A program made the position numbers and the translations under genes. The notes below the pieces were generated by a model. It was not told where the DNA came from and did no database searches. It saw only the letters and a program-made list of their open reading frames with translations. Shown here in pieces: positions 1 to 64,000 of a stretch of 64,000 bases of DNA (the stretch's first letter is position 1; every line of letters begins with the position of its first letter). This stretch comes from Campylobacterales bacterium (GTDB taxonomy: Bacteria; Campylobacterota; Campylobacteria; Campylobacterales; Sulfurimonadaceae). The stretch covers positions 1-64,000 of the forward strand of contig JAFGVE010000037.1 in the NCBI GenBank assembly GCA_016938175.1. The letters run 5' to 3'.

Positions 1-30
1 ACTTCCAAAACCTTTCCGGTCTCTCGTTTT

Positions 31-46
31 GTGGACGGGAATTATA
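31..46 (-). promoter_or_regulatory. Putative strong sigma70-type promoter (-10 TATAAT plus GC-rich TCCCGTCCAC discriminator) firing leftward out of the window
   Basis: Minus strand reads CTCCTATAATTCCCGTCCAC in otherwise AT-rich sequence; no ORF covers bases 1-110 convincingly. The style resembles stable-RNA promoters. Confidence 0.4.
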
Positions 47-227
47 GGAGAATATTGCTTAGGATTTTCTTAATTTTTTTAAGAATTTTCTTTTTGTTTT
101 TTTCGCTCTTTTTAGTAGCTGAATTCGATGATATTTAATACTCTAACTGTATTGCAGATAAAAAAATTTGTTTTTAAAAGTTTGTTAATTTGATTGTTGA
201 TATAAATGAAGAAAAGAGAAGTGAGAT

Positions 228-254
228 GCTTAGAAGAATTATTTTCTTCTAAGC
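228..254 (-). terminator. 11-bp stem-loop at the end of the rplS operon, stop codon in the loop
   Basis: GCTTAGAAGAA-TTATT-TTCTTCTAAGC perfect inverted repeat; rplS stop is at 239-241. Confidence 0.5.
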
Positions 255-598
255 TCTTTAATACGTGCTTTTTTACCAGCAAGTTCACGAAGGTAGAAAA
301 GTTTTGCACGACGTACACGACCACGACGAATAACTTTAATCTCTTCAATTGAATCTGTATAAATTGGAAAAATTCTTTCAATACCAACACCGTTAGCACC
401 AATTTTTCGTACAGTAACAGTTTGTCCAGTTCCTTGACCACGTTTTGCAATACATACACCTTCGTATGCTTGAACACGAGTTTTATCACCTTCTTTAATC
501 TTAACTGCTAAACGAACAGTATCACCAGCACGAAAATCTGGAATTGTTTTCTCAGCAATTTGTGCTTTTTCAAAGTTTTCAATGTACTTATTTCTCAT
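239..598 (-). CDS. rplS: 50S ribosomal protein L19
   Basis: Typical L19 sequence ([35 protein letters not shown]); downstream of trmD. Confidence 0.97.
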
Positions 599-1292
599 AA
601 GATATCCTTGTTCTATGCTTTATTAGCTGCTCTGGTCTGAAAAATTTTGTTTTACATTCAGACAAAGCGTATTTTAGTGAGCGAATTTTACTATGATTTC
701 CCTTTAAGTATTCTGATGGAACACTTAAACTTTCATAGAGCTTAGGCTTAGAAAATGCTGGTGCTTCTAATAAATGAGACTCAAAGCTCTCAACTTCAAG
801 TGAATCACTATTACCCAAAACACCATCAATGTTTCTACTAAGTGCATCACATACAACTAAAGAAGCTAATTCTCCTCCAGTTAAAATATAATCACCTATA
901 GAAAACACCTCATCTGCATATTTTTCAATAACTCTTTCATCTATTCCCTCATACCTTCCACTCACAAAAGCTATATGGGACTTTTTCGCTAAACGTTTTG
1001 CATCGTTTTGTACAAAAGGTTTTGCTACAGGAGTCATAAAAACTATATGAACATTTTCATCTTTTTGTCGTAAATCATTCAAAGCATCAAAAAGCGGTTG
1101 TGAATTCATAACCATACCAGCTCCACCACCAACTGCAGTATCATCAACTTTAAAATGTTTATTTTTCGAGTAATCTCTAGGATTTACATATTTAACTTGT
1201 AGTAAATCTTTCTCAATTGCTCGCTTTAGAATCGAATCTTTAAAATAACCCTCAATAAGGTTAGGAAAAAGAGTCACAAAAGTATAAGTCAT
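588..1292 (-). CDS. trmD: tRNA (guanine-N1)-methyltransferase TrmD
   Basis: [42 protein letters not shown] and [12 protein letters not shown] motifs. Confidence 0.97.
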
Positions 1293-1835
1293 TTAAGAAG
1301 CTTCCAAGATATCCATAGCACCACTTAATGTGATACGTTTAGATTCTATATCTACATCAACTTTGAATGGTTCAATAAACGGAACCAAAAAAGCTTTTGC
1401 AAAACCCTTTTCAACTAAACTCTTGTCAGTTACAATATTTAAATAATTGGTAACTGCAATTCTTTCAACTTCTCGAACTACTCCAAGAAGTTTTCCATTT
1501 TCATAGACTTCACAATCTTCAAGATCAAACCAGAAATACTCACCATCTGATAAATGGCAGTTTTTCCTTGTCTCTTCCCTTGTTGCAAAAAGTTTTGCAT
1601 TTGTAAACTTTTTTGCATCTTCTGGGTTGTTTATTCCATTGACTTTTACAAGCATACGGTCTAAATCAACCTGTGAAAGTGTTAACCTATCTTTTCTATT
1701 TATTAAAAAAGAAGCTCCAGAAACAAACTGTTCAGGAAAATCTGTTTTAACATGAAACTTCATATCTCCTTTGATACCAACTGTTTTACCAATTGTAGCA
1801 ATATGGAGTAATGGTTCTTTAGTTTGGTTCGACAT
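1293..1835 (-). CDS. rimM: Ribosome maturation factor RimM (start probably MSNQTKEP; ORF track begins at 1856)
   Basis: IGKTVGIKGDMKFHVKTDFPEQF; gene order rpsP-khpA-rimM-trmD-rplS. Confidence 0.92.
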   Translation of the reverse strand: MSNQTKEPLLHIATIGKTVGIKGDMKFHVKTDFPEQFVSGASFLINRKDRLTLSQVDLDRMLVKVNGINNPEDAKKFTNAKLFATREETRKNCHLSDGEYFWFDLEDCEVYENGKLLGVVREVERIAVTNYLNIVTDKSLVEKGFAKAFLVPFIEPFKVDVDIESKRITLSGAMDILEAS

Positions 1836-2055
1836 TGATGCGATAACTTTTGCCATCTTTAGCTTTACAGCCTGAAATAACTGTTTTTATAGCACCTATC
1901 ATCTTACCGCTTTTGCCAATAAGCTTACCAATGTCAGCTTGATTAGCATAGAGAACAATCTCTGTTACTTCATCGCCCTCTTGCACTTCTACTCTTACAT
2001 CTTCAGGATGTGACGCAATGAGTCTTGCAAATTGTGCGACAAAATCAGCAATCAT
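1819..2055 (-). CDS. khpA: KH-domain RNA-binding protein (KhpA/YlqC family)
   Basis: IGKLIGKSGKMIGAIKTVI is a KH motif; next to rpsP. Confidence 0.85.
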   Translation of the reverse strand: MIADFVAQFARLIASHPEDVRVEVQEGDEVTEIVLYANQADIGKLIGKSGKMIGAIKTVISGCKAKDGKSYRINVEPN

Positions 2056-2057
2056 TT

Positions 2058-2285
2058 CTATTTACCAGTGATTTTTTTCACACGATCACTCATTTTAGCA
2101 CCAACGCTTAACCAGTAATCTAATCTTTCATTATCGACAACAAGTGTTTTCTCTTCATTCATTGGATTATAGTGACCAATAAGCTCAATCCAACCACCAT
2201 CTCTACGTTTACGGCTATCTGTTACCGCGATACGGTAAAATGGTCTCTTTTTTCTTCCCATACGAGTAAGTCTAATTACTGTCAT
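2058..2285 (-). CDS. rpsP: 30S ribosomal protein S16
   Basis: [41 protein letters not shown]. Confidence 0.97.
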
Positions 2286-2338
2286 GTTTTTCCTTATATT
2301 GTAAAAAGTTTGCGGGGTATTTTGCAGAATAAATGAGT

Positions 2339-2443
2339 CTGTATGTTACATACAAGAAGTTTATTGTGCCTCTTACCGCCATTTGGCGTCTTATATTCTC
2401 ACAAAGAGAATACCTTCTAATCACAGAGGGATTATTTCAGAAG
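2339..2443 (-). promoter_or_regulatory. Putative structured 5' leader of the rpsP operon (four consecutive stem-loops)
   Basis: Inverted repeats TGTATG/CATACA, CGCC/GGCG, TATTCTC/GAGAATA, and CTTCT+AATC/GATT+AGAAG. Confidence 0.45.
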
Positions 2444-2459
2444 TTATTACGTAAATCGA

Positions 2460-2465
2460 ATTATA
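2460..2465 (-). promoter_or_regulatory. Putative -10 element of the rpsP operon
   Basis: Minus strand TTTTTTTATTATAATTCG upstream of the leader. Confidence 0.4.
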
Positions 2466-2497
2466 ATAAAAAAATTCTTAAAAATTGCTAATATAAT

Positions 2498-3853
2498 TTA
2501 ACGCGGCATACCTGGGAAACCACCAGCTCCACCCATCTGCCCCATCAAAGATTGCAGTTGCTTCATTCCATTTTTTCCAGAGAATTTTTTTGCCATCTTT
2601 CCAGCATTTTTAAACTGTTTTATCATTCTATTGATTTCAACAATTTCTAAACCACACCCTTTAGCAATTCTCGCTTTTCGTGAGTTGTTCAGTAAATCTG
2701 GATCTTCACGCTCTTTTAACGTCATGGAACTTACCATCGCTTTGATGTTTTTGAGTTCACTTGAGTTCTCAAAATCAAAGTCTTTTATAGCTTTTGACAT
2801 GTTTCCCATACCAGGAATCATACCCATGATAGAGCTCATACTACCCATTTTCTTCATACTCTCCATCTGTTCGATGAAATCATTGAAGTTAAATTTTCCT
2901 TTTTGAATCTTTTTTGTTAAGCGTTTTGCATCTTTTTCGTCGATAATATTTGCAGTCTTTTCAGCAAGTCCTTCAATATCTCCAAATCCCATAAGACGAT
3001 TAATGACACGTTCAGGTAAAAAGACTTCAAGATCTTGCATCTTCTCACCTGCTCCAATGAAACGTAATGGAACTGCAACTTGTGATGAAATACCAAGAGC
3101 CACACCACCTTTTGCATCACCATCATATTTTGAAAGGACAACACCATCTATACCAATCTCTTCTTTAAAGGTTGTCGCAGTTCGTACTGCATCTTGACCA
3201 GTAAGTGAATCAGCCACATAAAAAATTTCATCTGGAGAGGCTACTTTTTTAACCTCTTTTAGCTCACTCATAAGCTCTTCATCTATGGCTAAACGTCCTG
3301 CTGTATCTATTAGTACAACATCATAAATCTTACTTTTTGCATACTTAAGCGCTGATTCTACAACTTCAATAGGATTTTTTGTACTCTCGTCTTCATATAA
3401 TTCTACTTCTATTTGTGTTGTAATTTGACGGAGTTGTTCAACTGCTGCCAAACGTTGTAAATCAGCTGCTACAACAAGAACCTTTTTTTGTTTATTTTTT
3501 AAATAAAGGGCAAGTTTTCCTGTTGTTGTCGTTTTTCCAGACCCTTGTAAACCTGTCATTAAAATAACTGTCGGTGGGTTTGGTGCAAATACAAAACCTC
3601 TGTTTCCACCAACTTCCAAGAGATTTGTTAAAGTCTCTCTAAGTGCTTCTAAGAATTGGTCTTTCCCTATCCCTTTTTCTTTAATTGAAGTCTGAACACT
3701 CTCAATAAGTTCTTTGACAACCTTATGATTAACATCTGCCTTTAAAAGATTCTTTTTCAGTTCACTAAGTGCTTTACTTAACGCCTTATCATCATCATGA
3801 AAACGTATTTTTTTAATTGCACTTGTAAAACTATCTGTTAAAGTATCAAACAT
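2498..3853 (-). CDS. ffh: Signal recognition particle protein Ffh (SRP54)
   Basis: GLQGSGKTTTTGKLA, VAADLQRLAAVEQL, LIDTAGRL and a Met-rich C-terminal M domain. Confidence 0.97.
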   Translation of the reverse strand: MFDTLTDSFTSAIKKIRFHDDDKALSKALSELKKNLLKADVNHKVVKELIESVQTSIKEKGIGKDQFLEALRETLTNLLEVGGNRGFVFAPNPPTVILMTGLQGSGKTTTTGKLALYLKNKQKKVLVVAADLQRLAAVEQLRQITTQIEVELYEDESTKNPIEVVESALKYAKSKIYDVVLIDTAGRLAIDEELMSELKEVKKVASPDEIFYVADSLTGQDAVRTATTFKEEIGIDGVVLSKYDGDAKGGVALGISSQVAVPLRFIGAGEKMQDLEVFLPERVINRLMGFGDIEGLAEKTANIIDEKDAKRLTKKIQKGKFNFNDFIEQMESMKKMGSMSSIMGMIPGMGNMSKAIKDFDFENSSELKNIKAMVSSMTLKEREDPDLLNNSRKARIAKGCGLEIVEINRMIKQFKNAGKMAKKFSGKNGMKQLQSLMGQMGGAGGFPGMPR

Positions 3854-3910
3854 AAAACTGCCTTTTTATAAAGTTTAAAATTTCTGGAATTGTAACGAAG
3901 TTATTCTTAA

Positions 3911-4645
3911 TTACTGAAACGTCACAAATGCCTTTGGCTCCGGTGCTACGAACTCCATGCCAAGAAGATTCACCTTGTGTGCATGTAACATGACACGTTT
4001 TGCACGGCGTCCACCATACTGCTCATCACCTACAATTGGATGTTCTATATAACGCAAGTGTACACGAATCTGATGTGTTCTTCCTTGATGGATTATACAC
4101 TTTACCTTTGTCTTGTTTGCACTTACAATATCTGGAAAAAATTCACTTTTTGCTGCTTTTCCTTTTGCTGAAACATTCGAATATGCTTTATTGTTTTTTC
4201 TTTGTGTAACTATAGGTCTGTCAACCTCAACAGGTTCACTCATAATACCTTCTACCCAAGCGATATACTCTTTATATACTCTATCTTGCTTGAACTCTTT
4301 AATTGCCTTTTCACGGAACTCTTCATTCTTTACAAGCATGAGTACACCGCTTGTTTCTCTATCAAGTCTATGCAGTAAAACTGCAGGTTTAAACTGACGT
4401 TCTATCTCATCAGAGTTGACAAATGCTGGTTTATCCACAACAATTAAGTCATCATTTTCAAAGATTGGAACTGTTTTTTCCACCTTTGTAACACGAAATA
4501 TAGTTTTAACATCTAACTCACCTCGTGCAATCATCACTTTTTTGTTTCCAACGTAAACAAGTCCTCTGTCTATCATTGACTTCGCAACACCGTTTGAAAT
4601 GCCTTCTTGTGCTGCTACTAATTTATATGCTTTTTCTGTTGCCAT
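3911..4645 (-). CDS. RluA-family pseudouridine synthase
   Basis: VLLHRLDRETSGVLMLVKN catalytic motif, QGRTHQIRVHLRYIEHPIVGD. Confidence 0.92.
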   Translation of the reverse strand: MATEKAYKLVAAQEGISNGVAKSMIDRGLVYVGNKKVMIARGELDVKTIFRVTKVEKTVPIFENDDLIVVDKPAFVNSDEIERQFKPAVLLHRLDRETSGVLMLVKNEEFREKAIKEFKQDRVYKEYIAWVEGIMSEPVEVDRPIVTQRKNNKAYSNVSAKGKAAKSEFFPDIVSANKTKVKCIIHQGRTHQIRVHLRYIEHPIVGDEQYGGRRAKRVMLHAHKVNLLGMEFVAPEPKAFVTFQ

Positions 4646-4662
4646 ACCTCAGTACCGCCTTT

Positions 4663-5829
4663 TTAAATTTTATTAATTGTATCTATAACGCTACTTAAAT
4701 CAATTGTTTCTTCAACCATGGATGGTGGAAGCTCTTGTGATTTTATAAGCGCTTTATGAATCTCATCTGGCTCAACATACTGTACATGATGTACATATTT
4801 AAAAAGCTCTTTTTGATGAAAAAAGTGTTTTCCTGTAATAATTTTACATCCAAAATATGCAGGTTCAAGTGGATTATGTCCACCAACATCAACTCTAAAT
4901 GCGCCACCTAAAATTGCGATATCACTTATCGCGTATATATTATTAAGTTCTCCCATCATGTCACAGAGTATCATATCACTCTCAAAACTCTTTGTTTGCG
5001 AGAAACGTGAAAGTGTTAAAGAGTTTTTTTCTGCATACTCCTGCATCAATAGATAAACACTCTCAAAACGTTCAGGGTGTCTTGGAACTATTACCAATTT
5101 TGCTTTATATGAAACTCTATACGCTATAAATGAATTTAAAACACTCTTCTCTTCACCTTCATGTGTGCTTCCAGCAACTATAAGCTCGGAGTCTGGTTTT
5201 ATATATTCTTGATTCTTTTTAATTTCACCAGCAAGTTTAATATTGCCAATAACTTCAATATTTTTTGCTCCAAGTGCTAAAAACCTATTTTTATCAACTT
5301 CACTCTGTACATATATAGTCTCAACGTAAGAGAGAAGACGTTTGTAAAACCAAGAAAACTGCAAATACTTATTTACACTCTTATCTGAAATACGTGCATT
5401 TAAGAGTATAACCTTTGCACCTCTAGCCGCAGCAACTGCAAAAAGCAGATACCAAAACTCAGCCTCTAAAACAACAAGTAACTTCTGTTTTTTTATCCAA
5501 AAAGGTAAAAACATTTCATAAGGGAGATAACGAACTTCAGCATCATACTTTTTTGCCTCATTTTGTCCCGTCTGAGTAATCGTTGTAATTAAAATACTTT
5601 GTCTCTTTAAACCATTTAAAATGGGCTTTAATGCTCTTGCTTCACCCAAAGAACAAACATGAAACCAGATACTATTCTCCTTAGAAAAAGCCGAGTTCTT
5701 AAAAAGAAAAAAGCGTGCAGGAATAGATTGTCTGTATTTTTGTTTAAAAGAGAGGAAAACAAGGAGTGGAAGCGCTAGTAAAAAAAGCGCAACACTCACT
5801 AGATAATAGAGGAGTGAAAACGGCTTCAA
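4663..5829 (-). CDS. waaA: 3-deoxy-D-manno-octulosonic acid transferase
   Basis: FHVCSLGEARALKPIL, VAGSTHEGEE, VPRHPERF and GGHNPLEPAYFG motifs. Confidence 0.93.
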   Translation of the reverse strand: MKPFSLLYYLVSVALFLLALPLLVFLSFKQKYRQSIPARFFLFKNSAFSKENSIWFHVCSLGEARALKPILNGLKRQSILITTITQTGQNEAKKYDAEVRYLPYEMFLPFWIKKQKLLVVLEAEFWYLLFAVAAARGAKVILLNARISDKSVNKYLQFSWFYKRLLSYVETIYVQSEVDKNRFLALGAKNIEVIGNIKLAGEIKKNQEYIKPDSELIVAGSTHEGEEKSVLNSFIAYRVSYKAKLVIVPRHPERFESVYLLMQEYAEKNSLTLSRFSQTKSFESDMILCDMMGELNNIYAISDIAILGGAFRVDVGGHNPLEPAYFGCKIITGKHFFHQKELFKYVHHVQYVEPDEIHKALIKSQELPPSMVEETIDLSSVIDTINKI

Positions 5830-5832
5830 GCC

Positions 5833-6549
5833 CTACTCTTCGTTATTCACTTGTATATAAAGTATACGTCCACAGTGAGGGCATGTAGTTATATCTTCAC
5901 CTTTGATAACATCGGCGTATGTTTTATCACTAATAAGCATATGACAACCCATACATGCTTGTTCTTCTACTGGAACAACAGTTGTATTTTTTGCCCAACG
6001 ACGAATTTTTTGGTAAAATGCAAGACCTTTTTGGTTTACTGTTCCAAGAAGTTTCTCTTTTGCAACAAACACTTCTTGTCTCTCTTGATTAATAGCTTCT
6101 AGTTTTGCGTCAACATCTGCTTTTACACTCTCTAAGCTTGCATTTAATTCTGATAATGACTCTTCAGCAGCAGCTACTTGTTCTCTTTTAGATGCAATAA
6201 TTTTCTCAAGTCTTGCAATCTCTTCGTTCGCAAATGTTACTTGTTCTTTTGCAATCTCTTCTTCAAGTTGAAGAGATTTCATTTCACGCTCAGTTTTTAC
6301 TTCGGCACTTTTTCTTGTGTTATCTTCTAACTTTTGTGAAAGTTCTGCAAGGTGAAGCTCATTTTTTGCTTTTTTGAGTTCTTCTTCCTTAATCTCAGTA
6401 CCTAGATTTTCAATGTCTGACTGAATGCTTTGTGTTTTCGCAAGTGCGGCTTCGTAATTGTAGTTCGCCTCTTCTATCTGCGGTTCAAACGCATCAATCT
6501 CTTTATCTACTTTTGCAAGGTCTATTAACTGCTGTAGGTGTTTGTTCAT
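5833..6549 (-). CDS. Coiled-coil protein with C4 zinc ribbon (HP0958/FlgZ-like family)
   Basis: Long coiled coil followed by CMGCHMLI...TTCPHCGRILY. Confidence 0.8.
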   Translation of the reverse strand: MNKHLQQLIDLAKVDKEIDAFEPQIEEANYNYEAALAKTQSIQSDIENLGTEIKEEELKKAKNELHLAELSQKLEDNTRKSAEVKTEREMKSLQLEEEIAKEQVTFANEEIARLEKIIASKREQVAAAEESLSELNASLESVKADVDAKLEAINQERQEVFVAKEKLLGTVNQKGLAFYQKIRRWAKNTTVVPVEEQACMGCHMLISDKTYADVIKGEDITTCPHCGRILYIQVNNEE

Positions 6550-6598
6550 CGGTATCCTTTGGAGGTTTTACTTTGTGCCATTTCGGGTATAAGTTGAC

Positions 6599-7321
6599 TT
6601 ATATGTAAGTAAATGGGTTTTCTGATGATGCAATTATAACTTCTAAACCTAAATTTTTCAAATGTTTTTCTAAAATTTGAGCAAAATAGTGTTCACTTTC
6701 ATAATGACCAATATCTATAAGTGATAAATTTATACTCTTTGCTTCCATAGCATCATGATATTTTACATCACCTGTCAAAAAACAGTCTGCATCTATGCTT
6801 TTCATTAATGAACACCCAGAGCCCGTTGTAAGTGCAACACGACCGACAAAGTCACTACACTGTACACAACGAGCTGACTTTAAATTAAACGCAGATGCAA
6901 CTCTTCGAGCAAAAACGTCAAATGATTCATTGACATCAAGATATGCAACAAAACCGTCTTTTTGCACTATTTCATACCCTAATACTTCTTTTGCTACATA
7001 CTCATTTAAATGTGTCTGATCAAAGTTCGTATGCATTGCGATATTAGCTATATTTTTTTGTATCATCTTGCGTAGTAAATTAGAAGGGTATTTACTAAAC
7101 TCCAACTGCTTTAACCCTGAAAATATAATTGGATGATGTGTAATTAAAAGCGTATTGTCTTCTAAGGCATCTATCTGCTTTTCATCGACGTCTATACTCA
7201 AAGCAACACGTGAAATATCTGCATTAAAATCCCCAACAAGAAGTCCTGAGTTATCCCAAGATTCTTGTAGTTCAAAAGGAGAAAGTTCATTGAGATAAGC
7301 GTAAATATTTTTCAACTTCAT
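6599..7321 (-). CDS. Nif3-like dinuclear metal centre protein
   Basis: ESWDNSGLLVGD, LLITHHPIIFSGLK, MHTNFD, TGDVKYHDA and DIGHYESE. Confidence 0.92.
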   Translation of the reverse strand: MKLKNIYAYLNELSPFELQESWDNSGLLVGDFNADISRVALSIDVDEKQIDALEDNTLLITHHPIIFSGLKQLEFSKYPSNLLRKMIQKNIANIAMHTNFDQTHLNEYVAKEVLGYEIVQKDGFVAYLDVNESFDVFARRVASAFNLKSARCVQCSDFVGRVALTTGSGCSLMKSIDADCFLTGDVKYHDAMEAKSINLSLIDIGHYESEHYFAQILEKHLKNLGLEVIIASSENPFTYI

Positions 7322-7833
7322 TTACTGCTCTCTTCATGCAAATTCTCTAATAACTCTTGAGCAGGTTCAAAGTCCGAATCAATTTCTAAAGCACTGTTAA
7401 GATGATTTCTTGCACTTGCAAACTCGCCTCTTACTTTATAAATTTTTGCCATTTCAAAGTGTGTAAAAGGGTTCTCGTTATCAAGTTTCAACGCATCGCT
7501 GAAATACTCTAAAGCCTCTTCATAACGCTCTTGTAAAGAGAGTACATAACCCATTTTAAAAAGAGTTTCATCATTATTAGGCTCTTTAATATTTGCTTCG
7601 CTATAAATTGTGAGTGCTTTTTCTAAATTTCCTTCTTGCATCTCAGCATCTGCTTTAGAGATGAGTGTTTGAGCATCAGCAGTTGAAAAAGCATCAATAC
7701 TACGCTCTGTCTCTTGAACTTCTTCATCTGAAGTTGAACGTGTATTTTCATCGTTGAGTTTATTTACATGCTCATAAATTTTGTATGCAAAAAAAGCAGA
7801 TGCAGCAAGCATAATTAATTGAAACAGTGTCAT
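7318..7833 (-). CDS. TPR-repeat protein with N-terminal membrane anchor
   Basis: N-terminal hydrophobic segment and TPR repeats (LEKALTIYSEANIKEPNNDETLFKMGYVLSLQERYEEALEYFSDALKLD). Confidence 0.8.
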   Translation of the reverse strand: MTLFQLIMLAASAFFAYKIYEHVNKLNDENTRSTSDEEVQETERSIDAFSTADAQTLISKADAEMQEGNLEKALTIYSEANIKEPNNDETLFKMGYVLSLQERYEEALEYFSDALKLDNENPFTHFEMAKIYKVRGEFASARNHLNSALEIDSDFEPAQELLENLHEESSK

Positions 7834-8714
7834 AATTTTTTCTCTCCTTTGAGTAGTTTATTATTTAAAAGCTCTATAAGTTGCAAGGGGTCAACCTGAA
7901 CTCCATTAACTCTTGCAGAAAAATGTAAATGTGGCCCAGTAACACGTCCACTTTTACCTGAAAGCGCAATTTGTTGACCACGTTTGACAAGGTCACCTTC
8001 TCTCACATCAAAAGTATTTAAATGGAAATAACATGTATAGATACCTTCACCATGGTCTAATAATACCGTTCCGCCGGAATAAAATCTATCTTGCACTAGT
8101 GCCACTTTACCGTCATTAACTGCATAGACAGGAGTTCCTATCTTTGCACGAAAATCTGTTCCACTATGATAGCCTTTAAGTGAACCATTATATACTCTTG
8201 CTTTACCAAAATCACTAGTAATAAGACTCTCTAAAGGAAGTATAAAAGGTTTCTGTAAATAAGAGTTCTTCGTTACATGATTATAAATTGCCATCGCCTC
8301 TGCATACTCTTTAGCAATTCTCTCTTTAACTTCTTTTTTCTGAGGATTTACCTTCTCTTGCTGTACTTCTATATGTTCTTTTTTATAAGCACCATCAACA
8401 ACCTTAAAAAGTATATCCTCTTTTTTTTCTACACCTGATTCTCGATAGTGTATCAAAAACTTCTTATTCTCTTTTTTTGCATAATATTCAATGGGAATAA
8501 GCGCATATTTTTTACCTTTATTTAAAGGATTGTCAAAAATACCAAAGCTCTCTTCTCCAAGTGAAATACGTTCATACTCAATCTCTTTTTGCTCCAAAAA
8601 CTCAACTAAAAGAGTTTTTCCATTAGCAACTTTAAAACTAGAAAGTTCAACTTTACTAAGATCAAAGGCATAAAGCTCCAAGATGAAAAAAGTAAAAAGA
8701 AGCATATAACGCAT
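7830..8714 (-). CDS. M23-family metallopeptidase
   Basis: GYHSGTDFRAKIGTPVYAVNDGKV...GPHLHFSARVNG (LytM motif), signal peptide. Confidence 0.92.
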   Translation of the reverse strand: MRYMLLFTFFILELYAFDLSKVELSSFKVANGKTLLVEFLEQKEIEYERISLGEESFGIFDNPLNKGKKYALIPIEYYAKKENKKFLIHYRESGVEKKEDILFKVVDGAYKKEHIEVQQEKVNPQKKEVKERIAKEYAEAMAIYNHVTKNSYLQKPFILPLESLITSDFGKARVYNGSLKGYHSGTDFRAKIGTPVYAVNDGKVALVQDRFYSGGTVLLDHGEGIYTCYFHLNTFDVREGDLVKRGQQIALSGKSGRVTGPHLHFSARVNGVQVDPLQLIELLNNKLLKGEKKL

Positions 8715-9166
8715 TAGTAATCCTTCCGCGCTCTTTCCATTTCACGTTTCTGATCTTTCTCTTTTAAATCATTACGTTTATCATGAGTCTGTTTTCCCTT
8801 GGCAATAGCAATTTGTAACTTCGCTATATTTCTATCATTAAAATAAAGTTGCAAAGGCACTATCGTATAACCATCACGAGTCACAGCTTTAAGCATTTTG
8901 GCAATCTGCTTTTTATGTAACAGAAGCTTACGACTTCCTCTCTCTTCATGCCCATAAAAATGGTGTGTCGTCTCTAATCTTCCGATATGAGCATTAAAGA
9001 GTATAGGTTCATTCCTTACAAACTTAATAAAGCTATCTTTTAAGTTTACTCTATGTGCACGTATACCCTTTACTTCACTCCCTTTTAAGACAAGTCCAGC
9101 TTCAAACTTCTCTTCTATAAAGTAATCATGATACGCTTTTTTATTTTTAGCTATTGTTTCACCCAT
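8714..9166 (-). CDS. smpB: SsrA-binding protein
   Basis: [37 protein letters not shown]...[15 protein letters not shown]. Confidence 0.97.
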
Positions 9167-9956
9167 TTTCTATCTCTTTAATTTTAAAAAAGCTACTACC
9201 ACTTCCGCTGAAATAGTAGCCATGTTTATAGTGATTTTTTAAATCTTTGTACTCTTGAAGTGCAGGTTTAAAAAGGTCATTCGCTTCATCTGCACTCATC
9301 GAAGCTAAAACTTCAAGCGAGTTTTTATCTTTTAACTCTTGAGCAACAAAACCGTCTATCGGTGCAAAAAAATCTTCTCTATAAACTTTATAAACTGTTG
9401 GTGTGCTTATTTCAATTTTTGGTGTATAAACTTCTATATCTAAAAGCGGTTCCAAAAACTCCTCTACAACCTCACCTATTCCACTGACATTTGCACTCTC
9501 ATATCCATAAATGAAAAATGGAACATCCGCACCAACCTGTAAACCTATTTTTGCCAGTTCATTCAAACTAAGTCCCAAGTTGAGTGCATTATTACACATT
9601 TTAAGATATGTTGCAGCATCACTACTTCCACCGCCAAGCCCTGCAAAAGCGGGAATATTTTTCTCAACCTTAATCGCATAGTTATGCATCAACTGCTCTA
9701 ATGCTTCTGAGCCCGTTGCCTCTTTTAATGCAAAATAAGCTTTATAGATTGTATTTTGTTCAGTTGTACAAGAAAAGTCACCGATGATTTTAAATGTGTT
9801 CATCTTCGCATCTGTCTCCTCTTTTGGAACAAAAGAGAGCTCATCATAAAGATTTTTTACTCGCATAAAACGTGATAAAATTTCATGATAGTTCCCGCGA
9901 ACTCCAGTTATCTTTAAAAAGATATTTACCTTGGCATATGCCTTATATTTTTTCAT
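9159..9956 (-). CDS. ispE: 4-diphosphocytidyl-2-C-methyl-D-erythritol kinase
   Basis: [11 protein letters not shown] and [22 protein letters not shown] kinase motifs. Confidence 0.93.
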
Positions 9957-10196
9957 CTACTCTTCTGACTTCCTTAGTAGTTTACTCAGTGCTGCTATAT
10001 CTAAAGCATCTACCTTGACAGATGCAGCCTTATTGCTCTGTTTGATCTCCTGTATAAGCTCATCTCTCATAATTGAAATCTCTTTTGGAGCCTCTATACC
10101 GAGTTTTACAATTCCGTTTTCTATGGAGACTACTTTTACAACTACATTATCGCCAATATGAATAGCTTCATCTTGTTTTCTTGCTAGTACTAACAC
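9957..10196 (-). CDS. csrA: Carbon storage regulator CsrA
   Basis: MLVLARKQDEAIHIGDNVVVKVVSIENGIVKLGIEAPKEISIMRDEL. Confidence 0.97.
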   Translation of the reverse strand: MLVLARKQDEAIHIGDNVVVKVVSIENGIVKLGIEAPKEISIMRDELIQEIKQSNKAASVKVDALDIAALSKLLRKSEE

Positions 10197-11011
10197 TCTA
10201 TTCTCCCTAATTCATATTTTACTCTACTATTTTCAATGCTTACAATTGCAATACTTTCACCGCTATCTAACCAATATGTTCCGTCCTCTTGAATCTCCAT
10301 ATCTTCTAAAGCAAGAACTCTTCCATAACGCAAGTTTTCGATGTCCCCATTATAGTAATTTTGTGCAACTGCTAATGAGTTTTTAATCTCTAGTGCCTGC
10401 TCATTTTCGTAAAAAAAAGCTCCCTCATTGAGTCTCTCCAAAGCACTAAGACTTCCAAATTCCACACCTAATCTATTTGCTATTATTCTACCTAAAGAAC
10501 GAATATAAGTCCCTTCACTTACTGTCGTTTCAAAAGTAATAAAGGGATGACAGTAGTGTAGTAATTTTATATCATATATAGTTGAGTTAATTTTATTGAG
10601 CGTGAAACTTTTACCAGCTCTTGCCAAATCATAAGCTCTCTCTCCATTAATACGCTTTGCAGAGAAAATAGGCGGTTCATACTCTAACTCACCTTGTAAT
10701 GAAGAGAGAATATCTTCTACATGTTCTTGCGAAAATGTTTTTATATCTGCAACATCTTCTATCATTTCAGTATCTAGGGAATCACTTTTTGCACCTAGCC
10801 ATAACGTAGCACGATAACGCTTTGGTGCCTTATCTAAAAAACGAAAAAGTTTTGTATGACTTCCAAAACCTATTAAAAGCACTCCTTTTGCAAAAGGGTC
10901 TAATGTTCCAGAAAATCCCGCTTTTTTAACTCCATACTTCCGTTTAAGTTTAGAGAGGAAAAGATTTGAACCAATTCCAGAAGGTTTATACGCAACAAAA
11001 AGACGATTCAC
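10190..11011 (-). CDS. truB: tRNA pseudouridine(55) synthase
   Basis: MNRLFVAYKPSGIGSNLFL...GFSGTLDPFAKGVLLIGFG, SEGTYIRSLGRIIA. Confidence 0.95.
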   Translation of the reverse strand: MNRLFVAYKPSGIGSNLFLSKLKRKYGVKKAGFSGTLDPFAKGVLLIGFGSHTKLFRFLDKAPKRYRATLWLGAKSDSLDTEMIEDVADIKTFSQEHVEDILSSLQGELEYEPPIFSAKRINGERAYDLARAGKSFTLNKINSTIYDIKLLHYCHPFITFETTVSEGTYIRSLGRIIANRLGVEFGSLSALERLNEGAFFYENEQALEIKNSLAVAQNYYNGDIENLRYGRVLALEDMEIQEDGTYWLDSGESIAIVSIENSRVKYELGRIEC

Positions 11012-13056
11012 AGTCTCTCCACAAATGAAGCAAGAATTTCACGTTTTGTCCCAGCAAAATTAATTTGTAGTTTAAACTCCCTTCCTGATTTGCTCACACC
11101 TGTAACACGCCCAGTTCCAAAAACCTTGTGACGTACCAAATCACCCTTTTTAAAAGCTGTATTTTTCTCTACAATCAAAGAGCCTTCACAAAGTCCAGCC
11201 TCATTAAAAAATCTACTCTTCTGTAAATCACTTCTACGCCCTTTATAGAAACGACTACCAGCATGAGAAAGGGTTAGTGTATCTTTAGCACGAGTCATAG
11301 AAACATATCCAAGCCTACGTTCTTCTTCAAGATCGCTACCATCACCGACAAGAGGTAAAAATCCCTCTTCCATACCTATAATAAACACATGCTCAAACTC
11401 AAGTCCTTTACTTGCATGAATACTCATCATATAAATAGATTCACCCTCAACTTGGTCCTGCTCACTCTGTAGGGTCAACTCATTTAAAAATTCATCCAGA
11501 GTTGCTTCAGGGGATTTTTTGACAAAGTCTCTAAAAAGACCGTAAAACTCATCCATATTCAAGATACGTTCATCCTCATCCTGAACCCCTTTATATATCT
11601 CTTTTAGAGAAAAACGCTCTTCTAAAATATCTATAAACTCATACGTTGACTCTTTTGCAAGCTTTGCAACATCTTCAATATTTGTTACAAACTCTTTGAG
11701 TGTAGCAGCATTCTTCTTCTTTACCAGTTCAACGAGTGTATCCATACTTACATTTTTAATGTATTCAAAAATAGACATTCCATCTGCATGTGCAGCCAAC
11801 TCTATCTTATCTACACTCGCTTTACCAAGTCCGCGTTTCGGCTTATTGACTATACGTTTAAATGAAAAATCATCATGATTGTTTGTAATAACACGGATAT
11901 ATGAAATAAGGTCTTTAATCTCTGCACGATCATAAAAACGTAACCCACCGACAAGCTTATAAGCAATACGTGCACGATTTAAACCCTCTTCTATAGAACG
12001 GGAGAGAACATTCACACGATATAAAATAGCTATCTCTTTTGCTCTGACACCTGAGTCTAAAAGCTTCTGTACCTTTATAGCTATCTTACGTGCTTCTTCA
12101 TTTTCATCATTTGAATTTAAGACGGTAACATCGTCACCGCCACCACAAGTAGAAATAAGTTTTTTACCTAAACGTGAGCGATTATGCTCAATAAGAGCAT
12201 TCGCAACATTTAAAATAGGAGACTTTGAACGGTAATTCTCTTCAAGCTTAAAAACCTTTGCCCCAATAAAATCTTCATCAAACTCCATAATATTTCTAAT
12301 ATGTGCTCCACGCCATCCATAAATACTCTGGTCATCATCCCCAACTACACAGATGTTTTTATGTGTCAAACAGAGTTTTTGAATAAGCTTGAGTTGTAAC
12401 TCATTTGTATCTTGATACTCATCTATCATAATGTACTGGTAACGCTGTGAAGTTGACTCTGCCAACTCTTTGTTCTCATTTAAGAGTTTATATGTCAATG
12501 CAAGTAAATCATCAAAATCAACAAGATTATTTTCTAAAAGATATGCCTCATATTCTCTATAAACTTCTGCTATCTGTTTATAGTTAAAAAGTTCTGCTTG
12601 TTTATAGGCATCATCAGGAGTCATTAAAGAGTTTTTATAACGAGAAATTTCACTTGCTATAAGCGGGGTAGGAATATCAGCGTTTATTTTTTTAATAATA
12701 CGTTTTTTATCATCGGTATCTATTACAACAAAGTTATTAGCACGTCCTAATAGATGAATGTTAAACTTTAAAAACAGAAGTCCAAACTTATGAAAAGTAC
12801 ATAACAGTGGTGGGTACGCAACATTCTCAATCATTGCTAAAGAGCGCTCTTTCATCTCTTTTGCAGCTTTGTTTGTAAATGTCAGAGTGAGAGTATTAGA
12901 AGCTGGAATACCTAAAACTTCTATTAGGTATGCTAAACGAGATACAATTGTAGTCGTTTTTCCACTCCCAGCACCCGCTAAAATGAGTACTGGTCCCTCG
13001 GTTTGCTTCACAGCAGCTGACTGAGAATCGTTAAGTCTGTTAAAAATTTTTTCCAT
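11008..13056 (-). CDS. UvrD/PcrA/Rep-family 3'-5' DNA helicase (start probably MEKIFNRLN)
   Basis: GAGSGKTTTIVSRLAYL, DEYQDTNELQ, VVGDDDQSIYGWRGA and SIHASKGLEFEHVFI. Confidence 0.95.
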   Translation of the reverse strand: MEKIFNRLNDSQSAAVKQTEGPVLILAGAGSGKTTTIVSRLAYLIEVLGIPASNTLTLTFTNKAAKEMKERSLAMIENVAYPPLLCTFHKFGLLFLKFNIHLLGRANNFVVIDTDDKKRIIKKINADIPTPLIASEISRYKNSLMTPDDAYKQAELFNYKQIAEVYREYEAYLLENNLVDFDDLLALTYKLLNENKELAESTSQRYQYIMIDEYQDTNELQLKLIQKLCLTHKNICVVGDDDQSIYGWRGAHIRNIMEFDEDFIGAKVFKLEENYRSKSPILNVANALIEHNRSRLGKKLISTCGGGDDVTVLNSNDENEEARKIAIKVQKLLDSGVRAKEIAILYRVNVLSRSIEEGLNRARIAYKLVGGLRFYDRAEIKDLISYIRVITNNHDDFSFKRIVNKPKRGLGKASVDKIELAAHADGMSIFEYIKNVSMDTLVELVKKKNAATLKEFVTNIEDVAKLAKESTYEFIDILEERFSLKEIYKGVQDEDERILNMDEFYGLFRDFVKKSPEATLDEFLNELTLQSEQDQVEGESIYMMSIHASKGLEFEHVFIIGMEEGFLPLVGDGSDLEEERRLGYVSMTRAKDTLTLSHAGSRFYKGRRSDLQKSRFFNEAGLCEGSLIVEKNTAFKKGDLVRHKVFGTGRVTGVSKSGREFKLQINFAGTKREILASFVERL

Positions 13057-13140
13057 AAGAACCACTGTATTGTAAAAGTTGTCTGTTAATTCTTTTTATT
13101 ATAACGAAAAAGCGGTAAATTATTACAAACCTATTGCTTT

Positions 13141-13163
13141 AATTATAATTATCAGTTATAATT
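13141..13163. promoter_or_regulatory. Inverted repeat AATTATAA-N7-TTATAATT upstream of the LysR-type regulator
   Basis: Exact 8-bp inverted repeat about 30 bp before the likely start at 13194. Confidence 0.35.
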
Positions 13164-13193
13164 TTGTTATCAATATTACTTATAGGAATTATT

Positions 13194-14096
13194 ATGTTAA
13201 GAGATTTTGCCAAACTACAAACTTTTTTAATGGTTATTAAAGAGAAAAGTTTTTCAAAAGCATCTGCAAAATTAGGTATTTCACAACCGGCAGTTACACA
13301 ACAAATAAAATTTATTGAAGACTATCTAGATACAAAAATAGTTGACAGAAAGAAAAATGGAATTCTGCTGACAAAAGAGGGAGAGGACCTTTTCCGTATA
13401 GCACAAAGACTAGACAAAGCAATAACAAATAGTGAAAAAGAGCTTTTAAAAATTATTAATAAAGAGTTTACCTTTGTTATGGGTGCTTCATTTGCAATTG
13501 GAAACTATGTACTTCCAAACTACCTAAGCGAAGTAAAAAAACGTATTGAAAACGAAGTTTTTATGAATGTAGACAACTCAGAGAGAATTATTGAACAATT
13601 AGAAGACAAAAAAATCGATGTAGCTCTTATAGAGTCACCTGTTTTCCGTGACAATATTATCTATAGAGAATGGGTTGAAGACGAACTTGTGGTTTTCTCA
13701 AATCAGCCAATTAAAAAGCAACTCACAGGTGAAGACCTTTTTGAATTTGACTGGATTTGTAGAAATGAAAACTCACATACAAGAAAACTTACTGCAGAAG
13801 TCTTTGAGGAGATGGGTGTACAGTGTAGTAACTTTAATGTTTTAGGCGTTTTAGAGAGTCCTACATCAATCAAAGAGACTATTTTGCACGCAGATAAAAG
13901 TTCTGCAAGACCATTAGTCTCTATTATGTCTCGTCACGTTATCAAGTCTGAACTTGAAGATGGCAGACTCTACGAAGCAAGACTAAAAAACTTTAACATA
14001 ACAAGACACTTTTACATTGCATACTCAAAAGATAAAAAGCATGATGCTTTCGTTGACAACGTTGTGAACTATCTACTCTCGCTTAGTAAGGTCTAA
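13194..14096 (+). CDS. LysR-family transcriptional regulator (likely ATG at 13194; track ORF starts at a TTG at 13164)
   Basis: MLRDFAKLQTFLMVIKEKSFSKASAKLGISQPAVTQQIKFIEDYLDTKIVDR winged HTH; AGGAA upstream of 13194. Confidence 0.92.
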   Translation: MLRDFAKLQTFLMVIKEKSFSKASAKLGISQPAVTQQIKFIEDYLDTKIVDRKKNGILLTKEGEDLFRIAQRLDKAITNSEKELLKIINKEFTFVMGASFAIGNYVLPNYLSEVKKRIENEVFMNVDNSERIIEQLEDKKIDVALIESPVFRDNIIYREWVEDELVVFSNQPIKKQLTGEDLFEFDWICRNENSHTRKLTAEVFEEMGVQCSNFNVLGVLESPTSIKETILHADKSSARPLVSIMSRHVIKSELEDGRLYEARLKNFNITRHFYIAYSKDKKHDAFVDNVVNYLLSLSKV

Positions 14097-14116
14097 GTTC
14101 TATTTTAAGAACTTAG
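14093..14116. terminator. Putative bidirectional terminator hairpin overlapping both convergent stop codons
   Basis: CTAAGTTCT-ATTTTA-AGAACTTAG; LysR stop 14094-14096 and opposing stop 14100-14102 both lie inside it. Confidence 0.6.
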
Positions 14117-14561
14117 AGTTTTCCGGGTTACTTAAAAAAGAGGCCATAGAGTTTTCAACTCCCGCCTCATCCATCTCATTCTTTTTAACTATCTCTTCTA
14201 CTTCCTGATTTGGTGCCAAATTAATCAAAACAGGTGTTTCATCAACTATTATTTGCATAATACTGAGCAGTGATACACTGACAACACTACCAAAGTTATC
14301 GCTCCCAAAACCAGCTTCAAAAATTAACATCTCTTTTTCAATACGAGCCGTTTCAAAAGTATAACCTGCTAAAAAGAAAAGTGTAAGTGGACGGAACTCA
14401 CCATCTATACTTTCAGGTAGAGGAGGATTAAAACTAATCTCCTCTATTTTACAAAGAATTCCAAAATTTTGCTCCTCTTCAAAAAAGTGAACAATTAGAT
14501 TCTCTATACTCTTTTGCATCAATTTTGCAAAATTTTTATTTTGTATGACATTTTCTAGCAA
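14100..14561 (-). CDS. Hypothetical protein
   Basis: ORF packed between the class-IV aminotransferase gene and the LysR gene end. Confidence 0.7.
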   Translation of the reverse strand: MLENVIQNKNFAKLMQKSIENLIVHFFEEEQNFGILCKIEEISFNPPLPESIDGEFRPLTLFFLAGYTFETARIEKEMLIFEAGFGSDNFGSVVSVSLLSIMQIIVDETPVLINLAPNQEVEEIVKKNEMDEAGVENSMASFLSNPENSKFLK

Positions 14562-15142
14562 ATAATTTCCCCTATATTTTCTGATGCAATTATATCAAAA
14601 TCTATCATCGCATTTAAAAGAGCAACCTTAGAAAAGCTAGCTAAATCATCAACAAAAATATCTTGAGCAATAATTTTTTTTTCATTGAGATAACGTGCTC
14701 TAGTTGTTCCTTCCAGAAGTGGTCTCTTAGGTGTAATCCACTTATCTCCATCAAAAAATGCAATATTGGCTATAGAAGTATCTCGAATTAAACCACTTTT
14801 GACCATGAGAATGTCATCACATTCACCTCTCAGAGTAAAAAGAGTGTCTATCAATTTTCTGTCAGCATATTTTTTTTCATAAGTAATTTCATCATTATAG
14901 ATAATTTTGAGTCTTTCTACCCTACGTTTAACATAAGGAATATACTCAACAGAAATATTTTCATGATCATACACTACTCTACATCTATAAAGTCCAAAAG
15001 GTGGTGGGGAGAGAATATCTTTAAGAGAATGTGGTTTATTGGAAGATATATCAAGAGCTTTATTGAGACGCTCTTGATGATATTGAAGATGAAAAAGCTC
15101 CCCATTTAGAGCTTTAATCGTTTCTAAATAGGCCTTACTCAC
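14555..15142 (-). CDS. Class-IV aminotransferase (aminodeoxychorismate lyase-like); likely GTG start at 15142
   Basis: FHLQYHQERLNKAL...YRCRVVYD...ESIANIAFFDG-like region (RDTSIANIAFFDGDKWITPKRPLLEGTTRARYL). Confidence 0.82.
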   Translation of the reverse strand: MSKAYLETIKALNGELFHLQYHQERLNKALDISSNKPHSLKDILSPPPFGLYRCRVVYDHENISVEYIPYVKRRVERLKIIYNDEITYEKKYADRKLIDTLFTLRGECDDILMVKSGLIRDTSIANIAFFDGDKWITPKRPLLEGTTRARYLNEKKIIAQDIFVDDLASFSKVALLNAMIDFDIIASENIGEIIC

Positions 15143-16058
15143 CAAAGAGTTCTGTACTAAGATAACGTTCACCAGTATCACAAAGGATTGTCACAATAGT
15201 TTTACCTTGAAACTCTGGACGTGAAGCAACTTGCATAGCAGCGTATACATTCGCACCAGCAGAGATACCTACTAAGAGTCCCTCCTCTTTTGCTAGCATT
15301 TTTGCAGTTTTTATTGCATCCTCATTGCTTACTTGAAGTACTTCTCCATAAATCTCAGTATCAAGAATTGCCGGAACGAACCCTGCTCCAATTCCCTGTA
15401 TTTTATGAGGTCCGGGAGCGTTTCCAGAAAGTACAGCTGAAGCCTCTGGTTCAACTGCAAAAATCTTTATGCTACTCACTTCCTGACGGAGTACTTTTGA
15501 TGTACCTGTAATTGTTCCACCCGTACCAATAGCCGCTACAAAAGCATCAAGCTTTCCATCTGTATCATTTAAAATCTCACGTGCTGTTGTCAGTTCATGT
15601 ATCTCAGGATTAGAAGGGTTTTCAAACTGTTGGAGTATTATAGAGTTATGTGTAAGTGCTTGTAGTTCTTGGGCTTTTGCAATTGCACCTGCCATACCTT
15701 TTGCTGCAGGAGTAAGCACCAACTCTGCACCTAGAGCTTTAAGTAGATTACGTCTCTCTATAGACATAGACTCAGGCATAGTCAAGACTAGTTTTAAATT
15801 CTGTGCTGCACAATTTGCAGCAAGAGCAATACCTGTATTTCCACTTGTTGGCTCTATAATTGTTGTCTCAGGGGTAATTACACCAGACTCCAAGCCACGA
15901 CGAATCATATTAAAACCTATTCTGTCCTTTACAGAACTCGTAGGATTCATAAACTCACACTTACCGATAATAGTCGCACCTGTAGATGCAGAAGGCTTGT
16001 TTAGCTTTACTAAAGGGGTATTACCAACAAGCTCGGTGATATTATTTGCTATCTTCAT
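15135..16058 (-). CDS. cysK: Cysteine synthase (O-acetylserine sulfhydrylase)
   Basis: ELVGNTPLVKLNK, NPTSSVKDRIGFNMI, PTSGNTGIALA and GTGGTITGTSKVLR. Confidence 0.97.
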   Translation of the reverse strand: MKIANNITELVGNTPLVKLNKPSASTGATIIGKCEFMNPTSSVKDRIGFNMIRRGLESGVITPETTIIEPTSGNTGIALAANCAAQNLKLVLTMPESMSIERRNLLKALGAELVLTPAAKGMAGAIAKAQELQALTHNSIILQQFENPSNPEIHELTTAREILNDTDGKLDAFVAAIGTGGTITGTSKVLRQEVSSIKIFAVEPEASAVLSGNAPGPHKIQGIGAGFVPAILDTEIYGEVLQVSNEDAIKTAKMLAKEEGLLVGISAGANVYAAMQVASRPEFQGKTIVTILCDTGERYLSTELFGE

Positions 16059-16103
16059 ATATAATTCCTTTTAATACAAATATTCTACACAAATGAGGTT
16101 AAC

Positions 16104-16361
16104 ATGGCTACATATACAAGTGACGGAAAGAAGCTAATTGGTGTAGAATATGATGTGATTGCGCAAATTGGTGACACTGTAGATGGAATGCGTGTACTCT
16201 CAACTGACTTTAATGAGCATAAAGAACAAGCTGTATTTTTACTAGAGCCAAACACCCGTGTTACCTGTTACGTTTTTGATGAAATATTTATTTTAGGCAA
16301 AGCAGAAGGTTTTGACAACCTTGGTGATGCTATTCAAGCGTGGAAAGCTGGAGAAATTTAA
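16104..16361 (+). CDS. Conserved-looking hypothetical protein, 85 aa
   Basis: Complete ORF with AGGTTAAC-ATG context, convergent with murG. Confidence 0.7.
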   Translation: MATYTSDGKKLIGVEYDVIAQIGDTVDGMRVLSTDFNEHKEQAVFLLEPNTRVTCYVFDEIFILGKAEGFDNLGDAIQAWKAGEI

Positions 16362-17374
16362 ACTAAAGAAACTACTTGACGTATCATTTTTTGCGCTACA
16401 TCTGTTGTAGCATACTGCATAAGAGCCTCACTTTTCTTCTCCAAAGGCTCATCTAAAAGTTCTACAAGCTTCTCTTTAAGACCTTCACCTTCTCTTTGGC
16501 ACCATCCAAGTTTATTTTCTACAATAAATGCTGCATTATGGAATTGATGGTCTCCTGCTGCATGAGGGTATGGTATAAAAAGTGCAGGACAACCATTAAG
16601 ACTAAGTTCCCAAAGTGTAGAAGCACCGGCCCTACTTACGGCAAAGTCTGCTCTTTCAATGAGTGCAGGCAGTTCTGAAGTAAAACCATATAGCTCTACC
16701 CTAACACCCATCTTCTCATACTCACTCTTAACACGTTCAAAATCACTCTCACCAGTTTGATGAATAATCCCAATACCTTTTTTTTGTAACTCCAAAGCAC
16801 TCCTCAGTGCTAAGTCATTAATGGCTTTAGCACCGTGAGAGCCACCTAAAAATATGATGTTCTTAAGTGTGGTACGTAGACGTGCTTTTTGAACGTATAC
16901 CTCTTTTACTGGATACCCTTGAATAGGAGAGTTTTTATCATAGGCAGAGATAAAAGCTTTTGCAAAGGGTTTTAAAAGTGAGTTTAATCTGCCTTCTACG
17001 GCATTTTGTTCATGAATAAAAAGCGGTAAAAAACGACTAAGTGTTGCAAATGATGCAGGTGCTGCTGAAAATCCTCCAACACTATATGTAGCTTGAATTT
17101 GATGCTGTTTTAAAATTTTTCTTGCACTCAAAAATGCACGAAATATTTTCCATAAAGCTTTAAATTTTCCAAATCCTTTTTGATTCACTACACCTGAAGT
17201 TTCTAAAAAATATACATGTGAAAAAGAACTTCTTTCACCAAAGTAACGTCTGTCCTGTCCATGTGTAGAACCTATAAAAATAGCTTCATGACCTTCTAAA
17301 ACCGCTGCTTCTACAAGTGCTTCGGCTATCATTAGATGTCCGCCTGTTCCACCACCTGTTATACATAACTTCAC
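16358..17374 (-). CDS. murG: UDP-N-acetylglucosamine transferase MurG
   Basis: ITGGGTGGHLMIAEALVEAA, SVGGFSAAPASFA, SRAGASTLWEL and PYPHAAGDHQFHNA. Confidence 0.96.
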   Translation of the reverse strand: MKLCITGGGTGGHLMIAEALVEAAVLEGHEAIFIGSTHGQDRRYFGERSSFSHVYFLETSGVVNQKGFGKFKALWKIFRAFLSARKILKQHQIQATYSVGGFSAAPASFATLSRFLPLFIHEQNAVEGRLNSLLKPFAKAFISAYDKNSPIQGYPVKEVYVQKARLRTTLKNIIFLGGSHGAKAINDLALRSALELQKKGIGIIHQTGESDFERVKSEYEKMGVRVELYGFTSELPALIERADFAVSRAGASTLWELSLNGCPALFIPYPHAAGDHQFHNAAFIVENKLGWCQREGEGLKEKLVELLDEPLEKKSEALMQYATTDVAQKMIRQVVSLV

Positions 17375-17383
17375 AACTCGCTC

Positions 17384-18550
17384 CTACTTCATATCTGCTT
17401 TTTTAGATGCCATCAGAACCATTCCAACACCAAAAGCAGCACCAAGCATGGCAGAACCACCGTAAGAGAGAAAAGGAACAGATATTCCTTTAATAGGTGT
17501 TATTCCACTAATACCGTACGCATTAACTATAAAAGCAAAAGAGAGTAGCATACCGACTCCCAGACTAAAAAGATAGATAATATTATCTTCACTTCTATTT
17601 GCTATTTTAAATATTCTTTGTAACATCCACATAAATAAAAACACGATTAATAGTATGCCAACAAAACCAAATTCCTCAGCAATTCCCGCAAGTACAAAGT
17701 CTGTGTGTACTTCTGATAAAAACCCAAGTTTAAAAGTACCGTTAGCTATGCCCGTTCCAAAAATACCTCCATTATGAATTGCATTTAAAGAGTGCCCAAT
17801 TTGATAAGGTTCTACCTCTACAGGAACACGAAGTCTATCGGCTATAGCCGTAGGGAAAAGTTCAAGTACACTATTTTGCGCAAGTGCCCACCAAGATTTT
17901 ATACGCAATATCCTATGTTCTGCTGTTAAAATAAAAAGTGTAACTGCAACCGTTATAGCTCCTAAGATAGTGATAAAAAAGCGAAAACTACTTCCAGCTA
18001 AAAGCAGTAAAAAAAGCAGAGTCGCTCCCAAAACGATTACTTGTCCTATATCTTTTTGCAAGAAAGCGATAATAAACATAGCCGCGACAAAGACAACTGC
18101 ATAAGGAGTAAAACGTTTAAACTCGCTACTCAATCCCATACCATCATGATGCCCAAGTTTACGAGAAAAACTCCATGCTAAGAAATAAACAAAACCGACC
18201 TTAAAAAACTCAACAGGTGCTAAAGAGAAGCCTGCGACTTTTATCCATCTTTTAGCGCCTCCGACTTCTGAAACTAAACTCTCTGGAAAAAACGGCATTC
18301 CTACCATCAAAAAAAGTGATCCAAAAAAGAGTAAAAAGCCGATAGGTTTAAGCCATTTATCGGGATCAAGTCTAGAAAGTACAAAAATGATAGTTATACC
18401 TAAAAGAGCAAATACAGTCTGACGTATAGCAAAATGAAACTCATTAACCTCAAAAAGTAAAGTCGTGTAGGCAGAAAGTGTATACGAGAGCATAACACTA
18501 ATCGCGATAAGAACACTCACAAGTGTAAAAAGTAGTCTATCTGCTCCCAT
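17384..18550 (-). CDS. ftsW: FtsW/RodA/SpoVE-family protein, FtsW
   Basis: Multi-TM; AKRWIKVAGFSLAPVEFFKVGFV, QKDIGQVIVLG, HTDFVLAGIAEEFGFVG and SVPFLSYGGSAML; next to murG. Confidence 0.94.
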   Translation of the reverse strand: MGADRLLFTLVSVLIAISVMLSYTLSAYTTLLFEVNEFHFAIRQTVFALLGITIIFVLSRLDPDKWLKPIGFLLFFGSLFLMVGMPFFPESLVSEVGGAKRWIKVAGFSLAPVEFFKVGFVYFLAWSFSRKLGHHDGMGLSSEFKRFTPYAVVFVAAMFIIAFLQKDIGQVIVLGATLLFLLLLAGSSFRFFITILGAITVAVTLFILTAEHRILRIKSWWALAQNSVLELFPTAIADRLRVPVEVEPYQIGHSLNAIHNGGIFGTGIANGTFKLGFLSEVHTDFVLAGIAEEFGFVGILLIVFLFMWMLQRIFKIANRSEDNIIYLFSLGVGMLLSFAFIVNAYGISGITPIKGISVPFLSYGGSAMLGAAFGVGMVLMASKKADMK

Positions 18551-18556
18551 CTATAA

Positions 18557-19078
18557 TTACTTTAGCTGATTTATTTTGAGAACAAACTCAACTTCTGGTT
18601 TAGAGATATGTAACTCTTTGGAGATTGTCTCGAGTGGAACACCCTGTTTAAACAGAGAGATAATTTTCTCATCATCATTTCCATGAACAGAGAGTGGTAT
18701 AGATATTTGCTTGACGCCGCTCTCTAATTGTGAGACACGGGCATTTACCTCAATCTCAATAGAGTTAATATTTTCTTGCAGCTGTTTCACTCCAAGAGAA
18801 AGAGGTTGTACCATATCGTAAACGCTACGTTCTATCTCCTCATATATCATCTCATCATTCATTCTTTGCGAGTTTTGTGTAATGCTCTCTTGCGTTTTAC
18901 TAATCTTTTGCTTCATATAAAAAAGTTCTCTATTTAACTCTTCAACAACAGACGCCACAGAACGTATATTTTTTGAGTACTGAGCATCTTTTGTGTAAAC
19001 ATAATAGAGTAGATATAATATGACCAATGCCATAGCAACCACAAGATACTCTAAAGGAAAATTTTCTAAGTTTATCAT
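18557..19078 (-). CDS. Hypothetical membrane-anchored coiled-coil protein
   Basis: N-terminal TM segment, coiled coil, C-terminal HTH-like segment (GVPLETISKELHISKPEVEFVL). Confidence 0.7.
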   Translation of the reverse strand: MINLENFPLEYLVVAMALVILYLLYYVYTKDAQYSKNIRSVASVVEELNRELFYMKQKISKTQESITQNSQRMNDEMIYEEIERSVYDMVQPLSLGVKQLQENINSIEIEVNARVSQLESGVKQISIPLSVHGNDDEKIISLFKQGVPLETISKELHISKPEVEFVLKINQLK

Positions 19079-19593
19079 CTCTTCTCTTTTGCTTCACGTA
19101 TTAAAATGCGTTCTCTTGCGGTGAGGTACGAAGCCCACTCTTTCTCATCTCTATCATGAATTTTTAAAAATTTTGCAAGTTGTGGAGTCTCTGCCACAAA
19201 AAAAACTCCAACATCACGTTTAGGATGCACAGGCATCGCTATACGCCCATAGTACTCCTTACCTACTTCAAACAACTCATCTTTGAGATGAAAATACTCG
19301 AAGCCAATGGAGTCTATCTCTGCCTCATTAACTAAGGAAACACGTTTAGGAGTCTCATTTTTTAAAAACATCTCCAAAGCATCAATCTTTCTATGTAACT
19401 CTACAACAAGGTTAAGAATTACAGGATCACTCTCAGATGTCTCTCCTCTTGCTTTTGCAAGTTTAAGCCATTGGCTAATCGGGTCATCATCACTCTCACT
19501 GAGTTGCTGATACTCTCTCTCAAAAGCCTCACGTTCAAAATCAGCATCACTAAAACAGAGGCTAATTGGTGCAGGAACTAAACGTGGACTCAT
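19075..19593 (-). CDS. Hypothetical protein with PilZ-like appearance
   Basis: Complete ORF, overlaps its neighbours by 4 nt. The PilZ-like impression is weak. Confidence 0.6.
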   Translation of the reverse strand: MSPRLVPAPISLCFSDADFEREAFEREYQQLSESDDDPISQWLKLAKARGETSESDPVILNLVVELHRKIDALEMFLKNETPKRVSLVNEAEIDSIGFEYFHLKDELFEVGKEYYGRIAMPVHPKRDVGVFFVAETPQLAKFLKIHDRDEKEWASYLTARERILIREAKEKR

Positions 19594-20459
19594 GAAAATA
19601 TCCTGTCAAATACTATAAGAGTAAAAAATGCTATCCCCAAGTATCCATTAACAGTAAAAAAAGCTCTATCTATCTGCTTAAAATCACGTCTTACCAGTTT
19701 TTGCTCATAGGCTAAAACCACTCCACTTCCAATTGCCGCAACAAATGCAAAAAAGCCAAGTCCAGCTGCCCAGACAAAAAGTGTCCAAAATATCACACTC
19801 AATCCATGAAAAAGTGCAGAGATAAAAAGTGTTGCTTCTACACCATAGCGTGAAGGTATCGAGTATAAACCTTGTTCTTTATCAAACTCTATATCTTGTA
19901 AAGAATATAAAAGATCAAAACCTGCTACCCAGAACAAAACACCAAGGCTTAGTAATACAGACCATAAAGTCACCTCAGCATTCACTGCTATAACTCCTGC
20001 AATAGGAGCTAAACCTAAGGAGAGGCCTAAAATAATATGTGCCATAGATGAAAAACGTTTGAAATAAGAGTAGGAACCTAAGAGAGCTAAAATAGGGATA
20101 CTTAGACTAAAAGCCAATGGATTGACCATATAAGAAACAACTACAAAAATGAAAGCATTGACTGCAATAAAAACTAAAATGCTTGAACTATCAAGTCTAC
20201 CATCAACATTTGGTCTTGAAGATGTGCGAGGATTTTGTGCGTCAATCTCTCTATCAGCGTATCGATTAACACCCATAGCAAAATTTCTTGCACTCAAAGC
20301 TGCCAAAACACCCAAAAGCAATAACCAAAATCCAAACCAACCATCTGCTGCAACAACCATCGCTATAAAAATAAACGGAAGAGAAAAAATGGAGTGTTCA
20401 AACATGACAAGTTCATTAAAATCTTTTGCTTTATCTATTAGTTTTTGCACCTTTGGCAC
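19590..20459 (-). CDS. UbiA-family prenyltransferase (menaquinone biosynthesis, MqnP-like)
   Basis: FAMGVNRYADREIDAQNPRTSSRP and DLLYSLQDIEFDKEQGLYSIPSRYG motifs; multi-TM. Confidence 0.9.
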   Translation of the reverse strand: MPKVQKLIDKAKDFNELVMFEHSIFSLPFIFIAMVVAADGWFGFWLLLLGVLAALSARNFAMGVNRYADREIDAQNPRTSSRPNVDGRLDSSSILVFIAVNAFIFVVVSYMVNPLAFSLSIPILALLGSYSYFKRFSSMAHIILGLSLGLAPIAGVIAVNAEVTLWSVLLSLGVLFWVAGFDLLYSLQDIEFDKEQGLYSIPSRYGVEATLFISALFHGLSVIFWTLFVWAAGLGFFAFVAAIGSGVVLAYEQKLVRRDFKQIDRAFFTVNGYLGIAFFTLIVFDRIFS

Positions 20460-20518
20460 CTCAATATCTATTTGTGCTTATTCTATCCAAACTAGTTTTA
20501 AAATGATATAATTTGCTT

Positions 20519-21412
20519 ATGAAACAACTAGCTATAATTGGACCTACGGCATCGGGAAAAAGCGATCTTGCAATAGATATAGCTCGTAAAATAGATGCCT
20601 ATATTCTCTCTATTGACTCTCTTAGCATTTACAAAGAAATTGACATTGTTGCCGCAAAACCTTCAAAGGAAGAACTTGCTCTCGTAAAACACTTTGGTAT
20701 AAACTATTTAAATCCAGATCAGTATTTTAGTGCGGAATTGCTCATACAACTCTACAAAGATGTTGTGAATCTTTGCAAAAAAAACAATAAAAATCTCATT
20801 ATCGTCGGAGGAACATCTTTTTACCTAAAATCACTGCTTGATGGTCTCTCTCCTCTCCCACAAACTGATGAGACTACTTTACAAAAAGTCTCCTTACAAC
20901 TCAAAGAGCTCTCAAGCACTTATGATTTTTTATACTCTATCGATAAAGAGTATATGGAAAAGATCTCACACAATGACCGCTATAGAATCGAAAAAGCGCT
21001 CATTATCTACGAATCAAGTGCTCAAACACCAACTCAATGGTTCAAACAAAATCCTCCACAGCCTGTCATAGCATCTTTGGAAGTCTTTAACATTGATGTA
21101 GAACGTGATGTACTCCGTAAACGTATAGGACTTCGCACACACAAAATGATAGAGATGGGAGTTATAGATGAAGTTGCATATCTCGAAGCAAAATATGGCA
21201 GAGCAATTCACCCAATGAGTTCTATTGGCATTGTGGAAGTCTTAGAGTATCTAGATGGAAAAATATCTTTAGAAAATATGCGTGAACTTATATCTATACA
21301 TACAGCTCAACTGGCAAAACGACAGCAAACTTTTAACAAAACGCAGTTTAAAGAGATAATTTCATCACCACTCGATGAACTTCAAGAAATTATACTAAAG
21401 AGAATTATTTAA
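20519..21412 (+). CDS. miaA: tRNA dimethylallyltransferase (likely start ATG 20519)
   Basis: LAIIGPTASGKSDLAIDIA, ILSIDSLSIYKEIDIVAAKPS and GGTSFYLKSLLDG. Confidence 0.94.
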   Translation: MKQLAIIGPTASGKSDLAIDIARKIDAYILSIDSLSIYKEIDIVAAKPSKEELALVKHFGINYLNPDQYFSAELLIQLYKDVVNLCKKNNKNLIIVGGTSFYLKSLLDGLSPLPQTDETTLQKVSLQLKELSSTYDFLYSIDKEYMEKISHNDRYRIEKALIIYESSAQTPTQWFKQNPPQPVIASLEVFNIDVERDVLRKRIGLRTHKMIEMGVIDEVAYLEAKYGRAIHPMSSIGIVEVLEYLDGKISLENMRELISIHTAQLAKRQQTFNKTQFKEIISSPLDELQEIILKRII

Positions 21413-23226
21413 TGAGTAAAAATATATTTTTCCCTCTCACACTTATACTCTTAGCCTATGGTTTTTATAAGAGTGCAGACTTTCAAGCCATCTCAGCGGG
21501 AATTGCCATTTTTTTATTTGGTATGCTCTCATTAGAACAGGGTTTTAAAAGCTTCTCAGGCGGAATTTTAGACAGAGTTTTAAAATTTTCTACTGACAAA
21601 CTTTATAAAAGTTTACTATTTGGTGTTGTCTCAACGAGCATTATGCAGTCTAGTTCACTCGTCTCCATTTTAACAATCTCTTTTTTAGGCGCAGGACTCA
21701 TTACACTTGCTCAAGGAATTGGTGTTATTTTTGGAGCAAACCTTGGTACAACAACAGGTGCATGGCTTGTTGCAGGATATGGTCTCAAAGTAAACATTGG
21801 TGCTTATGCTATGCCTATGCTTGTTTTTGGCACCCTCTTTGTTTTTCAAAAAAACAGCTCTCTTAAAGGTGTTGGGTACATCTTAACTGGTCTTGGATTT
21901 TTATTTTTGGGCATTCACTACATGAAAGAGGGTTTTGAAGCGTTTAAAAGTACTATTGACCTCTCTGCTTATGCTGTGGGTGGATTTAAAGGACTTTTTC
22001 TTTTTACACTCATAGGTATTGTTGCCACTGTGGTTATGCAGTCTTCACACGCTACACTTGTTCTTATTATTACAGCACTCTCAGCAGGACAAATAAGTTA
22101 TGAAAATGCTTTAGCTTTAGCTATTGGGGCAAACGTGGGAACCACCATTACAGCTATACTTGGAGCCATGAGCTCAAATATAGAAGGAAAACGCCTAGCA
22201 GCAGCACATCTCATCTTTAACCTTGTCACAGGCCTTATTGCCATAGTTTTTATTGGACAAATAGTTGCCCTAGTAGATTGGAGTGCAACACAACTCTCCA
22301 TTGCCCATGATAACTATACACTCAAGCTCGCCATCTTTCATACTATTTTTAATACTATCGGTATACTTGTTATGATTCCTTTCATCAATACACTTGTACA
22401 CTTTTTAGAAAAAACACTCCAAATGAAACCATCGGATGATGAGATAGGACATGATAATGTAGCCTATTTAAATGAAGCGGCACTTGAGTTTCCCCAAAGT
22501 GCGATGGGAGCTATTATACGCGAGACAAAACATCTCTACGAAAATGCTTTTGAAATTATTGCTCATGGACTCAATCTCAAACGTGGCAAGATTGTTTCTT
22601 CATTAGAACTTGAGGAGGTCATAAAGTTTACTCACTCTAAAAAGTATATAGACATTGAGGATTTTTATGAAAAACGCATAAAAGATATATATAGTGACAT
22701 TATCACTTTTAGTACAAAAGCGCAAGCAAATATGTCTCCAAAAAGTATAGAAAATCTTTACAGGCTCAAACTCGCAAGTCGCGATATTGTTGAAGCTGTG
22801 AAAAACACAAAGCATCTACAAAAAAATATAGTTAAATTCTCAGCTCATCCAAATCAATACATTAAAAAAGAGTACGCTCTGATAAAACTCTCCATAGCAG
22901 AGTTATTACGCAATATAAATATAATTGCAACTACAGATGAAGAGGATGTAATTATTTTGCTCCTCTCAAAAATACGTGTAAATACTCAAAAGTACGATAT
23001 TATAAGTAACGGAAAACTTGATGAACTCATTCGTAACAAGCATATAACAAATCAAATGGCGACATCACTTATGAATGACAGTGTCTATGTGTACAACATT
23101 AGAAACAAGCTGTGTAATATGGCCGAAATACTGTTTATTGAAGCCAATAGTGACTTAAAACATTTACAAGAAGAGCTACATATTACACAAGAAGAGGTCG
23201 AGAGTCTATTAGAACAGAAGGAGTAG
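21412..23226 (+). CDS. Na/Pi cotransporter family protein with C-terminal PhoU-like region
   Basis: Paired QSSSLVSILTISFLGAG / QSSHATLVLIITALSAG and GANLGTTTGA / GANVGTTITA repeats. Confidence 0.92.
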   Translation: MSKNIFFPLTLILLAYGFYKSADFQAISAGIAIFLFGMLSLEQGFKSFSGGILDRVLKFSTDKLYKSLLFGVVSTSIMQSSSLVSILTISFLGAGLITLAQGIGVIFGANLGTTTGAWLVAGYGLKVNIGAYAMPMLVFGTLFVFQKNSSLKGVGYILTGLGFLFLGIHYMKEGFEAFKSTIDLSAYAVGGFKGLFLFTLIGIVATVVMQSSHATLVLIITALSAGQISYENALALAIGANVGTTITAILGAMSSNIEGKRLAAAHLIFNLVTGLIAIVFIGQIVALVDWSATQLSIAHDNYTLKLAIFHTIFNTIGILVMIPFINTLVHFLEKTLQMKPSDDEIGHDNVAYLNEAALEFPQSAMGAIIRETKHLYENAFEIIAHGLNLKRGKIVSSLELEEVIKFTHSKKYIDIEDFYEKRIKDIYSDIITFSTKAQANMSPKSIENLYRLKLASRDIVEAVKNTKHLQKNIVKFSAHPNQYIKKEYALIKLSIAELLRNINIIATTDEEDVIILLLSKIRVNTQKYDIISNGKLDELIRNKHITNQMATSLMNDSVYVYNIRNKLCNMAEILFIEANSDLKHLQEELHITQEEVESLLEQKE

Positions 23227-23229
23227 AAA

Positions 23230-23472
23230 ATGGGTGCCAAGAAGATTATAAAAAACATAGCAGATTTTTTAAACTTAACCAACTTTACCATCAATGGTAA
23301 GAAACGTTCTTTAAAAGACCTACTCAAAAAACTCAAAGAAAAACGTGTGAAGATATTACGAGCACTCAAAAACGAATGTTCAGAAGAAGAGGAAAAAGCG
23401 CTCAATGAAGAGCTCGAACTCATCTCTTTTCACATTAGAAAAGCAAAAAAGAAACTCGAAGATTTAAGTTAA
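23230..23472 (+). CDS. Small basic coiled-coil hypothetical protein
   Basis: Complete ORF just after the Na/Pi cotransporter. Confidence 0.65.
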   Translation: MGAKKIIKNIADFLNLTNFTINGKKRSLKDLLKKLKEKRVKILRALKNECSEEEEKALNEELELISFHIRKAKKKLEDLS

Positions 23473-23475
23473 AAC

Positions 23476-24324
23476 CTACTTTTTACACACCTTAGTGTAC
23501 ATCTCTTCACGTCTATCACGAAGAAGTCCCCAGTAGTGACGCTGTTTTGCATTCTCTTCTAAATCAAACTCCGCATAAAGTATCTCCTCTTTATCACGAG
23601 AAGCTTCTGCTATTTTCTCACCAGTATAATCAGTTATAAAAGAAGAACCATAAAAGTTAAGTGAACAGCTCTCACCTGCCTCTTCTCCATAACGATTTGC
23701 CACAACTACAGGAACGGTATTTGTCGCTGCATGCCCCATTTGAACTCTTTGCCAGTGTTCTTTTGAATCAAGATGAATCTCTGGTTCACTCCCAATAGCA
23801 GTCGGATAAAAAATAATCTCAGCACCCATTAACGTCAATGCTCTTGCTGTCTCACAGAACCATTGATCCCAACAAATTCCGACTCCTATATTTCCAAAAG
23901 CAGTTTCGTAAAGTTGGAAGCCTGTATCGCCTGGCTTAAAATAAAATTTTTCTTCATACCCAGGTCCATCAGGAATATGTGTTTTTCTATAGTTTTGTAA
24001 AATACTTCCATCACTGTCAACAACAACTAAAGAGTTAAAATACTCTTCATCAGCTTTTTCAAAATAACTGACTAAGACAACAACACCAAGTTCTTTAGCA
24101 ACATCTGCAAATCGTTTTACTAGAGGATTTCCTTCAAGGGGTGCCGCCCATGAAAAATACTTTTTATCCATATCTTTACAAAAATAGAGCCCCTCAAAAA
24201 GTTCAGGAAGAAGAATAATCTGTGCACCTTTACTTGCTGCTTCTCGTACTAAACGCTCAGCAGTTGCAATATTAACACTTTTATCTTCACCCATTCTCAT
24301 CTGAATTGCAGCAACTTTAACCAT
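23476..24324 (-). CDS. Carbon-nitrogen hydrolase (N-carbamoylputrescine amidase-like)
   Basis: LLPELFEGLYFC, KTHIPDGPGYEEKFYFKPGDTGF and GVGICWDQWFCETARALTLMGAEIIFYPTAIGSEP. Confidence 0.9.
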   Translation of the reverse strand: MVKVAAIQMRMGEDKSVNIATAERLVREAASKGAQIILLPELFEGLYFCKDMDKKYFSWAAPLEGNPLVKRFADVAKELGVVVLVSYFEKADEEYFNSLVVVDSDGSILQNYRKTHIPDGPGYEEKFYFKPGDTGFQLYETAFGNIGVGICWDQWFCETARALTLMGAEIIFYPTAIGSEPEIHLDSKEHWQRVQMGHAATNTVPVVVANRYGEEAGESCSLNFYGSSFITDYTGEKIAEASRDKEEILYAEFDLEENAKQRHYWGLLRDRREEMYTKVCKK

Positions 24325-24328
24325 GGGT

Positions 24329-24607
24329 TTACCCTCTACCAGTCACTTCTAAAAGATGGTATCCAAATTGTGTTTTTATAGGTCCATATACTACACCTAC
24401 ATCACCGCTAAATACCGCTTTATCAAACTCTGGAACCATTTGTCCTGGACCAAATTTACCTAAGTCACCACCATTTCTTGAAGAAGGACAGCTTGAGTTT
24501 GCTTGTGCAGCCTCACTAAAATTAAGTCCATTTTCTATTTGAGTTTTTAACTCATTACATTTTTCTTCACTATCTACGAGTATATGTCTTGCAGTTGCCC
24601 ATGCCAT
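24329..24607 (-). CDS. Parvulin-type peptidyl-prolyl isomerase, single domain
   Basis: ATARHILVDSEEKCNELK...GGDLGKFGPGQMVPEFDKAVF...GPIKTQFGYHLLEV. Confidence 0.93.
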   Translation of the reverse strand: MAWATARHILVDSEEKCNELKTQIENGLNFSEAAQANSSCPSSRNGGDLGKFGPGQMVPEFDKAVFSGDVGVVYGPIKTQFGYHLLEVTGRG

Positions 24608-24661
24608 CTACTAATCCTTTATATAATATAAACAGTATTGTACTCAAGCTTGACTTAACTT

Positions 24662-26902
24662 TTAAAGCTCAAGTAAAACCGTATCTCTTCTAGTCACTTC
24701 AAACTTCTTACATGCACTCTCAAATGCACCACTTTCGCCAATAAGTAAACATCTATGCTTAGCTCTTGTCACTGCTGTATAAATGAGCTTTGTATTGTGC
24801 ATGATATAGTGTGAAAAACTCATAGGAATAACTACAATATCATACTCCATACCCTGCACTTTGTGAATAGTTAGGGCATAAGAGAGCATGAGCATGGATT
24901 TGAGTTCTTCATACTCATATACGACTACAACATCTTCATTCGGGTAAAAAACAAAAGCCTGTTCATCATCTTCTTCTATTTTAAAAAGAAGTCCACTCAT
25001 CCCATTAAATATACGTCTTTGGGATGACTCTTCACCCAGCTTAAAACCATCTCCGCTCCAAGAGGTCATATTCTCATTTTTTGTGTGTACTACTTTATCC
25101 ATCAAACGAAACTCAACTCCGCCACGTTTAACACACTTTTTTGGATTTGGATTAAAATACTCCTGAAGCACTTTATTTAAATTAGTAGCTCCAAGAGTTC
25201 CCCCTTTCATAGGCGTTATCACCTGAAAATAGTTCAAGTACTCTTTAATCTGTTTGTTTTTAAGTCTGTATCGTGCTTTTTCTATGGACTCCACAACTCG
25301 ATGAACAATTTCTGCAATGATATTTTGCGAATTCTCTTCACGTAAATTTTTAAGCTCATCACCAGAGAGTTGATTTTTACGGATATAATAATTCTCAATC
25401 TCTACGTTTATAAACTCAAAATCTTCATACCTCGCCTTGTAATTTGGTATTTCTCCACGTCGAATATCATTTGCTATAAGTGTAATTGCCTGATCTTCAC
25501 TCTGTCTGTAAATTTGCGTTAACTTGACAATAGGGGCTAACTCTTTTGTTAATGCGTCACTCAACACATTTCCTGCACCAATAGGAGGCAGTTGTGCATC
25601 ATCCCCGACAATTATCACTATGGCACTGTTAGATATTTTTGCCATTAAGCGAGCAAAGAGTGATGAGTTAATCATAGAGGCTTCATCAATCAAGACAACT
25701 TCATATGGGAATTTATCTGCACTTTCATGCTTGACTAAAAGTGACTGAATAGTAGCAGATTCATACCCTGTAGTATCACTGATACGCTGAGAAGCTATAC
25801 CACTGAGTGCACAAGTCATAATCTCTTTTTTATCAAAGCGAGTATTTAAGAGATTTAAAATTGTTTTTGAAGTTGTACTTTTTCCTGTTCCTGCATACCC
25901 AACTAAAAAGAGGAGTGAAGCTCCGGAGTTAATCACCTCAACAGCCTGACGCTGTTGCTCACCAAGTTTCAATTCGTGCGTACTTAAAAAAGCGTCTAAA
26001 TCTTTTACAAAACCACCGTTATCGCGTTTACTGCGTGCTTTAAAACTTTCGTATAAAAACTTCTCTGCATCATAAAGTCTTGCCGGAGATACTCTGTCAT
26101 TTTTCATCATAACTATACTTGACTCAGCAACACGCTCTACAAGCGCTGCTTCATAGAGTCCTCTTTTATCAGAAAATCCAAGTAACTCATCTAAGCCACT
26201 AAAGAGTAACTCTTTAGCAATACAACTGTTTCCCTGAGCTTCACAGTAGTTTAAAAGCACATAGTCCATTGCCGAACTTATACGCCCTTCGTTCTCTTTT
26301 TCAACTCCCATCTTTAACGCAAGTTCATCCGCACGTTTAAAGCCTATTGAATTAATATGTGTCAATATATAAGGGTTTTCTTTAATTTTTTTACACGGTT
26401 CATCTACATCTTTCATAGCCGTGGCAATTGTAGTTAAGAGGGCTGGAGAGACATCAAAAGGACTTAAAAATTCTCCTAAACGTCGCATAGAGCGAAACTG
26501 TTTCCATGAAGCTTGAATTTTTTTCAGACGCTTCTCTTTGATACCATTAAATTCTAAAAGCTTTTCAATATCATTGTCGAGTATCTCAACAAGTTCTTCA
26601 GCTCCAAAATGCTCAATAAGTTCGGCGGAGAGTTTTTTTGTAAAACCTTTTATAATTTTGTTGAGGAAAAAAAAGAGTTCGTTTTGATTTACTTTAATTG
26701 AGTCAAATTTGAAAGTTTTACCATATTTTTTGTGCTCTTCCCAATGCCCTTTGAGGGTTATGGCTGAATCTTTTATGGTTGAGACCTCACTCTCATAGTA
26801 AGTACCGCTTATCTTCTCACCGCTCTTTAAAACAGCTATAAAAAAACCCTCATCTTCAAAGAGGATTTTATCTATTTGACCAATAAGAGTAGTTTGTAGC
26901 AC
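24662..26902 (-). CDS. RecD2-like helicase
   Basis: LVGYAGTGKSTTSKTILNLL, VVLIDEASMIN, VGDDAQLPPIGAGNVL and LSYALTIHKVQGMEYD. Confidence 0.9.
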   Translation of the reverse strand: MLQTTLIGQIDKILFEDEGFFIAVLKSGEKISGTYYESEVSTIKDSAITLKGHWEEHKKYGKTFKFDSIKVNQNELFFFLNKIIKGFTKKLSAELIEHFGAEELVEILDNDIEKLLEFNGIKEKRLKKIQASWKQFRSMRRLGEFLSPFDVSPALLTTIATAMKDVDEPCKKIKENPYILTHINSIGFKRADELALKMGVEKENEGRISSAMDYVLLNYCEAQGNSCIAKELLFSGLDELLGFSDKRGLYEAALVERVAESSIVMMKNDRVSPARLYDAEKFLYESFKARSKRDNGGFVKDLDAFLSTHELKLGEQQRQAVEVINSGASLLFLVGYAGTGKSTTSKTILNLLNTRFDKKEIMTCALSGIASQRISDTTGYESATIQSLLVKHESADKFPYEVVLIDEASMINSSLFARLMAKISNSAIVIIVGDDAQLPPIGAGNVLSDALTKELAPIVKLTQIYRQSEDQAITLIANDIRRGEIPNYKARYEDFEFINVEIENYYIRKNQLSGDELKNLREENSQNIIAEIVHRVVESIEKARYRLKNKQIKEYLNYFQVITPMKGGTLGATNLNKVLQEYFNPNPKKCVKRGGVEFRLMDKVVHTKNENMTSWSGDGFKLGEESSQRRIFNGMSGLLFKIEEDDEQAFVFYPNEDVVVVYEYEELKSMLMLSYALTIHKVQGMEYDIVVIPMSFSHYIMHNTKLIYTAVTRAKHRCLLIGESGAFESACKKFEVTRRDTVLLEL

Positions 26903-26905
26903 GTT

Positions 26906-27790
26906 TTACGCTTTTACGCGCTCAATTCTCTCTGCTTCTTGTGCTTTATACAGCTCTGCACACCCTTTTGAGAGTTCACGGATTTTTAGCATATAGTTTT
27001 GACGCTCAGTTTGGGAGATAGCTTTTCTTGCATCAAGTACATTAAAAACATTTGAGATAACCATACATAAATCATACGCCGGAAGTGGTAGACCTGCATC
27101 TAAAGCTCTTTGGCACTCAGCACTCTTTGCATTAAACTCATGAAAAAGCATATCAGTATCTGCAACTTCAAAGTTATACTTACTAAACTCTATCTCGCTC
27201 TCTTTATGAACGTCTCTATAGAGTGTTTTGTTACCATCCTTATCTACGTTCCATACTATGTCAAAAACAGTATCAACACCTTGTAAGTACATAGCTAAAC
27301 GCTCAGTACCGTAAGTAATCTCAACAGCTACAGGATTACACTCTATTCCACCAACTTGTTGAAAGTATGTGAACTGCGTTACTTCCATTCCATTAAGCCA
27401 TACTTCCCAACCGAGCCCCCATGCACCAAGTGTTGGCGACTCCCAGTTGTCTTCAACAAAACGAATATCATGTTTAGAAACATCCAAACCTAAATATTCT
27501 AAAGATTGTAAATAAAGTTCTTGAATATTGTCAGGAGACGGTTTAATAAGTGCTTGAAACTGATAGTAAGACCCTAATCGATTCGGGTTTTCACCATAAC
27601 GTCCATCTGTTGGACGACGTGAAGGTGCCACATATGCTGTAGCCCAAGGAGTAGAATCAAGTGAACGCAAGAATGTCGCAGGATGGAATGTTCCTGCACC
27701 TGCTGGAATATCATAAGGCTGTACAATATTACACCCCTCTTTCATCCAAAATTCTTGTAGTTTGAGTAACATTTCACTAAAAGTTATCAT
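26906..27790 (-). CDS. glyQ: Glycine-tRNA ligase alpha subunit
   Basis: [44 protein letters not shown]. Confidence 0.97.
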
Positions 27791-27853
27791 TATTTCTCTC
27801 TTTAATTAAGTACGCGATTGTATCTACTTGTGGCTTTTTTTTTAATAAACTAT

Positions 27854-28681
27854 CTAAAATTTAACTGTAGCACCAAGTTTAAAATAGTGGTTACTTGCAC
27901 TACTTTCAGGCTCATAAATTCCATAAGTTGTTCCATTTATTACATATGGAACGACATTAGAGGCACCTATTTTTTGCTCTTGATAACTATACTCTACAAA
28001 CAAATCTACATCCTGGCTTATAGCTAAACTCAAAGGAATATTTAATTCCATAATATCTGCTGAACCTAGATTGACACTTGTTGTTGTATTTTCGCTATTT
28101 GCTAAAATTGCCATTTTTGTATCAAAACCAAATTGATACTCCCCAATAATAGAGAGCTTTACTGCATCATATATATAAAAAACACCTAGTTGAGGACGCA
28201 AAGAAACCCAAGTATAGACTTCCACCTGATTTGGGCTTAATTCACGTCTCCATGAACGATACCCTAATCCTACTCCTGTACTCACTCCAAATCCATCTGT
28301 ATTAAACCAAGAATATTTATAGTCTAAAGATACATCATAGATAAAATTATTGGTCTTACCAATATAACTACCATAGCCTAATCCAGAATCAATTAAAGAA
28401 CCTACATATTCTGTTTGACCACCAAGTAGTGTTAAGTTTATTCCAAACTCTGAGCTTCTGTTGTTTCCCTCATCTTTCAGATATCCAATACGAAACTCTG
28501 AACCAATCATCTCGTTAAGAGTAGACTTTTCACTGTCCAAAAGCTCTCCAGCATAACTATATTCTCTATAGTCCATACTCATCCCAACGAGTGAAGCACT
28601 TAGTGTAACTTTCTCTTCACCTGCAAAAAGCGAAAAGTTCAACATTGTCAGACAAAGAACAAAAGGTAAAATCCTTCTCAT
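27854..28681 (-). CDS. Outer-membrane beta-barrel hypothetical protein
   Basis: Signal peptide, alternating beta-strand pattern, C-terminal ...HYFKLGATVKF ending in F. Confidence 0.75.
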   Translation of the reverse strand: MRRILPFVLCLTMLNFSLFAGEEKVTLSASLVGMSMDYREYSYAGELLDSEKSTLNEMIGSEFRIGYLKDEGNNRSSEFGINLTLLGGQTEYVGSLIDSGLGYGSYIGKTNNFIYDVSLDYKYSWFNTDGFGVSTGVGLGYRSWRRELSPNQVEVYTWVSLRPQLGVFYIYDAVKLSIIGEYQFGFDTKMAILANSENTTTSVNLGSADIMELNIPLSLAISQDVDLFVEYSYQEQKIGASNVVPYVINGTTYGIYEPESSASNHYFKLGATVKF

Positions 28682-28689
28682 AAATACTC

Positions 28690-29547
28690 CTATTGTAGTT
28701 TACAAATAATATCACCAACACTTTTCCCAAGTGAATTAGCAACGACATTACACTTTACCTTGAGTAAAAAAAATATATTGTCTCTGTGTGAAGGTGTCAG
28801 TGACTCATAATTACCCATACCCTTACTTATAACCAAGTCCGCCTCATCAAAAAAATTTTTTGCCTCATGAGTTGCACGAGTATAGGCAAAACCAGGCGTA
28901 TCTACTCCACTATCTATCAAATGACATAGAGTATCAAAACCTGCTTCTTTAGCTTCTTTAAAAGTCACATCATTAATAATTGGCATACCTCGTACAAAAT
29001 AGTAATACTCTCCCTCTGGATAAAGTTTTTGTAGAGTCTCTATAAACAAATAATCAAAAATATGCTCACCTGCATTATCTCCCAAAACAACAATGTTCTT
29101 AGCACTTTTCAGTCTCTCTTCAAAGAGAGCAAAATCATTATGTGCAAACTCCCTTTCAAAGATTTTTTCAAGTTCTTCTTCCAGATCAAACTCTACCTCA
29201 GCCGCTAAGTCAATAACATTTCCAGCAACTGCTATTTTTGTTGCAGTATAAAGTGGTGTAGAAGTTGTTTTTAACTTTTCATACAAGAAAGGAAGAAAGG
29301 ATTTTGCTTTTTGTGTTGAATGCTCTTTTACTTCGGCATACAAATCTTTTTTGTTTGCTACTTGAGCCATTCTCTCATAAACATATGCAGCAATTTCAGG
29401 AGGAGTATTTTCTCGAGAGAACTTCTTACTTAGTTCTTCGACCGTAGAGGTTAACTCATGTGAGAGTGTTTTATTTGCATTTATAGCGTTTGCAACTTTT
29501 ACACTCTGATTTATTATACATGAAACGCAAGCTTCATCAATTTTCAT
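28690..29547 (-). CDS. DUF89/ARMT1-like damage-control phosphatase family
   Basis: CVSCIINQ, VLGDNAGEHIFDYLFIETL and DLVISKGMGNYESL. Confidence 0.85.
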   Translation of the reverse strand: MKIDEACVSCIINQSVKVANAINANKTLSHELTSTVEELSKKFSRENTPPEIAAYVYERMAQVANKKDLYAEVKEHSTQKAKSFLPFLYEKLKTTSTPLYTATKIAVAGNVIDLAAEVEFDLEEELEKIFEREFAHNDFALFEERLKSAKNIVVLGDNAGEHIFDYLFIETLQKLYPEGEYYYFVRGMPIINDVTFKEAKEAGFDTLCHLIDSGVDTPGFAYTRATHEAKNFFDEADLVISKGMGNYESLTPSHRDNIFFLLKVKCNVVANSLGKSVGDIICKLQ

Positions 29548-29562
29548 ACTAGCCTTTCAACC

Positions 29563-30039
29563 CTACTTGTCTGTATGTTCTTCTATAGCTTTATTCCACA
29601 TAAGTTTATACTTTCTTCTCATAAACTCAACTTCTTGTTGTGAAAGTTTTAGCTGTTCTTGCAGTGTATGAATTGTTTTTCTATCTTCATCATAAAGCTC
29701 CTGAAGCGATGCAAGTGCTTCTCTTAAGAACTCATTTTCAACACGAACAGCTTCAAGTGTTTCATCTTTTGCATCAAGTACTTTTTCGTGCAGATTTATA
29801 ATAGTACCTATGGTTTTTTCTATAAACTCAGGCTGTACCATCAGCTCATGCGTATTTCTTTGTGACAACTCTTGCAATTTAGCAGGAACTACGACCTCTG
29901 TAGCTCCTTTAGAAGGATCTATATAGCGTACACCATTTTCCTCTTTTGTTGAGAGTTTTCCACGCTCTATAAGTTCATCAATGGACGAAATTTCCAAACC
30001 AGTCAGCTTACTGTACTCTTCATCGCTCATCCACTGCAT
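29563..30039 (-). CDS. DUF3972-like coiled-coil protein
   Basis: N-terminal HTH-like segment plus long coiled coil; next to purE. Confidence 0.65.
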   Translation of the reverse strand: MQWMSDEEYSKLTGLEISSIDELIERGKLSTKEENGVRYIDPSKGATEVVVPAKLQELSQRNTHELMVQPEFIEKTIGTIINLHEKVLDAKDETLEAVRVENEFLREALASLQELYDEDRKTIHTLQEQLKLSQQEVEFMRRKYKLMWNKAIEEHTDK

Positions 30040-30048
30040 CTCTTCTCC

Positions 30049-30549
30049 TTAATTCGAGATAATTGTCTCAACATATTGAGAATCAATTTCTACTTTTTTT
30101 GCCTTTGAAAGTCTATCTTCTTTTAGTTTGACACTCAACTCTTCATTATTTAAAGCGAGTATCTGCATTGCTAAGTGCGCAGAGTTTATAGCACCCGCTT
30201 TTCCTATCGCAACTGTAGCAACAGGCATTCCAGCAGGCATCTGAACAGTAGATAAAAGTGCATCAATACCACTTAATGCTGAAGCTGACATTGGCACACC
30301 AATAATAGGTTTAACAGTTTTAGAGGCTAAGATACCCGCTAAGTGTGCTGCCATTCCAGCTGCTGCAATAAATACCTGCGCACCTTTTGCTTCAGCTTCT
30401 CTCATATATTTCGCTGTTCTTTCAGGTGAGCGATGTGCAGAGGAAACAATTAACTCATAATTTACACCAAATGCCTCAAAGGTATCTGCACATGCTTTCA
30501 TAACTTGGTAATCACTTGTTGAACCAAGTACAATGGAAACAAATTTCAT
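30049..30549 (-). CDS. purE: 5-(carboxyamino)imidazole ribonucleotide mutase
   Basis: VLGSTSDYQVMKACADTFEAFGVNYELIVSSAHRSPERT, AAAGMAAHLAGILAS. Confidence 0.97.
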   Translation of the reverse strand: MKFVSIVLGSTSDYQVMKACADTFEAFGVNYELIVSSAHRSPERTAKYMREAEAKGAQVFIAAAGMAAHLAGILASKTVKPIIGVPMSASALSGIDALLSTVQMPAGMPVATVAIGKAGAINSAHLAMQILALNNEELSVKLKEDRLSKAKKVEIDSQYVETIISN

Positions 30550-30561
30550 TCTATTTTATCC

Positions 30562-31854
30562 TTACGCCTTTGGGTATGTACCCATATCTAAACTAGCTGG
30601 TATTCTAAAAAATGTATATGCTGGAAAGTTCGTTGGAAGTACTATTTCATTAATATTGCCACTATGAATCTCTTCCCATATTTTTCCATTTTTTGCTTGT
30701 AACTTTTTCATTTTTAAGTAAAACTTACCATCACTTTCATATGTAGAACCATATTCATTGTCAACGGCTAAGACTTCAGAACCTAAAGGAAATACAACTT
30801 CCATCTCATCACCTGGAAGCGTTTTATACTTACATAAAAAATGAGTTCCCTCTGCATTGACAACACCACTCACCTGATGTGTTCCAAGCTGCATTGTAAA
30901 ATCTAAACTCTGTGTATCATTTTTCTCAAATGGACGAGAGATAAGATAAGCATCTGTATAACCACGATTTTGTAAAGATTGTAGTTCATATTGATATTTC
31001 TCATCCTCAAATTTACCCTCATAGTAATCATCAATTGCCATTCTATAAGCTTTAGCAGTTGTAGCTGCATAGTAAGCTGTTTTTGTACGTCCTTCAATCT
31101 TTACAGAATCAACAACTCCACTATCTAATATCTCTTTCATGTGTGAAGCAAGATTTAAATCTTTGGAGTTCATAATGTATGTACCAACACCCTCTTCTTC
31201 TTCAAGTTTAAAGAGTGTTCCAGTCTCAGGATTTGCTGCATACATCTCATAAGGGAAGCGACAGTCATTTGCACAACTCCCTCTATTTGGTACGCGACCA
31301 CTCTGAAGAGTTGAGATAAGACAACGACCACTGTAAGCAAAACACATACTACCATGTACAAAAACTTCAAGTTCTAAGTCTGGTAACTCTTTTTTAATAG
31401 CTATTAAATCTTTTAAAGAGATTTCACGAGCAGTAATAATACGAGTTGCACCCATTTCATGGTAGATTTGAGCATCAAGAACATTCATAACATTTGCTTG
31501 TGTTGAGAGATGCAGAGGCATATCTGGAACAAGTTCATGACAGAGTTTTAAAACACCTGGTGTAGCAACAATAAAAGCATCAGGAGCTAATTTTCCCATA
31601 GCTATAATGTGTTCTTTTAAAAGTTTAAGTTGAGAATTAAAAGGAAATCCATTGATAGTTGCATACACTTTTTTACCTCGTGCATGAGCGTACTCAATGC
31701 CCTCCTTAAACTCTTCCATACTAAACTCTTTACCAGAACGAATACGTAAAGAGAAGTGCGACACACCACCATAAACAGCATCTGCACCAAAATCAATAGC
31801 AATTTTTAATTTTTCTAAAGTTCCTGCGGGAGAAAGTAATTCAACTTTTTTCAT
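30562..31854 (-). CDS. Peptidase U32-family protein
   Basis: ELLSPAGTLEKLKIAIDFGADAVYGG and VHGSMCFAYSGRCLIS...NRGSCANDCRFPYEM. Confidence 0.94.
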   Translation of the reverse strand: MKKVELLSPAGTLEKLKIAIDFGADAVYGGVSHFSLRIRSGKEFSMEEFKEGIEYAHARGKKVYATINGFPFNSQLKLLKEHIIAMGKLAPDAFIVATPGVLKLCHELVPDMPLHLSTQANVMNVLDAQIYHEMGATRIITAREISLKDLIAIKKELPDLELEVFVHGSMCFAYSGRCLISTLQSGRVPNRGSCANDCRFPYEMYAANPETGTLFKLEEEEGVGTYIMNSKDLNLASHMKEILDSGVVDSVKIEGRTKTAYYAATTAKAYRMAIDDYYEGKFEDEKYQYELQSLQNRGYTDAYLISRPFEKNDTQSLDFTMQLGTHQVSGVVNAEGTHFLCKYKTLPGDEMEVVFPLGSEVLAVDNEYGSTYESDGKFYLKMKKLQAKNGKIWEEIHSGNINEIVLPTNFPAYTFFRIPASLDMGTYPKA

Positions 31855-32582
31855 TACTGTCCAAACTGTGCAAGAAGCGCTTCTATATCTTCTGTAGAGG
31901 CAACATCATTATGTGTATCACCAACAATATGTTGCGCAGAAGAGACACGTTTTTCATCATCAATACGACCTTCAAAAAGTGTATTCATATATTTTGAAAG
32001 TGCACGCATAACGTTAATAACACGCTCAATTTTTTGTCTATGAATATCTTGATATTGCATAATGTCCATAACATTCATTATTGCATCGCCACTCGCTTGC
32101 AGTGCTTCAATTGTCTCTTCGACCTCACTTAGTGCTGTCTCATTCTTTTCAAGCTGCGTTGCAAAAGCTTGCACATCTGGGAACTTAGCAGTAAGTTTTG
32201 TAAAGAGTTCAATATTACTTGTAAGTACTTCATTAATATTGCTAAGGTTTTCCTCTTTTTCCATTAAGTCATTACTGATATTTTCAATAATGTCAAAAAT
32301 TTCACTCGCCTTCTCTTCACTCTCTTTTGTCACATCATCAAGTTGATGTACCATTTTATTTTCATCCGTTGCAGGTAATGGCCAGTGGTGTGCAGTTTCG
32401 TCTGTGTAGCCTAAAGGAACATCTCTTGGAAGTTTTGAATTTTCATTTGCTTCTTCATCATCTTCTTTTTGCTCCTCAACAACTTCCTCTTCTGCAATCT
32501 CTTCATCCGTCATCTCTTCATCTAGTGAGTCGATATCACCTGCAGCGCCACTCATTAAGGCATCTAATTCTTCTTGAGTCAT
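31854..32582 (-). CDS. cheZ: CheZ-like CheY phosphatase (epsilonproteobacterial remote-CheZ type)
   Basis: MDIMQYQDIHRQKIERVINVM catalytic-helix-like segment; terminal TQEELDALMSG and TEDIEALLAQFGQ motifs. Confidence 0.75.
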   Translation of the reverse strand: MTQEELDALMSGAAGDIDSLDEEMTDEEIAEEEVVEEQKEDDEEANENSKLPRDVPLGYTDETAHHWPLPATDENKMVHQLDDVTKESEEKASEIFDIIENISNDLMEKEENLSNINEVLTSNIELFTKLTAKFPDVQAFATQLEKNETALSEVEETIEALQASGDAIMNVMDIMQYQDIHRQKIERVINVMRALSKYMNTLFEGRIDDEKRVSSAQHIVGDTHNDVASTEDIEALLAQFGQ

Positions 32583-32666
32583 AAACCATTCTCCAGCAAC
32601 GTAAAATTCTTAAATTTATTAATTCTCACTATAATAACATAAAAAGTCTAACATAAGAGATAAATA

Positions 32667-33446
32667 ATGATAGTCGACCTACATAACCACACCCCTCTAT
32701 GTAACCATGCTGTAGGGAGTATAGATGAATATATACAAAAAGCCATTGAGACTAAAACGGAGTATTTTGGTATATGTGACCATGCACCTATGGACTTTGA
32801 CCCACAATACAGAATGTCTTTTGAAGATATGCAGCAATATGAAGATCATGTTCAGGCTGCTAAGGTATATTATTCTGACAAAATAAACATCCTACTAGGT
32901 TATGAAGTCGACTATCTTCCTGGACATATGGACGAACGTGTTCTAAATGCTAAAGTAGATTATCTCATCGGTTCTGTTCACTTTATTGAAGGATGGGGAT
33001 TTGACAACCCAGAATTTATAGGAAAATGGCAAGAACAGGATATTGATGAAGTTTGGCAAAAATATTTTGACACCATTGAAGAGATGGCTAAAAGTAAACT
33101 TTTTGACATAGTTGGACATCTAGACCTGATAAAAGTTTTTAAATTTTTACCACAAGGCAACATCAAAGCAATAGCACATAAAGCCCTACTTGCAATTAAA
33201 AATTCGGGGATGGTTCTTGAACTTAATGTTGCAGGCTATAGGAAAGAAATAGCAGAGCCATATCCTTCAAAAGCCCTATTAGAAGAAGCGTTTGCACTTG
33301 GTATTCCAATCACCTTTGCCTCTGACGCCCATAAACCAGAACAGGTTTCTATGTACAACAATGAAATAGTAGGCTTAGCAAGAGAGATAGGTTACACAGA
33401 ATGTGCCTACTTTAAAGAAAGAAAAATATTTTTTACGAACTTCTAA
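32667..33446 (+). CDS. PHP-domain histidinol-phosphatase
   Basis: VDLHNHTPLCNHAVGSIDEYIQKAIE, YFGICDHAP, DIVGHLDLIK and TFASDAHKPEQV. Confidence 0.9.
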   Translation: MIVDLHNHTPLCNHAVGSIDEYIQKAIETKTEYFGICDHAPMDFDPQYRMSFEDMQQYEDHVQAAKVYYSDKINILLGYEVDYLPGHMDERVLNAKVDYLIGSVHFIEGWGFDNPEFIGKWQEQDIDEVWQKYFDTIEEMAKSKLFDIVGHLDLIKVFKFLPQGNIKAIAHKALLAIKNSGMVLELNVAGYRKEIAEPYPSKALLEEAFALGIPITFASDAHKPEQVSMYNNEIVGLAREIGYTECAYFKERKIFFTNF

Positions 33447-33516
33447 GTTCTCAAAGATATGATTAACATTTTCATTGTATAATACTCGCATAATTAAAAA
33501 TAAAAAGGATTTACTA

Positions 33517-33837
33517 ATGGGTAAATATATAGAATTAACAGGTGCTGATTTTGAGTCGACACTTGCAGAAGGTGTGTCTTTAGTTGATTTTTGGGCTCCA
33601 TGGTGTGGACCTTGTCGTATGATTGCTCCAGTTATTGAAGAGCTTGCTGAAGACTTTGACGGAAAAGCTAAAATCTGTAAAGTAAACACAGATGAAGAGC
33701 AAGACATTGCTGTAAAATTCGGTATTCGCTCAATCCCAACTATTATGTTCTTCAAAGATGGTGAAATGGTTGACCAAATTGTTGGTGCGCAATCTAAAGC
33801 TGCTTTAGCGGACAAAATCAACGCTCTTTTAGCGTAA
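33517..33837 (+). CDS. trxA: Thioredoxin (likely start MGKYIEL at 33517)
   Basis: VDFWAPWCGPCRMIAPVIEELAEDF...FGIRSIPTIMFFKDG. Confidence 0.96.
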   Translation: MGKYIELTGADFESTLAEGVSLVDFWAPWCGPCRMIAPVIEELAEDFDGKAKICKVNTDEEQDIAVKFGIRSIPTIMFFKDGEMVDQIVGAQSKAALADKINALLA

Positions 33838-33855
33838 TCTTAAAAGCTTAGAGTT

Positions 33856-34344
33856 ATGGAAAAAAGAAGAGGCAAAAGCCTCTTTTCCCTCTCTACGCTT
33901 TTAGCTTCTTTTTTTGGCGCAGCAATGATAGCTGGTGCCTTTGCCTACTTTAACTACAAATTTTCCGAATATAAGTTTATTAATTTTAAAGAGTGGATTT
34001 TTTATGAAAAAAATAAAATCTTTGAGGCAAAAGAAGAAAAATACCTTGTGGTATTTTACTCTTCCAAAGAAAAAAACACAATGGAACTTTTAGGGAAAAC
34101 TGAACTTTCTTTACCTATTTTAGCTATTGATTACTATAACAATATTCAAGCAAACAGTAAACAAACAATTTATTTAAGAAGTGGGACAAAAACATCTCTC
34201 TCTTTTATACAACGATTTAATATTTATGAATCTCCATCTATATTTATTATAAAAAAGTACAAAGACTCTCTTTATAAACAAGATAGTATGATACGTAAAC
34301 TTGATAATCTAGAAACTCTTTCACAAGAGATACAATCACTATAA
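33856..34344 (+). CDS. Membrane-anchored, cysteine-free thioredoxin-fold-like protein
   Basis: N-terminal TM; YLVVFYSSKEKN where WCGPC would be; IQRFNIYESPSIFIIKK matches the thioredoxin cis-Pro region; no Cys in 162 aa. Confidence 0.7.
   Translation: MEKRRGKSLFSLSTLLASFFGAAMIAGAFAYFNYKFSEYKFINFKEWIFYEKNKIFEAKEEKYLVVFYSSKEKNTMELLGKTELSLPILAIDYYNNIQANSKQTIYLRSGTKTSLSFIQRFNIYESPSIFIIKKYKDSLYKQDSMIRKLDNLETLSQEIQSL
33867..33884 (+). terminator. Terminator/attenuator-like hairpin just inside the 33856 ORF
   Basis: AAGAGGC-AAAA-GCCTCTT followed by TTCCCTC, preceded by an A run. Confidence 0.45.
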
Positions 34345-34362
34345 CTTTTAACAGGAGCTACA

Positions 34363-35310
34363 ATGTCAATTTTAGACTGTGCAATTATTGGTGGCGGACC
34401 GGCAGGGCTTACAGCTGGATTATATACAACACGTGGCGGGCTTGAAAATGTCGTTATGTTTGAAAAAGGTATGCCTGGTGGGCAAATTATGAACTCATCT
34501 GAGATTGAAAATTATCCAGGTGTTACAGGTGAAATTTCAGGAATGGATCTTATGGCTCCATGGCCTGAGCAGTGCCAACGATTTGGACTTGTACACGAGA
34601 TGGTTACAATAACACGTGTTACAAAAAAAGATAATATTTTTACAATTCATAAAGAAGATGGCACCAGTGTAGAGGCATACAGCGTTATTATCGGAACAGG
34701 TTCTTCTCCAAGACGTGCAGGTTTCAAAGGTGAAGATGCATTTTTTGGAAGAGGAGTCAGTACCTGTGCTACATGTGATGGCTTTTTCTATAAAGGTAAA
34801 GAGGTTGCTGTTGTAGGTGGAGGTGATACTGCTTTAGAAGAAGCGCTCTACCTAGCAAAAATTTGTACGAAAGTTTATATCATACATAGACGTGATACAT
34901 TTCGTTCTGCTCCAAATACAATTGAACGGGTCAAAAAAGTACCAAATATTGAATTAGTACTTGATTGTGTTGCAGATGAAGTATACGGTGATGCATCAGG
35001 TGTACAGGGTATTAAGGTCAAACACAAAAGTGGAGAGATTCGTGACATTGTTGTACCTGGAGTTTTTACATTTGTAGGAAATAATGTAAACAATGAAGTA
35101 CTTATACAAGAGGACTCTACATTTTTGTGTGATATGAACGAACAGGGACAGGTAATTGTCAATATCTCAATGGCAACTTCAGTCCCTGGCCTTTATGCTA
35201 CTGGAGATATGCGTATTGCAGCTCCAAAACAAGTAATTAGTGCAGCAGGTGACGGTGCTGTTGCAGCTCTACAAGTCATCTCTTACGTCGATGAACTTTT
35301 AAATGCTTAA
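34363..35310 (+). CDS. trxB: Thioredoxin-disulfide reductase
   Basis: [46 protein letters not shown] and GLYATGDMR. Confidence 0.96.
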
Positions 35311-35319
35311 GGATTTTAT

Positions 35320-36192
35320 GTGAAATTTTTTGTAACTTTATTATTGAGTACAGTTGTACTTTTAGCTAATCAAGCTTTTATAACACCTAATCAGTTATCA
35401 AACAAACTAAATGATAAGAATCTTGTTATTTTAGACACTACGGATAAAGAAAACTATTCTAAAGGGCATATTCCAAATGCAAGACAAGTTGAAATTTCAT
35501 CATTTCGACACTGGGTTAATAATGAGTATATGCTTATGAATTCACCAAAAGAGATAGAAAAAGTAGCACAAGAACTCGGTATAAACAATGATTCATATGT
35601 TGTTTTATATGGTCATAATAAACCAAAAGAGCTTTTAAAAGCAAGTTATATTGCATTAGCATTAATAGTAAACAGTTTTGAAAATATATCTATTTTAGAT
35701 GGTGGATATAACGAGTGGAAAAATAGCTTTAAAGACAATCCAAAGATGTTTTCTACAAAATTCTCAACATATAAACAAGGAAACTTCAAAGCACAATACA
35801 ATCCTGATATTTTGGTGAACATGGAGTATGTTCAAAACAAAATAGGTTCTGTTCCAATGATTGAAGCAAGACCAAAAGAGTATTTCGATGGAACGACACA
35901 GTCCAAAGGTGTAAAACGTTTAGGACATATTAAAAATGCACAGAGTAGTAATTGGCAAAATAAATTTGCTCAAGACGAAAAACTCATAGATGACACAAAG
36001 CTCAAAAATATTTTCTATAAAGACCATAATCTTACGCAAAATAATGAAGTAATAACTTATTGTACAGGTGGACTTGAGGCCTCTATGAACTGGTATTTAC
36101 TCTCACAATATTTAGAGTTTAAAGATGTAAAACTTTATGATGCATCTATGAAAGAGTGGGGAAACAGAGAGTCCACACCGATGGAAAAGTAA
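35320..36192 (+). CDS. Exported sulfurtransferase with two rhodanese domains
   Basis: Signal peptide; NKLNDKNLVILDTTDKENYSKGHIPNA; active-site-like YCTGGLEASMNWYLL. GTG start. Confidence 0.88.
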   Translation: MKFFVTLLLSTVVLLANQAFITPNQLSNKLNDKNLVILDTTDKENYSKGHIPNARQVEISSFRHWVNNEYMLMNSPKEIEKVAQELGINNDSYVVLYGHNKPKELLKASYIALALIVNSFENISILDGGYNEWKNSFKDNPKMFSTKFSTYKQGNFKAQYNPDILVNMEYVQNKIGSVPMIEARPKEYFDGTTQSKGVKRLGHIKNAQSSNWQNKFAQDEKLIDDTKLKNIFYKDHNLTQNNEVITYCTGGLEASMNWYLLSQYLEFKDVKLYDASMKEWGNRESTPMEK

Positions 36193-36237
36193 GCAGTTAT
36201 TTGCTACCATTCTATAAAAATTTTTAAGGAGATATAA

Positions 36238-37005
36238 ATGATAAAAGTTGGAGTTTTTGGAGCTAGTGGAAGAGTTGGTAAATTACTTTTAGAAAATCTA
36301 AAAGACATTCCTGACATGAGCTTAAGCTCTGTTTATGTGCGAAATAGTTTAGACTTTGCTATTGATCCATCCGTACTCGTAACTTCAGATATGCACTCAT
36401 TTTTAAATGCAAGTGATATAGTTGTCGACTTCTCTTTACCTGATGCTTGTGAAGAACTACTTGAAGCAGCATTAAAGGCACCAAAGCCTTTAGTGATTGG
36501 TACTACAGGCTTAAATACTCACCAATTAAACCTTATGAAAAATGCAAGTGAAATCATGCCTATACTCTATGCCACAAATATGTCTTTAGGAGTAGCTTTA
36601 CTTAACAAACTAGTCAAACAAGCATCTGCAGCATTAGAAGGGTTTGATATAGAGATAGTAGAAATGCATCACAAGTTTAAAAAAGATGCACCAAGTGGTA
36701 CAGCACTTACACTCGCTGAATCTGCTGCATCTGGACGTGGACTAGAGCTCGATAAAGTACGTGTAAGTGGAAGAGATGGCAATATTGGAGAACGTACACA
36801 AGACGAAATCTCAGTAATGGCTTTACGTGGTGGTGACATTGTAGGGCGTCATACAGTTGGCTTTTACAACGAAGGAGAATTTATAGAACTCAATCACACT
36901 GCAACGTCTCGTGCAACCTTTAGCAAAGGTGCTCTACGTGCAGCTAAATGGCTACACTCACAAGTACCTGGCTTTTACTCAATTGCGGACTGTTTAGAGA
37001 TTTAA
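36238..37005 (+). CDS. dapB: 4-hydroxy-tetrahydrodipicolinate reductase
   Basis: [48 protein letters not shown]. Confidence 0.96.
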
Positions 37006-39348
37006 AGCACTTTTTGCAAGACTCGCCCATGGCGAGTCCGCATCCGCTTCAATAGCTTCTTTATAAGCTATCTTCGCCTCATCATCTCTCCACAGTTTAG
37101 CAAGTACACTGCCCAGTAGATACTTCTGTCTGCCTCTATCAACTTTTTGTAATTGAACATCATTTAAAGATTCTATAACATACAGAGCCAAGTTATAGTT
37201 TTCTTGATTTATATAAGACTGATAAAGTGTAAACTCAACATATGGACTCTGAGCATAAGAAGTTGATTTTTTTTGAATATCCATAACTTTTGTGCCGTAT
37301 TTAATAACCATATTATCATCATGATTCTGAGATCCCACAGACATCATAGTGATATACCGTTCTATATCTTTATAGTCTTCTCCAAAAAGAATCTCTATTT
37401 TTTCTATAACACCTAGAAGCTTATCTGTCTCTTCAACTCTATTATAAGCGTCAAATAGATATCTATATACATCATTGTATTGTGATGATGTTTCATCACC
37501 TATAAGTGTTATTAAATCTTTTGAAGCCGCTATTGAATCACTATAATTACCGATAGCAAAATCAACTTGAACATATCTATAAAGCCATTTTTTTCTCAAC
37601 TCTATATTCGGTGACTTTACATTCTTTGTCGCCATTTTTTTTGCAAGTTGGAAATCACCACCTTTCATAGCACACTCATAGATTCCATCATCCCAGCTGT
37701 TAGAAAGAGTAATATTATAGTCATTAGCAATAACAATAACTTCATGACAAGCTTTATTTTTCAAGGAAGCTTCCATAAGTCCAATTGCTCCTTGTGTTAC
37801 AATATCCTCTTTTTGAGGATACACTTCTGCATCTAACTCTAAAAGTTGCTCTTTATTTGTAATAATTTTAGAGAATTCATCAAGTTCCAGCCATAGCTTC
37901 GCCCTTTCATAAATTGCTCTATTCCCAATAGTGTCATGTGGATACTCTTCTATTAACTTATCATATTCAGCTAACCTTGCTGTAGTATTTACATCTAAAG
38001 CATCAAAAAAGAGTGCATCTTTTGCAAGTTCTACTTCATGAATAGAGTCTCCATCCGGAAACTCTTTTATATAACGGTTAAGTGCTTGTAGAGCCTCTTG
38101 TTTTTCATTACTTTTGGATAGCCATAATGCTTTATCCCTTAAGTACATCTCATACTCATCATATGTAGGGTCTATCTCATCTAAAATAGCTCCTGCAATT
38201 AGTGCAGCACTTTTAAAACGCTCTTCATCAGCTAATGCATTCATCATTCTATTAGAACTTGTCAAATGTTCCTTAAAATAATCCGGTTTCACAGCAACAA
38301 TTTTTTCTATATACTTTTCTGACTCTTTTGAATTCATACCGAGGTTGAGATTAGCTAAATGGTATGCTGCAGAACTTGCCACATCAACACTTTTCGTCTC
38401 ATTAAGTGCTTTTAGGTAGTACGTACTAGCCTTACTCGCTCCCCCTGAAGATTCTAGCATCTCTCCCATGTAGATGTAACCCCATTTCGTAAAAATAGAA
38501 TTTTCATGCTCACTAAATAGCCTGTCAAAAAAGTATTCAGCATCCGTAATCATACCAATGTTAGCATAAGCGTGTGAAACGAGTGCAAGCACTTCTGGAA
38601 TATTCTCATTAGCAGAGTAATCACGTAAATATACTTTTGATTCTGATACGACATTATCATAGTCTTTTAATTTTGAGTACACTTTAATTTTATAATAAAT
38701 TAATTCTGCTTTAAAAAGAGTATTTGGATATTCTCTTAATACCTCTTCAATAGCATCTAAAGCTCTTTCATACTGCTTTTTTTCATAGTAGCTCTTTATT
38801 TTAATGTACTCTTTTACATCACCTACACGTTTGATATGGACAGGATTTCCCTTAATGTCTAAGCTTCCAACATAAGGAAGTTTGTCTTTATCCATGTAAA
38901 ATGGAAAGTTGATCCCTATCTCCGGATGCTTATCTTTATAAATAAGTGGAATATCTTCTTTATATCCAAGAACAATCCATTCTTTAGAGATGTCAATATG
39001 CACATCGTAAACGCTGTCGTCTTTTGTTAGGTTGAAAATTTCACCAAGTAGTTTGATTTTTGCTAAAGGCTTTATAGAAAGAAAAAAAGTATCATCTTTT
39101 AAAATACTTTGTACAATAAAAAAATCATTTGTAATCGTTTTCAGATGTTCTGATGGACGTTTTGGAAATGCACAAAGTATTTCTGTAACTGTCTCAAATT
39201 CATTTTTTATCTCTTGACACACAAAGGGTTTAGAGTCTTTTAAATAGAGTGTAGAATATTTTTGAAATTCATCTTTTGCACTATCGATAGAAATTTCAAG
39301 TGCAAAAAGATTAAACGAGAAAAGTAAGAAGAGTATCCATTGTAACAA
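36994..39348 (-). CDS. Exported TPR protein, PflA-like (paralysed flagella protein)
   Basis: Signal peptide, 784 aa, multiple TPRs; size and layout as PflA of Campylobacterota. Confidence 0.65.
37020..37038 (+). terminator. Strong GC hairpin 15 nt past the dapB stop, inside the opposing CDS
   Basis: GACTCGCC-CAT-GGCGAGTC perfect 8-bp stem; no U-tract. Confidence 0.4.
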
Positions 39349-39379
39349 ATTCTCTTCTCCTTGTAGAGTTTATAGGTAA

Positions 39380-40888
39380 TTAGTATCCGCTATTATAAAC
39401 AAATGCCGTAACAAACTCAAGTAGTGGGTTTACAGCTAAAAAAGCAAATATAGTTCCCACAGCTGCAAAACCTATAATAGATTTTAATGCTAAAGTTGCG
39501 TTTGTTACATATACATGTCCATCATTACCAACTACAGGCTCTTTCATAAACATATAAACAATAAGTTTTACATAATAATAACCAGCAATTGCAGAGTTAA
39601 GAGCCATAATAAGTGCAAGCATTGTATATCCACTTGTTACTGCTGAGCTGATCATATAAAGTTTACCCCAGAAAAGTGCAAACGGTGGGATACCTGCAAG
39701 GCTTAACATAAAAAGCGCCATAATAATAGCCGCCATAGGCGAAGTCTTAATCATACCTGCAAATTTATCAAAACTATGGTCAGTTCTTTGGTATGCAGGA
39801 AGATGCTTTTGACGTGAAATCCAAAGCATCGTAAATGAACCAAGGTTTGTAAAACTAAATAGAATCCAGTACATAAAAAGTGCACTATTTGACTGCGTAG
39901 TACCAATAAGAATAGCAGCCATTACAAAACCAGCATGTGAAATAGAAGAGTATGCTAACATACGCTTAACATCACTCTGTACTAAAGCCCACATATTTGC
40001 AGCTGTCATCGTAACCACAACAAAAACATAAAGTACTACTTCAAGCCAAACAATACCACTATGCACTAAAAACTCAAAGATTCTCATTGCAACGATAAAA
40101 GCTGCAATTTTTGGAACAATTGACATATAACCTGCCATTGCAGCACTTGAGCCTTCATATACATCTGGAGTCCATGTATGAAATGGAACTATAGAGAGTT
40201 TGAATGCAAATGATGCAAGCATAAATGCAACACCTACTAAAACGTAAGCTATATCTGCATAACCGTTCGCTTCTAAAACTGCTGCAATTTGGTTAATCTC
40301 AACAGAACCTGTAAGTGCATAAAACACCATCGCACCAAAAGAGTAAAAACCAGCTGCAAGTGCACCCATTGTAAAGTATTTCACAGCTGCTTCAAAAGAC
40401 TTGTCGCGATTGTGCATTGCAATAAGCGTATATAATGCTAAAGATGCTGTCTCTAATCCAACGAAGATTAAAATGAGGTTATCTGAAGCAACCATAAATT
40501 GAAAACCACTAATCATAAACAAGAAGAGTGCAAAAAACTCTGGATATGAGAACTCATGGAAACGCTTATGAGTAAGTGCTAATGGGATAAAAAGCATAGA
40601 AACACCCACAATAATAAATTGTGAAAGAATTGCTAAACCATCAATAAGCATTACATCAAACACACCCATAACAGTGCCATCTTGAACAAAGACACCTGAT
40701 GCATCCATAATAGCGATAAAGTCTATAAATAAGAAAAGTAAACTTATACCTACATAGAGAGTCTTGTCTAGATTACTTTTAAAAAGGTCAATCACAAGAA
40801 TTAAAAGTGCACCTATAATTGGAATAAGCATAGGTGCTAGAGTCATCAGGTTTAATGACTCTAAAGAAACGTTCACTGGCGCTAACAT
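39380..40888 (-). CDS. nuoN: NADH-quinone oxidoreductase subunit N
   Basis: Antiporter-like subunit; SIVPFHTWTPDVYEGSSAAMAGYMS; last gene of the nuo operon. Confidence 0.95.
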   Translation of the reverse strand: MLAPVNVSLESLNLMTLAPMLIPIIGALLILVIDLFKSNLDKTLYVGISLLFLFIDFIAIMDASGVFVQDGTVMGVFDVMLIDGLAILSQFIIVGVSMLFIPLALTHKRFHEFSYPEFFALFLFMISGFQFMVASDNLILIFVGLETASLALYTLIAMHNRDKSFEAAVKYFTMGALAAGFYSFGAMVFYALTGSVEINQIAAVLEANGYADIAYVLVGVAFMLASFAFKLSIVPFHTWTPDVYEGSSAAMAGYMSIVPKIAAFIVAMRIFEFLVHSGIVWLEVVLYVFVVVTMTAANMWALVQSDVKRMLAYSSISHAGFVMAAILIGTTQSNSALFMYWILFSFTNLGSFTMLWISRQKHLPAYQRTDHSFDKFAGMIKTSPMAAIIMALFMLSLAGIPPFALFWGKLYMISSAVTSGYTMLALIMALNSAIAGYYYVKLIVYMFMKEPVVGNDGHVYVTNATLALKSIIGFAAVGTIFAFLAVNPLLEFVTAFVYNSGY

Positions 40889-42441
40889 TAATGTGCCTCC
40901 TTCATCGCTGTTCTAGTAATCTCTATACCTTGCGTAAGGTCTGGAATTCTAGTTTTTGCTTCCTCTGTAGTTGCTTTATTGTGCATTAACTGTACAACTG
41001 CTTCAACTGAGTTGTTAATTGGCTCTAAAACAGGTTTTGGATATACACCTAACCAAATAGTAATAATCGTAAGTGGAATCAGAGCCACTAATTCACGTTT
41101 GTTTACATCTGGAAGGTTTTTATTTTCCTCAATTGTCACATCACCAAAAAACATTTTTTTGTATGCTGCAAGCATATAAATTGCACCTACAACGATTGCT
41201 ACACCTGCTAAAAGTGTAAGAATATGAGACTGTTCATAGAATCCTAATAGTGATAAGAATTCACCAACAAAGTTAATTGTCAGTGGCATACCGACCGAAG
41301 CCATAAGCATTACACCAAAGATAGTCGCATATCGAGGCATAACGTGCGCTAAACCACCAAACTGATCCATCATCTTCGTATGACGTCTATCATAAATCAC
41401 ACCAACAAGTAAGAAGAGTGCACCTGAAACTACACCATGGGCAATCATTAAAAAGATTGATCCAGAGATACCCTCAACGTTTAATGCAAAAGTACCAAGT
41501 ACAATTACACCCATGTGTGAGATTGAAGAGTATGCAACAACTTGCTTCACATCTTTTTGTGCATACGCAACCATTGCAGTATAGATAATCATGATAATAG
41601 CTATAATAGCTATTGGGTACATGAAAAATACTGAAGCATCAGGGAAAAGTGGAAGTGAAAAACGAATGAACGCATATGTACCCATTTTAAGTAAGATTGC
41701 TGCAAGTATTACAGAACCTATTGTTGGTGCTTGCCCGTGTGCATATGGCAACCATGTATGAAATGGAAACATTGGAACTTTAATGGCAAAACCAAGGAAA
41801 AATGCAGCAAATAACCACAACTGAAAACTCTCAGGTAAAATAAGTCTATACCAATCTAAAAGTGCGAAACTCCATACACCTGTTGCCTGATAGAAAAAAT
41901 ACGCCATAAATAGCATACCCACAAGCATTACTAGTGAGCCCATAAATGTATAAAGGAAAAACTTCACAGATGCATATACACGTAATGGTCCACCCCATGC
42001 ACCAATGATATAAAGCATTGGTACAAGTGAAAGTTCCCAGAAAACATAAAATACAATAGCATCAAGTGCAGCAAATACACCAACCATAGTCATCTGCAGA
42101 AACAGAAGTGTAATAATCATATTTTTTTCATTTGGCGTCTCAGTAAGAGAAGCAATACCAATCATAGTAAAAAATGATGCGAGAATAATGATAAAAAGAG
42201 AAATTCCATCAACTCCTAAAATATAACTAATTCCAAATGATGGGATAAGTGCCATCTGTTCCATGAACTGCATACCAGATACATTTGAGTCAAATGCAAA
42301 CCATAACCATAAAGAGAGAATAAACTCAATAAACGCAACACTTATACCATAAGCACGCATACTCTCTTTTTGAATCATAAATCCAAACACACCTGCAAGT
42401 GCTGGAAAGAAAATTAGTATTGACAGTATATGATCAAACAT
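40888..42441 (-). CDS. nuoM: NADH-quinone oxidoreductase subunit M
   Basis: GVDGISLFIIILASFFT, FYVFWELSLVPMLYIIGAWGG, VPMFPFHTWLPYAHGQAPT. Confidence 0.96.
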   Translation of the reverse strand: MFDHILSILIFFPALAGVFGFMIQKESMRAYGISVAFIEFILSLWLWFAFDSNVSGMQFMEQMALIPSFGISYILGVDGISLFIIILASFFTMIGIASLTETPNEKNMIITLLFLQMTMVGVFAALDAIVFYVFWELSLVPMLYIIGAWGGPLRVYASVKFFLYTFMGSLVMLVGMLFMAYFFYQATGVWSFALLDWYRLILPESFQLWLFAAFFLGFAIKVPMFPFHTWLPYAHGQAPTIGSVILAAILLKMGTYAFIRFSLPLFPDASVFFMYPIAIIAIIMIIYTAMVAYAQKDVKQVVAYSSISHMGVIVLGTFALNVEGISGSIFLMIAHGVVSGALFLLVGVIYDRRHTKMMDQFGGLAHVMPRYATIFGVMLMASVGMPLTINFVGEFLSLLGFYEQSHILTLLAGVAIVVGAIYMLAAYKKMFFGDVTIEENKNLPDVNKRELVALIPLTIITIWLGVYPKPVLEPINNSVEAVVQLMHNKATTEEAKTRIPDLTQGIEITRTAMKEAH

Positions 42442-42444
42442 AAA

Positions 42445-44367
42445 TTAAACTCCTAAACCTGATAAGACTGCTAAAATCTCATCAAAATATCTTACTGCTA
42501 GTCCAAAAACTACAGCTAATGAAAGCAGTCCAACAGTACCTGCTACCATCCATTTAAGCATTGTAGAGAGGTTTCCACTCTGCATATCTCTTGTTTTTTC
42601 ACCAGTAGAATAGATAATACCAGCAATTCCATCTACAGTTGCATCAACAATTTTTAAATCTACTTGTTTCCAAAACACATCAGAAATTTCTCTATATGGT
42701 TTTACAAGATACTCTTCATATGCATATGGAATATAGTATTGGTTTTTCAAAATTTTGTATGCAATAGAATTTTCCATTTTTGATGTACCGTCTGGAACTT
42801 TTACAGAACTATTCGCATATTTTTTATAAGCAAACGCGATAGCTGCTATGACAAAAAGCTGTGTTCCAATAACCATAATCCAAAAAGTCACTGGATGATG
42901 AATGTGATACTCTAACTCTGGTAAAACATTTGTAACCATCTCAAAATAAGATATTTTGAATGAACCTGCGATTATTGCAAGTAATAATAGTGGACTCATA
43001 GCAACAAGCATAAACTTATACGCTTCATGAGGGTGAATACCAAAGAGTTTATATCTCTCTTCACCATGGAAGATAAGCGCAATAAGTCTAAATGAGTAAA
43101 ACGCAGTAAGACCAGCAGTTATTAAAAGAACTGAATAGATAATATAGTGATGTTCAACAAATGCAACCTCTAAGATTAAATCTTTTGAGAAGAAACCAGC
43201 AAGTGGGTAAATACCTGCAAGTGCAACCGAAGCAAGTGTCATCATAATAAATGTCCACTTCATTGTCTTCTTAAGTCCACCCATTTTAAATGGATCTAGT
43301 TCATCGTGCATAGCGTGCATAACATTACCTGCACCAAGGAAAAGAAGTGCTTTAAAGAAAGCGTGCGCCATAAGGTGGAAAAGTGCCACCCAGTATGCAC
43401 CTAAACCTGCTGCAACGAACATATACCCTAACTGAGAGAGTGTTGAGTATGCAATAATTCTTTTCATATCACGATTTACAAGTGCCATAGAAGCTGCAAA
43501 CATTGCAACAAAAGCACCAAGACTTGCTATGAATAGTCCAACATGAGGAATTAAATCATATAACTCATTTGAACGCACTACTAAATAAACACCCGCTGTA
43601 ACCATTGTCGCTGCGTGAATAAGTGCAGAGACTGGGGTAGGACCTTCCATCGCATCAGCAAGCCATGTATGCAGTGGGAACTGCGCTGATTTACCCATAG
43701 CACCTATGAAAAGGAAGATACCTATCCAAGTTAAAGTAGCAGGATCGAGTGATGGCATTGCAGCAAAAGCACCTTCGTACTGAAGAGTTCCTGTATTCCA
43801 ATACACTAAGAAAAGACCAATTAACATTCCAAGGTCAGCAATACGGTTCATAATAAACGCTTCATTCGCTGCCCATGTTGCAATCTCTTTGTGAAACCAA
43901 AATCCAATTAGACCCCAAGAACAAAGACCAACACCTTCCCAACCAATGAAAAGACCTGCAAAATTATCGCTCATTACAAGAACCATCATAGAGAAAACGA
44001 ATGCTGAAAGCCAAGCAAAAAATCTGTTAAAGCCTTTATCGTGATCCATGTAGCCAATTGAATAAACATGAACTATAGTAGAGACCAGTGTAACAACCAT
44101 CATCATTGTCACAGAAACCTGATCAACAACAAATCCAAATGGAATATATAAGTCTCCTGTTGCCATCCAAGTCATTAATTCAACATGAACAACTTCACCG
44201 CCACCTATAATGTGCGTTAAAAGAATTGAACTACTCACAAAAGCTGCAAAAATCAGTAAACTTGCAACTATACCTACAAACTGTTTTTTTGGCGTAGCAG
44301 TAAAGAGTGCTGAAAACAGAGAACTCACTAGAGGAGCAAAAAGTGCAATGTATAAATATTTTTCCAT
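42445..44367 (-). CDS. nuoL: NADH-quinone oxidoreductase subunit L
   Basis: GWEGVGLCSWGLIGFWF, AQFPLHTWLADAMEGPTPVSALIHAATMVTAG. Confidence 0.97.
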   Translation of the reverse strand: MEKYLYIALFAPLVSSLFSALFTATPKKQFVGIVASLLIFAAFVSSSILLTHIIGGGEVVHVELMTWMATGDLYIPFGFVVDQVSVTMMMVVTLVSTIVHVYSIGYMDHDKGFNRFFAWLSAFVFSMMVLVMSDNFAGLFIGWEGVGLCSWGLIGFWFHKEIATWAANEAFIMNRIADLGMLIGLFLVYWNTGTLQYEGAFAAMPSLDPATLTWIGIFLFIGAMGKSAQFPLHTWLADAMEGPTPVSALIHAATMVTAGVYLVVRSNELYDLIPHVGLFIASLGAFVAMFAASMALVNRDMKRIIAYSTLSQLGYMFVAAGLGAYWVALFHLMAHAFFKALLFLGAGNVMHAMHDELDPFKMGGLKKTMKWTFIMMTLASVALAGIYPLAGFFSKDLILEVAFVEHHYIIYSVLLITAGLTAFYSFRLIALIFHGEERYKLFGIHPHEAYKFMLVAMSPLLLLAIIAGSFKISYFEMVTNVLPELEYHIHHPVTFWIMVIGTQLFVIAAIAFAYKKYANSSVKVPDGTSKMENSIAYKILKNQYYIPYAYEEYLVKPYREISDVFWKQVDLKIVDATVDGIAGIIYSTGEKTRDMQSGNLSTMLKWMVAGTVGLLSLAVVFGLAVRYFDEILAVLSGLGV

Positions 44368-44371
44368 ATTT

Positions 44372-44680
44372 TTATCCTCTCATACTTGACATAGTATCCA
44401 GATCAACATTGCCATGACGTTTAAACCATACAATTAAAAGACCTAGCCCAACTGCAACTTCAGAAGCAGCAATTGCAATCACAAAAAATGCAAACATCTG
44501 TCCAGTTAAGTCGTTATAATAATGTGAAATAGCCGCAAATGCGATATTTACAGAGTTTAAAAGAATCTCTGTTGCAAAAAACAGTAACAGAAGATTTTTT
44601 CTACGCATAATACCTACTAAACCAATAGCAAATAAAATTGTAGAAAGAATAAGATAGTGATTTAAACCTATTTCCATCAT
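44372..44680 (-). CDS. nuoK: NADH-quinone oxidoreductase subunit K
   Basis: NHYLILSTILFAIGLVGIMRRKNLLLLFFATEILLNSVNIAF. Confidence 0.96.
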   Translation of the reverse strand: MMEIGLNHYLILSTILFAIGLVGIMRRKNLLLLFFATEILLNSVNIAFAAISHYYNDLTGQMFAFFVIAIAASEVAVGLGLLIVWFKRHGNVDLDTMSSMRG

Positions 44681-45252
44681 GAAAGCACCTTTTTGTCTTG
44701 TTCTTTTTTAATCTCATCAATTTCAGCTTGATTCATTAAAGTAAGAGAGAGATCCATTTTTTTACCAGCAAGCACAATTCCTGCAATCATTGCAACAAGA
44801 AGCATTACAGCTGCAACTTCAAAAGGAATCAAATACTTAGTAAAAAGAACCATTCCAACCTCTTGTGTATTACCTGCACCTTCAATACTTGGATAAAATG
44901 CAGTCATATTCGTAGAAATCATCGGTGCTGCAAAAATAAGTACAACTAAGACAGCCGATAAAATTGCAAGACCTGAGATAATATATTTATTCCCCTGTTT
45001 TTCCCTTACTGAACGTGTTGAATCAAAGAACATCATTCCAAAGGCATAAATAGCCATAACAGCTCCAGTATAAACGATAATTTGTACCGCACCTAAAAAA
45101 TCAGCCCCTAGGATAAAGAAAAATGCTGATATAAAAATCATTCCTGCTGCCAATGCTGTAAGTGCATAAAGCGCCTGTGATGTTGTTACAGTTATGTAAA
45201 ACATCGATATTGTTAAAAAGGCAAACAGGTAAAATGCTACTGCTTCAAACAT
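44677..45252 (-). CDS. nuoJ: NADH-quinone oxidoreductase subunit J
   Basis: GADFLGAVQIIVYTGAVMAIYAFGMMFFD. Confidence 0.95.
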   Translation of the reverse strand: MFEAVAFYLFAFLTISMFYITVTTSQALYALTALAAGMIFISAFFFILGADFLGAVQIIVYTGAVMAIYAFGMMFFDSTRSVREKQGNKYIISGLAILSAVLVVLIFAAPMISTNMTAFYPSIEGAGNTQEVGMVLFTKYLIPFEVAAVMLLVAMIAGIVLAGKKMDLSLTLMNQAEIDEIKKEQDKKVLS

Positions 45253-45264
45253 AATTCAATCTCC

Positions 45265-45882
45265 TTAATACGCTAGAGGTGTTTTCTTAACACGCTCGTC
45301 TTCATGTGGTGTAACAGCACCAAAACCTTCAAACTCTCTTTGAGCTTTTGCTTTCATTGTATCAATTGGAGTAAGCATATACTCATAATCAACAAAATGT
45401 TCTCTTTGCTCTGAAGCTTGCTCATAATCACCACCGTGTGTAATCGCAAGTTCTGGACATACTTCTGCACAATATCCACAAAAAATACAGCGTCCCAAGT
45501 TAATTGTATACTCTGTTACTTCTTTACGAGAGTTTTCATCAATTTTAGTATCCATGCGAATACAATTTGAAATACAAATTTTTTCACAAAGCCCACATCC
45601 AATACATCTTTCTGCATCTGATTCCCAAAGGCGCTTCATCTCATGAACTGCACGATATCTTGGTCCTATTGGCATCTTTTCAGCAGGATACTGTACTGTG
45701 TGAATGTCAAACTTAACCATTTCACGGAAAACAACCCATAGACCAACAAAAAGCTCGCCTCTAAATGTTCTTTTCATTACACGTTTAAATTTACCCCAAC
45801 CATCAGTAGGATAATCTTCAATGTCTACTAAGTAGTAATCACTCTCAGTAACATTTCTATTGTTAAATGCTTCCATATTCAT
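45265..45882 (-). CDS. nuoI: NADH-quinone oxidoreductase subunit I (likely start MNMEAF; ORF track begins at 45894)
   Basis: ERCIGCGLCEKICISNCIRM and CIFCGYCAEVCPELAITHG 4Fe-4S motifs. Confidence 0.95.
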   Translation of the reverse strand: MNMEAFNNRNVTESDYYLVDIEDYPTDGWGKFKRVMKRTFRGELFVGLWVVFREMVKFDIHTVQYPAEKMPIGPRYRAVHEMKRLWESDAERCIGCGLCEKICISNCIRMDTKIDENSRKEVTEYTINLGRCIFCGYCAEVCPELAITHGGDYEQASEQREHFVDYEYMLTPIDTMKAKAQREFEGFGAVTPHEDERVKKTPLAY

Positions 45883-45894
45883 CCTGTCTCCCAA

Positions 45895-46884
45895 TTAAAA
45901 CATCATCACAAAACCAGTGATAACTACGTTAATCACTGCTATTGGCATAAGTACTTTCCAACATAACCACATAAGTTGGTCAGGTCTAACATCTGGCCAT
46001 GCAGCTCTCGTCCATAAGAAGAAAAAGAAGAAAAATGCCATTTTGCCAAGTAGTGCAAGAGCACCTAAGAAACTACCATCACCATAACCACCTAAGAAAA
46101 CAAGCGGAATAACAAACGAAATAAAGAACATATTCGCATACTCACCGATAAAGAAAAGTCCCCATCTCATACCAGAATACTCTGTACCAAAACCATCAAT
46201 AATTTCGTGATCATTTGCAATTAAGTGAAACGGAGTACGACCAGTTTCAGCAAAAGCAGCAATCCAAAAAAGGATAAAGGCTACTGGTTGTGACCATACT
46301 ATCCAGTCACCAATTCCACCTGCTTGATACTCATTAAAATCAATTAAAGAAAGTGAACCAACCATCATAATTGGTGCTAAAATTGCAAGTCCTGTTACAA
46401 CTTCATAAGAGATAAATACTGCAGCGGCACGAGCTGCTGAGATAAGTGAAAACTTATTTGCAGAAGCCATACCACCAAGCAGTGGACCATACAAACCGAT
46501 CGCCATAACACCCATTACATATAAAATACCTATATTTACATCAGCAACTATTGGATGAACTGTATATCCAAAAATTGTAAAAGAAGGTAAAAAAGGAATT
46601 GCTGCTGCTGCCATAAATGCAGTGGCAGCTGTAATAACCGGTGCTAGTTTAAAAATTGTTGCTACTACGCCAGTTGGGATAATATCCTCTTTTGTAAAAA
46701 GTTTAATACCGTCTGCAGCAATCTGTAAAAGTCCGTAAGGACCAACATTCATAGGTCCAAGACGACGTTGCATAAAAGCAAGAATCTTACGTTCAAAGTA
46801 TGTTCCAAAACCTGCTAAAGCAGAAAAAACAAGTAGAATAACAACGACTTTGATTACCGTTTCTACTAAATATGCTGTATCCAT
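45895..46884 (-). CDS. nuoH: NADH-quinone oxidoreductase subunit H
   Basis: GTYFERKILAFMQRRLGPMNVGPYGLLQIAADGIKL; AETGRTPFHLIANDHEIIDGFGTEYSGMRWGLFFIGEYANM. Confidence 0.97.
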   Translation of the reverse strand: MDTAYLVETVIKVVVILLVFSALAGFGTYFERKILAFMQRRLGPMNVGPYGLLQIAADGIKLFTKEDIIPTGVVATIFKLAPVITAATAFMAAAAIPFLPSFTIFGYTVHPIVADVNIGILYVMGVMAIGLYGPLLGGMASANKFSLISAARAAAVFISYEVVTGLAILAPIMMVGSLSLIDFNEYQAGGIGDWIVWSQPVAFILFWIAAFAETGRTPFHLIANDHEIIDGFGTEYSGMRWGLFFIGEYANMFFISFVIPLVFLGGYGDGSFLGALALLGKMAFFFFFFLWTRAAWPDVRPDQLMWLCWKVLMPIAVINVVITGFVMMF

Positions 46885-46887
46885 AAA

Positions 46888-49377
46888 TTACACCCTTTCA
46901 ACTGAAGCTGTAGCAAATCTATAACCATTTGTTAAAGCCTCTGAATTTAGATTTGCATCAAATGTAGGAAGTACTACAATATTTCCTGCAATTTTATTAT
47001 CACTAACGATATTTGCAGTTACTTCTCCATTTGCTGTTTTTACTTTAACACTATCTCCAGCATTAAAGTCAGAACTCGCAAGTGACTCCTCGCTCATATA
47101 TATGCCGCTCTCTTCATCAAGATATGCTGTTTTATATGTAAATGGCGTAAATTGCCTTACTGGATTTGCAAGATAGATAACTGTACCATCTAAAACTGCA
47201 CTTTCATCAATTTTTGTAACACTTTCGTCTGAACTTACCGTAACATTTTGTGCTTCAAGTTCATATCCACGAACTTCTTCACCTGCATTTGTATAATAAT
47301 CAGGAAGGTCATCAAAACGTACAGATTTAAAACCTGCTTTTGCACCGAGTTGTGGCGTGTAATCTATTGTATACTCAGCACTTAACCCTAGTTCATTTGC
47401 AATATCATTGAGTGTATAACCACCATAACTAAGAGCAGCATTTGTTGGATTTACACGTTTATTAATTGAAGTAAGAGTTCCCTCTTGTTGATTAATTGCT
47501 GGCATATCTAAGTCACCATCACCTAAAGCTGAGAGAGTAAAATCAGCTTTAGTGTTATATCCAACTGTATAGCTTCCAGCTTCAGCAGAAAGTTCATTAA
47601 TAAGCGCTACACCAAGAGTATTTGTAAGTGTAGGAATCATTACTACTTTAAACTCTGAGTACTTCTCAAACAGTGCCACAAGACGAGCTAAATTTCTAGC
47701 ATTTGGATGTTTATACATGTCTGGACCCACAATCAGTGAAAATGAGTCTTTTTTCTTCATGATTTTGTCAAAATCTTCTGCAAAACTATCAGAAGCTCCA
47801 AGCATCTCTAGAAGTCTATTTGTATCAACTTCTACCTCTTTGCTTACAGTCTTACTAACCATTTTTGACTTTTCTACTTCTACTTCTCTCTCTTCGCCTG
47901 TATCTGGATCCATCTCTTTTTCAAGAGTAATTTCAACTACTTTTTCTTTTACAGTCTCTTCAACTGTAATAGTTTCAATAGTATGGAATCCTGCTAAATA
48001 TTCAACAATCTCATTTGGCAGTTTAGATTTATCTGCAAACAAATCTAATAATAAATACATAACAGTCTCTTCTTGGAGTGGCTGATGATTCATTGTAATG
48101 AGATTTTTACTCATTTCGCTTACAACAGGGTCAGCTACTGGGTGAAAATAAATTCCTCCACCTTTATTTACTGTGAGTGAATTATTCAATGCATATCTTG
48201 CATTTGGATTGTCACTTTTAATTGCAGTACCTACACTCACAATAAAATTAGTGTTTGCAACATCTTTTAAGTTTGTAGAGTAAAGTGAAGATCCACTTAT
48301 TTCAGAATAATCTTTTAGAAATGTTTGAAATGAGCGTGCATCTTCATTTACAAGTTTGTATCCAAATTTCTCTCTTAACTTATCTAAAATTAGAGCCTCT
48401 TCATTCGTAATTGTTGATGTAAATTTAATTGTATCGGCTTTTTTAAACGCTTCAACAGCTTTAGCGAAGGCAACTTCATCTTTTGTAACATCTGCATTTT
48501 CATAATCAAAACCATAACGCCCAGCACCACAAAGTGATACATAGTTCCACTCATTTGTTACACGATAGATTTTGTCGTTTGGATTATCAATACTCGTATG
48601 TTTTATATCATAAGATATTTGACAACCTGCCGAACAGTGTCCACATGTAGCTGGAACTTTTGAAAGTTCCCATGCATTTGATTTATACATAAACTCAGTG
48701 TCTACAAGAGCACCAACTGGACATACAGCAGCACATTCACCACAAGAAGTACAATCAAGAACATCTGTACCGTTTGTAAGACCAATAACGGACTTATTAA
48801 GCTTATTCCACATTGCATATGCATCTTTTGGCATCTCTTCTTTAAATACCGCATCAATTGAATCAGACCCACGAGCAATTGTTTTTAACGAGTTATCTCC
48901 AATCATATCTTTACATGCAGTAACACAACGTTCACAAACAATACAAAGACCCGGATCGTAATGTAGGTGGCCCCAATCATGAGAACTTCTATCTACATCT
49001 CTAATAGAATAACTTTGTGAATCAACTTCCATCTCTAATGTATAGTTTTGAAGTTCACACTCACCAGACTGATCACAAACACCACACTGTAATGGATGGT
49101 TTACATCATAAACTTCCATAATTGCGCGACGCTCTTTCTCAATTGTTTCCGTAGTCGTTACAATGCTCATCCCATCTTTTGCTTTTGCATTACAAGCATA
49201 AACCTGTTTACCGTCTGCTTCAACTAAACAGATACGGCATGCAAGAGTTGGACTACATCTTGTAAGGTAACAGATTGCAGGTATGAATATATCATTCGCA
49301 CGTGCAGCGTTGAGTATAAACTCACCCTCTTCTGTAACTATATCTTTCCCGTCTATATTTATATTTACTTTACTCAT
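46888..49377 (-). CDS. nuoG: NADH-quinone oxidoreductase subunit G with a charged lineage-specific insertion
   Basis: N-terminal ferredoxin domain (YLTRCSPTLACRICLVEADGK), HPLQCGVCDQSGECELQN, N7-like CGHCSAGC. Confidence 0.93.
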   Translation of the reverse strand: MSKVNINIDGKDIVTEEGEFILNAARANDIFIPAICYLTRCSPTLACRICLVEADGKQVYACNAKAKDGMSIVTTTETIEKERRAIMEVYDVNHPLQCGVCDQSGECELQNYTLEMEVDSQSYSIRDVDRSSHDWGHLHYDPGLCIVCERCVTACKDMIGDNSLKTIARGSDSIDAVFKEEMPKDAYAMWNKLNKSVIGLTNGTDVLDCTSCGECAAVCPVGALVDTEFMYKSNAWELSKVPATCGHCSAGCQISYDIKHTSIDNPNDKIYRVTNEWNYVSLCGAGRYGFDYENADVTKDEVAFAKAVEAFKKADTIKFTSTITNEEALILDKLREKFGYKLVNEDARSFQTFLKDYSEISGSSLYSTNLKDVANTNFIVSVGTAIKSDNPNARYALNNSLTVNKGGGIYFHPVADPVVSEMSKNLITMNHQPLQEETVMYLLLDLFADKSKLPNEIVEYLAGFHTIETITVEETVKEKVVEITLEKEMDPDTGEEREVEVEKSKMVSKTVSKEVEVDTNRLLEMLGASDSFAEDFDKIMKKKDSFSLIVGPDMYKHPNARNLARLVALFEKYSEFKVVMIPTLTNTLGVALINELSAEAGSYTVGYNTKADFTLSALGDGDLDMPAINQQEGTLTSINKRVNPTNAALSYGGYTLNDIANELGLSAEYTIDYTPQLGAKAGFKSVRFDDLPDYYTNAGEEVRGYELEAQNVTVSSDESVTKIDESAVLDGTVIYLANPVRQFTPFTYKTAYLDEESGIYMSEESLASSDFNAGDSVKVKTANGEVTANIVSDNKIAGNIVVLPTFDANLNSEALTNGYRFATASVERV

Positions 49378-50913
49378 TTAGCTTACTCTCACTATTTTAG
49401 ATTTTAAAAATTTATAAATACCACCATCTGTATTCATATCAAATGTAGGGTTTAGAGCTATTGTCCCTTTGAGTGTTTCATCAAGTTCAAAAACTCTACG
49501 TATTACTGATTTCCCAACATTAATATCTACAGTATCGCCATTTGCTACTTTTGCAGCAAGTGCAAATTGTGCAGAACCTCTTAAGCTTCTATTGTTCTGC
49601 AGTGCAGACACCTTGTTTGTACAAATATTAAACTGACCTTCTGGATTGGAAGCATAAATTATGGTCCCGTTATACTCCGGTAAATCATCAACATCTTCTA
49701 ATTCTAAAGAGCTATCCATATTCGTTACACTTTGAAGAGTCAATTCTTCAGTACTCTTTGTACTCTCTACACTTAAACCTAGAGCCAAGGCAATATCTCT
49801 GAGTGAGTACCCCTCATAGTTATATATTGCATTAAGTTTTACAACTTTATTTTCAACTGTAATAACAGTTCCATTGAGCTGTGTCAGTGCAGGGAGTGAA
49901 AAATCAGCTTCTTTACAACAAGAAGAAAGGAAAAATCCACCTTGTGTGTTGTACCCAATAACATCATCTTCACCTTCATCGGTATCTAAGGTTACAATCT
50001 TTGAAACACCCAAAGTATTAATCTGAGACGCTTCTACAAAAAGTGTAATTTTTTTATATTGTGCAATCTTAGCGATAAGCTTTGCAATATTTATCGCTCT
50101 TGGATGTGCAAAAAGATCACTTCCTAGCACAAGAACAATTTTATTTGCATTTGATAAGAGATTACTCATATCATTAAGCTCATCATCACCAACATTTGAC
50201 TCAGCTTCCAAATAACCTGTATCAAGTTCTTCAAAATATTCTCTATCAGCCTCACTCAGCTCACTATTTTGTAACAGTTCACTTGCTAAAAGTGCAACTA
50301 CACCCTCTTCCGTTCCTGCTTCATATTTCATAAATTGTGCAAAAACAGAACTCATAACTGCATCTTCTATAGGATGTGCATAAACAGCTTTCGCATCATA
50401 ATTCTCTACTGCATTACTTATTGCAAATGCAAGTGCGGGGTTTTCATTACGAATACGACCGCCAAGTACAATAATTCCATCAGCATTTGCAACATCATCC
50501 AATGACGCTCTTTTGTCATACACTCCAAGCTGCTCATTAAAAACGCTAAAAACTCTTGCCTCTTCATTGTAAAGCTTTACGCCATATTGTTCTTTAATTT
50601 GTGCCAAAATGAAAAGTTCTTCATTTGTAATCATAGAATTAAAACGAATTGCTGTAGCATTTTTGAATACATCAACTAGGTTTTCTAAAAAACTATCTGA
50701 CTGTTTACTTGTATTAGCAAATGCAAAACCATGTAAACCAGCCTCACAACTAGCTGCATATGCACGCAGGTTCCTTACCTCAAATGATGAAACAGAAGAA
50801 TCTGACAATATGCTTTTATACTCTAAAGGACACCCTGCAGAACAGTGCACACAAGTAGAGAGTATGATTTCTTCGCTCACTGCACTTGCTCCAAGAATTT
50901 CCTTTGTATTCAC
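49378..50913 (-). CDS. NuoG-paralogous molybdopterin-oxidoreductase-like protein, at the nuoF position
   Basis: Collinear with the C-terminal part of the adjacent NuoG (TAIRFNSMITNEELFILAQIKEQYGVKLYNEEARVF vs DTIKFTSTITNEEALILDKLREKFGYKLVNEDARSF); N-terminal CVHCSAGC-x27-C. Confidence 0.85.
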   Translation of the reverse strand: MNTKEILGASAVSEEIILSTCVHCSAGCPLEYKSILSDSSVSSFEVRNLRAYAASCEAGLHGFAFANTSKQSDSFLENLVDVFKNATAIRFNSMITNEELFILAQIKEQYGVKLYNEEARVFSVFNEQLGVYDKRASLDDVANADGIIVLGGRIRNENPALAFAISNAVENYDAKAVYAHPIEDAVMSSVFAQFMKYEAGTEEGVVALLASELLQNSELSEADREYFEELDTGYLEAESNVGDDELNDMSNLLSNANKIVLVLGSDLFAHPRAINIAKLIAKIAQYKKITLFVEASQINTLGVSKIVTLDTDEGEDDVIGYNTQGGFFLSSCCKEADFSLPALTQLNGTVITVENKVVKLNAIYNYEGYSLRDIALALGLSVESTKSTEELTLQSVTNMDSSLELEDVDDLPEYNGTIIYASNPEGQFNICTNKVSALQNNRSLRGSAQFALAAKVANGDTVDINVGKSVIRRVFELDETLKGTIALNPTFDMNTDGGIYKFLKSKIVRVS

Positions 50914-50922
50914 ACTATAGTC

Positions 50923-51147
50923 CTAGTCTTTCTTTGCAACGACAGTCCAATCAACTTCGTTAAACTTTAAAGAGTTGAGGAGTTCATATCCCGCTTCTCT
51001 TACAATATCTGCACTTTGTTGTACAGAAGAAAAATCTCCGATCTCAAATAAAAAGATGGCAACTTCACCAGCTTTATGTGTTGCTAAAAGCTCTTTCATA
51101 CGTGGCTCAAAGTTCTCTTTAAGGTGTCTTAAATCATATCTTTTCAT
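50923..51147 (-). CDS. Small NuoE-position protein (HP1264-like), 74 aa
   Basis: VAIFLFEIGDFSSVQQSADIVREAGYELLNSLKFNEVDWTVV; between nuoD and the NuoG paralogue; no NuoE 2Fe-2S cysteines. Confidence 0.82.
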   Translation of the reverse strand: MKRYDLRHLKENFEPRMKELLATHKAGEVAIFLFEIGDFSSVQQSADIVREAGYELLNSLKFNEVDWTVVAKKD

Positions 51148-52388
51148 TATCTATCTACCTCACCAAATACAATATTCGTTGTTCCTATAATAGAAACAAC
51201 ATCCGGAATATAGTGCCCAGGAAGAAGATCAGTTAAGATACCGGTATGCCAAAACGACGGTGCACGAAGTTTCAGTCTATATGGATATGGTCCACCTTGA
51301 GAGTTAATATAGTATCCAAGCTCACCTTTTGGTGATTCTGTTGCGATATATACCTCACCTACTGGCGGTCTCATACCTTGAGTTACAAGAACAAAGTGCT
51401 GCATAAGTGAATAGTTCTGCGTCATAATATCTAGTTTAGGAGCAGAAATATACTTTGGTGCGTGTGCCATAAGCTCTGTTTGATTATTTTTAACAGTCTC
51501 TTCGTACATATCTATTGTTTGATAAAGAATCTTTGCTGACTCTCTCATCTCTTCCATATAGATACGATAACGAGCAAAATTATCACCTTTATCAGAGTAA
51601 GGAACATTGAACTCTACTTCATCATAAAGCTCATACGGTTCTTCTTTACGAATATCCCAAGCTACTCCTGAAGCTCTAAGCATTGGACCTGTACATCCCC
51701 AAGAGAGTGCCATTTCAGTTGAAATTGTTCCAACTTCTTCCATTCTCATAAGCCAAATACGGTTAGAGTCTAAAAGGTCCTCATAGTCTTTGATGTTTTG
51801 CGGTAACTTATCTAAAAAAGTTCTCAGTTGTGCAATAAAATCATTTTGAATATCAAGTGGAACACCACCAATACGGATTGCTGCATGGGTTAAACGTGCT
51901 CCACAGTACCCTTCAATAATATCCATTAAATATTCTCTTTCACGGAAAGCAAAAAGGAATATAGTCATAGCCCCAATATCAAGAGCAGTTGTTGCTAACC
52001 AGAAAAGGTGAGACATTAAACGGTTAATCTCTAAAAGCATCATACGAATAACTTTCGCACGACGAGGAACTTCTAAACCAATTAATTTTTCGACTGCCAA
52101 AGCAAAACCATAGTTATTTGACGATGATGCAATGTAATCCATACGGTCAGTTGTTGGCATAAATTCATTGTAAATCATGTTTTCAGCCATCTTCTCCATA
52201 CCACGGTGTAGATAACCAACATCTGGATGGGCTTTTACAATTTGCTCTTGTTGCATATGAAGCATAAGACGAAGTTGTCCGTGTGCTGATGGGTGTTGAG
52301 GACCAAAGTTAAGAATAACTTCACTGTCATTTCTATCGAAAGTGATGTTCTCAAAAAATGGTGTTAATCTATTTTTTACCTGTGCCAT
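51147..52388 (-). CDS. nuoD: NADH-quinone oxidoreductase subunit D
   Basis: [24 protein letters not shown]...[15 protein letters not shown]. Confidence 0.97.
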
Positions 52389-52399
52389 ATCTTTTCCAC

Positions 52400-53206
52400 C
52401 TATCTTTGAGGATCATCAACAATTTTTGATGACTCTTTATCGAATTTTTTAATTAAGAACACACCGCCCTCTTCTTGATAAGGGTTAGGATTTTTTGGTT
52501 CATCACCTGTGATTTTAGTTCCTTTTGGAACCTCATATCCAAGACGTGCAAAGCGCTCAGAGTCATATCTATCAACTCTTGACGTATCACGAATTTCAGG
52601 ACCGATAATATCACGTGCTTCTTTACCATAAATTTTATCAACTTCATACCATGCAGCAAACTCATCACCCTCTAAAGGATATGTTTTAAGAAGTGGATGC
52701 CCCTGCCAATCATACGGCATTAAAATACGTTTCATGAATGGATGGTTGTTTGCCACAATTCCAAACATATCATACATTTCACGCTCAGACCAATCAGCAG
52801 AACGGAAAAGTTTTTCAACTGAATCTACAGCCTGTCCATTTTCAATAAAATACTTTACGCGTACACGTTTACGTTTCGTCATTGAAAGCATCTGATAAAA
52901 AATTTCAAAAGTATTATCTTTTGCAAGCCAATCAATAGCAGACATTTCTGTAAGTTGCGTATATTTTAATTCATCACGCATAAACTCTAAAACACCATAA
53001 ATATCTTTTGCATTGATATATACAACAAGTTGTCCAACTTGAAGATATGACTCTTTTACCTCAAATTTTGCACTTATGGCTGCCAAATCTGCTGCAAAAA
53101 CTTCATCAGTCGATACATCTTCTTTTGGAACCTGAGGTGCTACATAATATCTATCCGTGTAATATGACTTTGCCTGAACATTGTCTTTTGGTATATACGG
53201 TCTCAT
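52400..53206 (-). CDS. nuoC: NADH-quinone oxidoreductase subunit C
   Basis: [46 protein letters not shown]. Confidence 0.95.
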
Positions 53207-53715
53207 TACATTAACCTTTTAGCTTTTTGTGCATTACCAGCTTTGTTTGCACGAATCTTCTTTTGTAGTAACATTACACCGTACTGCAATGTTTCTGGAC
53301 GTGGTGCACACCCTGGAAGATAAAGGTCAACTGGAATAATTCTATCACAACCCTGCACGGTTGAATACGTGTTGAACATTCCACCAGTATTTGCACATGA
53401 ACCCATTGATATAACCCAACGTGGTTCTGTCATCTGATCATACAAACGCTTAATAAACTCAGCATGCTTTTTAGTTAATGTTCCTGCAACTATCATTACA
53501 TCTGCTTGACGTGGTGACGCACGGAAAATTGTTCCATAACGGTCAAAGTCAAATCTTGATGCTCCAGAAGCCATCATCTCGATTCCACAACAAGCAAGAC
53601 CGTAAGTAAGTGCCCAAATTGAATTTGAACGACCCCAGTTAACGATTTTATCTATACTTGTCAATGCAACCGGAAGACCTCCGTCTTGCGTATAGTTTAC
53701 TTTATGTTGTGCCAT
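53206..53715 (-). CDS. nuoB: NADH-quinone oxidoreductase subunit B (likely start [11 protein letters not shown] track begins at 53736)
   Basis: [28 protein letters not shown]...[37 protein letters not shown]. Confidence 0.97.
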
Positions 53716-54086
53716 TCTAGCGCTCCTTTCTTCCAAGCATATACGAATCCAATTGCTAAGAGAAGAATGAACATTAACATCTCAGCAAACCCGAACCAGC
53801 CCAATAGTTTAAAATCAACTGCCCATGGAAACATAAAAACTATCTCAACATCAAAAAGTAAGAAAAGAAGTGCGAACAGATAAAACTGTGGCGAAATTCT
53901 ATTTGGTTGTTTTGTAACTTCCGGTCCACACTCATAGACTGAAAGCTTTATTTTTTCTGTATCTTTTGCAGCTAAAGCACGACTCGCAAGACGAGCGATA
54001 ACAGTGGTAGCTATAAAAGCACCGAAAGTTATAACAAAGAGTACAAATACCCCAAAATAAGGATTTGAAGTCACTATATGCTCCAT
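53697..54086 (-). CDS. nuoA: NADH-quinone oxidoreductase subunit A
   Basis: [43 protein letters not shown]. Confidence 0.96.
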
Positions 54087-54151
54087 ATAACCTACCTTTA
54101 AATTTAAACGTTATTTTTCTATTATTCCTTCTAAGAAAAAACAGCTAATGC

Positions 54152-54157
54152 AATATA
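54152..54157 (-). promoter_or_regulatory. Putative -10 element of the nuo operon
   Basis: Minus strand TACTCTTTTTGCTATATTGC in the 209-bp gap upstream of nuoA. Confidence 0.3.
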
Positions 54158-54295
54158 GCAAAAAGAGTATTAAAAATTTATTTTATGGGAAAGGAACTCA
54201 AATGCCATGTCACTTATTGCAACACAGCTCTTTTAAAGTCCCAAAATGTGTGTAGAATTGTAATACTTTAAAAATTGCATAAAAACATAATTTAA

Positions 54296-56032
54296 CTATT
54301 TTGTTAAGAAACCTACAGATTTCTCACTATCAAAATTGGCATCTTTTTCTCTATTGATTTCATCAATAAAATCTTGCAGATAAAATACAGGTTCATCTCG
54401 CACAGCAACTTTATATGCTGTGTTTTTTACTATAAGATTTATCTGTCCTCCGGTAAGAGAATAACTTGCAAGCTCTTTTATACTAAACGCTTTCTCATAA
54501 GAAGCACTTTTTGGAAGCATTTTTCCCCAAAGAATTTCACGCTGTGCCAAATCTGGTTTTTTAAATTCTATTTTATAGTCAAAGCGACGTGAAAATGCTT
54601 TATCAATATTTTCCAAAAGGTTTGTTGTTGCAATCAACATTCCCCTAAACTTTTCAATTTGCTCTAAAAAGATATTTTGCATTTGATTATGCATCTGATC
54701 TGAACCAGTAATATTTCCACTGCTTCTAGCACCCAAAAACTGGTCTGCTTCATTAAGAAGTAAGATTGGTTCTGTCTTTGTTTTAGCACTTAAGTCATAA
54801 AATGTATCAAATATTTTACGAACATTTTTTTCACTTTCACCAACATACATAGATAAAATTTTTGAACAATCAAAAGCAAGCACCTGACGTTTTAAAGATT
54901 TAGCGAGAGAATAGGCAGTCATTGTTTTTCCTGTCCCAGCAGCACCATAAAATATAATGCGTGCATCTATGCCACTTTTTTTATCTTTTATACCCCATTC
55001 AACAAGACGTGATGAAACTTTTTTATCAACCTGTTTCATTAAATTTTCGAGTGTCTCCTGTGTATGTTTATTGAGTACAACATCATCCAATGAAGTATCA
55101 CTCTCTATAAGCTCAAATATATCCTGTTCTTCAATTAGCGCGCCTAACTTTAAGCGTGTCACTTTTTTGCTTTTATGAGGGTGAATAATACTTTGTAATA
55201 CCTCATCAACAATATAAAAAGCCCGAGATATTCCACCAAAAGGATTTAACATCTCTTCATAATCAATAATGCCATTACTTAAAAGATTTGACCCTTCTTC
55301 CAGTAAAGAACGGTTCTTAATACGCTCGTACTCATCCAAAGAAATTAAGTCTATTAATGCATTCATTTCACGTAAAGAGGCATCACTAGAGCTATACTCT
55401 TCTCTGAGTAAAGCTATAAAAATAACTTGTTCATAGTTACTCATCTTTTTTTGTTTAAAAAATTTATCTAGGACAAGGTTCTCCGATGTCTGTTCAACTC
55501 TCTCTTGTATACGTTTTTCAAGATGTTTTAACTTGTTCTGTACTCTGTCAATTCCTAAAGAGTGCTCATGAACATTCTGACGAATGAGACTCATTTTTTG
55601 ATAAAGCTCTATTCTAAAAAACTGATCTTGTAAATATTCTAAATGATCAGCGTAAGGTTTTATCTCAGGTAAATCAGATTCTAAAGTGCCTTCTTGAAGG
55701 AGTCTTAAAAAAGATGGTGTTAACCCAACGGCAGTATTCAATAACTCTAATGGAGTTACTTCTGAAATTTTCATCGGGGTAAAACTTTGTTGATGTAGCC
55801 AACCAAGTTCTAAAAGATTTTTCAACTCTTTTAAGTGGTCTAAATACTCATAGTTATCACTTGGATAGAGGTCATGAAGCATATCTAAGACAAGAATATC
55901 ATCTTCGCCTTGCATATATTTTTTCGTAATGTATTGAAGCATCATAGCTTCAACTACATCACATTTGAGATGTATAAATATCTCAGAATTCTCAAGCTCA
56001 GTTGTTGAGAGAAAGTTTACTAAAGTTTTCAA
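54296..56032 (-). CDS. AAA+ ATPase with long N-terminal helical region
   Basis: IIFYGAAGTGKTMTAYSLAKSL Walker A; EPILLLNEADQFLGAR Walker B; SRRFDYKIEFKKPD. Confidence 0.88.
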   Translation of the reverse strand: MKTLVNFLSTTELENSEIFIHLKCDVVEAMMLQYITKKYMQGEDDILVLDMLHDLYPSDNYEYLDHLKELKNLLELGWLHQQSFTPMKISEVTPLELLNTAVGLTPSFLRLLQEGTLESDLPEIKPYADHLEYLQDQFFRIELYQKMSLIRQNVHEHSLGIDRVQNKLKHLEKRIQERVEQTSENLVLDKFFKQKKMSNYEQVIFIALLREEYSSSDASLREMNALIDLISLDEYERIKNRSLLEEGSNLLSNGIIDYEEMLNPFGGISRAFYIVDEVLQSIIHPHKSKKVTRLKLGALIEEQDIFELIESDTSLDDVVLNKHTQETLENLMKQVDKKVSSRLVEWGIKDKKSGIDARIIFYGAAGTGKTMTAYSLAKSLKRQVLAFDCSKILSMYVGESEKNVRKIFDTFYDLSAKTKTEPILLLNEADQFLGARSSGNITGSDQMHNQMQNIFLEQIEKFRGMLIATTNLLENIDKAFSRRFDYKIEFKKPDLAQREILWGKMLPKSASYEKAFSIKELASYSLTGGQINLIVKNTAYKVAVRDEPVFYLQDFIDEINREKDANFDSEKSVGFLTK

Positions 56033-56040
56033 GTCTTTCC

Positions 56041-57252
56041 TTAAAATCTATACCCTACACCAGCAGAAACAAGTAGTACGTTTGAGTTTGAAAAAGTCCC
56101 ATTAATACCATTAATATTCGCTGCAGCAGCGTCAATTGTTCTATCCTCTTTCATTGAGTAAAGAGCAGAGAGTCCCACATCTAAGTTTTCATCTACTTTA
56201 AAACGTGCACCAAGTGAAACTGACTGCGCATTACTTCCTGGAGATTCAAATCCTAAAGTATTGTCAGGTATAGCTGTTTGATCATATACATAACCAGCCA
56301 TAAGTGTTAGGGCATCCAGCTCTTGTGTAACACCTACACGATAAGCATTTGTGTCTTCCCAGTTTTTCGGAATAGCTGTACCAAACACAGCTTCTATTAC
56401 AGGATTAGTATATTCAAAATCTAAATTCGAATACGCAGACCAATAGGTTTTTTCATATACAAATTCGATAGTCGTTTTCGATGGTAAAGTATATGCAATA
56501 GCAGCATTAAAAGTCGCAGGAAGAGGAATACTTACACTTGCATCATATGATCCAGCAATTGCTGGATTTGGATGTACAATATCAGCCGTTCCAACTTCTG
56601 ATAAGTTCACATTAGAACGATATGTTAGACCTATCTGCCAATCTTCATTTGGATGGTATGCCAAAGCAAGGTTATAGCCAAAATCTAATGAACTACCTGA
56701 CATATCTACAGAGGCAACATTTGGAACTGGTACAAATTTTACTATTCCAGACGAGTGCACTGCTCTAAAACCAAAAGCAACACTTACAGTGTTACTAACT
56801 TGAAACGCAACCGTTGGGTTTATTTCTACTACTTCTAGAGTAAACTCTTTTGCTCTTAAAATTGCAGGAGAATCTTTCCAAGTTCGTGAAAGTCCTCCAG
56901 GAACAACTATACTTAAACCAACTCTTGTGCCACTCTCCCCAAGTTTTGGAGACACATAGTGAAATGATGGTAACAAGAACTGCTGTTCATCAGCATTAAT
57001 TGAAGATGTACTGCCTGTTGCAGTATACTCTGTAGCCGAAGTTCCAACATACATTAAATTTGCTTCCATATGATTTTTATCATCCATAAAAACCATATTC
57101 GCTGGATTATCATAAGCCGCATCTGCACTACTTGTATGTGCTATATTTGCACCACTAAGTGCAACAGAATTTGTAGAAGTTTCAGGAATTTTATATCCTG
57201 CTGACATAAGCAAAGAACTTGCCACTAAAGAACCTAAAACGATTTTTTTCAT
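56041..57252 (-). CDS. OmpP1/FadL/TodX-family outer membrane protein
   Basis: Signal peptide; GYKIPETSTNSVALSGANIAHTSSADAAYDNPANMVFM; C-terminal VSAGVGYRF. Confidence 0.9.
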   Translation of the reverse strand: MKKIVLGSLVASSLLMSAGYKIPETSTNSVALSGANIAHTSSADAAYDNPANMVFMDDKNHMEANLMYVGTSATEYTATGSTSSINADEQQFLLPSFHYVSPKLGESGTRVGLSIVVPGGLSRTWKDSPAILRAKEFTLEVVEINPTVAFQVSNTVSVAFGFRAVHSSGIVKFVPVPNVASVDMSGSSLDFGYNLALAYHPNEDWQIGLTYRSNVNLSEVGTADIVHPNPAIAGSYDASVSIPLPATFNAAIAYTLPSKTTIEFVYEKTYWSAYSNLDFEYTNPVIEAVFGTAIPKNWEDTNAYRVGVTQELDALTLMAGYVYDQTAIPDNTLGFESPGSNAQSVSLGARFKVDENLDVGLSALYSMKEDRTIDAAAANINGINGTFSNSNVLLVSAGVGYRF

Positions 57253-57300
57253 ATATTCACCCTTTTTTAATATATATTTTTGATACTACACAAATGTAGC

Positions 57301-58197
57301 TTAATTTGCAAAACTGTACAGTAGTGCAATTTCATCTTTCCATATAGTCTCGTCTATTGTTTCTAAGACCAAAGGAATATCATCCATTCTCTCATCTTGC
57401 ATAATGAATTTAAAAGCATCCAAGCCTATCTCACCTTTACCCAAAGAGTGATGTCTATCAACATGACTTCCAAGAGGTGGTTTTGAATCATTTAAATGCA
57501 TTCCCATTAAATATTTAAAACCAACTATTTTTTCAAAATCATTCCATGTTGCATCATAAGTCTCACGTGTTCTAATATCATAACCTGCTGTAAACATATG
57601 ACATGTATCTATACAAACACCCACACGAGACTTGTCTTCCACTTTATCTATAATGTGTGCCAAATGCTCAAAACGCCATCCAAGATTACTTCCTTGTCCT
57701 GCTGTATTTTCCAAAACTGCACTCACACCCTCTGTCTTATCCAAAGCGATATTAATTGACTCAGCGATAACATCAAGACACTTGTCTTCAATTGGCTTCA
57801 TAATTTCAAGATTCTCTTTATCTTTTTTAGAAATCTTTTCAAGATGACTCCCTGGATGAAAATTGAGTCTATCAAGTCCAAGTTGCGCACAACGCTCTAG
57901 CTCATCTATAAACGCCGTTCTACTTTTTTCAAGCTTATCAACTTCTGGATGTCCTAAATTTATCAAATAAGAGTCATGTGGCAAAACATGTTTTGGGAGA
58001 ATTCCACTTGCTTCAAGCATAGATTTAAACTTATCAATAGTTTCAGTGTCTAAATCTTTTGCTACCCACTGACGCTGGTTTTTAGTAAAAAGTGCAAAAG
58101 CTTTTGCTCCAATTTCTTGCGCATGTGTTATAGCATTATAAACGCCACCGCTTGCAGATGTATGTGCTCCAATAAATTTGTTAGATGCCACGTTCAA
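57301..58197 (-). CDS. nfo: Endonuclease IV
   Basis: [75 protein letters not shown]. Confidence 0.97.
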
Positions 58198-58266
58198 CTC
58201 TCCTTGATATGTAAAATAAAACGAATATTACAAAGATAGTAATAAATGAGGGGTTAAATGAGTAGT

Positions 58267-58288
58267 TATCACGCCCAAAGGCGTGATA
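58267..58288 (-). terminator. Stem-loop terminator downstream of the FqrB-like gene
   Basis: TATCACGCC-CAAA-GGCGTGATA 9-bp perfect GC-rich stem between stop 58298 and nfo. Confidence 0.6.
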
Positions 58289-58297
58289 GAAGAAAAA

Positions 58298-59311
58298 TTA
58301 CTTAAGTTTTGAAGCTATACTTTTTACAGCATCACTTGCATGATTAAACGCGAGTGCAATACTTCCTTGGTCAGTTACAACATCACCAATTGTATAAAGA
58401 CCTTCTACGTTTGTTTCAAAAGTCTCTGGGTTATACACAGGCACATCCCACTCACCAGTTTGAACACCAGAGTTAACTAGGATATCTTTTGGAGTTGTTC
58501 CACCAAGTGCATATACAGCTCTGTCATACTCACCAGTTGAACCATCAGTAAAGTTTACTTGTATTTTACCTGTAGGAGATACTTCTAAACTCTCAACATC
58601 AACACCCATTTTATTACAAATTTTACCATTGTCTAGGTATTTATAACACATTTCAGTGTTAATTGGGTTCATTCTTTTGATTTCAGCTTGGCGATAGTTA
58701 AGTGTAACAACACAATCTTCCATGCCTTCCATTTCAACTAAACCATAAGCATACTCACCAGCAGTATCACCACCACCAACTACCATTACGTGCTCACCAT
58801 TTTGTACTTTTGAAAGATTAAAGTTTAATACTTCTTTTAACTCTTTAGGGAATTTATATTTAGGCTTGTTAGGTTTACCCATACGACCTACTGAAAGAAT
58901 TACATTTTTTGCTTTCATAGATTCTAGAGCTTCGGCTACACCATCTTGACCATAAACAATAGTAAATAGACCATCTTCACCTTTTTCAACTCTCATAATT
59001 TCATGATTGTATTCAAATCTCTCAAGTACGCCTGCATCAGATAATTTTTTATCCATTTGCTCAATGTATTCTTCTTTTGAACACTCTTCAAAAGTTACAT
59101 TACCTGTAAATTCAAACTTGATTCCCATCCAGTCTTTATCAACTCTTTTACCTTTTTTGTAAAACTTGTGAATCATATCATTATGGTGTGGAGCTTTATC
59201 GATAACAACAATATTCTCAATACCAGCTAATTTTGCCTCTATTGCAGAAGCCATACCACCAGGTCCAGCACCAATTATCGCGATGTCTACTATTTTATTG
59301 TCTTGAATCAT
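58298..59311 (-). CDS. FAD/NAD(P)H oxidoreductase, FqrB (HP1164/Cj0559)-like, formerly called TrxR2
   Basis: [77 protein letters not shown]; no CxxC of the TrxB type. Confidence 0.8.
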   Translation of the reverse strand: MIQDNKIVDIAIIGAGPGGMASAIEAKLAGIENIVVIDKAPHHNDMIHKFYKKGKRVDKDWMGIKFEFTGNVTFEECSKEEYIEQMDKKLSDAGVLERFEYNHEIMRVEKGEDGLFTIVYGQDGVAEALESMKAKNVILSVGRMGKPNKPKYKFPKELKEVLNFNLSKVQNGEHVMVVGGGDTAGEYAYGLVEMEGMEDCVVTLNYRQAEIKRMNPINTEMCYKYLDNGKICNKMGVDVESLEVSPTGKIQVNFTDGSTGEYDRAVYALGGTTPKDILVNSGVQTGEWDVPVYNPETFETNVEGLYTIGDVVTDQGSIALAFNHASDAVKSIASKLK

Positions 59312-59389
59312 TCTGTATCCTTATTATCAAATTTATCAATGTAATATCGTGAAGGCTTTATTGAAAACAACTCGTGTGTTTTCGATACG

Positions 59390-59398
59390 TTATCCACA
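59390..59398 (+). promoter_or_regulatory. DnaA-box consensus match TTATCCACA in an intergenic region
   Basis: Exact 9-mer in the gap 59312-59493. Confidence 0.3.
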
Positions 59399-59493
59399 TT
59401 CCAAGATATAAATTTGCGAAATTATAGTGTATTTCACAAAATATTTCTATTTATATTCAGTTAATTGTTCAGATTAATGTGTATTTAAATAAC

Positions 59494-59958
59494 TCAATTA
59501 TCACGAATTTTTATCAATATTGCATTTTTTTTGTCTTTAAAAAAAATACCTCTATTGCCCACTATATAGTCTATATTGACATTTTCTGTTTCTATTTTTT
59601 GACTAAAACCATCATTCAAATATTTTATGTTTTTCGCATTTAAAATAGGTTTTCCAAGTATTACGTTTTGTAACAAATCATCTGGATAATGGGAAGTAAA
59701 ATACTTCTCATTGAAGATTTTTTTACGTACACATCCTTGGGAAGTACAAATAAAGTTACCAATCTCTACTTTAAAAAGTGATTTTCCAGCACTAAAAAGC
59801 TCTAATTCAACATCATTAGCACTGCTTCTAATATAACCTAAGTCAGAATATTTAAACTCTTTAGTTTTTAGAGTAATAATTTTCGTTTGTGTAATCTCAT
59901 AATGCTTACTACTACAACCAAAAAGAAAAAAAATTAAAAGAATGATTGGATATTTCAT
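59494..59958 (-). CDS. Hypothetical lipoprotein
   Basis: MKYPIILLIFFLFGCSSK lipobox. Confidence 0.75.
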   Translation of the reverse strand: MKYPIILLIFFLFGCSSKHYEITQTKIITLKTKEFKYSDLGYIRSSANDVELELFSAGKSLFKVEIGNFICTSQGCVRKKIFNEKYFTSHYPDDLLQNVILGKPILNAKNIKYLNDGFSQKIETENVNIDYIVGNRGIFFKDKKNAILIKIRDN

Positions 59959-60140
59959 AGTGCAATTATAGTCGTTATTCTATTTATATTTTTTTACTCT
60001 CAAATCACCTCAATATTATAAAAATTTTCGAATAAAAAAAGTCCACAAAATAGGCCTATATTAGAGCTTAAAAAAGTTTTTTCTGCAAAGTAAAAAATTG
60101 GATGTATGATTTCATTACAAAATTAATTTAGAGGAAATTT

Positions 60141-61121
60141 ATGGCAAATCTACAAGTGGGCGACATCAGTTTACAACCGTTCACACTCGACTCAAAAGAG
60201 CTTCTTGAGAAGCATTTAGAAAAAATGGAAATAGATATAAGTGACTACACATTTGCAGCTAACTACATTTGGCTTGCAAACAGTAGTGGCTTTTACACAA
60301 TTATAAACAAATGTTTTTGTCTCTTTGCAATGAGCGGAGGAGAGCTTACTATGCTCTTACCACCTATTGGAAAAACAAAAAATGTTATTAACGCAATGGT
60401 TGAATGTTTTTCAATTATGAATGCAAATAATTCTTCACCATATTATGCACGTATTGACTATGTACAAGGTGCAATGGTTGAGGAATTTGCCCAAACTGTA
60501 GATGATGCGCAAAGCATGTTTGTTATGATGGATAATTATATTGTCGAGAAAAAACTTGTAGATTATGTATATGAAGTTGATGCACTCATTAATCTTAGAG
60601 GAAATAGCTACCATACAAAACGTACTGAGATTAACAAGTTTACAAAATCCTATCCAAATCATAGAATTGAAGTTCTCGAAGTAGAAAAGCATAAAGATGA
60701 AATTCTGCATCTATTCAATAAATGGGTTGCAGACAGAGTCAAGTATATGCCTAAAGAAGAAGCTGATGCATTTTTAGAAGGTATTCACCAAGAAAAATAT
60801 GCCGTAAAACATATGCTCAAACACTACGAGAGACTTGGACTCATCGGTCTTGTTATATACATTGATGAAGAACTCAAAGGATTCACTGTTGGAGAGTGTA
60901 TCAGTATTGATACTGCAAGTGTAATAATTGAAAAAACGGACTTTGAAGTACTTGGCTGTGCTCAGTTTATATTTAGAGAGTTTTCTAAAATGCTCAAAGA
61001 ACACTTTAATATCACCTATATAAATGTAGGAGATGACATGGGATTTGAAAACCTGAGAAAGGTAAAAATGTCTTATCGACCATATAAATTAGTTCCAAAA
61101 TATACTATTTACCAAAAATGA
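60141..61121 (+). CDS. DUF2156 / phosphatidylglycerol lysyltransferase-domain protein
   Basis: Two-GNAT-like architecture; GNSYHTKRTEINKFTKSYPNHRIEVL, LKGFTVGECIS, FINVGDD-like YINVGDDMGFENLRKVKMSYRP. Confidence 0.82.
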   Translation: MANLQVGDISLQPFTLDSKELLEKHLEKMEIDISDYTFAANYIWLANSSGFYTIINKCFCLFAMSGGELTMLLPPIGKTKNVINAMVECFSIMNANNSSPYYARIDYVQGAMVEEFAQTVDDAQSMFVMMDNYIVEKKLVDYVYEVDALINLRGNSYHTKRTEINKFTKSYPNHRIEVLEVEKHKDEILHLFNKWVADRVKYMPKEEADAFLEGIHQEKYAVKHMLKHYERLGLIGLVIYIDEELKGFTVGECISIDTASVIIEKTDFEVLGCAQFIFREFSKMLKEHFNITYINVGDDMGFENLRKVKMSYRPYKLVPKYTIYQK

Positions 61122-61558
61122 CCATAGAGCTTGCACAGCTCTATGATTGCAAAGAGCTAAACCATTTTGAAAAAAAGCTATTTTCGGCAGAAAACTTCCC
61201 TCTTTCATATGGGTCTTTTTATTACCATATTCAAAATAATCTTCTCTATGTCGCTAAAATTAGAGGAGTTATAGTTGGCTATATCTTAACACTTGTAAAA
61301 AGGAAAACTGCAAAAATATACTCTATTGGAGTATCAAAACTTTACAGAAAACGTAAGATATCAACTCAACTTTTGCAAAAAACACTTTTCAAACTTCAGT
61401 CACTTAATTTCCAAAAAGTTGTTTTAGAAGTGCGTGTTGATAACACGTCCGCTATACAATTTTATGAAAAAAATCATTTTAAGTCTTTAAAAACTATTCA
61501 CTCATTTTATCAAGATGGTTGTGATGCTTATTTCATGGAGAAGACTCTTGCCAATTAG
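61118..61558 (+). CDS. GNAT-family (RimI-like) N-acetyltransferase
   Basis: YVAKIRGVIVGYILTL...IYSIGVSKLYRKRKISTQLLQKTL...LEVRVDNTSAIQFYEKNHF. Confidence 0.88.
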   Translation: MTIELAQLYDCKELNHFEKKLFSAENFPLSYGSFYYHIQNNLLYVAKIRGVIVGYILTLVKRKTAKIYSIGVSKLYRKRKISTQLLQKTLFKLQSLNFQKVVLEVRVDNTSAIQFYEKNHFKSLKTIHSFYQDGCDAYFMEKTLAN

Positions 61559-62198
61559 ACACTATAAGTCACTCTTTAAAGAACTCAACAAAAGTCGACT
61601 TCTCAAGTTTCAAATAGTCGTTCTTTTTTTAACGACTTATATTGACTGGGTACTTATGCCATATGTTACAAAACTAGAAGGAACCTATCTACCTGTAATG
61701 ATTATAAGTTTTTATATGCTTTTAAGTGCAAGCGATGGTCTTATTCAACCTCTGTTTAAGAAAATAAAAATTTATCAAATTTATCTCTTTGTAATTCTTT
61801 TAGATATTGTACAAATTCTTAGCTATTCACTAGTAGAGGCAAGTATGATTTTATTTACCTATGTTATTCTGACAATCTTTACACTGCAAGCTATTACATT
61901 TGAGATATCTAGAATTCACACGATAGATTTTATGAAAGAATATATAGAGATAAAAGAGTATTTAATGCTTCGTTCTTTTATAGTTTCCAGTGCCATCATT
62001 GGTGGAGCTACAACAGCTATGCTTTTAGATTTTATAGATATTTCATTGAAAAGCATTCTTTATGGACTAGGTTTTTTGGGAGTAATCGCTGTAGTTATTG
62101 AGTATAGACTTTATAAGAAATTTAAAACTATTGTACAGACAGAAGATACAATTATAGAAAAACAAAAACATCTAATAAATGAAAAAATAAAAGTGTGA
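61515..62198 (+). CDS. Multi-TM hypothetical membrane protein (start uncertain; TTG at 61548 possible)
   Basis: About 5-6 hydrophobic segments; overlaps the GNAT gene in another frame. Confidence 0.65.
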   Translation: MVVMLISWRRLLPIRHYKSLFKELNKSRLLKFQIVVLFLTTYIDWVLMPYVTKLEGTYLPVMIISFYMLLSASDGLIQPLFKKIKIYQIYLFVILLDIVQILSYSLVEASMILFTYVILTIFTLQAITFEISRIHTIDFMKEYIEIKEYLMLRSFIVSSAIIGGATTAMLLDFIDISLKSILYGLGFLGVIAVVIEYRLYKKFKTIVQTEDTIIEKQKHLINEKIKV

Positions 62199-62216
62199 TA
62201 ATATTTTGAATGTAGA

Positions 62217-62293
62217 TGGTGCGCCCGAAGGGATTCGAACCCCTGACCGCTGGTACCGCAAACCAGTGCTCTATCCAGCTGAGCTACGAACGC
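62217..62293 (-). tRNA. tRNA-Arg, anticodon GCG
   Basis: GCGTTCG acceptor pairs CGGGCGC; D arm GCTCAGCTGGATAGAGC; anticodon arm CTGGT-TTGCGGT-ACCAG; T loop TTCGAAT; CCA encoded. Confidence 0.93.
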
Positions 62294-62359
62294 ACACCAT
62301 TCTCTTTTGAGAGGATGAAATTATAGCACCTATAACTTAGAATATTCTAAAAATAGACC

Positions 62360-62578
62360 CTATATTTCAATTTTGTCAATTAACTCCTGCATTTTTTTCT
62401 CTTGAGTATATAGGTCATGTACTTTACGGACATACCCTTGAAGTACTACTTTTAAATCATTGTTGCCCTCAGTATTAAAATCTTTTGCCATTTCTTTTGT
62501 TAAAAACTTTGCAAAATCATCTTCAACATCAACATCAAATCTGCGACCACCAATATGTAGACCTATTTTTTTACTCAT
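62360..62578 (-). CDS. ZapA-like cell division protein
   Basis: KKIGLHIGGRRFDVDVEDDFAKFLTKEMAKDFN...; small size. Confidence 0.6.
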   Translation of the reverse strand: MSKKIGLHIGGRRFDVDVEDDFAKFLTKEMAKDFNTEGNNDLKVVLQGYVRKVHDLYTQEKKMQELIDKIEI

Positions 62579-62583
62579 TAAAT

Positions 62584-62811
62584 TTAACCTAGAATACTTT
62601 CTATTTTACTCACTATTTCTTCTATTTCTAAATCTTTTGTTGCGTTCTCTTCGGTCAATCTTTGTATCTCTTGATCTTTAATTTCACGTTCAGCTTTAAG
62701 TGTCATAAGCTCATTACGCAACTGCTCATTTTCGCCTTTCATAGTGTCATAGTGTTGTAATATTTGAGAAACTTTTTCATTGAGTATTTCTAAAGTAGTT
62801 TGATTATCCAT
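62584..62811 (-). CDS. Small coiled-coil protein (ZapB-like in form)
   Basis: Single predicted coiled coil, adjacent to the ZapA-like gene. Confidence 0.6.
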   Translation of the reverse strand: MDNQTTLEILNEKVSQILQHYDTMKGENEQLRNELMTLKAEREIKDQEIQRLTEENATKDLEIEEIVSKIESILG

Positions 62812-62841
62812 AAAATTACCTTTATCTTTTTTCCTAATGAA

Positions 62842-62862
62842 ATACTATCATAATAATAGTAT
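62842..62862. promoter_or_regulatory. Inverted repeat ATACTAT-N7-ATAGTAT in the divergent intergenic region
   Basis: Perfect 7-bp arms upstream of a TATAAT at 62890-62895. Confidence 0.3.
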
Positions 62863-62925
62863 ATAAAATAGGTATTATCTCTAGTTTGGTATAATTTATC
62901 ACTATAGATAATAAGGTTTAAATAT

Positions 62926-64000
62926 ATGAATAACTTTGAAGAATATTGTACAAAATTTGTTCAATCAGTAGGTGCAAAAGAGGGAGCTGTTTCACCGCAA
63001 ATAGTATCATCTGCATCTTTTTCCTACGGAGATTCTGAAACTGGCGAAGGTATTTTTAATGGTAGTGTTAAAAAGCCTCTCTACTCTCGTATGGGGAATC
63101 CCACAACAGGAAAACTTGAATCTATTTTAGCTGAAATGGATGGAGGAATAGGTGCAGTTGCAACAAGCTCAGGAATGGGGGCAACTTCACTAGCAACACT
63201 TTCTCTGCTAGAAATGGGAGATGAAGTCATTAGCATTGGTGGATTATTTGGGGGAACTTACTCACTTTTTAATGAAACACTCAAACGCTTTGGAGTGAGT
63301 ACTCAATTTTTTGATGTAGATGAAATTGAAGCGATTGAAGCCACTATAACTCCAAAAACAAAAATCATTTTTTTAGAGAGTGTTGGTAACCCCAATATGA
63401 GACTTCCCGACATTAAAAAAATTGCCGATATTGCAAATAACGCTGGTGTAGCTTTAATCGTAGATAATACAATTACACCATTAAGTGTTGCACCATTAAA
63501 ACTTGGTGCTGACATAGTTGTGTATTCAACTACAAAAATTATTACTGGAAATGCTTCCGCTCTTGGTGGTTGTGCAGTTTTTCGAGCTATAAATGAAGGT
63601 GAAGATAAATTTAAGTCTGCACGTTACGCTTTTATGGAAAAGTTTATTAAAAAAATGGGAGCTATGGCTCTCATTCCAAATGCAAAAAAACGTGCTCTTA
63701 GAGACTTTGGTATGAGTGCTAATGCACATGCTAGCTATCAGACTATGCTTGGACTAGAAACACTCCCTTTACGTTTAAGCCGTATAACACAAAGTGTTGA
63801 AACAATAGCAAAAGCACTGGATAAAGAGGGTTTTAACATAAATCACCCATACCTAGAAAAGCATCCACATCATGCACGCTATAAAAAAGATTTTGTAAAT
63901 GGATGTGGAACGCTACTGACTATTGATATGCAAACTAAAGAGAAAGCTTTTGCCTTCTTAAACAACTCAAAACTTGCCACAATTACTGCAAATATTGGAG
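62926..64000 (+). CDS. Cys/Met-metabolism PLP enzyme (O-acetylhomoserine sulfhydrylase / methionine gamma-lyase type), truncated by the right edge
   Basis: Own translation: PLYSRMGNPTTGKLESILAEMDGG, ATSSGMGA, FLESVGNPNMRLPDI, IVDNTITPL and YSTTKIITGNASALGG (PLP lysine region). Confidence 0.92.
   Translation, partial: MNNFEEYCTKFVQSVGAKEGAVSPQIVSSASFSYGDSETGEGIFNGSVKKPLYSRMGNPTTGKLESILAEMDGGIGAVATSSGMGATSLATLSLLEMGDEVISIGGLFGGTYSLFNETLKRFGVSTQFFDVDEIEAIEATITPKTKIIFLESVGNPNMRLPDIKKIADIANNAGVALIVDNTITPLSVAPLKLGADIVVYSTTKIITGNASALGGCAVFRAINEGEDKFKSARYAFMEKFIKKMGAMALIPNAKKRALRDFGMSANAHASYQTMLGLETLPLRLSRITQSVETIAKALDKEGFNINHPYLEKHPHHARYKKDFVNGCGTLLTIDMQTKEKAFAFLNNSKLATITANIG

Follow-up and report, generated by a model that had tools for sequence, protein, structure and literature searches.

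A truncated NuoG paralog in a Sulfurimonas complex I operon as the probable remnant of an ancient second NuoG

The nuo operon of the Sulfurimonas genome analyzed here carries, between nuoX and nuoG, a 511-aa gene that is, with good confidence, the C-terminal remnant of an ancient full-length second NuoG (NuoG1). Its N-terminus and a neighboring gene encoding a NuoF/GltD-type chimera are both gone, and the body that is left probably serves as a scaffold in a complex that would take its electrons from ferredoxin or flavodoxin. No description of a tandem NuoG in Sulfurimonas or Campylobacter was found in the literature searched, which left out the Sulfurimonas denitrificans genome paper.

The truncated NuoG and its operon

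The operon lies on the minus strand of the window (the whole 64,000-nt stretch of DNA analyzed), in the order nuoA, B, C, D, nuoX, 511-aa gene, nuoG, H, I, J, K, L, M, N. Its features are as follows.

53697..54086, minus strand: nuoA (ORF and operon order)
53206..53736, minus strand: nuoB (ORF and operon order)
52400..53206, minus strand: nuoC (ORF and operon order)
51147..52388, minus strand: nuoD (ORF and operon order)
50923..51147, minus strand: nuoX, 74 aa, NADH-UOR_E (PF16514, E 2.1e-37; PDB 2lxr, HP1264, E 2.5e-21)
50914..50922, minus strand: deletion junction of 9 nt, from the nuoX stop to the GTG start of the 511-aa gene (comparison with relatives)
49378..50913, minus strand: nuoG1 remnant at the nuoY position, an N-terminally truncated second NuoG of 511 aa with a GTG start (ORF, NuoG identity, tree, AF2)
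50746..50853, minus strand: predicted N7-type cysteine set C21, C24, C28, C56 of the 511-aa protein (motif search; ligand-column conservation)
46888..49377, minus strand: nuoG (NuoG2), 829 aa, with N1b, N5, two CxxCxxCxxxC 4Fe-4S motifs and an N7-type site (NF006305, 1153 bits against a cut-off of 591; Pfam; motifs)
45895..46884, minus strand: nuoH (ORF and operon order)
45265..45894, minus strand: nuoI (ORF and operon order)
39380..45252, minus strand: nuoJKLMN membrane-arm genes, ORFs 44677-45252, 44372-44680, 42445-44367, 40888-42441 and 39380-40888 (sequence and operon order)

The operon is flanked by a gene for a 578-aa AAA ATPase (54296-56032), and near it is encoded a 337-aa thioredoxin-reductase-like flavoprotein (58298-59311, minus strand) that by eye is FqrB-like, of the flavodoxin:NADP reductase type. 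NuoG2 is matched by the Pfam domains Fer2_4, NADH-G_4Fe-4S_3 and Fer4. The two full CxxCxxCxxxC motifs of this Campylobacterota NuoG are as in HoxU and FeFe hydrogenases, whereas canonical NuoG has one (N4).

The first-pass annotation had described the 511-aa protein as a NuoG paralog corresponding to the C-terminal two-thirds of its neighbor and lacking the N-terminal ferredoxin-like 2Fe-2S domain, and both points are borne out. In BLASTP, residues 17-510 align with residues 241-829 of NuoG2 (202 bits, 28% identity, E 8e-61). Pfam gives a weak Molybdopterin match only, with no Fer2, N5 or 4Fe-4S N-terminus. The curated NuoG profiles score 338 bits (NF006305, cut-off 591) and 35 bits (TIGR01973, cut-off 470), and the NuoG equivalog cut-off is thus not reached. 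A phmmer search of the 511-aa protein against PDB gave no useful match. The AF2 model (pLDDT 86.7, pTM 0.88) has E. coli NuoG as its first PDB match, followed by formate dehydrogenases and Nqo3, and the C-terminal molybdopterin-like fold is present.

Motif search also recovers the cysteine spacings given in that annotation: the 511-aa protein has C21-x2-C24-x3-C28-x27-C56, and NuoG2 has C-x2-C-x3-C-x30-C at residue 245. The four ligand positions of the predicted N7-type 4Fe-4S site are Cys in 80/80 full-length Sulfurimonadaceae orthologs, and the site is therefore inherited and not a chance motif. The last gap, however, ranges from 23 to 31 across the family, so that x27 alone is not diagnostic. 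The N7-type assignment stands, but it rests on homology and not on the spacing by which it was originally made.

Age of the NuoG pair

In a phylogenetic tree of 62 rows, one branch splits all 23 NuoG1 from all 36 NuoG2 in every bootstrap tree examined; the outgroup branches are long and the root is uncertain. The 511-aa protein falls inside the NuoG1 group, and its identification as a non-complex-I molybdopterin enzyme is rejected by both tree and BLAST. As the single-branch split extends across the sampled Campylobacterales, the pair predates the sampled families, and both copies are normally full-length. The tree thus rejects the local, intra-operon duplication suggested in the first-pass annotation.

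Full-length NuoG1 and a NuoF/GltD chimera in relatives

The window genome is a Sulfurimonas. In most Sulfurimonas species the ortholog of the 511-aa gene encodes about 750 aa and is a full-length NuoG1 with N1b, N5, two 4Fe-4S motifs and the N7 site, a form also found in other Campylobacterales families. At the same place in the operon, relatives carry a NuoG1 of 729-792 aa preceded, between nuoX and nuoG1, by a gene for a chimera of about 680 aa, which joins the C-terminal 4Fe-4S domain of NuoF and a GltD-like FAD/NAD(P)H reductase in one protein (domain search: NADH_4Fe-4S of NuoF, Fer4_20, Pyr_redox_2/GltD). One example is the following.

L067:8530-10572, minus strand: chimera gene; most Sulfurimonas, and several further families of Campylobacterales, have its equivalent in their nuo operon

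By its domains, the chimera is a candidate for an NAD(P)H input module of another kind than NuoEF. It is present in 98/120 Sulfurimonas genomes and in 23/121 genomes of the phylum sample. In the window genome (a draft, 93.6% complete, in 44 contigs), there is no match to the chimera at E 1e-60 and none to canonical NuoF at E 0.001; the latter absence rules out rescue by a canonical NuoF. From the nuoX stop to the first N7 Cys codon there are 2,721-2,727 nt in the five relatives measured and 69 nt in the window. The region removed at the window junction corresponds, in close relatives, to the chimera (about 2.04 kb) plus about 0.6 kb encoding the NuoG1 N-terminus.

In G047 (L084:7566-9818 and 9815-12118), NuoG1 has neither the usual 4Fe-4S motifs nor most of the N7 cysteines (CSHTPLAPSLYYE...SLT); this N7-less NuoG1 adjoins an intact chimera, and NuoG2 is unusually short (767 aa). 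In one Sulfurimonas subgroup (L069:4946-7135, L070, L071 and L072), NuoG1 is divergent, 34-40% identical to the window protein, while the other Nuo proteins are 71-95% identical. The L069 NuoG1 pairs in the tree with that of L081, from another family, which suggests transfer or rapid divergence.

Repeated co-loss of the chimera and the NuoG1 N-terminus

Among readable loci, the chimera and an intact NuoG1 N-terminus occur together in 94 and are both missing in 26, with no true case of a chimera-less locus that has the N-terminus; these are counts of loci, some genomes enter twice, and several genomes are drafts. L094 is mislabeled in this table, its "Y" being NuoG2. At L134:3295-6027, from a draft assembly of Sulfurimonas sp. 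BM502, both genes contain in-frame stops: a TAG breaks the reading frame of the chimera, and the N-terminal part of NuoG1 is interrupted as well, reflecting either early co-decay or sequencing error. The chimera is absent from the window genome, G129, G147, G156 and G231, and NuoG1 is shortened in all of them. G161 and G193 are uninformative on gene loss, as their contigs end there.

The state of the chimera requires 6 changes on the Sulfurimonas operon tree (concatenated NuoBCDGHI) and 7 at the order level (NuoBCDHI tree). A single clade of the window, G129 and the G147 group is rejected by the AU test, and with it a single shared loss across these Sulfurimonas. The test does not reject a grouping of the four members of the G147 clade (p 0.13), nor one of the window with G129 (p 0.067), and with these groupings allowed for, co-loss of the chimera and the NuoG1 N-terminus appears to have occurred at least 4-5 times in Sulfurimonas.

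Parsimony alone fits either loss or gain of the chimera; a gene fossil and a series of intermediates favor loss. The 617-aa form of G156, where the contig starts inside the gene, keeps the 2Fe-2S and N7 sites and has its middle clusters gone. Forms of 511, 502 and 495 aa, in the window, G231 and G147 respectively, carry N7 only, and shorter forms are found in G129 (312 aa) and G126 (271 aa). In G130, a 244-nt spacer holds a stop-bearing fossil of the gene (a pseudogene), and in G123 the gene is gone, leaving a 9-nt gap. The Sulfurimonas stages (750, 617, 500, 312, 271 and 0 aa) show which part can go first. Outside this genus, nuoX directly overlaps nuoG in G048 of family f2 (L109:7929-8168), where NuoY seems to have been lost as well, independently of the losses in Sulfurimonas.

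Selection on the remnant and alternative explanations

The 511-aa gene has a rate of evolution about 1.4 times that of its full-length relatives, with a NuoY/NuoG2 divergence ratio of 1.68 for the window and 1.18 for full-length pairs. Full-length pairs have NG86 dN/dS values of 0.05-0.13; the truncated pair L062-L063 comes to 0.20, and comparisons with the window gene, in which dS is saturated, give 0.33-0.43. By these ratios, constraint on the gene is relaxed yet still purifying. The accelerated evolution, together with the fossil in the related G130 and the gene-less G123, would also fit a decaying leftover of little or no function, heading for loss. Such decay is rather unlikely, however, given a reading frame intact over 511 codons, dN/dS well under 1 and the retention of all four N7 cysteines. 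Additionally, G147 and G231 also keep about 500 aa intact, and worn-down orthologs persist across Campylobacter- and Helicobacter-type genomes. That a fast-evolving protein should have kept all its N7 cysteines hints at a lasting importance of the cluster, in line with a scaffold and also with a redox role.

The first-pass annotation had proposed an intra-operon duplication that adds a subunit for electron entry or with a structural role. The tandem position and the conserved N7-type cysteines agree with a recent duplication adding an electron-entry (redox) subunit by way of a second N7 site, but such an addition is very improbable because the pair is old and order-wide, and because the clusters of the electron path (N1b, N5 and 4Fe-4S) are the very part lost in the window, as is the NuoF/GltD-type gene. 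N7 is moreover off-pathway in known complex I, and some close relatives lose even the remainder of the gene and keep the operon. With the putative NAD(P)H input module lost, the 511-aa protein is most likely a structural remnant and not an added electron-entry subunit. An assembly or frame artifact, with a real N-terminus and chimera missing from the draft, has next to no probability. The genome is indeed fragmented, but the nuoX stop and the GTG start lie 9 nt apart on a single contig, the chimera has no match anywhere in the genome at E 1e-60, and the same architecture is seen in G147 and G231, a single-cell genome and another metagenome-assembled genome.

A model for module loss and the present electron donor

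The remnant can be placed in an ancestral operon of the form nuoABCD - nuoX - [NuoF N3-domain/GltD chimera] - nuoG1 - nuoG2 - nuoHIJKLMN. From the domains present, it is most likely that an NAD(P)H-oxidizing input module was made up of the chimera together with the N-terminus of NuoG1, with the NuoF-type domain of the chimera docking on the NuoG1 N-terminus, as NuoF does on NuoG, and feeding in electrons from NAD(P)H. The lineage of the window has undergone a deletion of, in net terms, about 2.65 kb, which took away the chimera and about 200 residues of NuoG1, including the 2Fe-2S, N5 and two 4Fe-4S motifs, and a new GTG start now comes directly after nuoX. Once the chimera was gone, the docking domain of NuoG1 would have been useless, and it may have been deleted along with it. 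What remains is a body of molybdopterin fold, catalytically dead, that carries the N7-type 4Fe-4S site. It probably still sits against NuoG, close to where electrons enter, and acts there as a scaffold or cap; the data are compatible with such a structural role.

Electrons would now enter from ferredoxin or flavodoxin, via NuoX (with FMN) and the clusters of NuoG itself. The window genome has matches to the 2-oxoacid:acceptor oxidoreductase family that are below the curated cut-off of that family, and it has a long-chain flavodoxin. Long-chain flavodoxin occurs in G000 and G231, as well as in several genomes with the chimera, and not in G129, G126, G130 or G123. Thus, it fails to track loss of the chimera, and a gain of flavodoxin as the cause of that loss is unsupported.

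Relationship to the NuoF replacement of Campylobacter and Helicobacter

In the literature, nuoXY replaces nuoEF in the epsilon complex I and is linked to flavodoxin or ferredoxin (PMC6682613, PMC4178425), and according to a report cited in PMC4178425, complex I depends on Cj1574c to receive electrons from flavodoxin. In hhalign comparisons, NuoY of the Campylobacter, Helicobacter and Sulfurospirillum types aligns with the NuoG1 C-terminus (E 6e-34, 2e-33 and 3e-47, respectively), and far more weakly with NuoG2 (7e-6, 3e-14 and 4e-15). In the Helicobacter-type group, nuoX is identical to HP1264 at 73/74 positions, so the Y gene is by position HP1265; the identity of the Campylobacter- and Helicobacter-type groups rests on this match and on gene order. 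An AF2 model of the HP1265-type protein (pLDDT 79.7) has Thermus Nqo3 as its first PDB match. On these profile matches, the 511-aa gene is orthologous to the Cj1574c/HP1265-type subunit, and what replaces NuoF in Campylobacter and Helicobacter looks like the same protein as the NuoG1 remnant, further worn down. The N7 cysteines are lost in all short NuoY forms sampled.

In three genomes of genus g11, family f7 (L098:6773-7543, L099:6107-6877 and L100:6911-7669), an orphan NuoY of about 255 aa is encoded with no other nuo gene there, adjoining the same 578-aa AAA ATPase as flanks the window operon; these genomes have a canonical NuoF elsewhere. The orphan apparently survives from an operon that once stood at this site and has since gone.

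More broadly, it is likely, if slightly less so than the reading of the window gene itself, that the ancestor of Campylobacterales had a complex I with two serial NuoGs, in which a GltD-type NAD(P)H reductase took the place of NuoEF. This module would have been lost repeatedly, always together with the cluster domain of NuoG1, leaving NuoY as the last fossil of the second NuoG, with Sulfurimonas displaying the stepwise erosion. Such a history offers an origin for the epsilon NuoF replacement, annotated as NuoF or hypothetical and looking like the tail of a second NuoG, and outlines an ancestral complex I that combined two copies of NuoG with an input module of the GltD type. As a repeated event, the co-loss would also be a natural experiment on a change of electron donor in complex I.

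Comparison with known systems

The 511-aa protein shares the C-terminal molybdopterin-like fold and the N7-type site with NuoG/Nqo3 (TIGR01973, NF006305; PDB 7nz1_G, 3i9v_3), but it is without the 2Fe-2S, N5 and 4Fe-4S N-terminus and belongs to a separate paralog group. HP1264 of H. pylori (PDB 2lxr), called "NuoE" and reported to bind FMN (PMC6269979), is orthologous to the 74-aa nuoX product of the window, that is, to the neighbor of the 511-aa gene and not to the 511-aa protein.

A model for the ancestral chimera plus NuoG1 module is StnC of the Sporomusa-type transhydrogenase StnABC, in which a NuoG-like domain, its FdhF-type part catalytically dead, is joined to a GltD-like NADPH/FAD domain, and in which the GltD and NuoG-like domains can pass electrons from NADPH (PMC10482914). 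However, StnC is one soluble fused polypeptide outside a proton-pumping complex I, and in the window the GltD part is wholly lost.

The closest counterpart is NuoY (Cj1574c/HP1265). Like the 511-aa gene, it sits between nuoX and nuoG, in the position of nuoEF, and the whole of this short protein has profile homology to the NuoG1 C-terminus. Faster evolution is also common to both, HP1265 having been reported among divergent H. pylori genes, without positive selection (PMC3561388). Compared with the short NuoY forms (about 230-340 aa), however, the window protein has about twice the length and still carries the N7-type cysteines.
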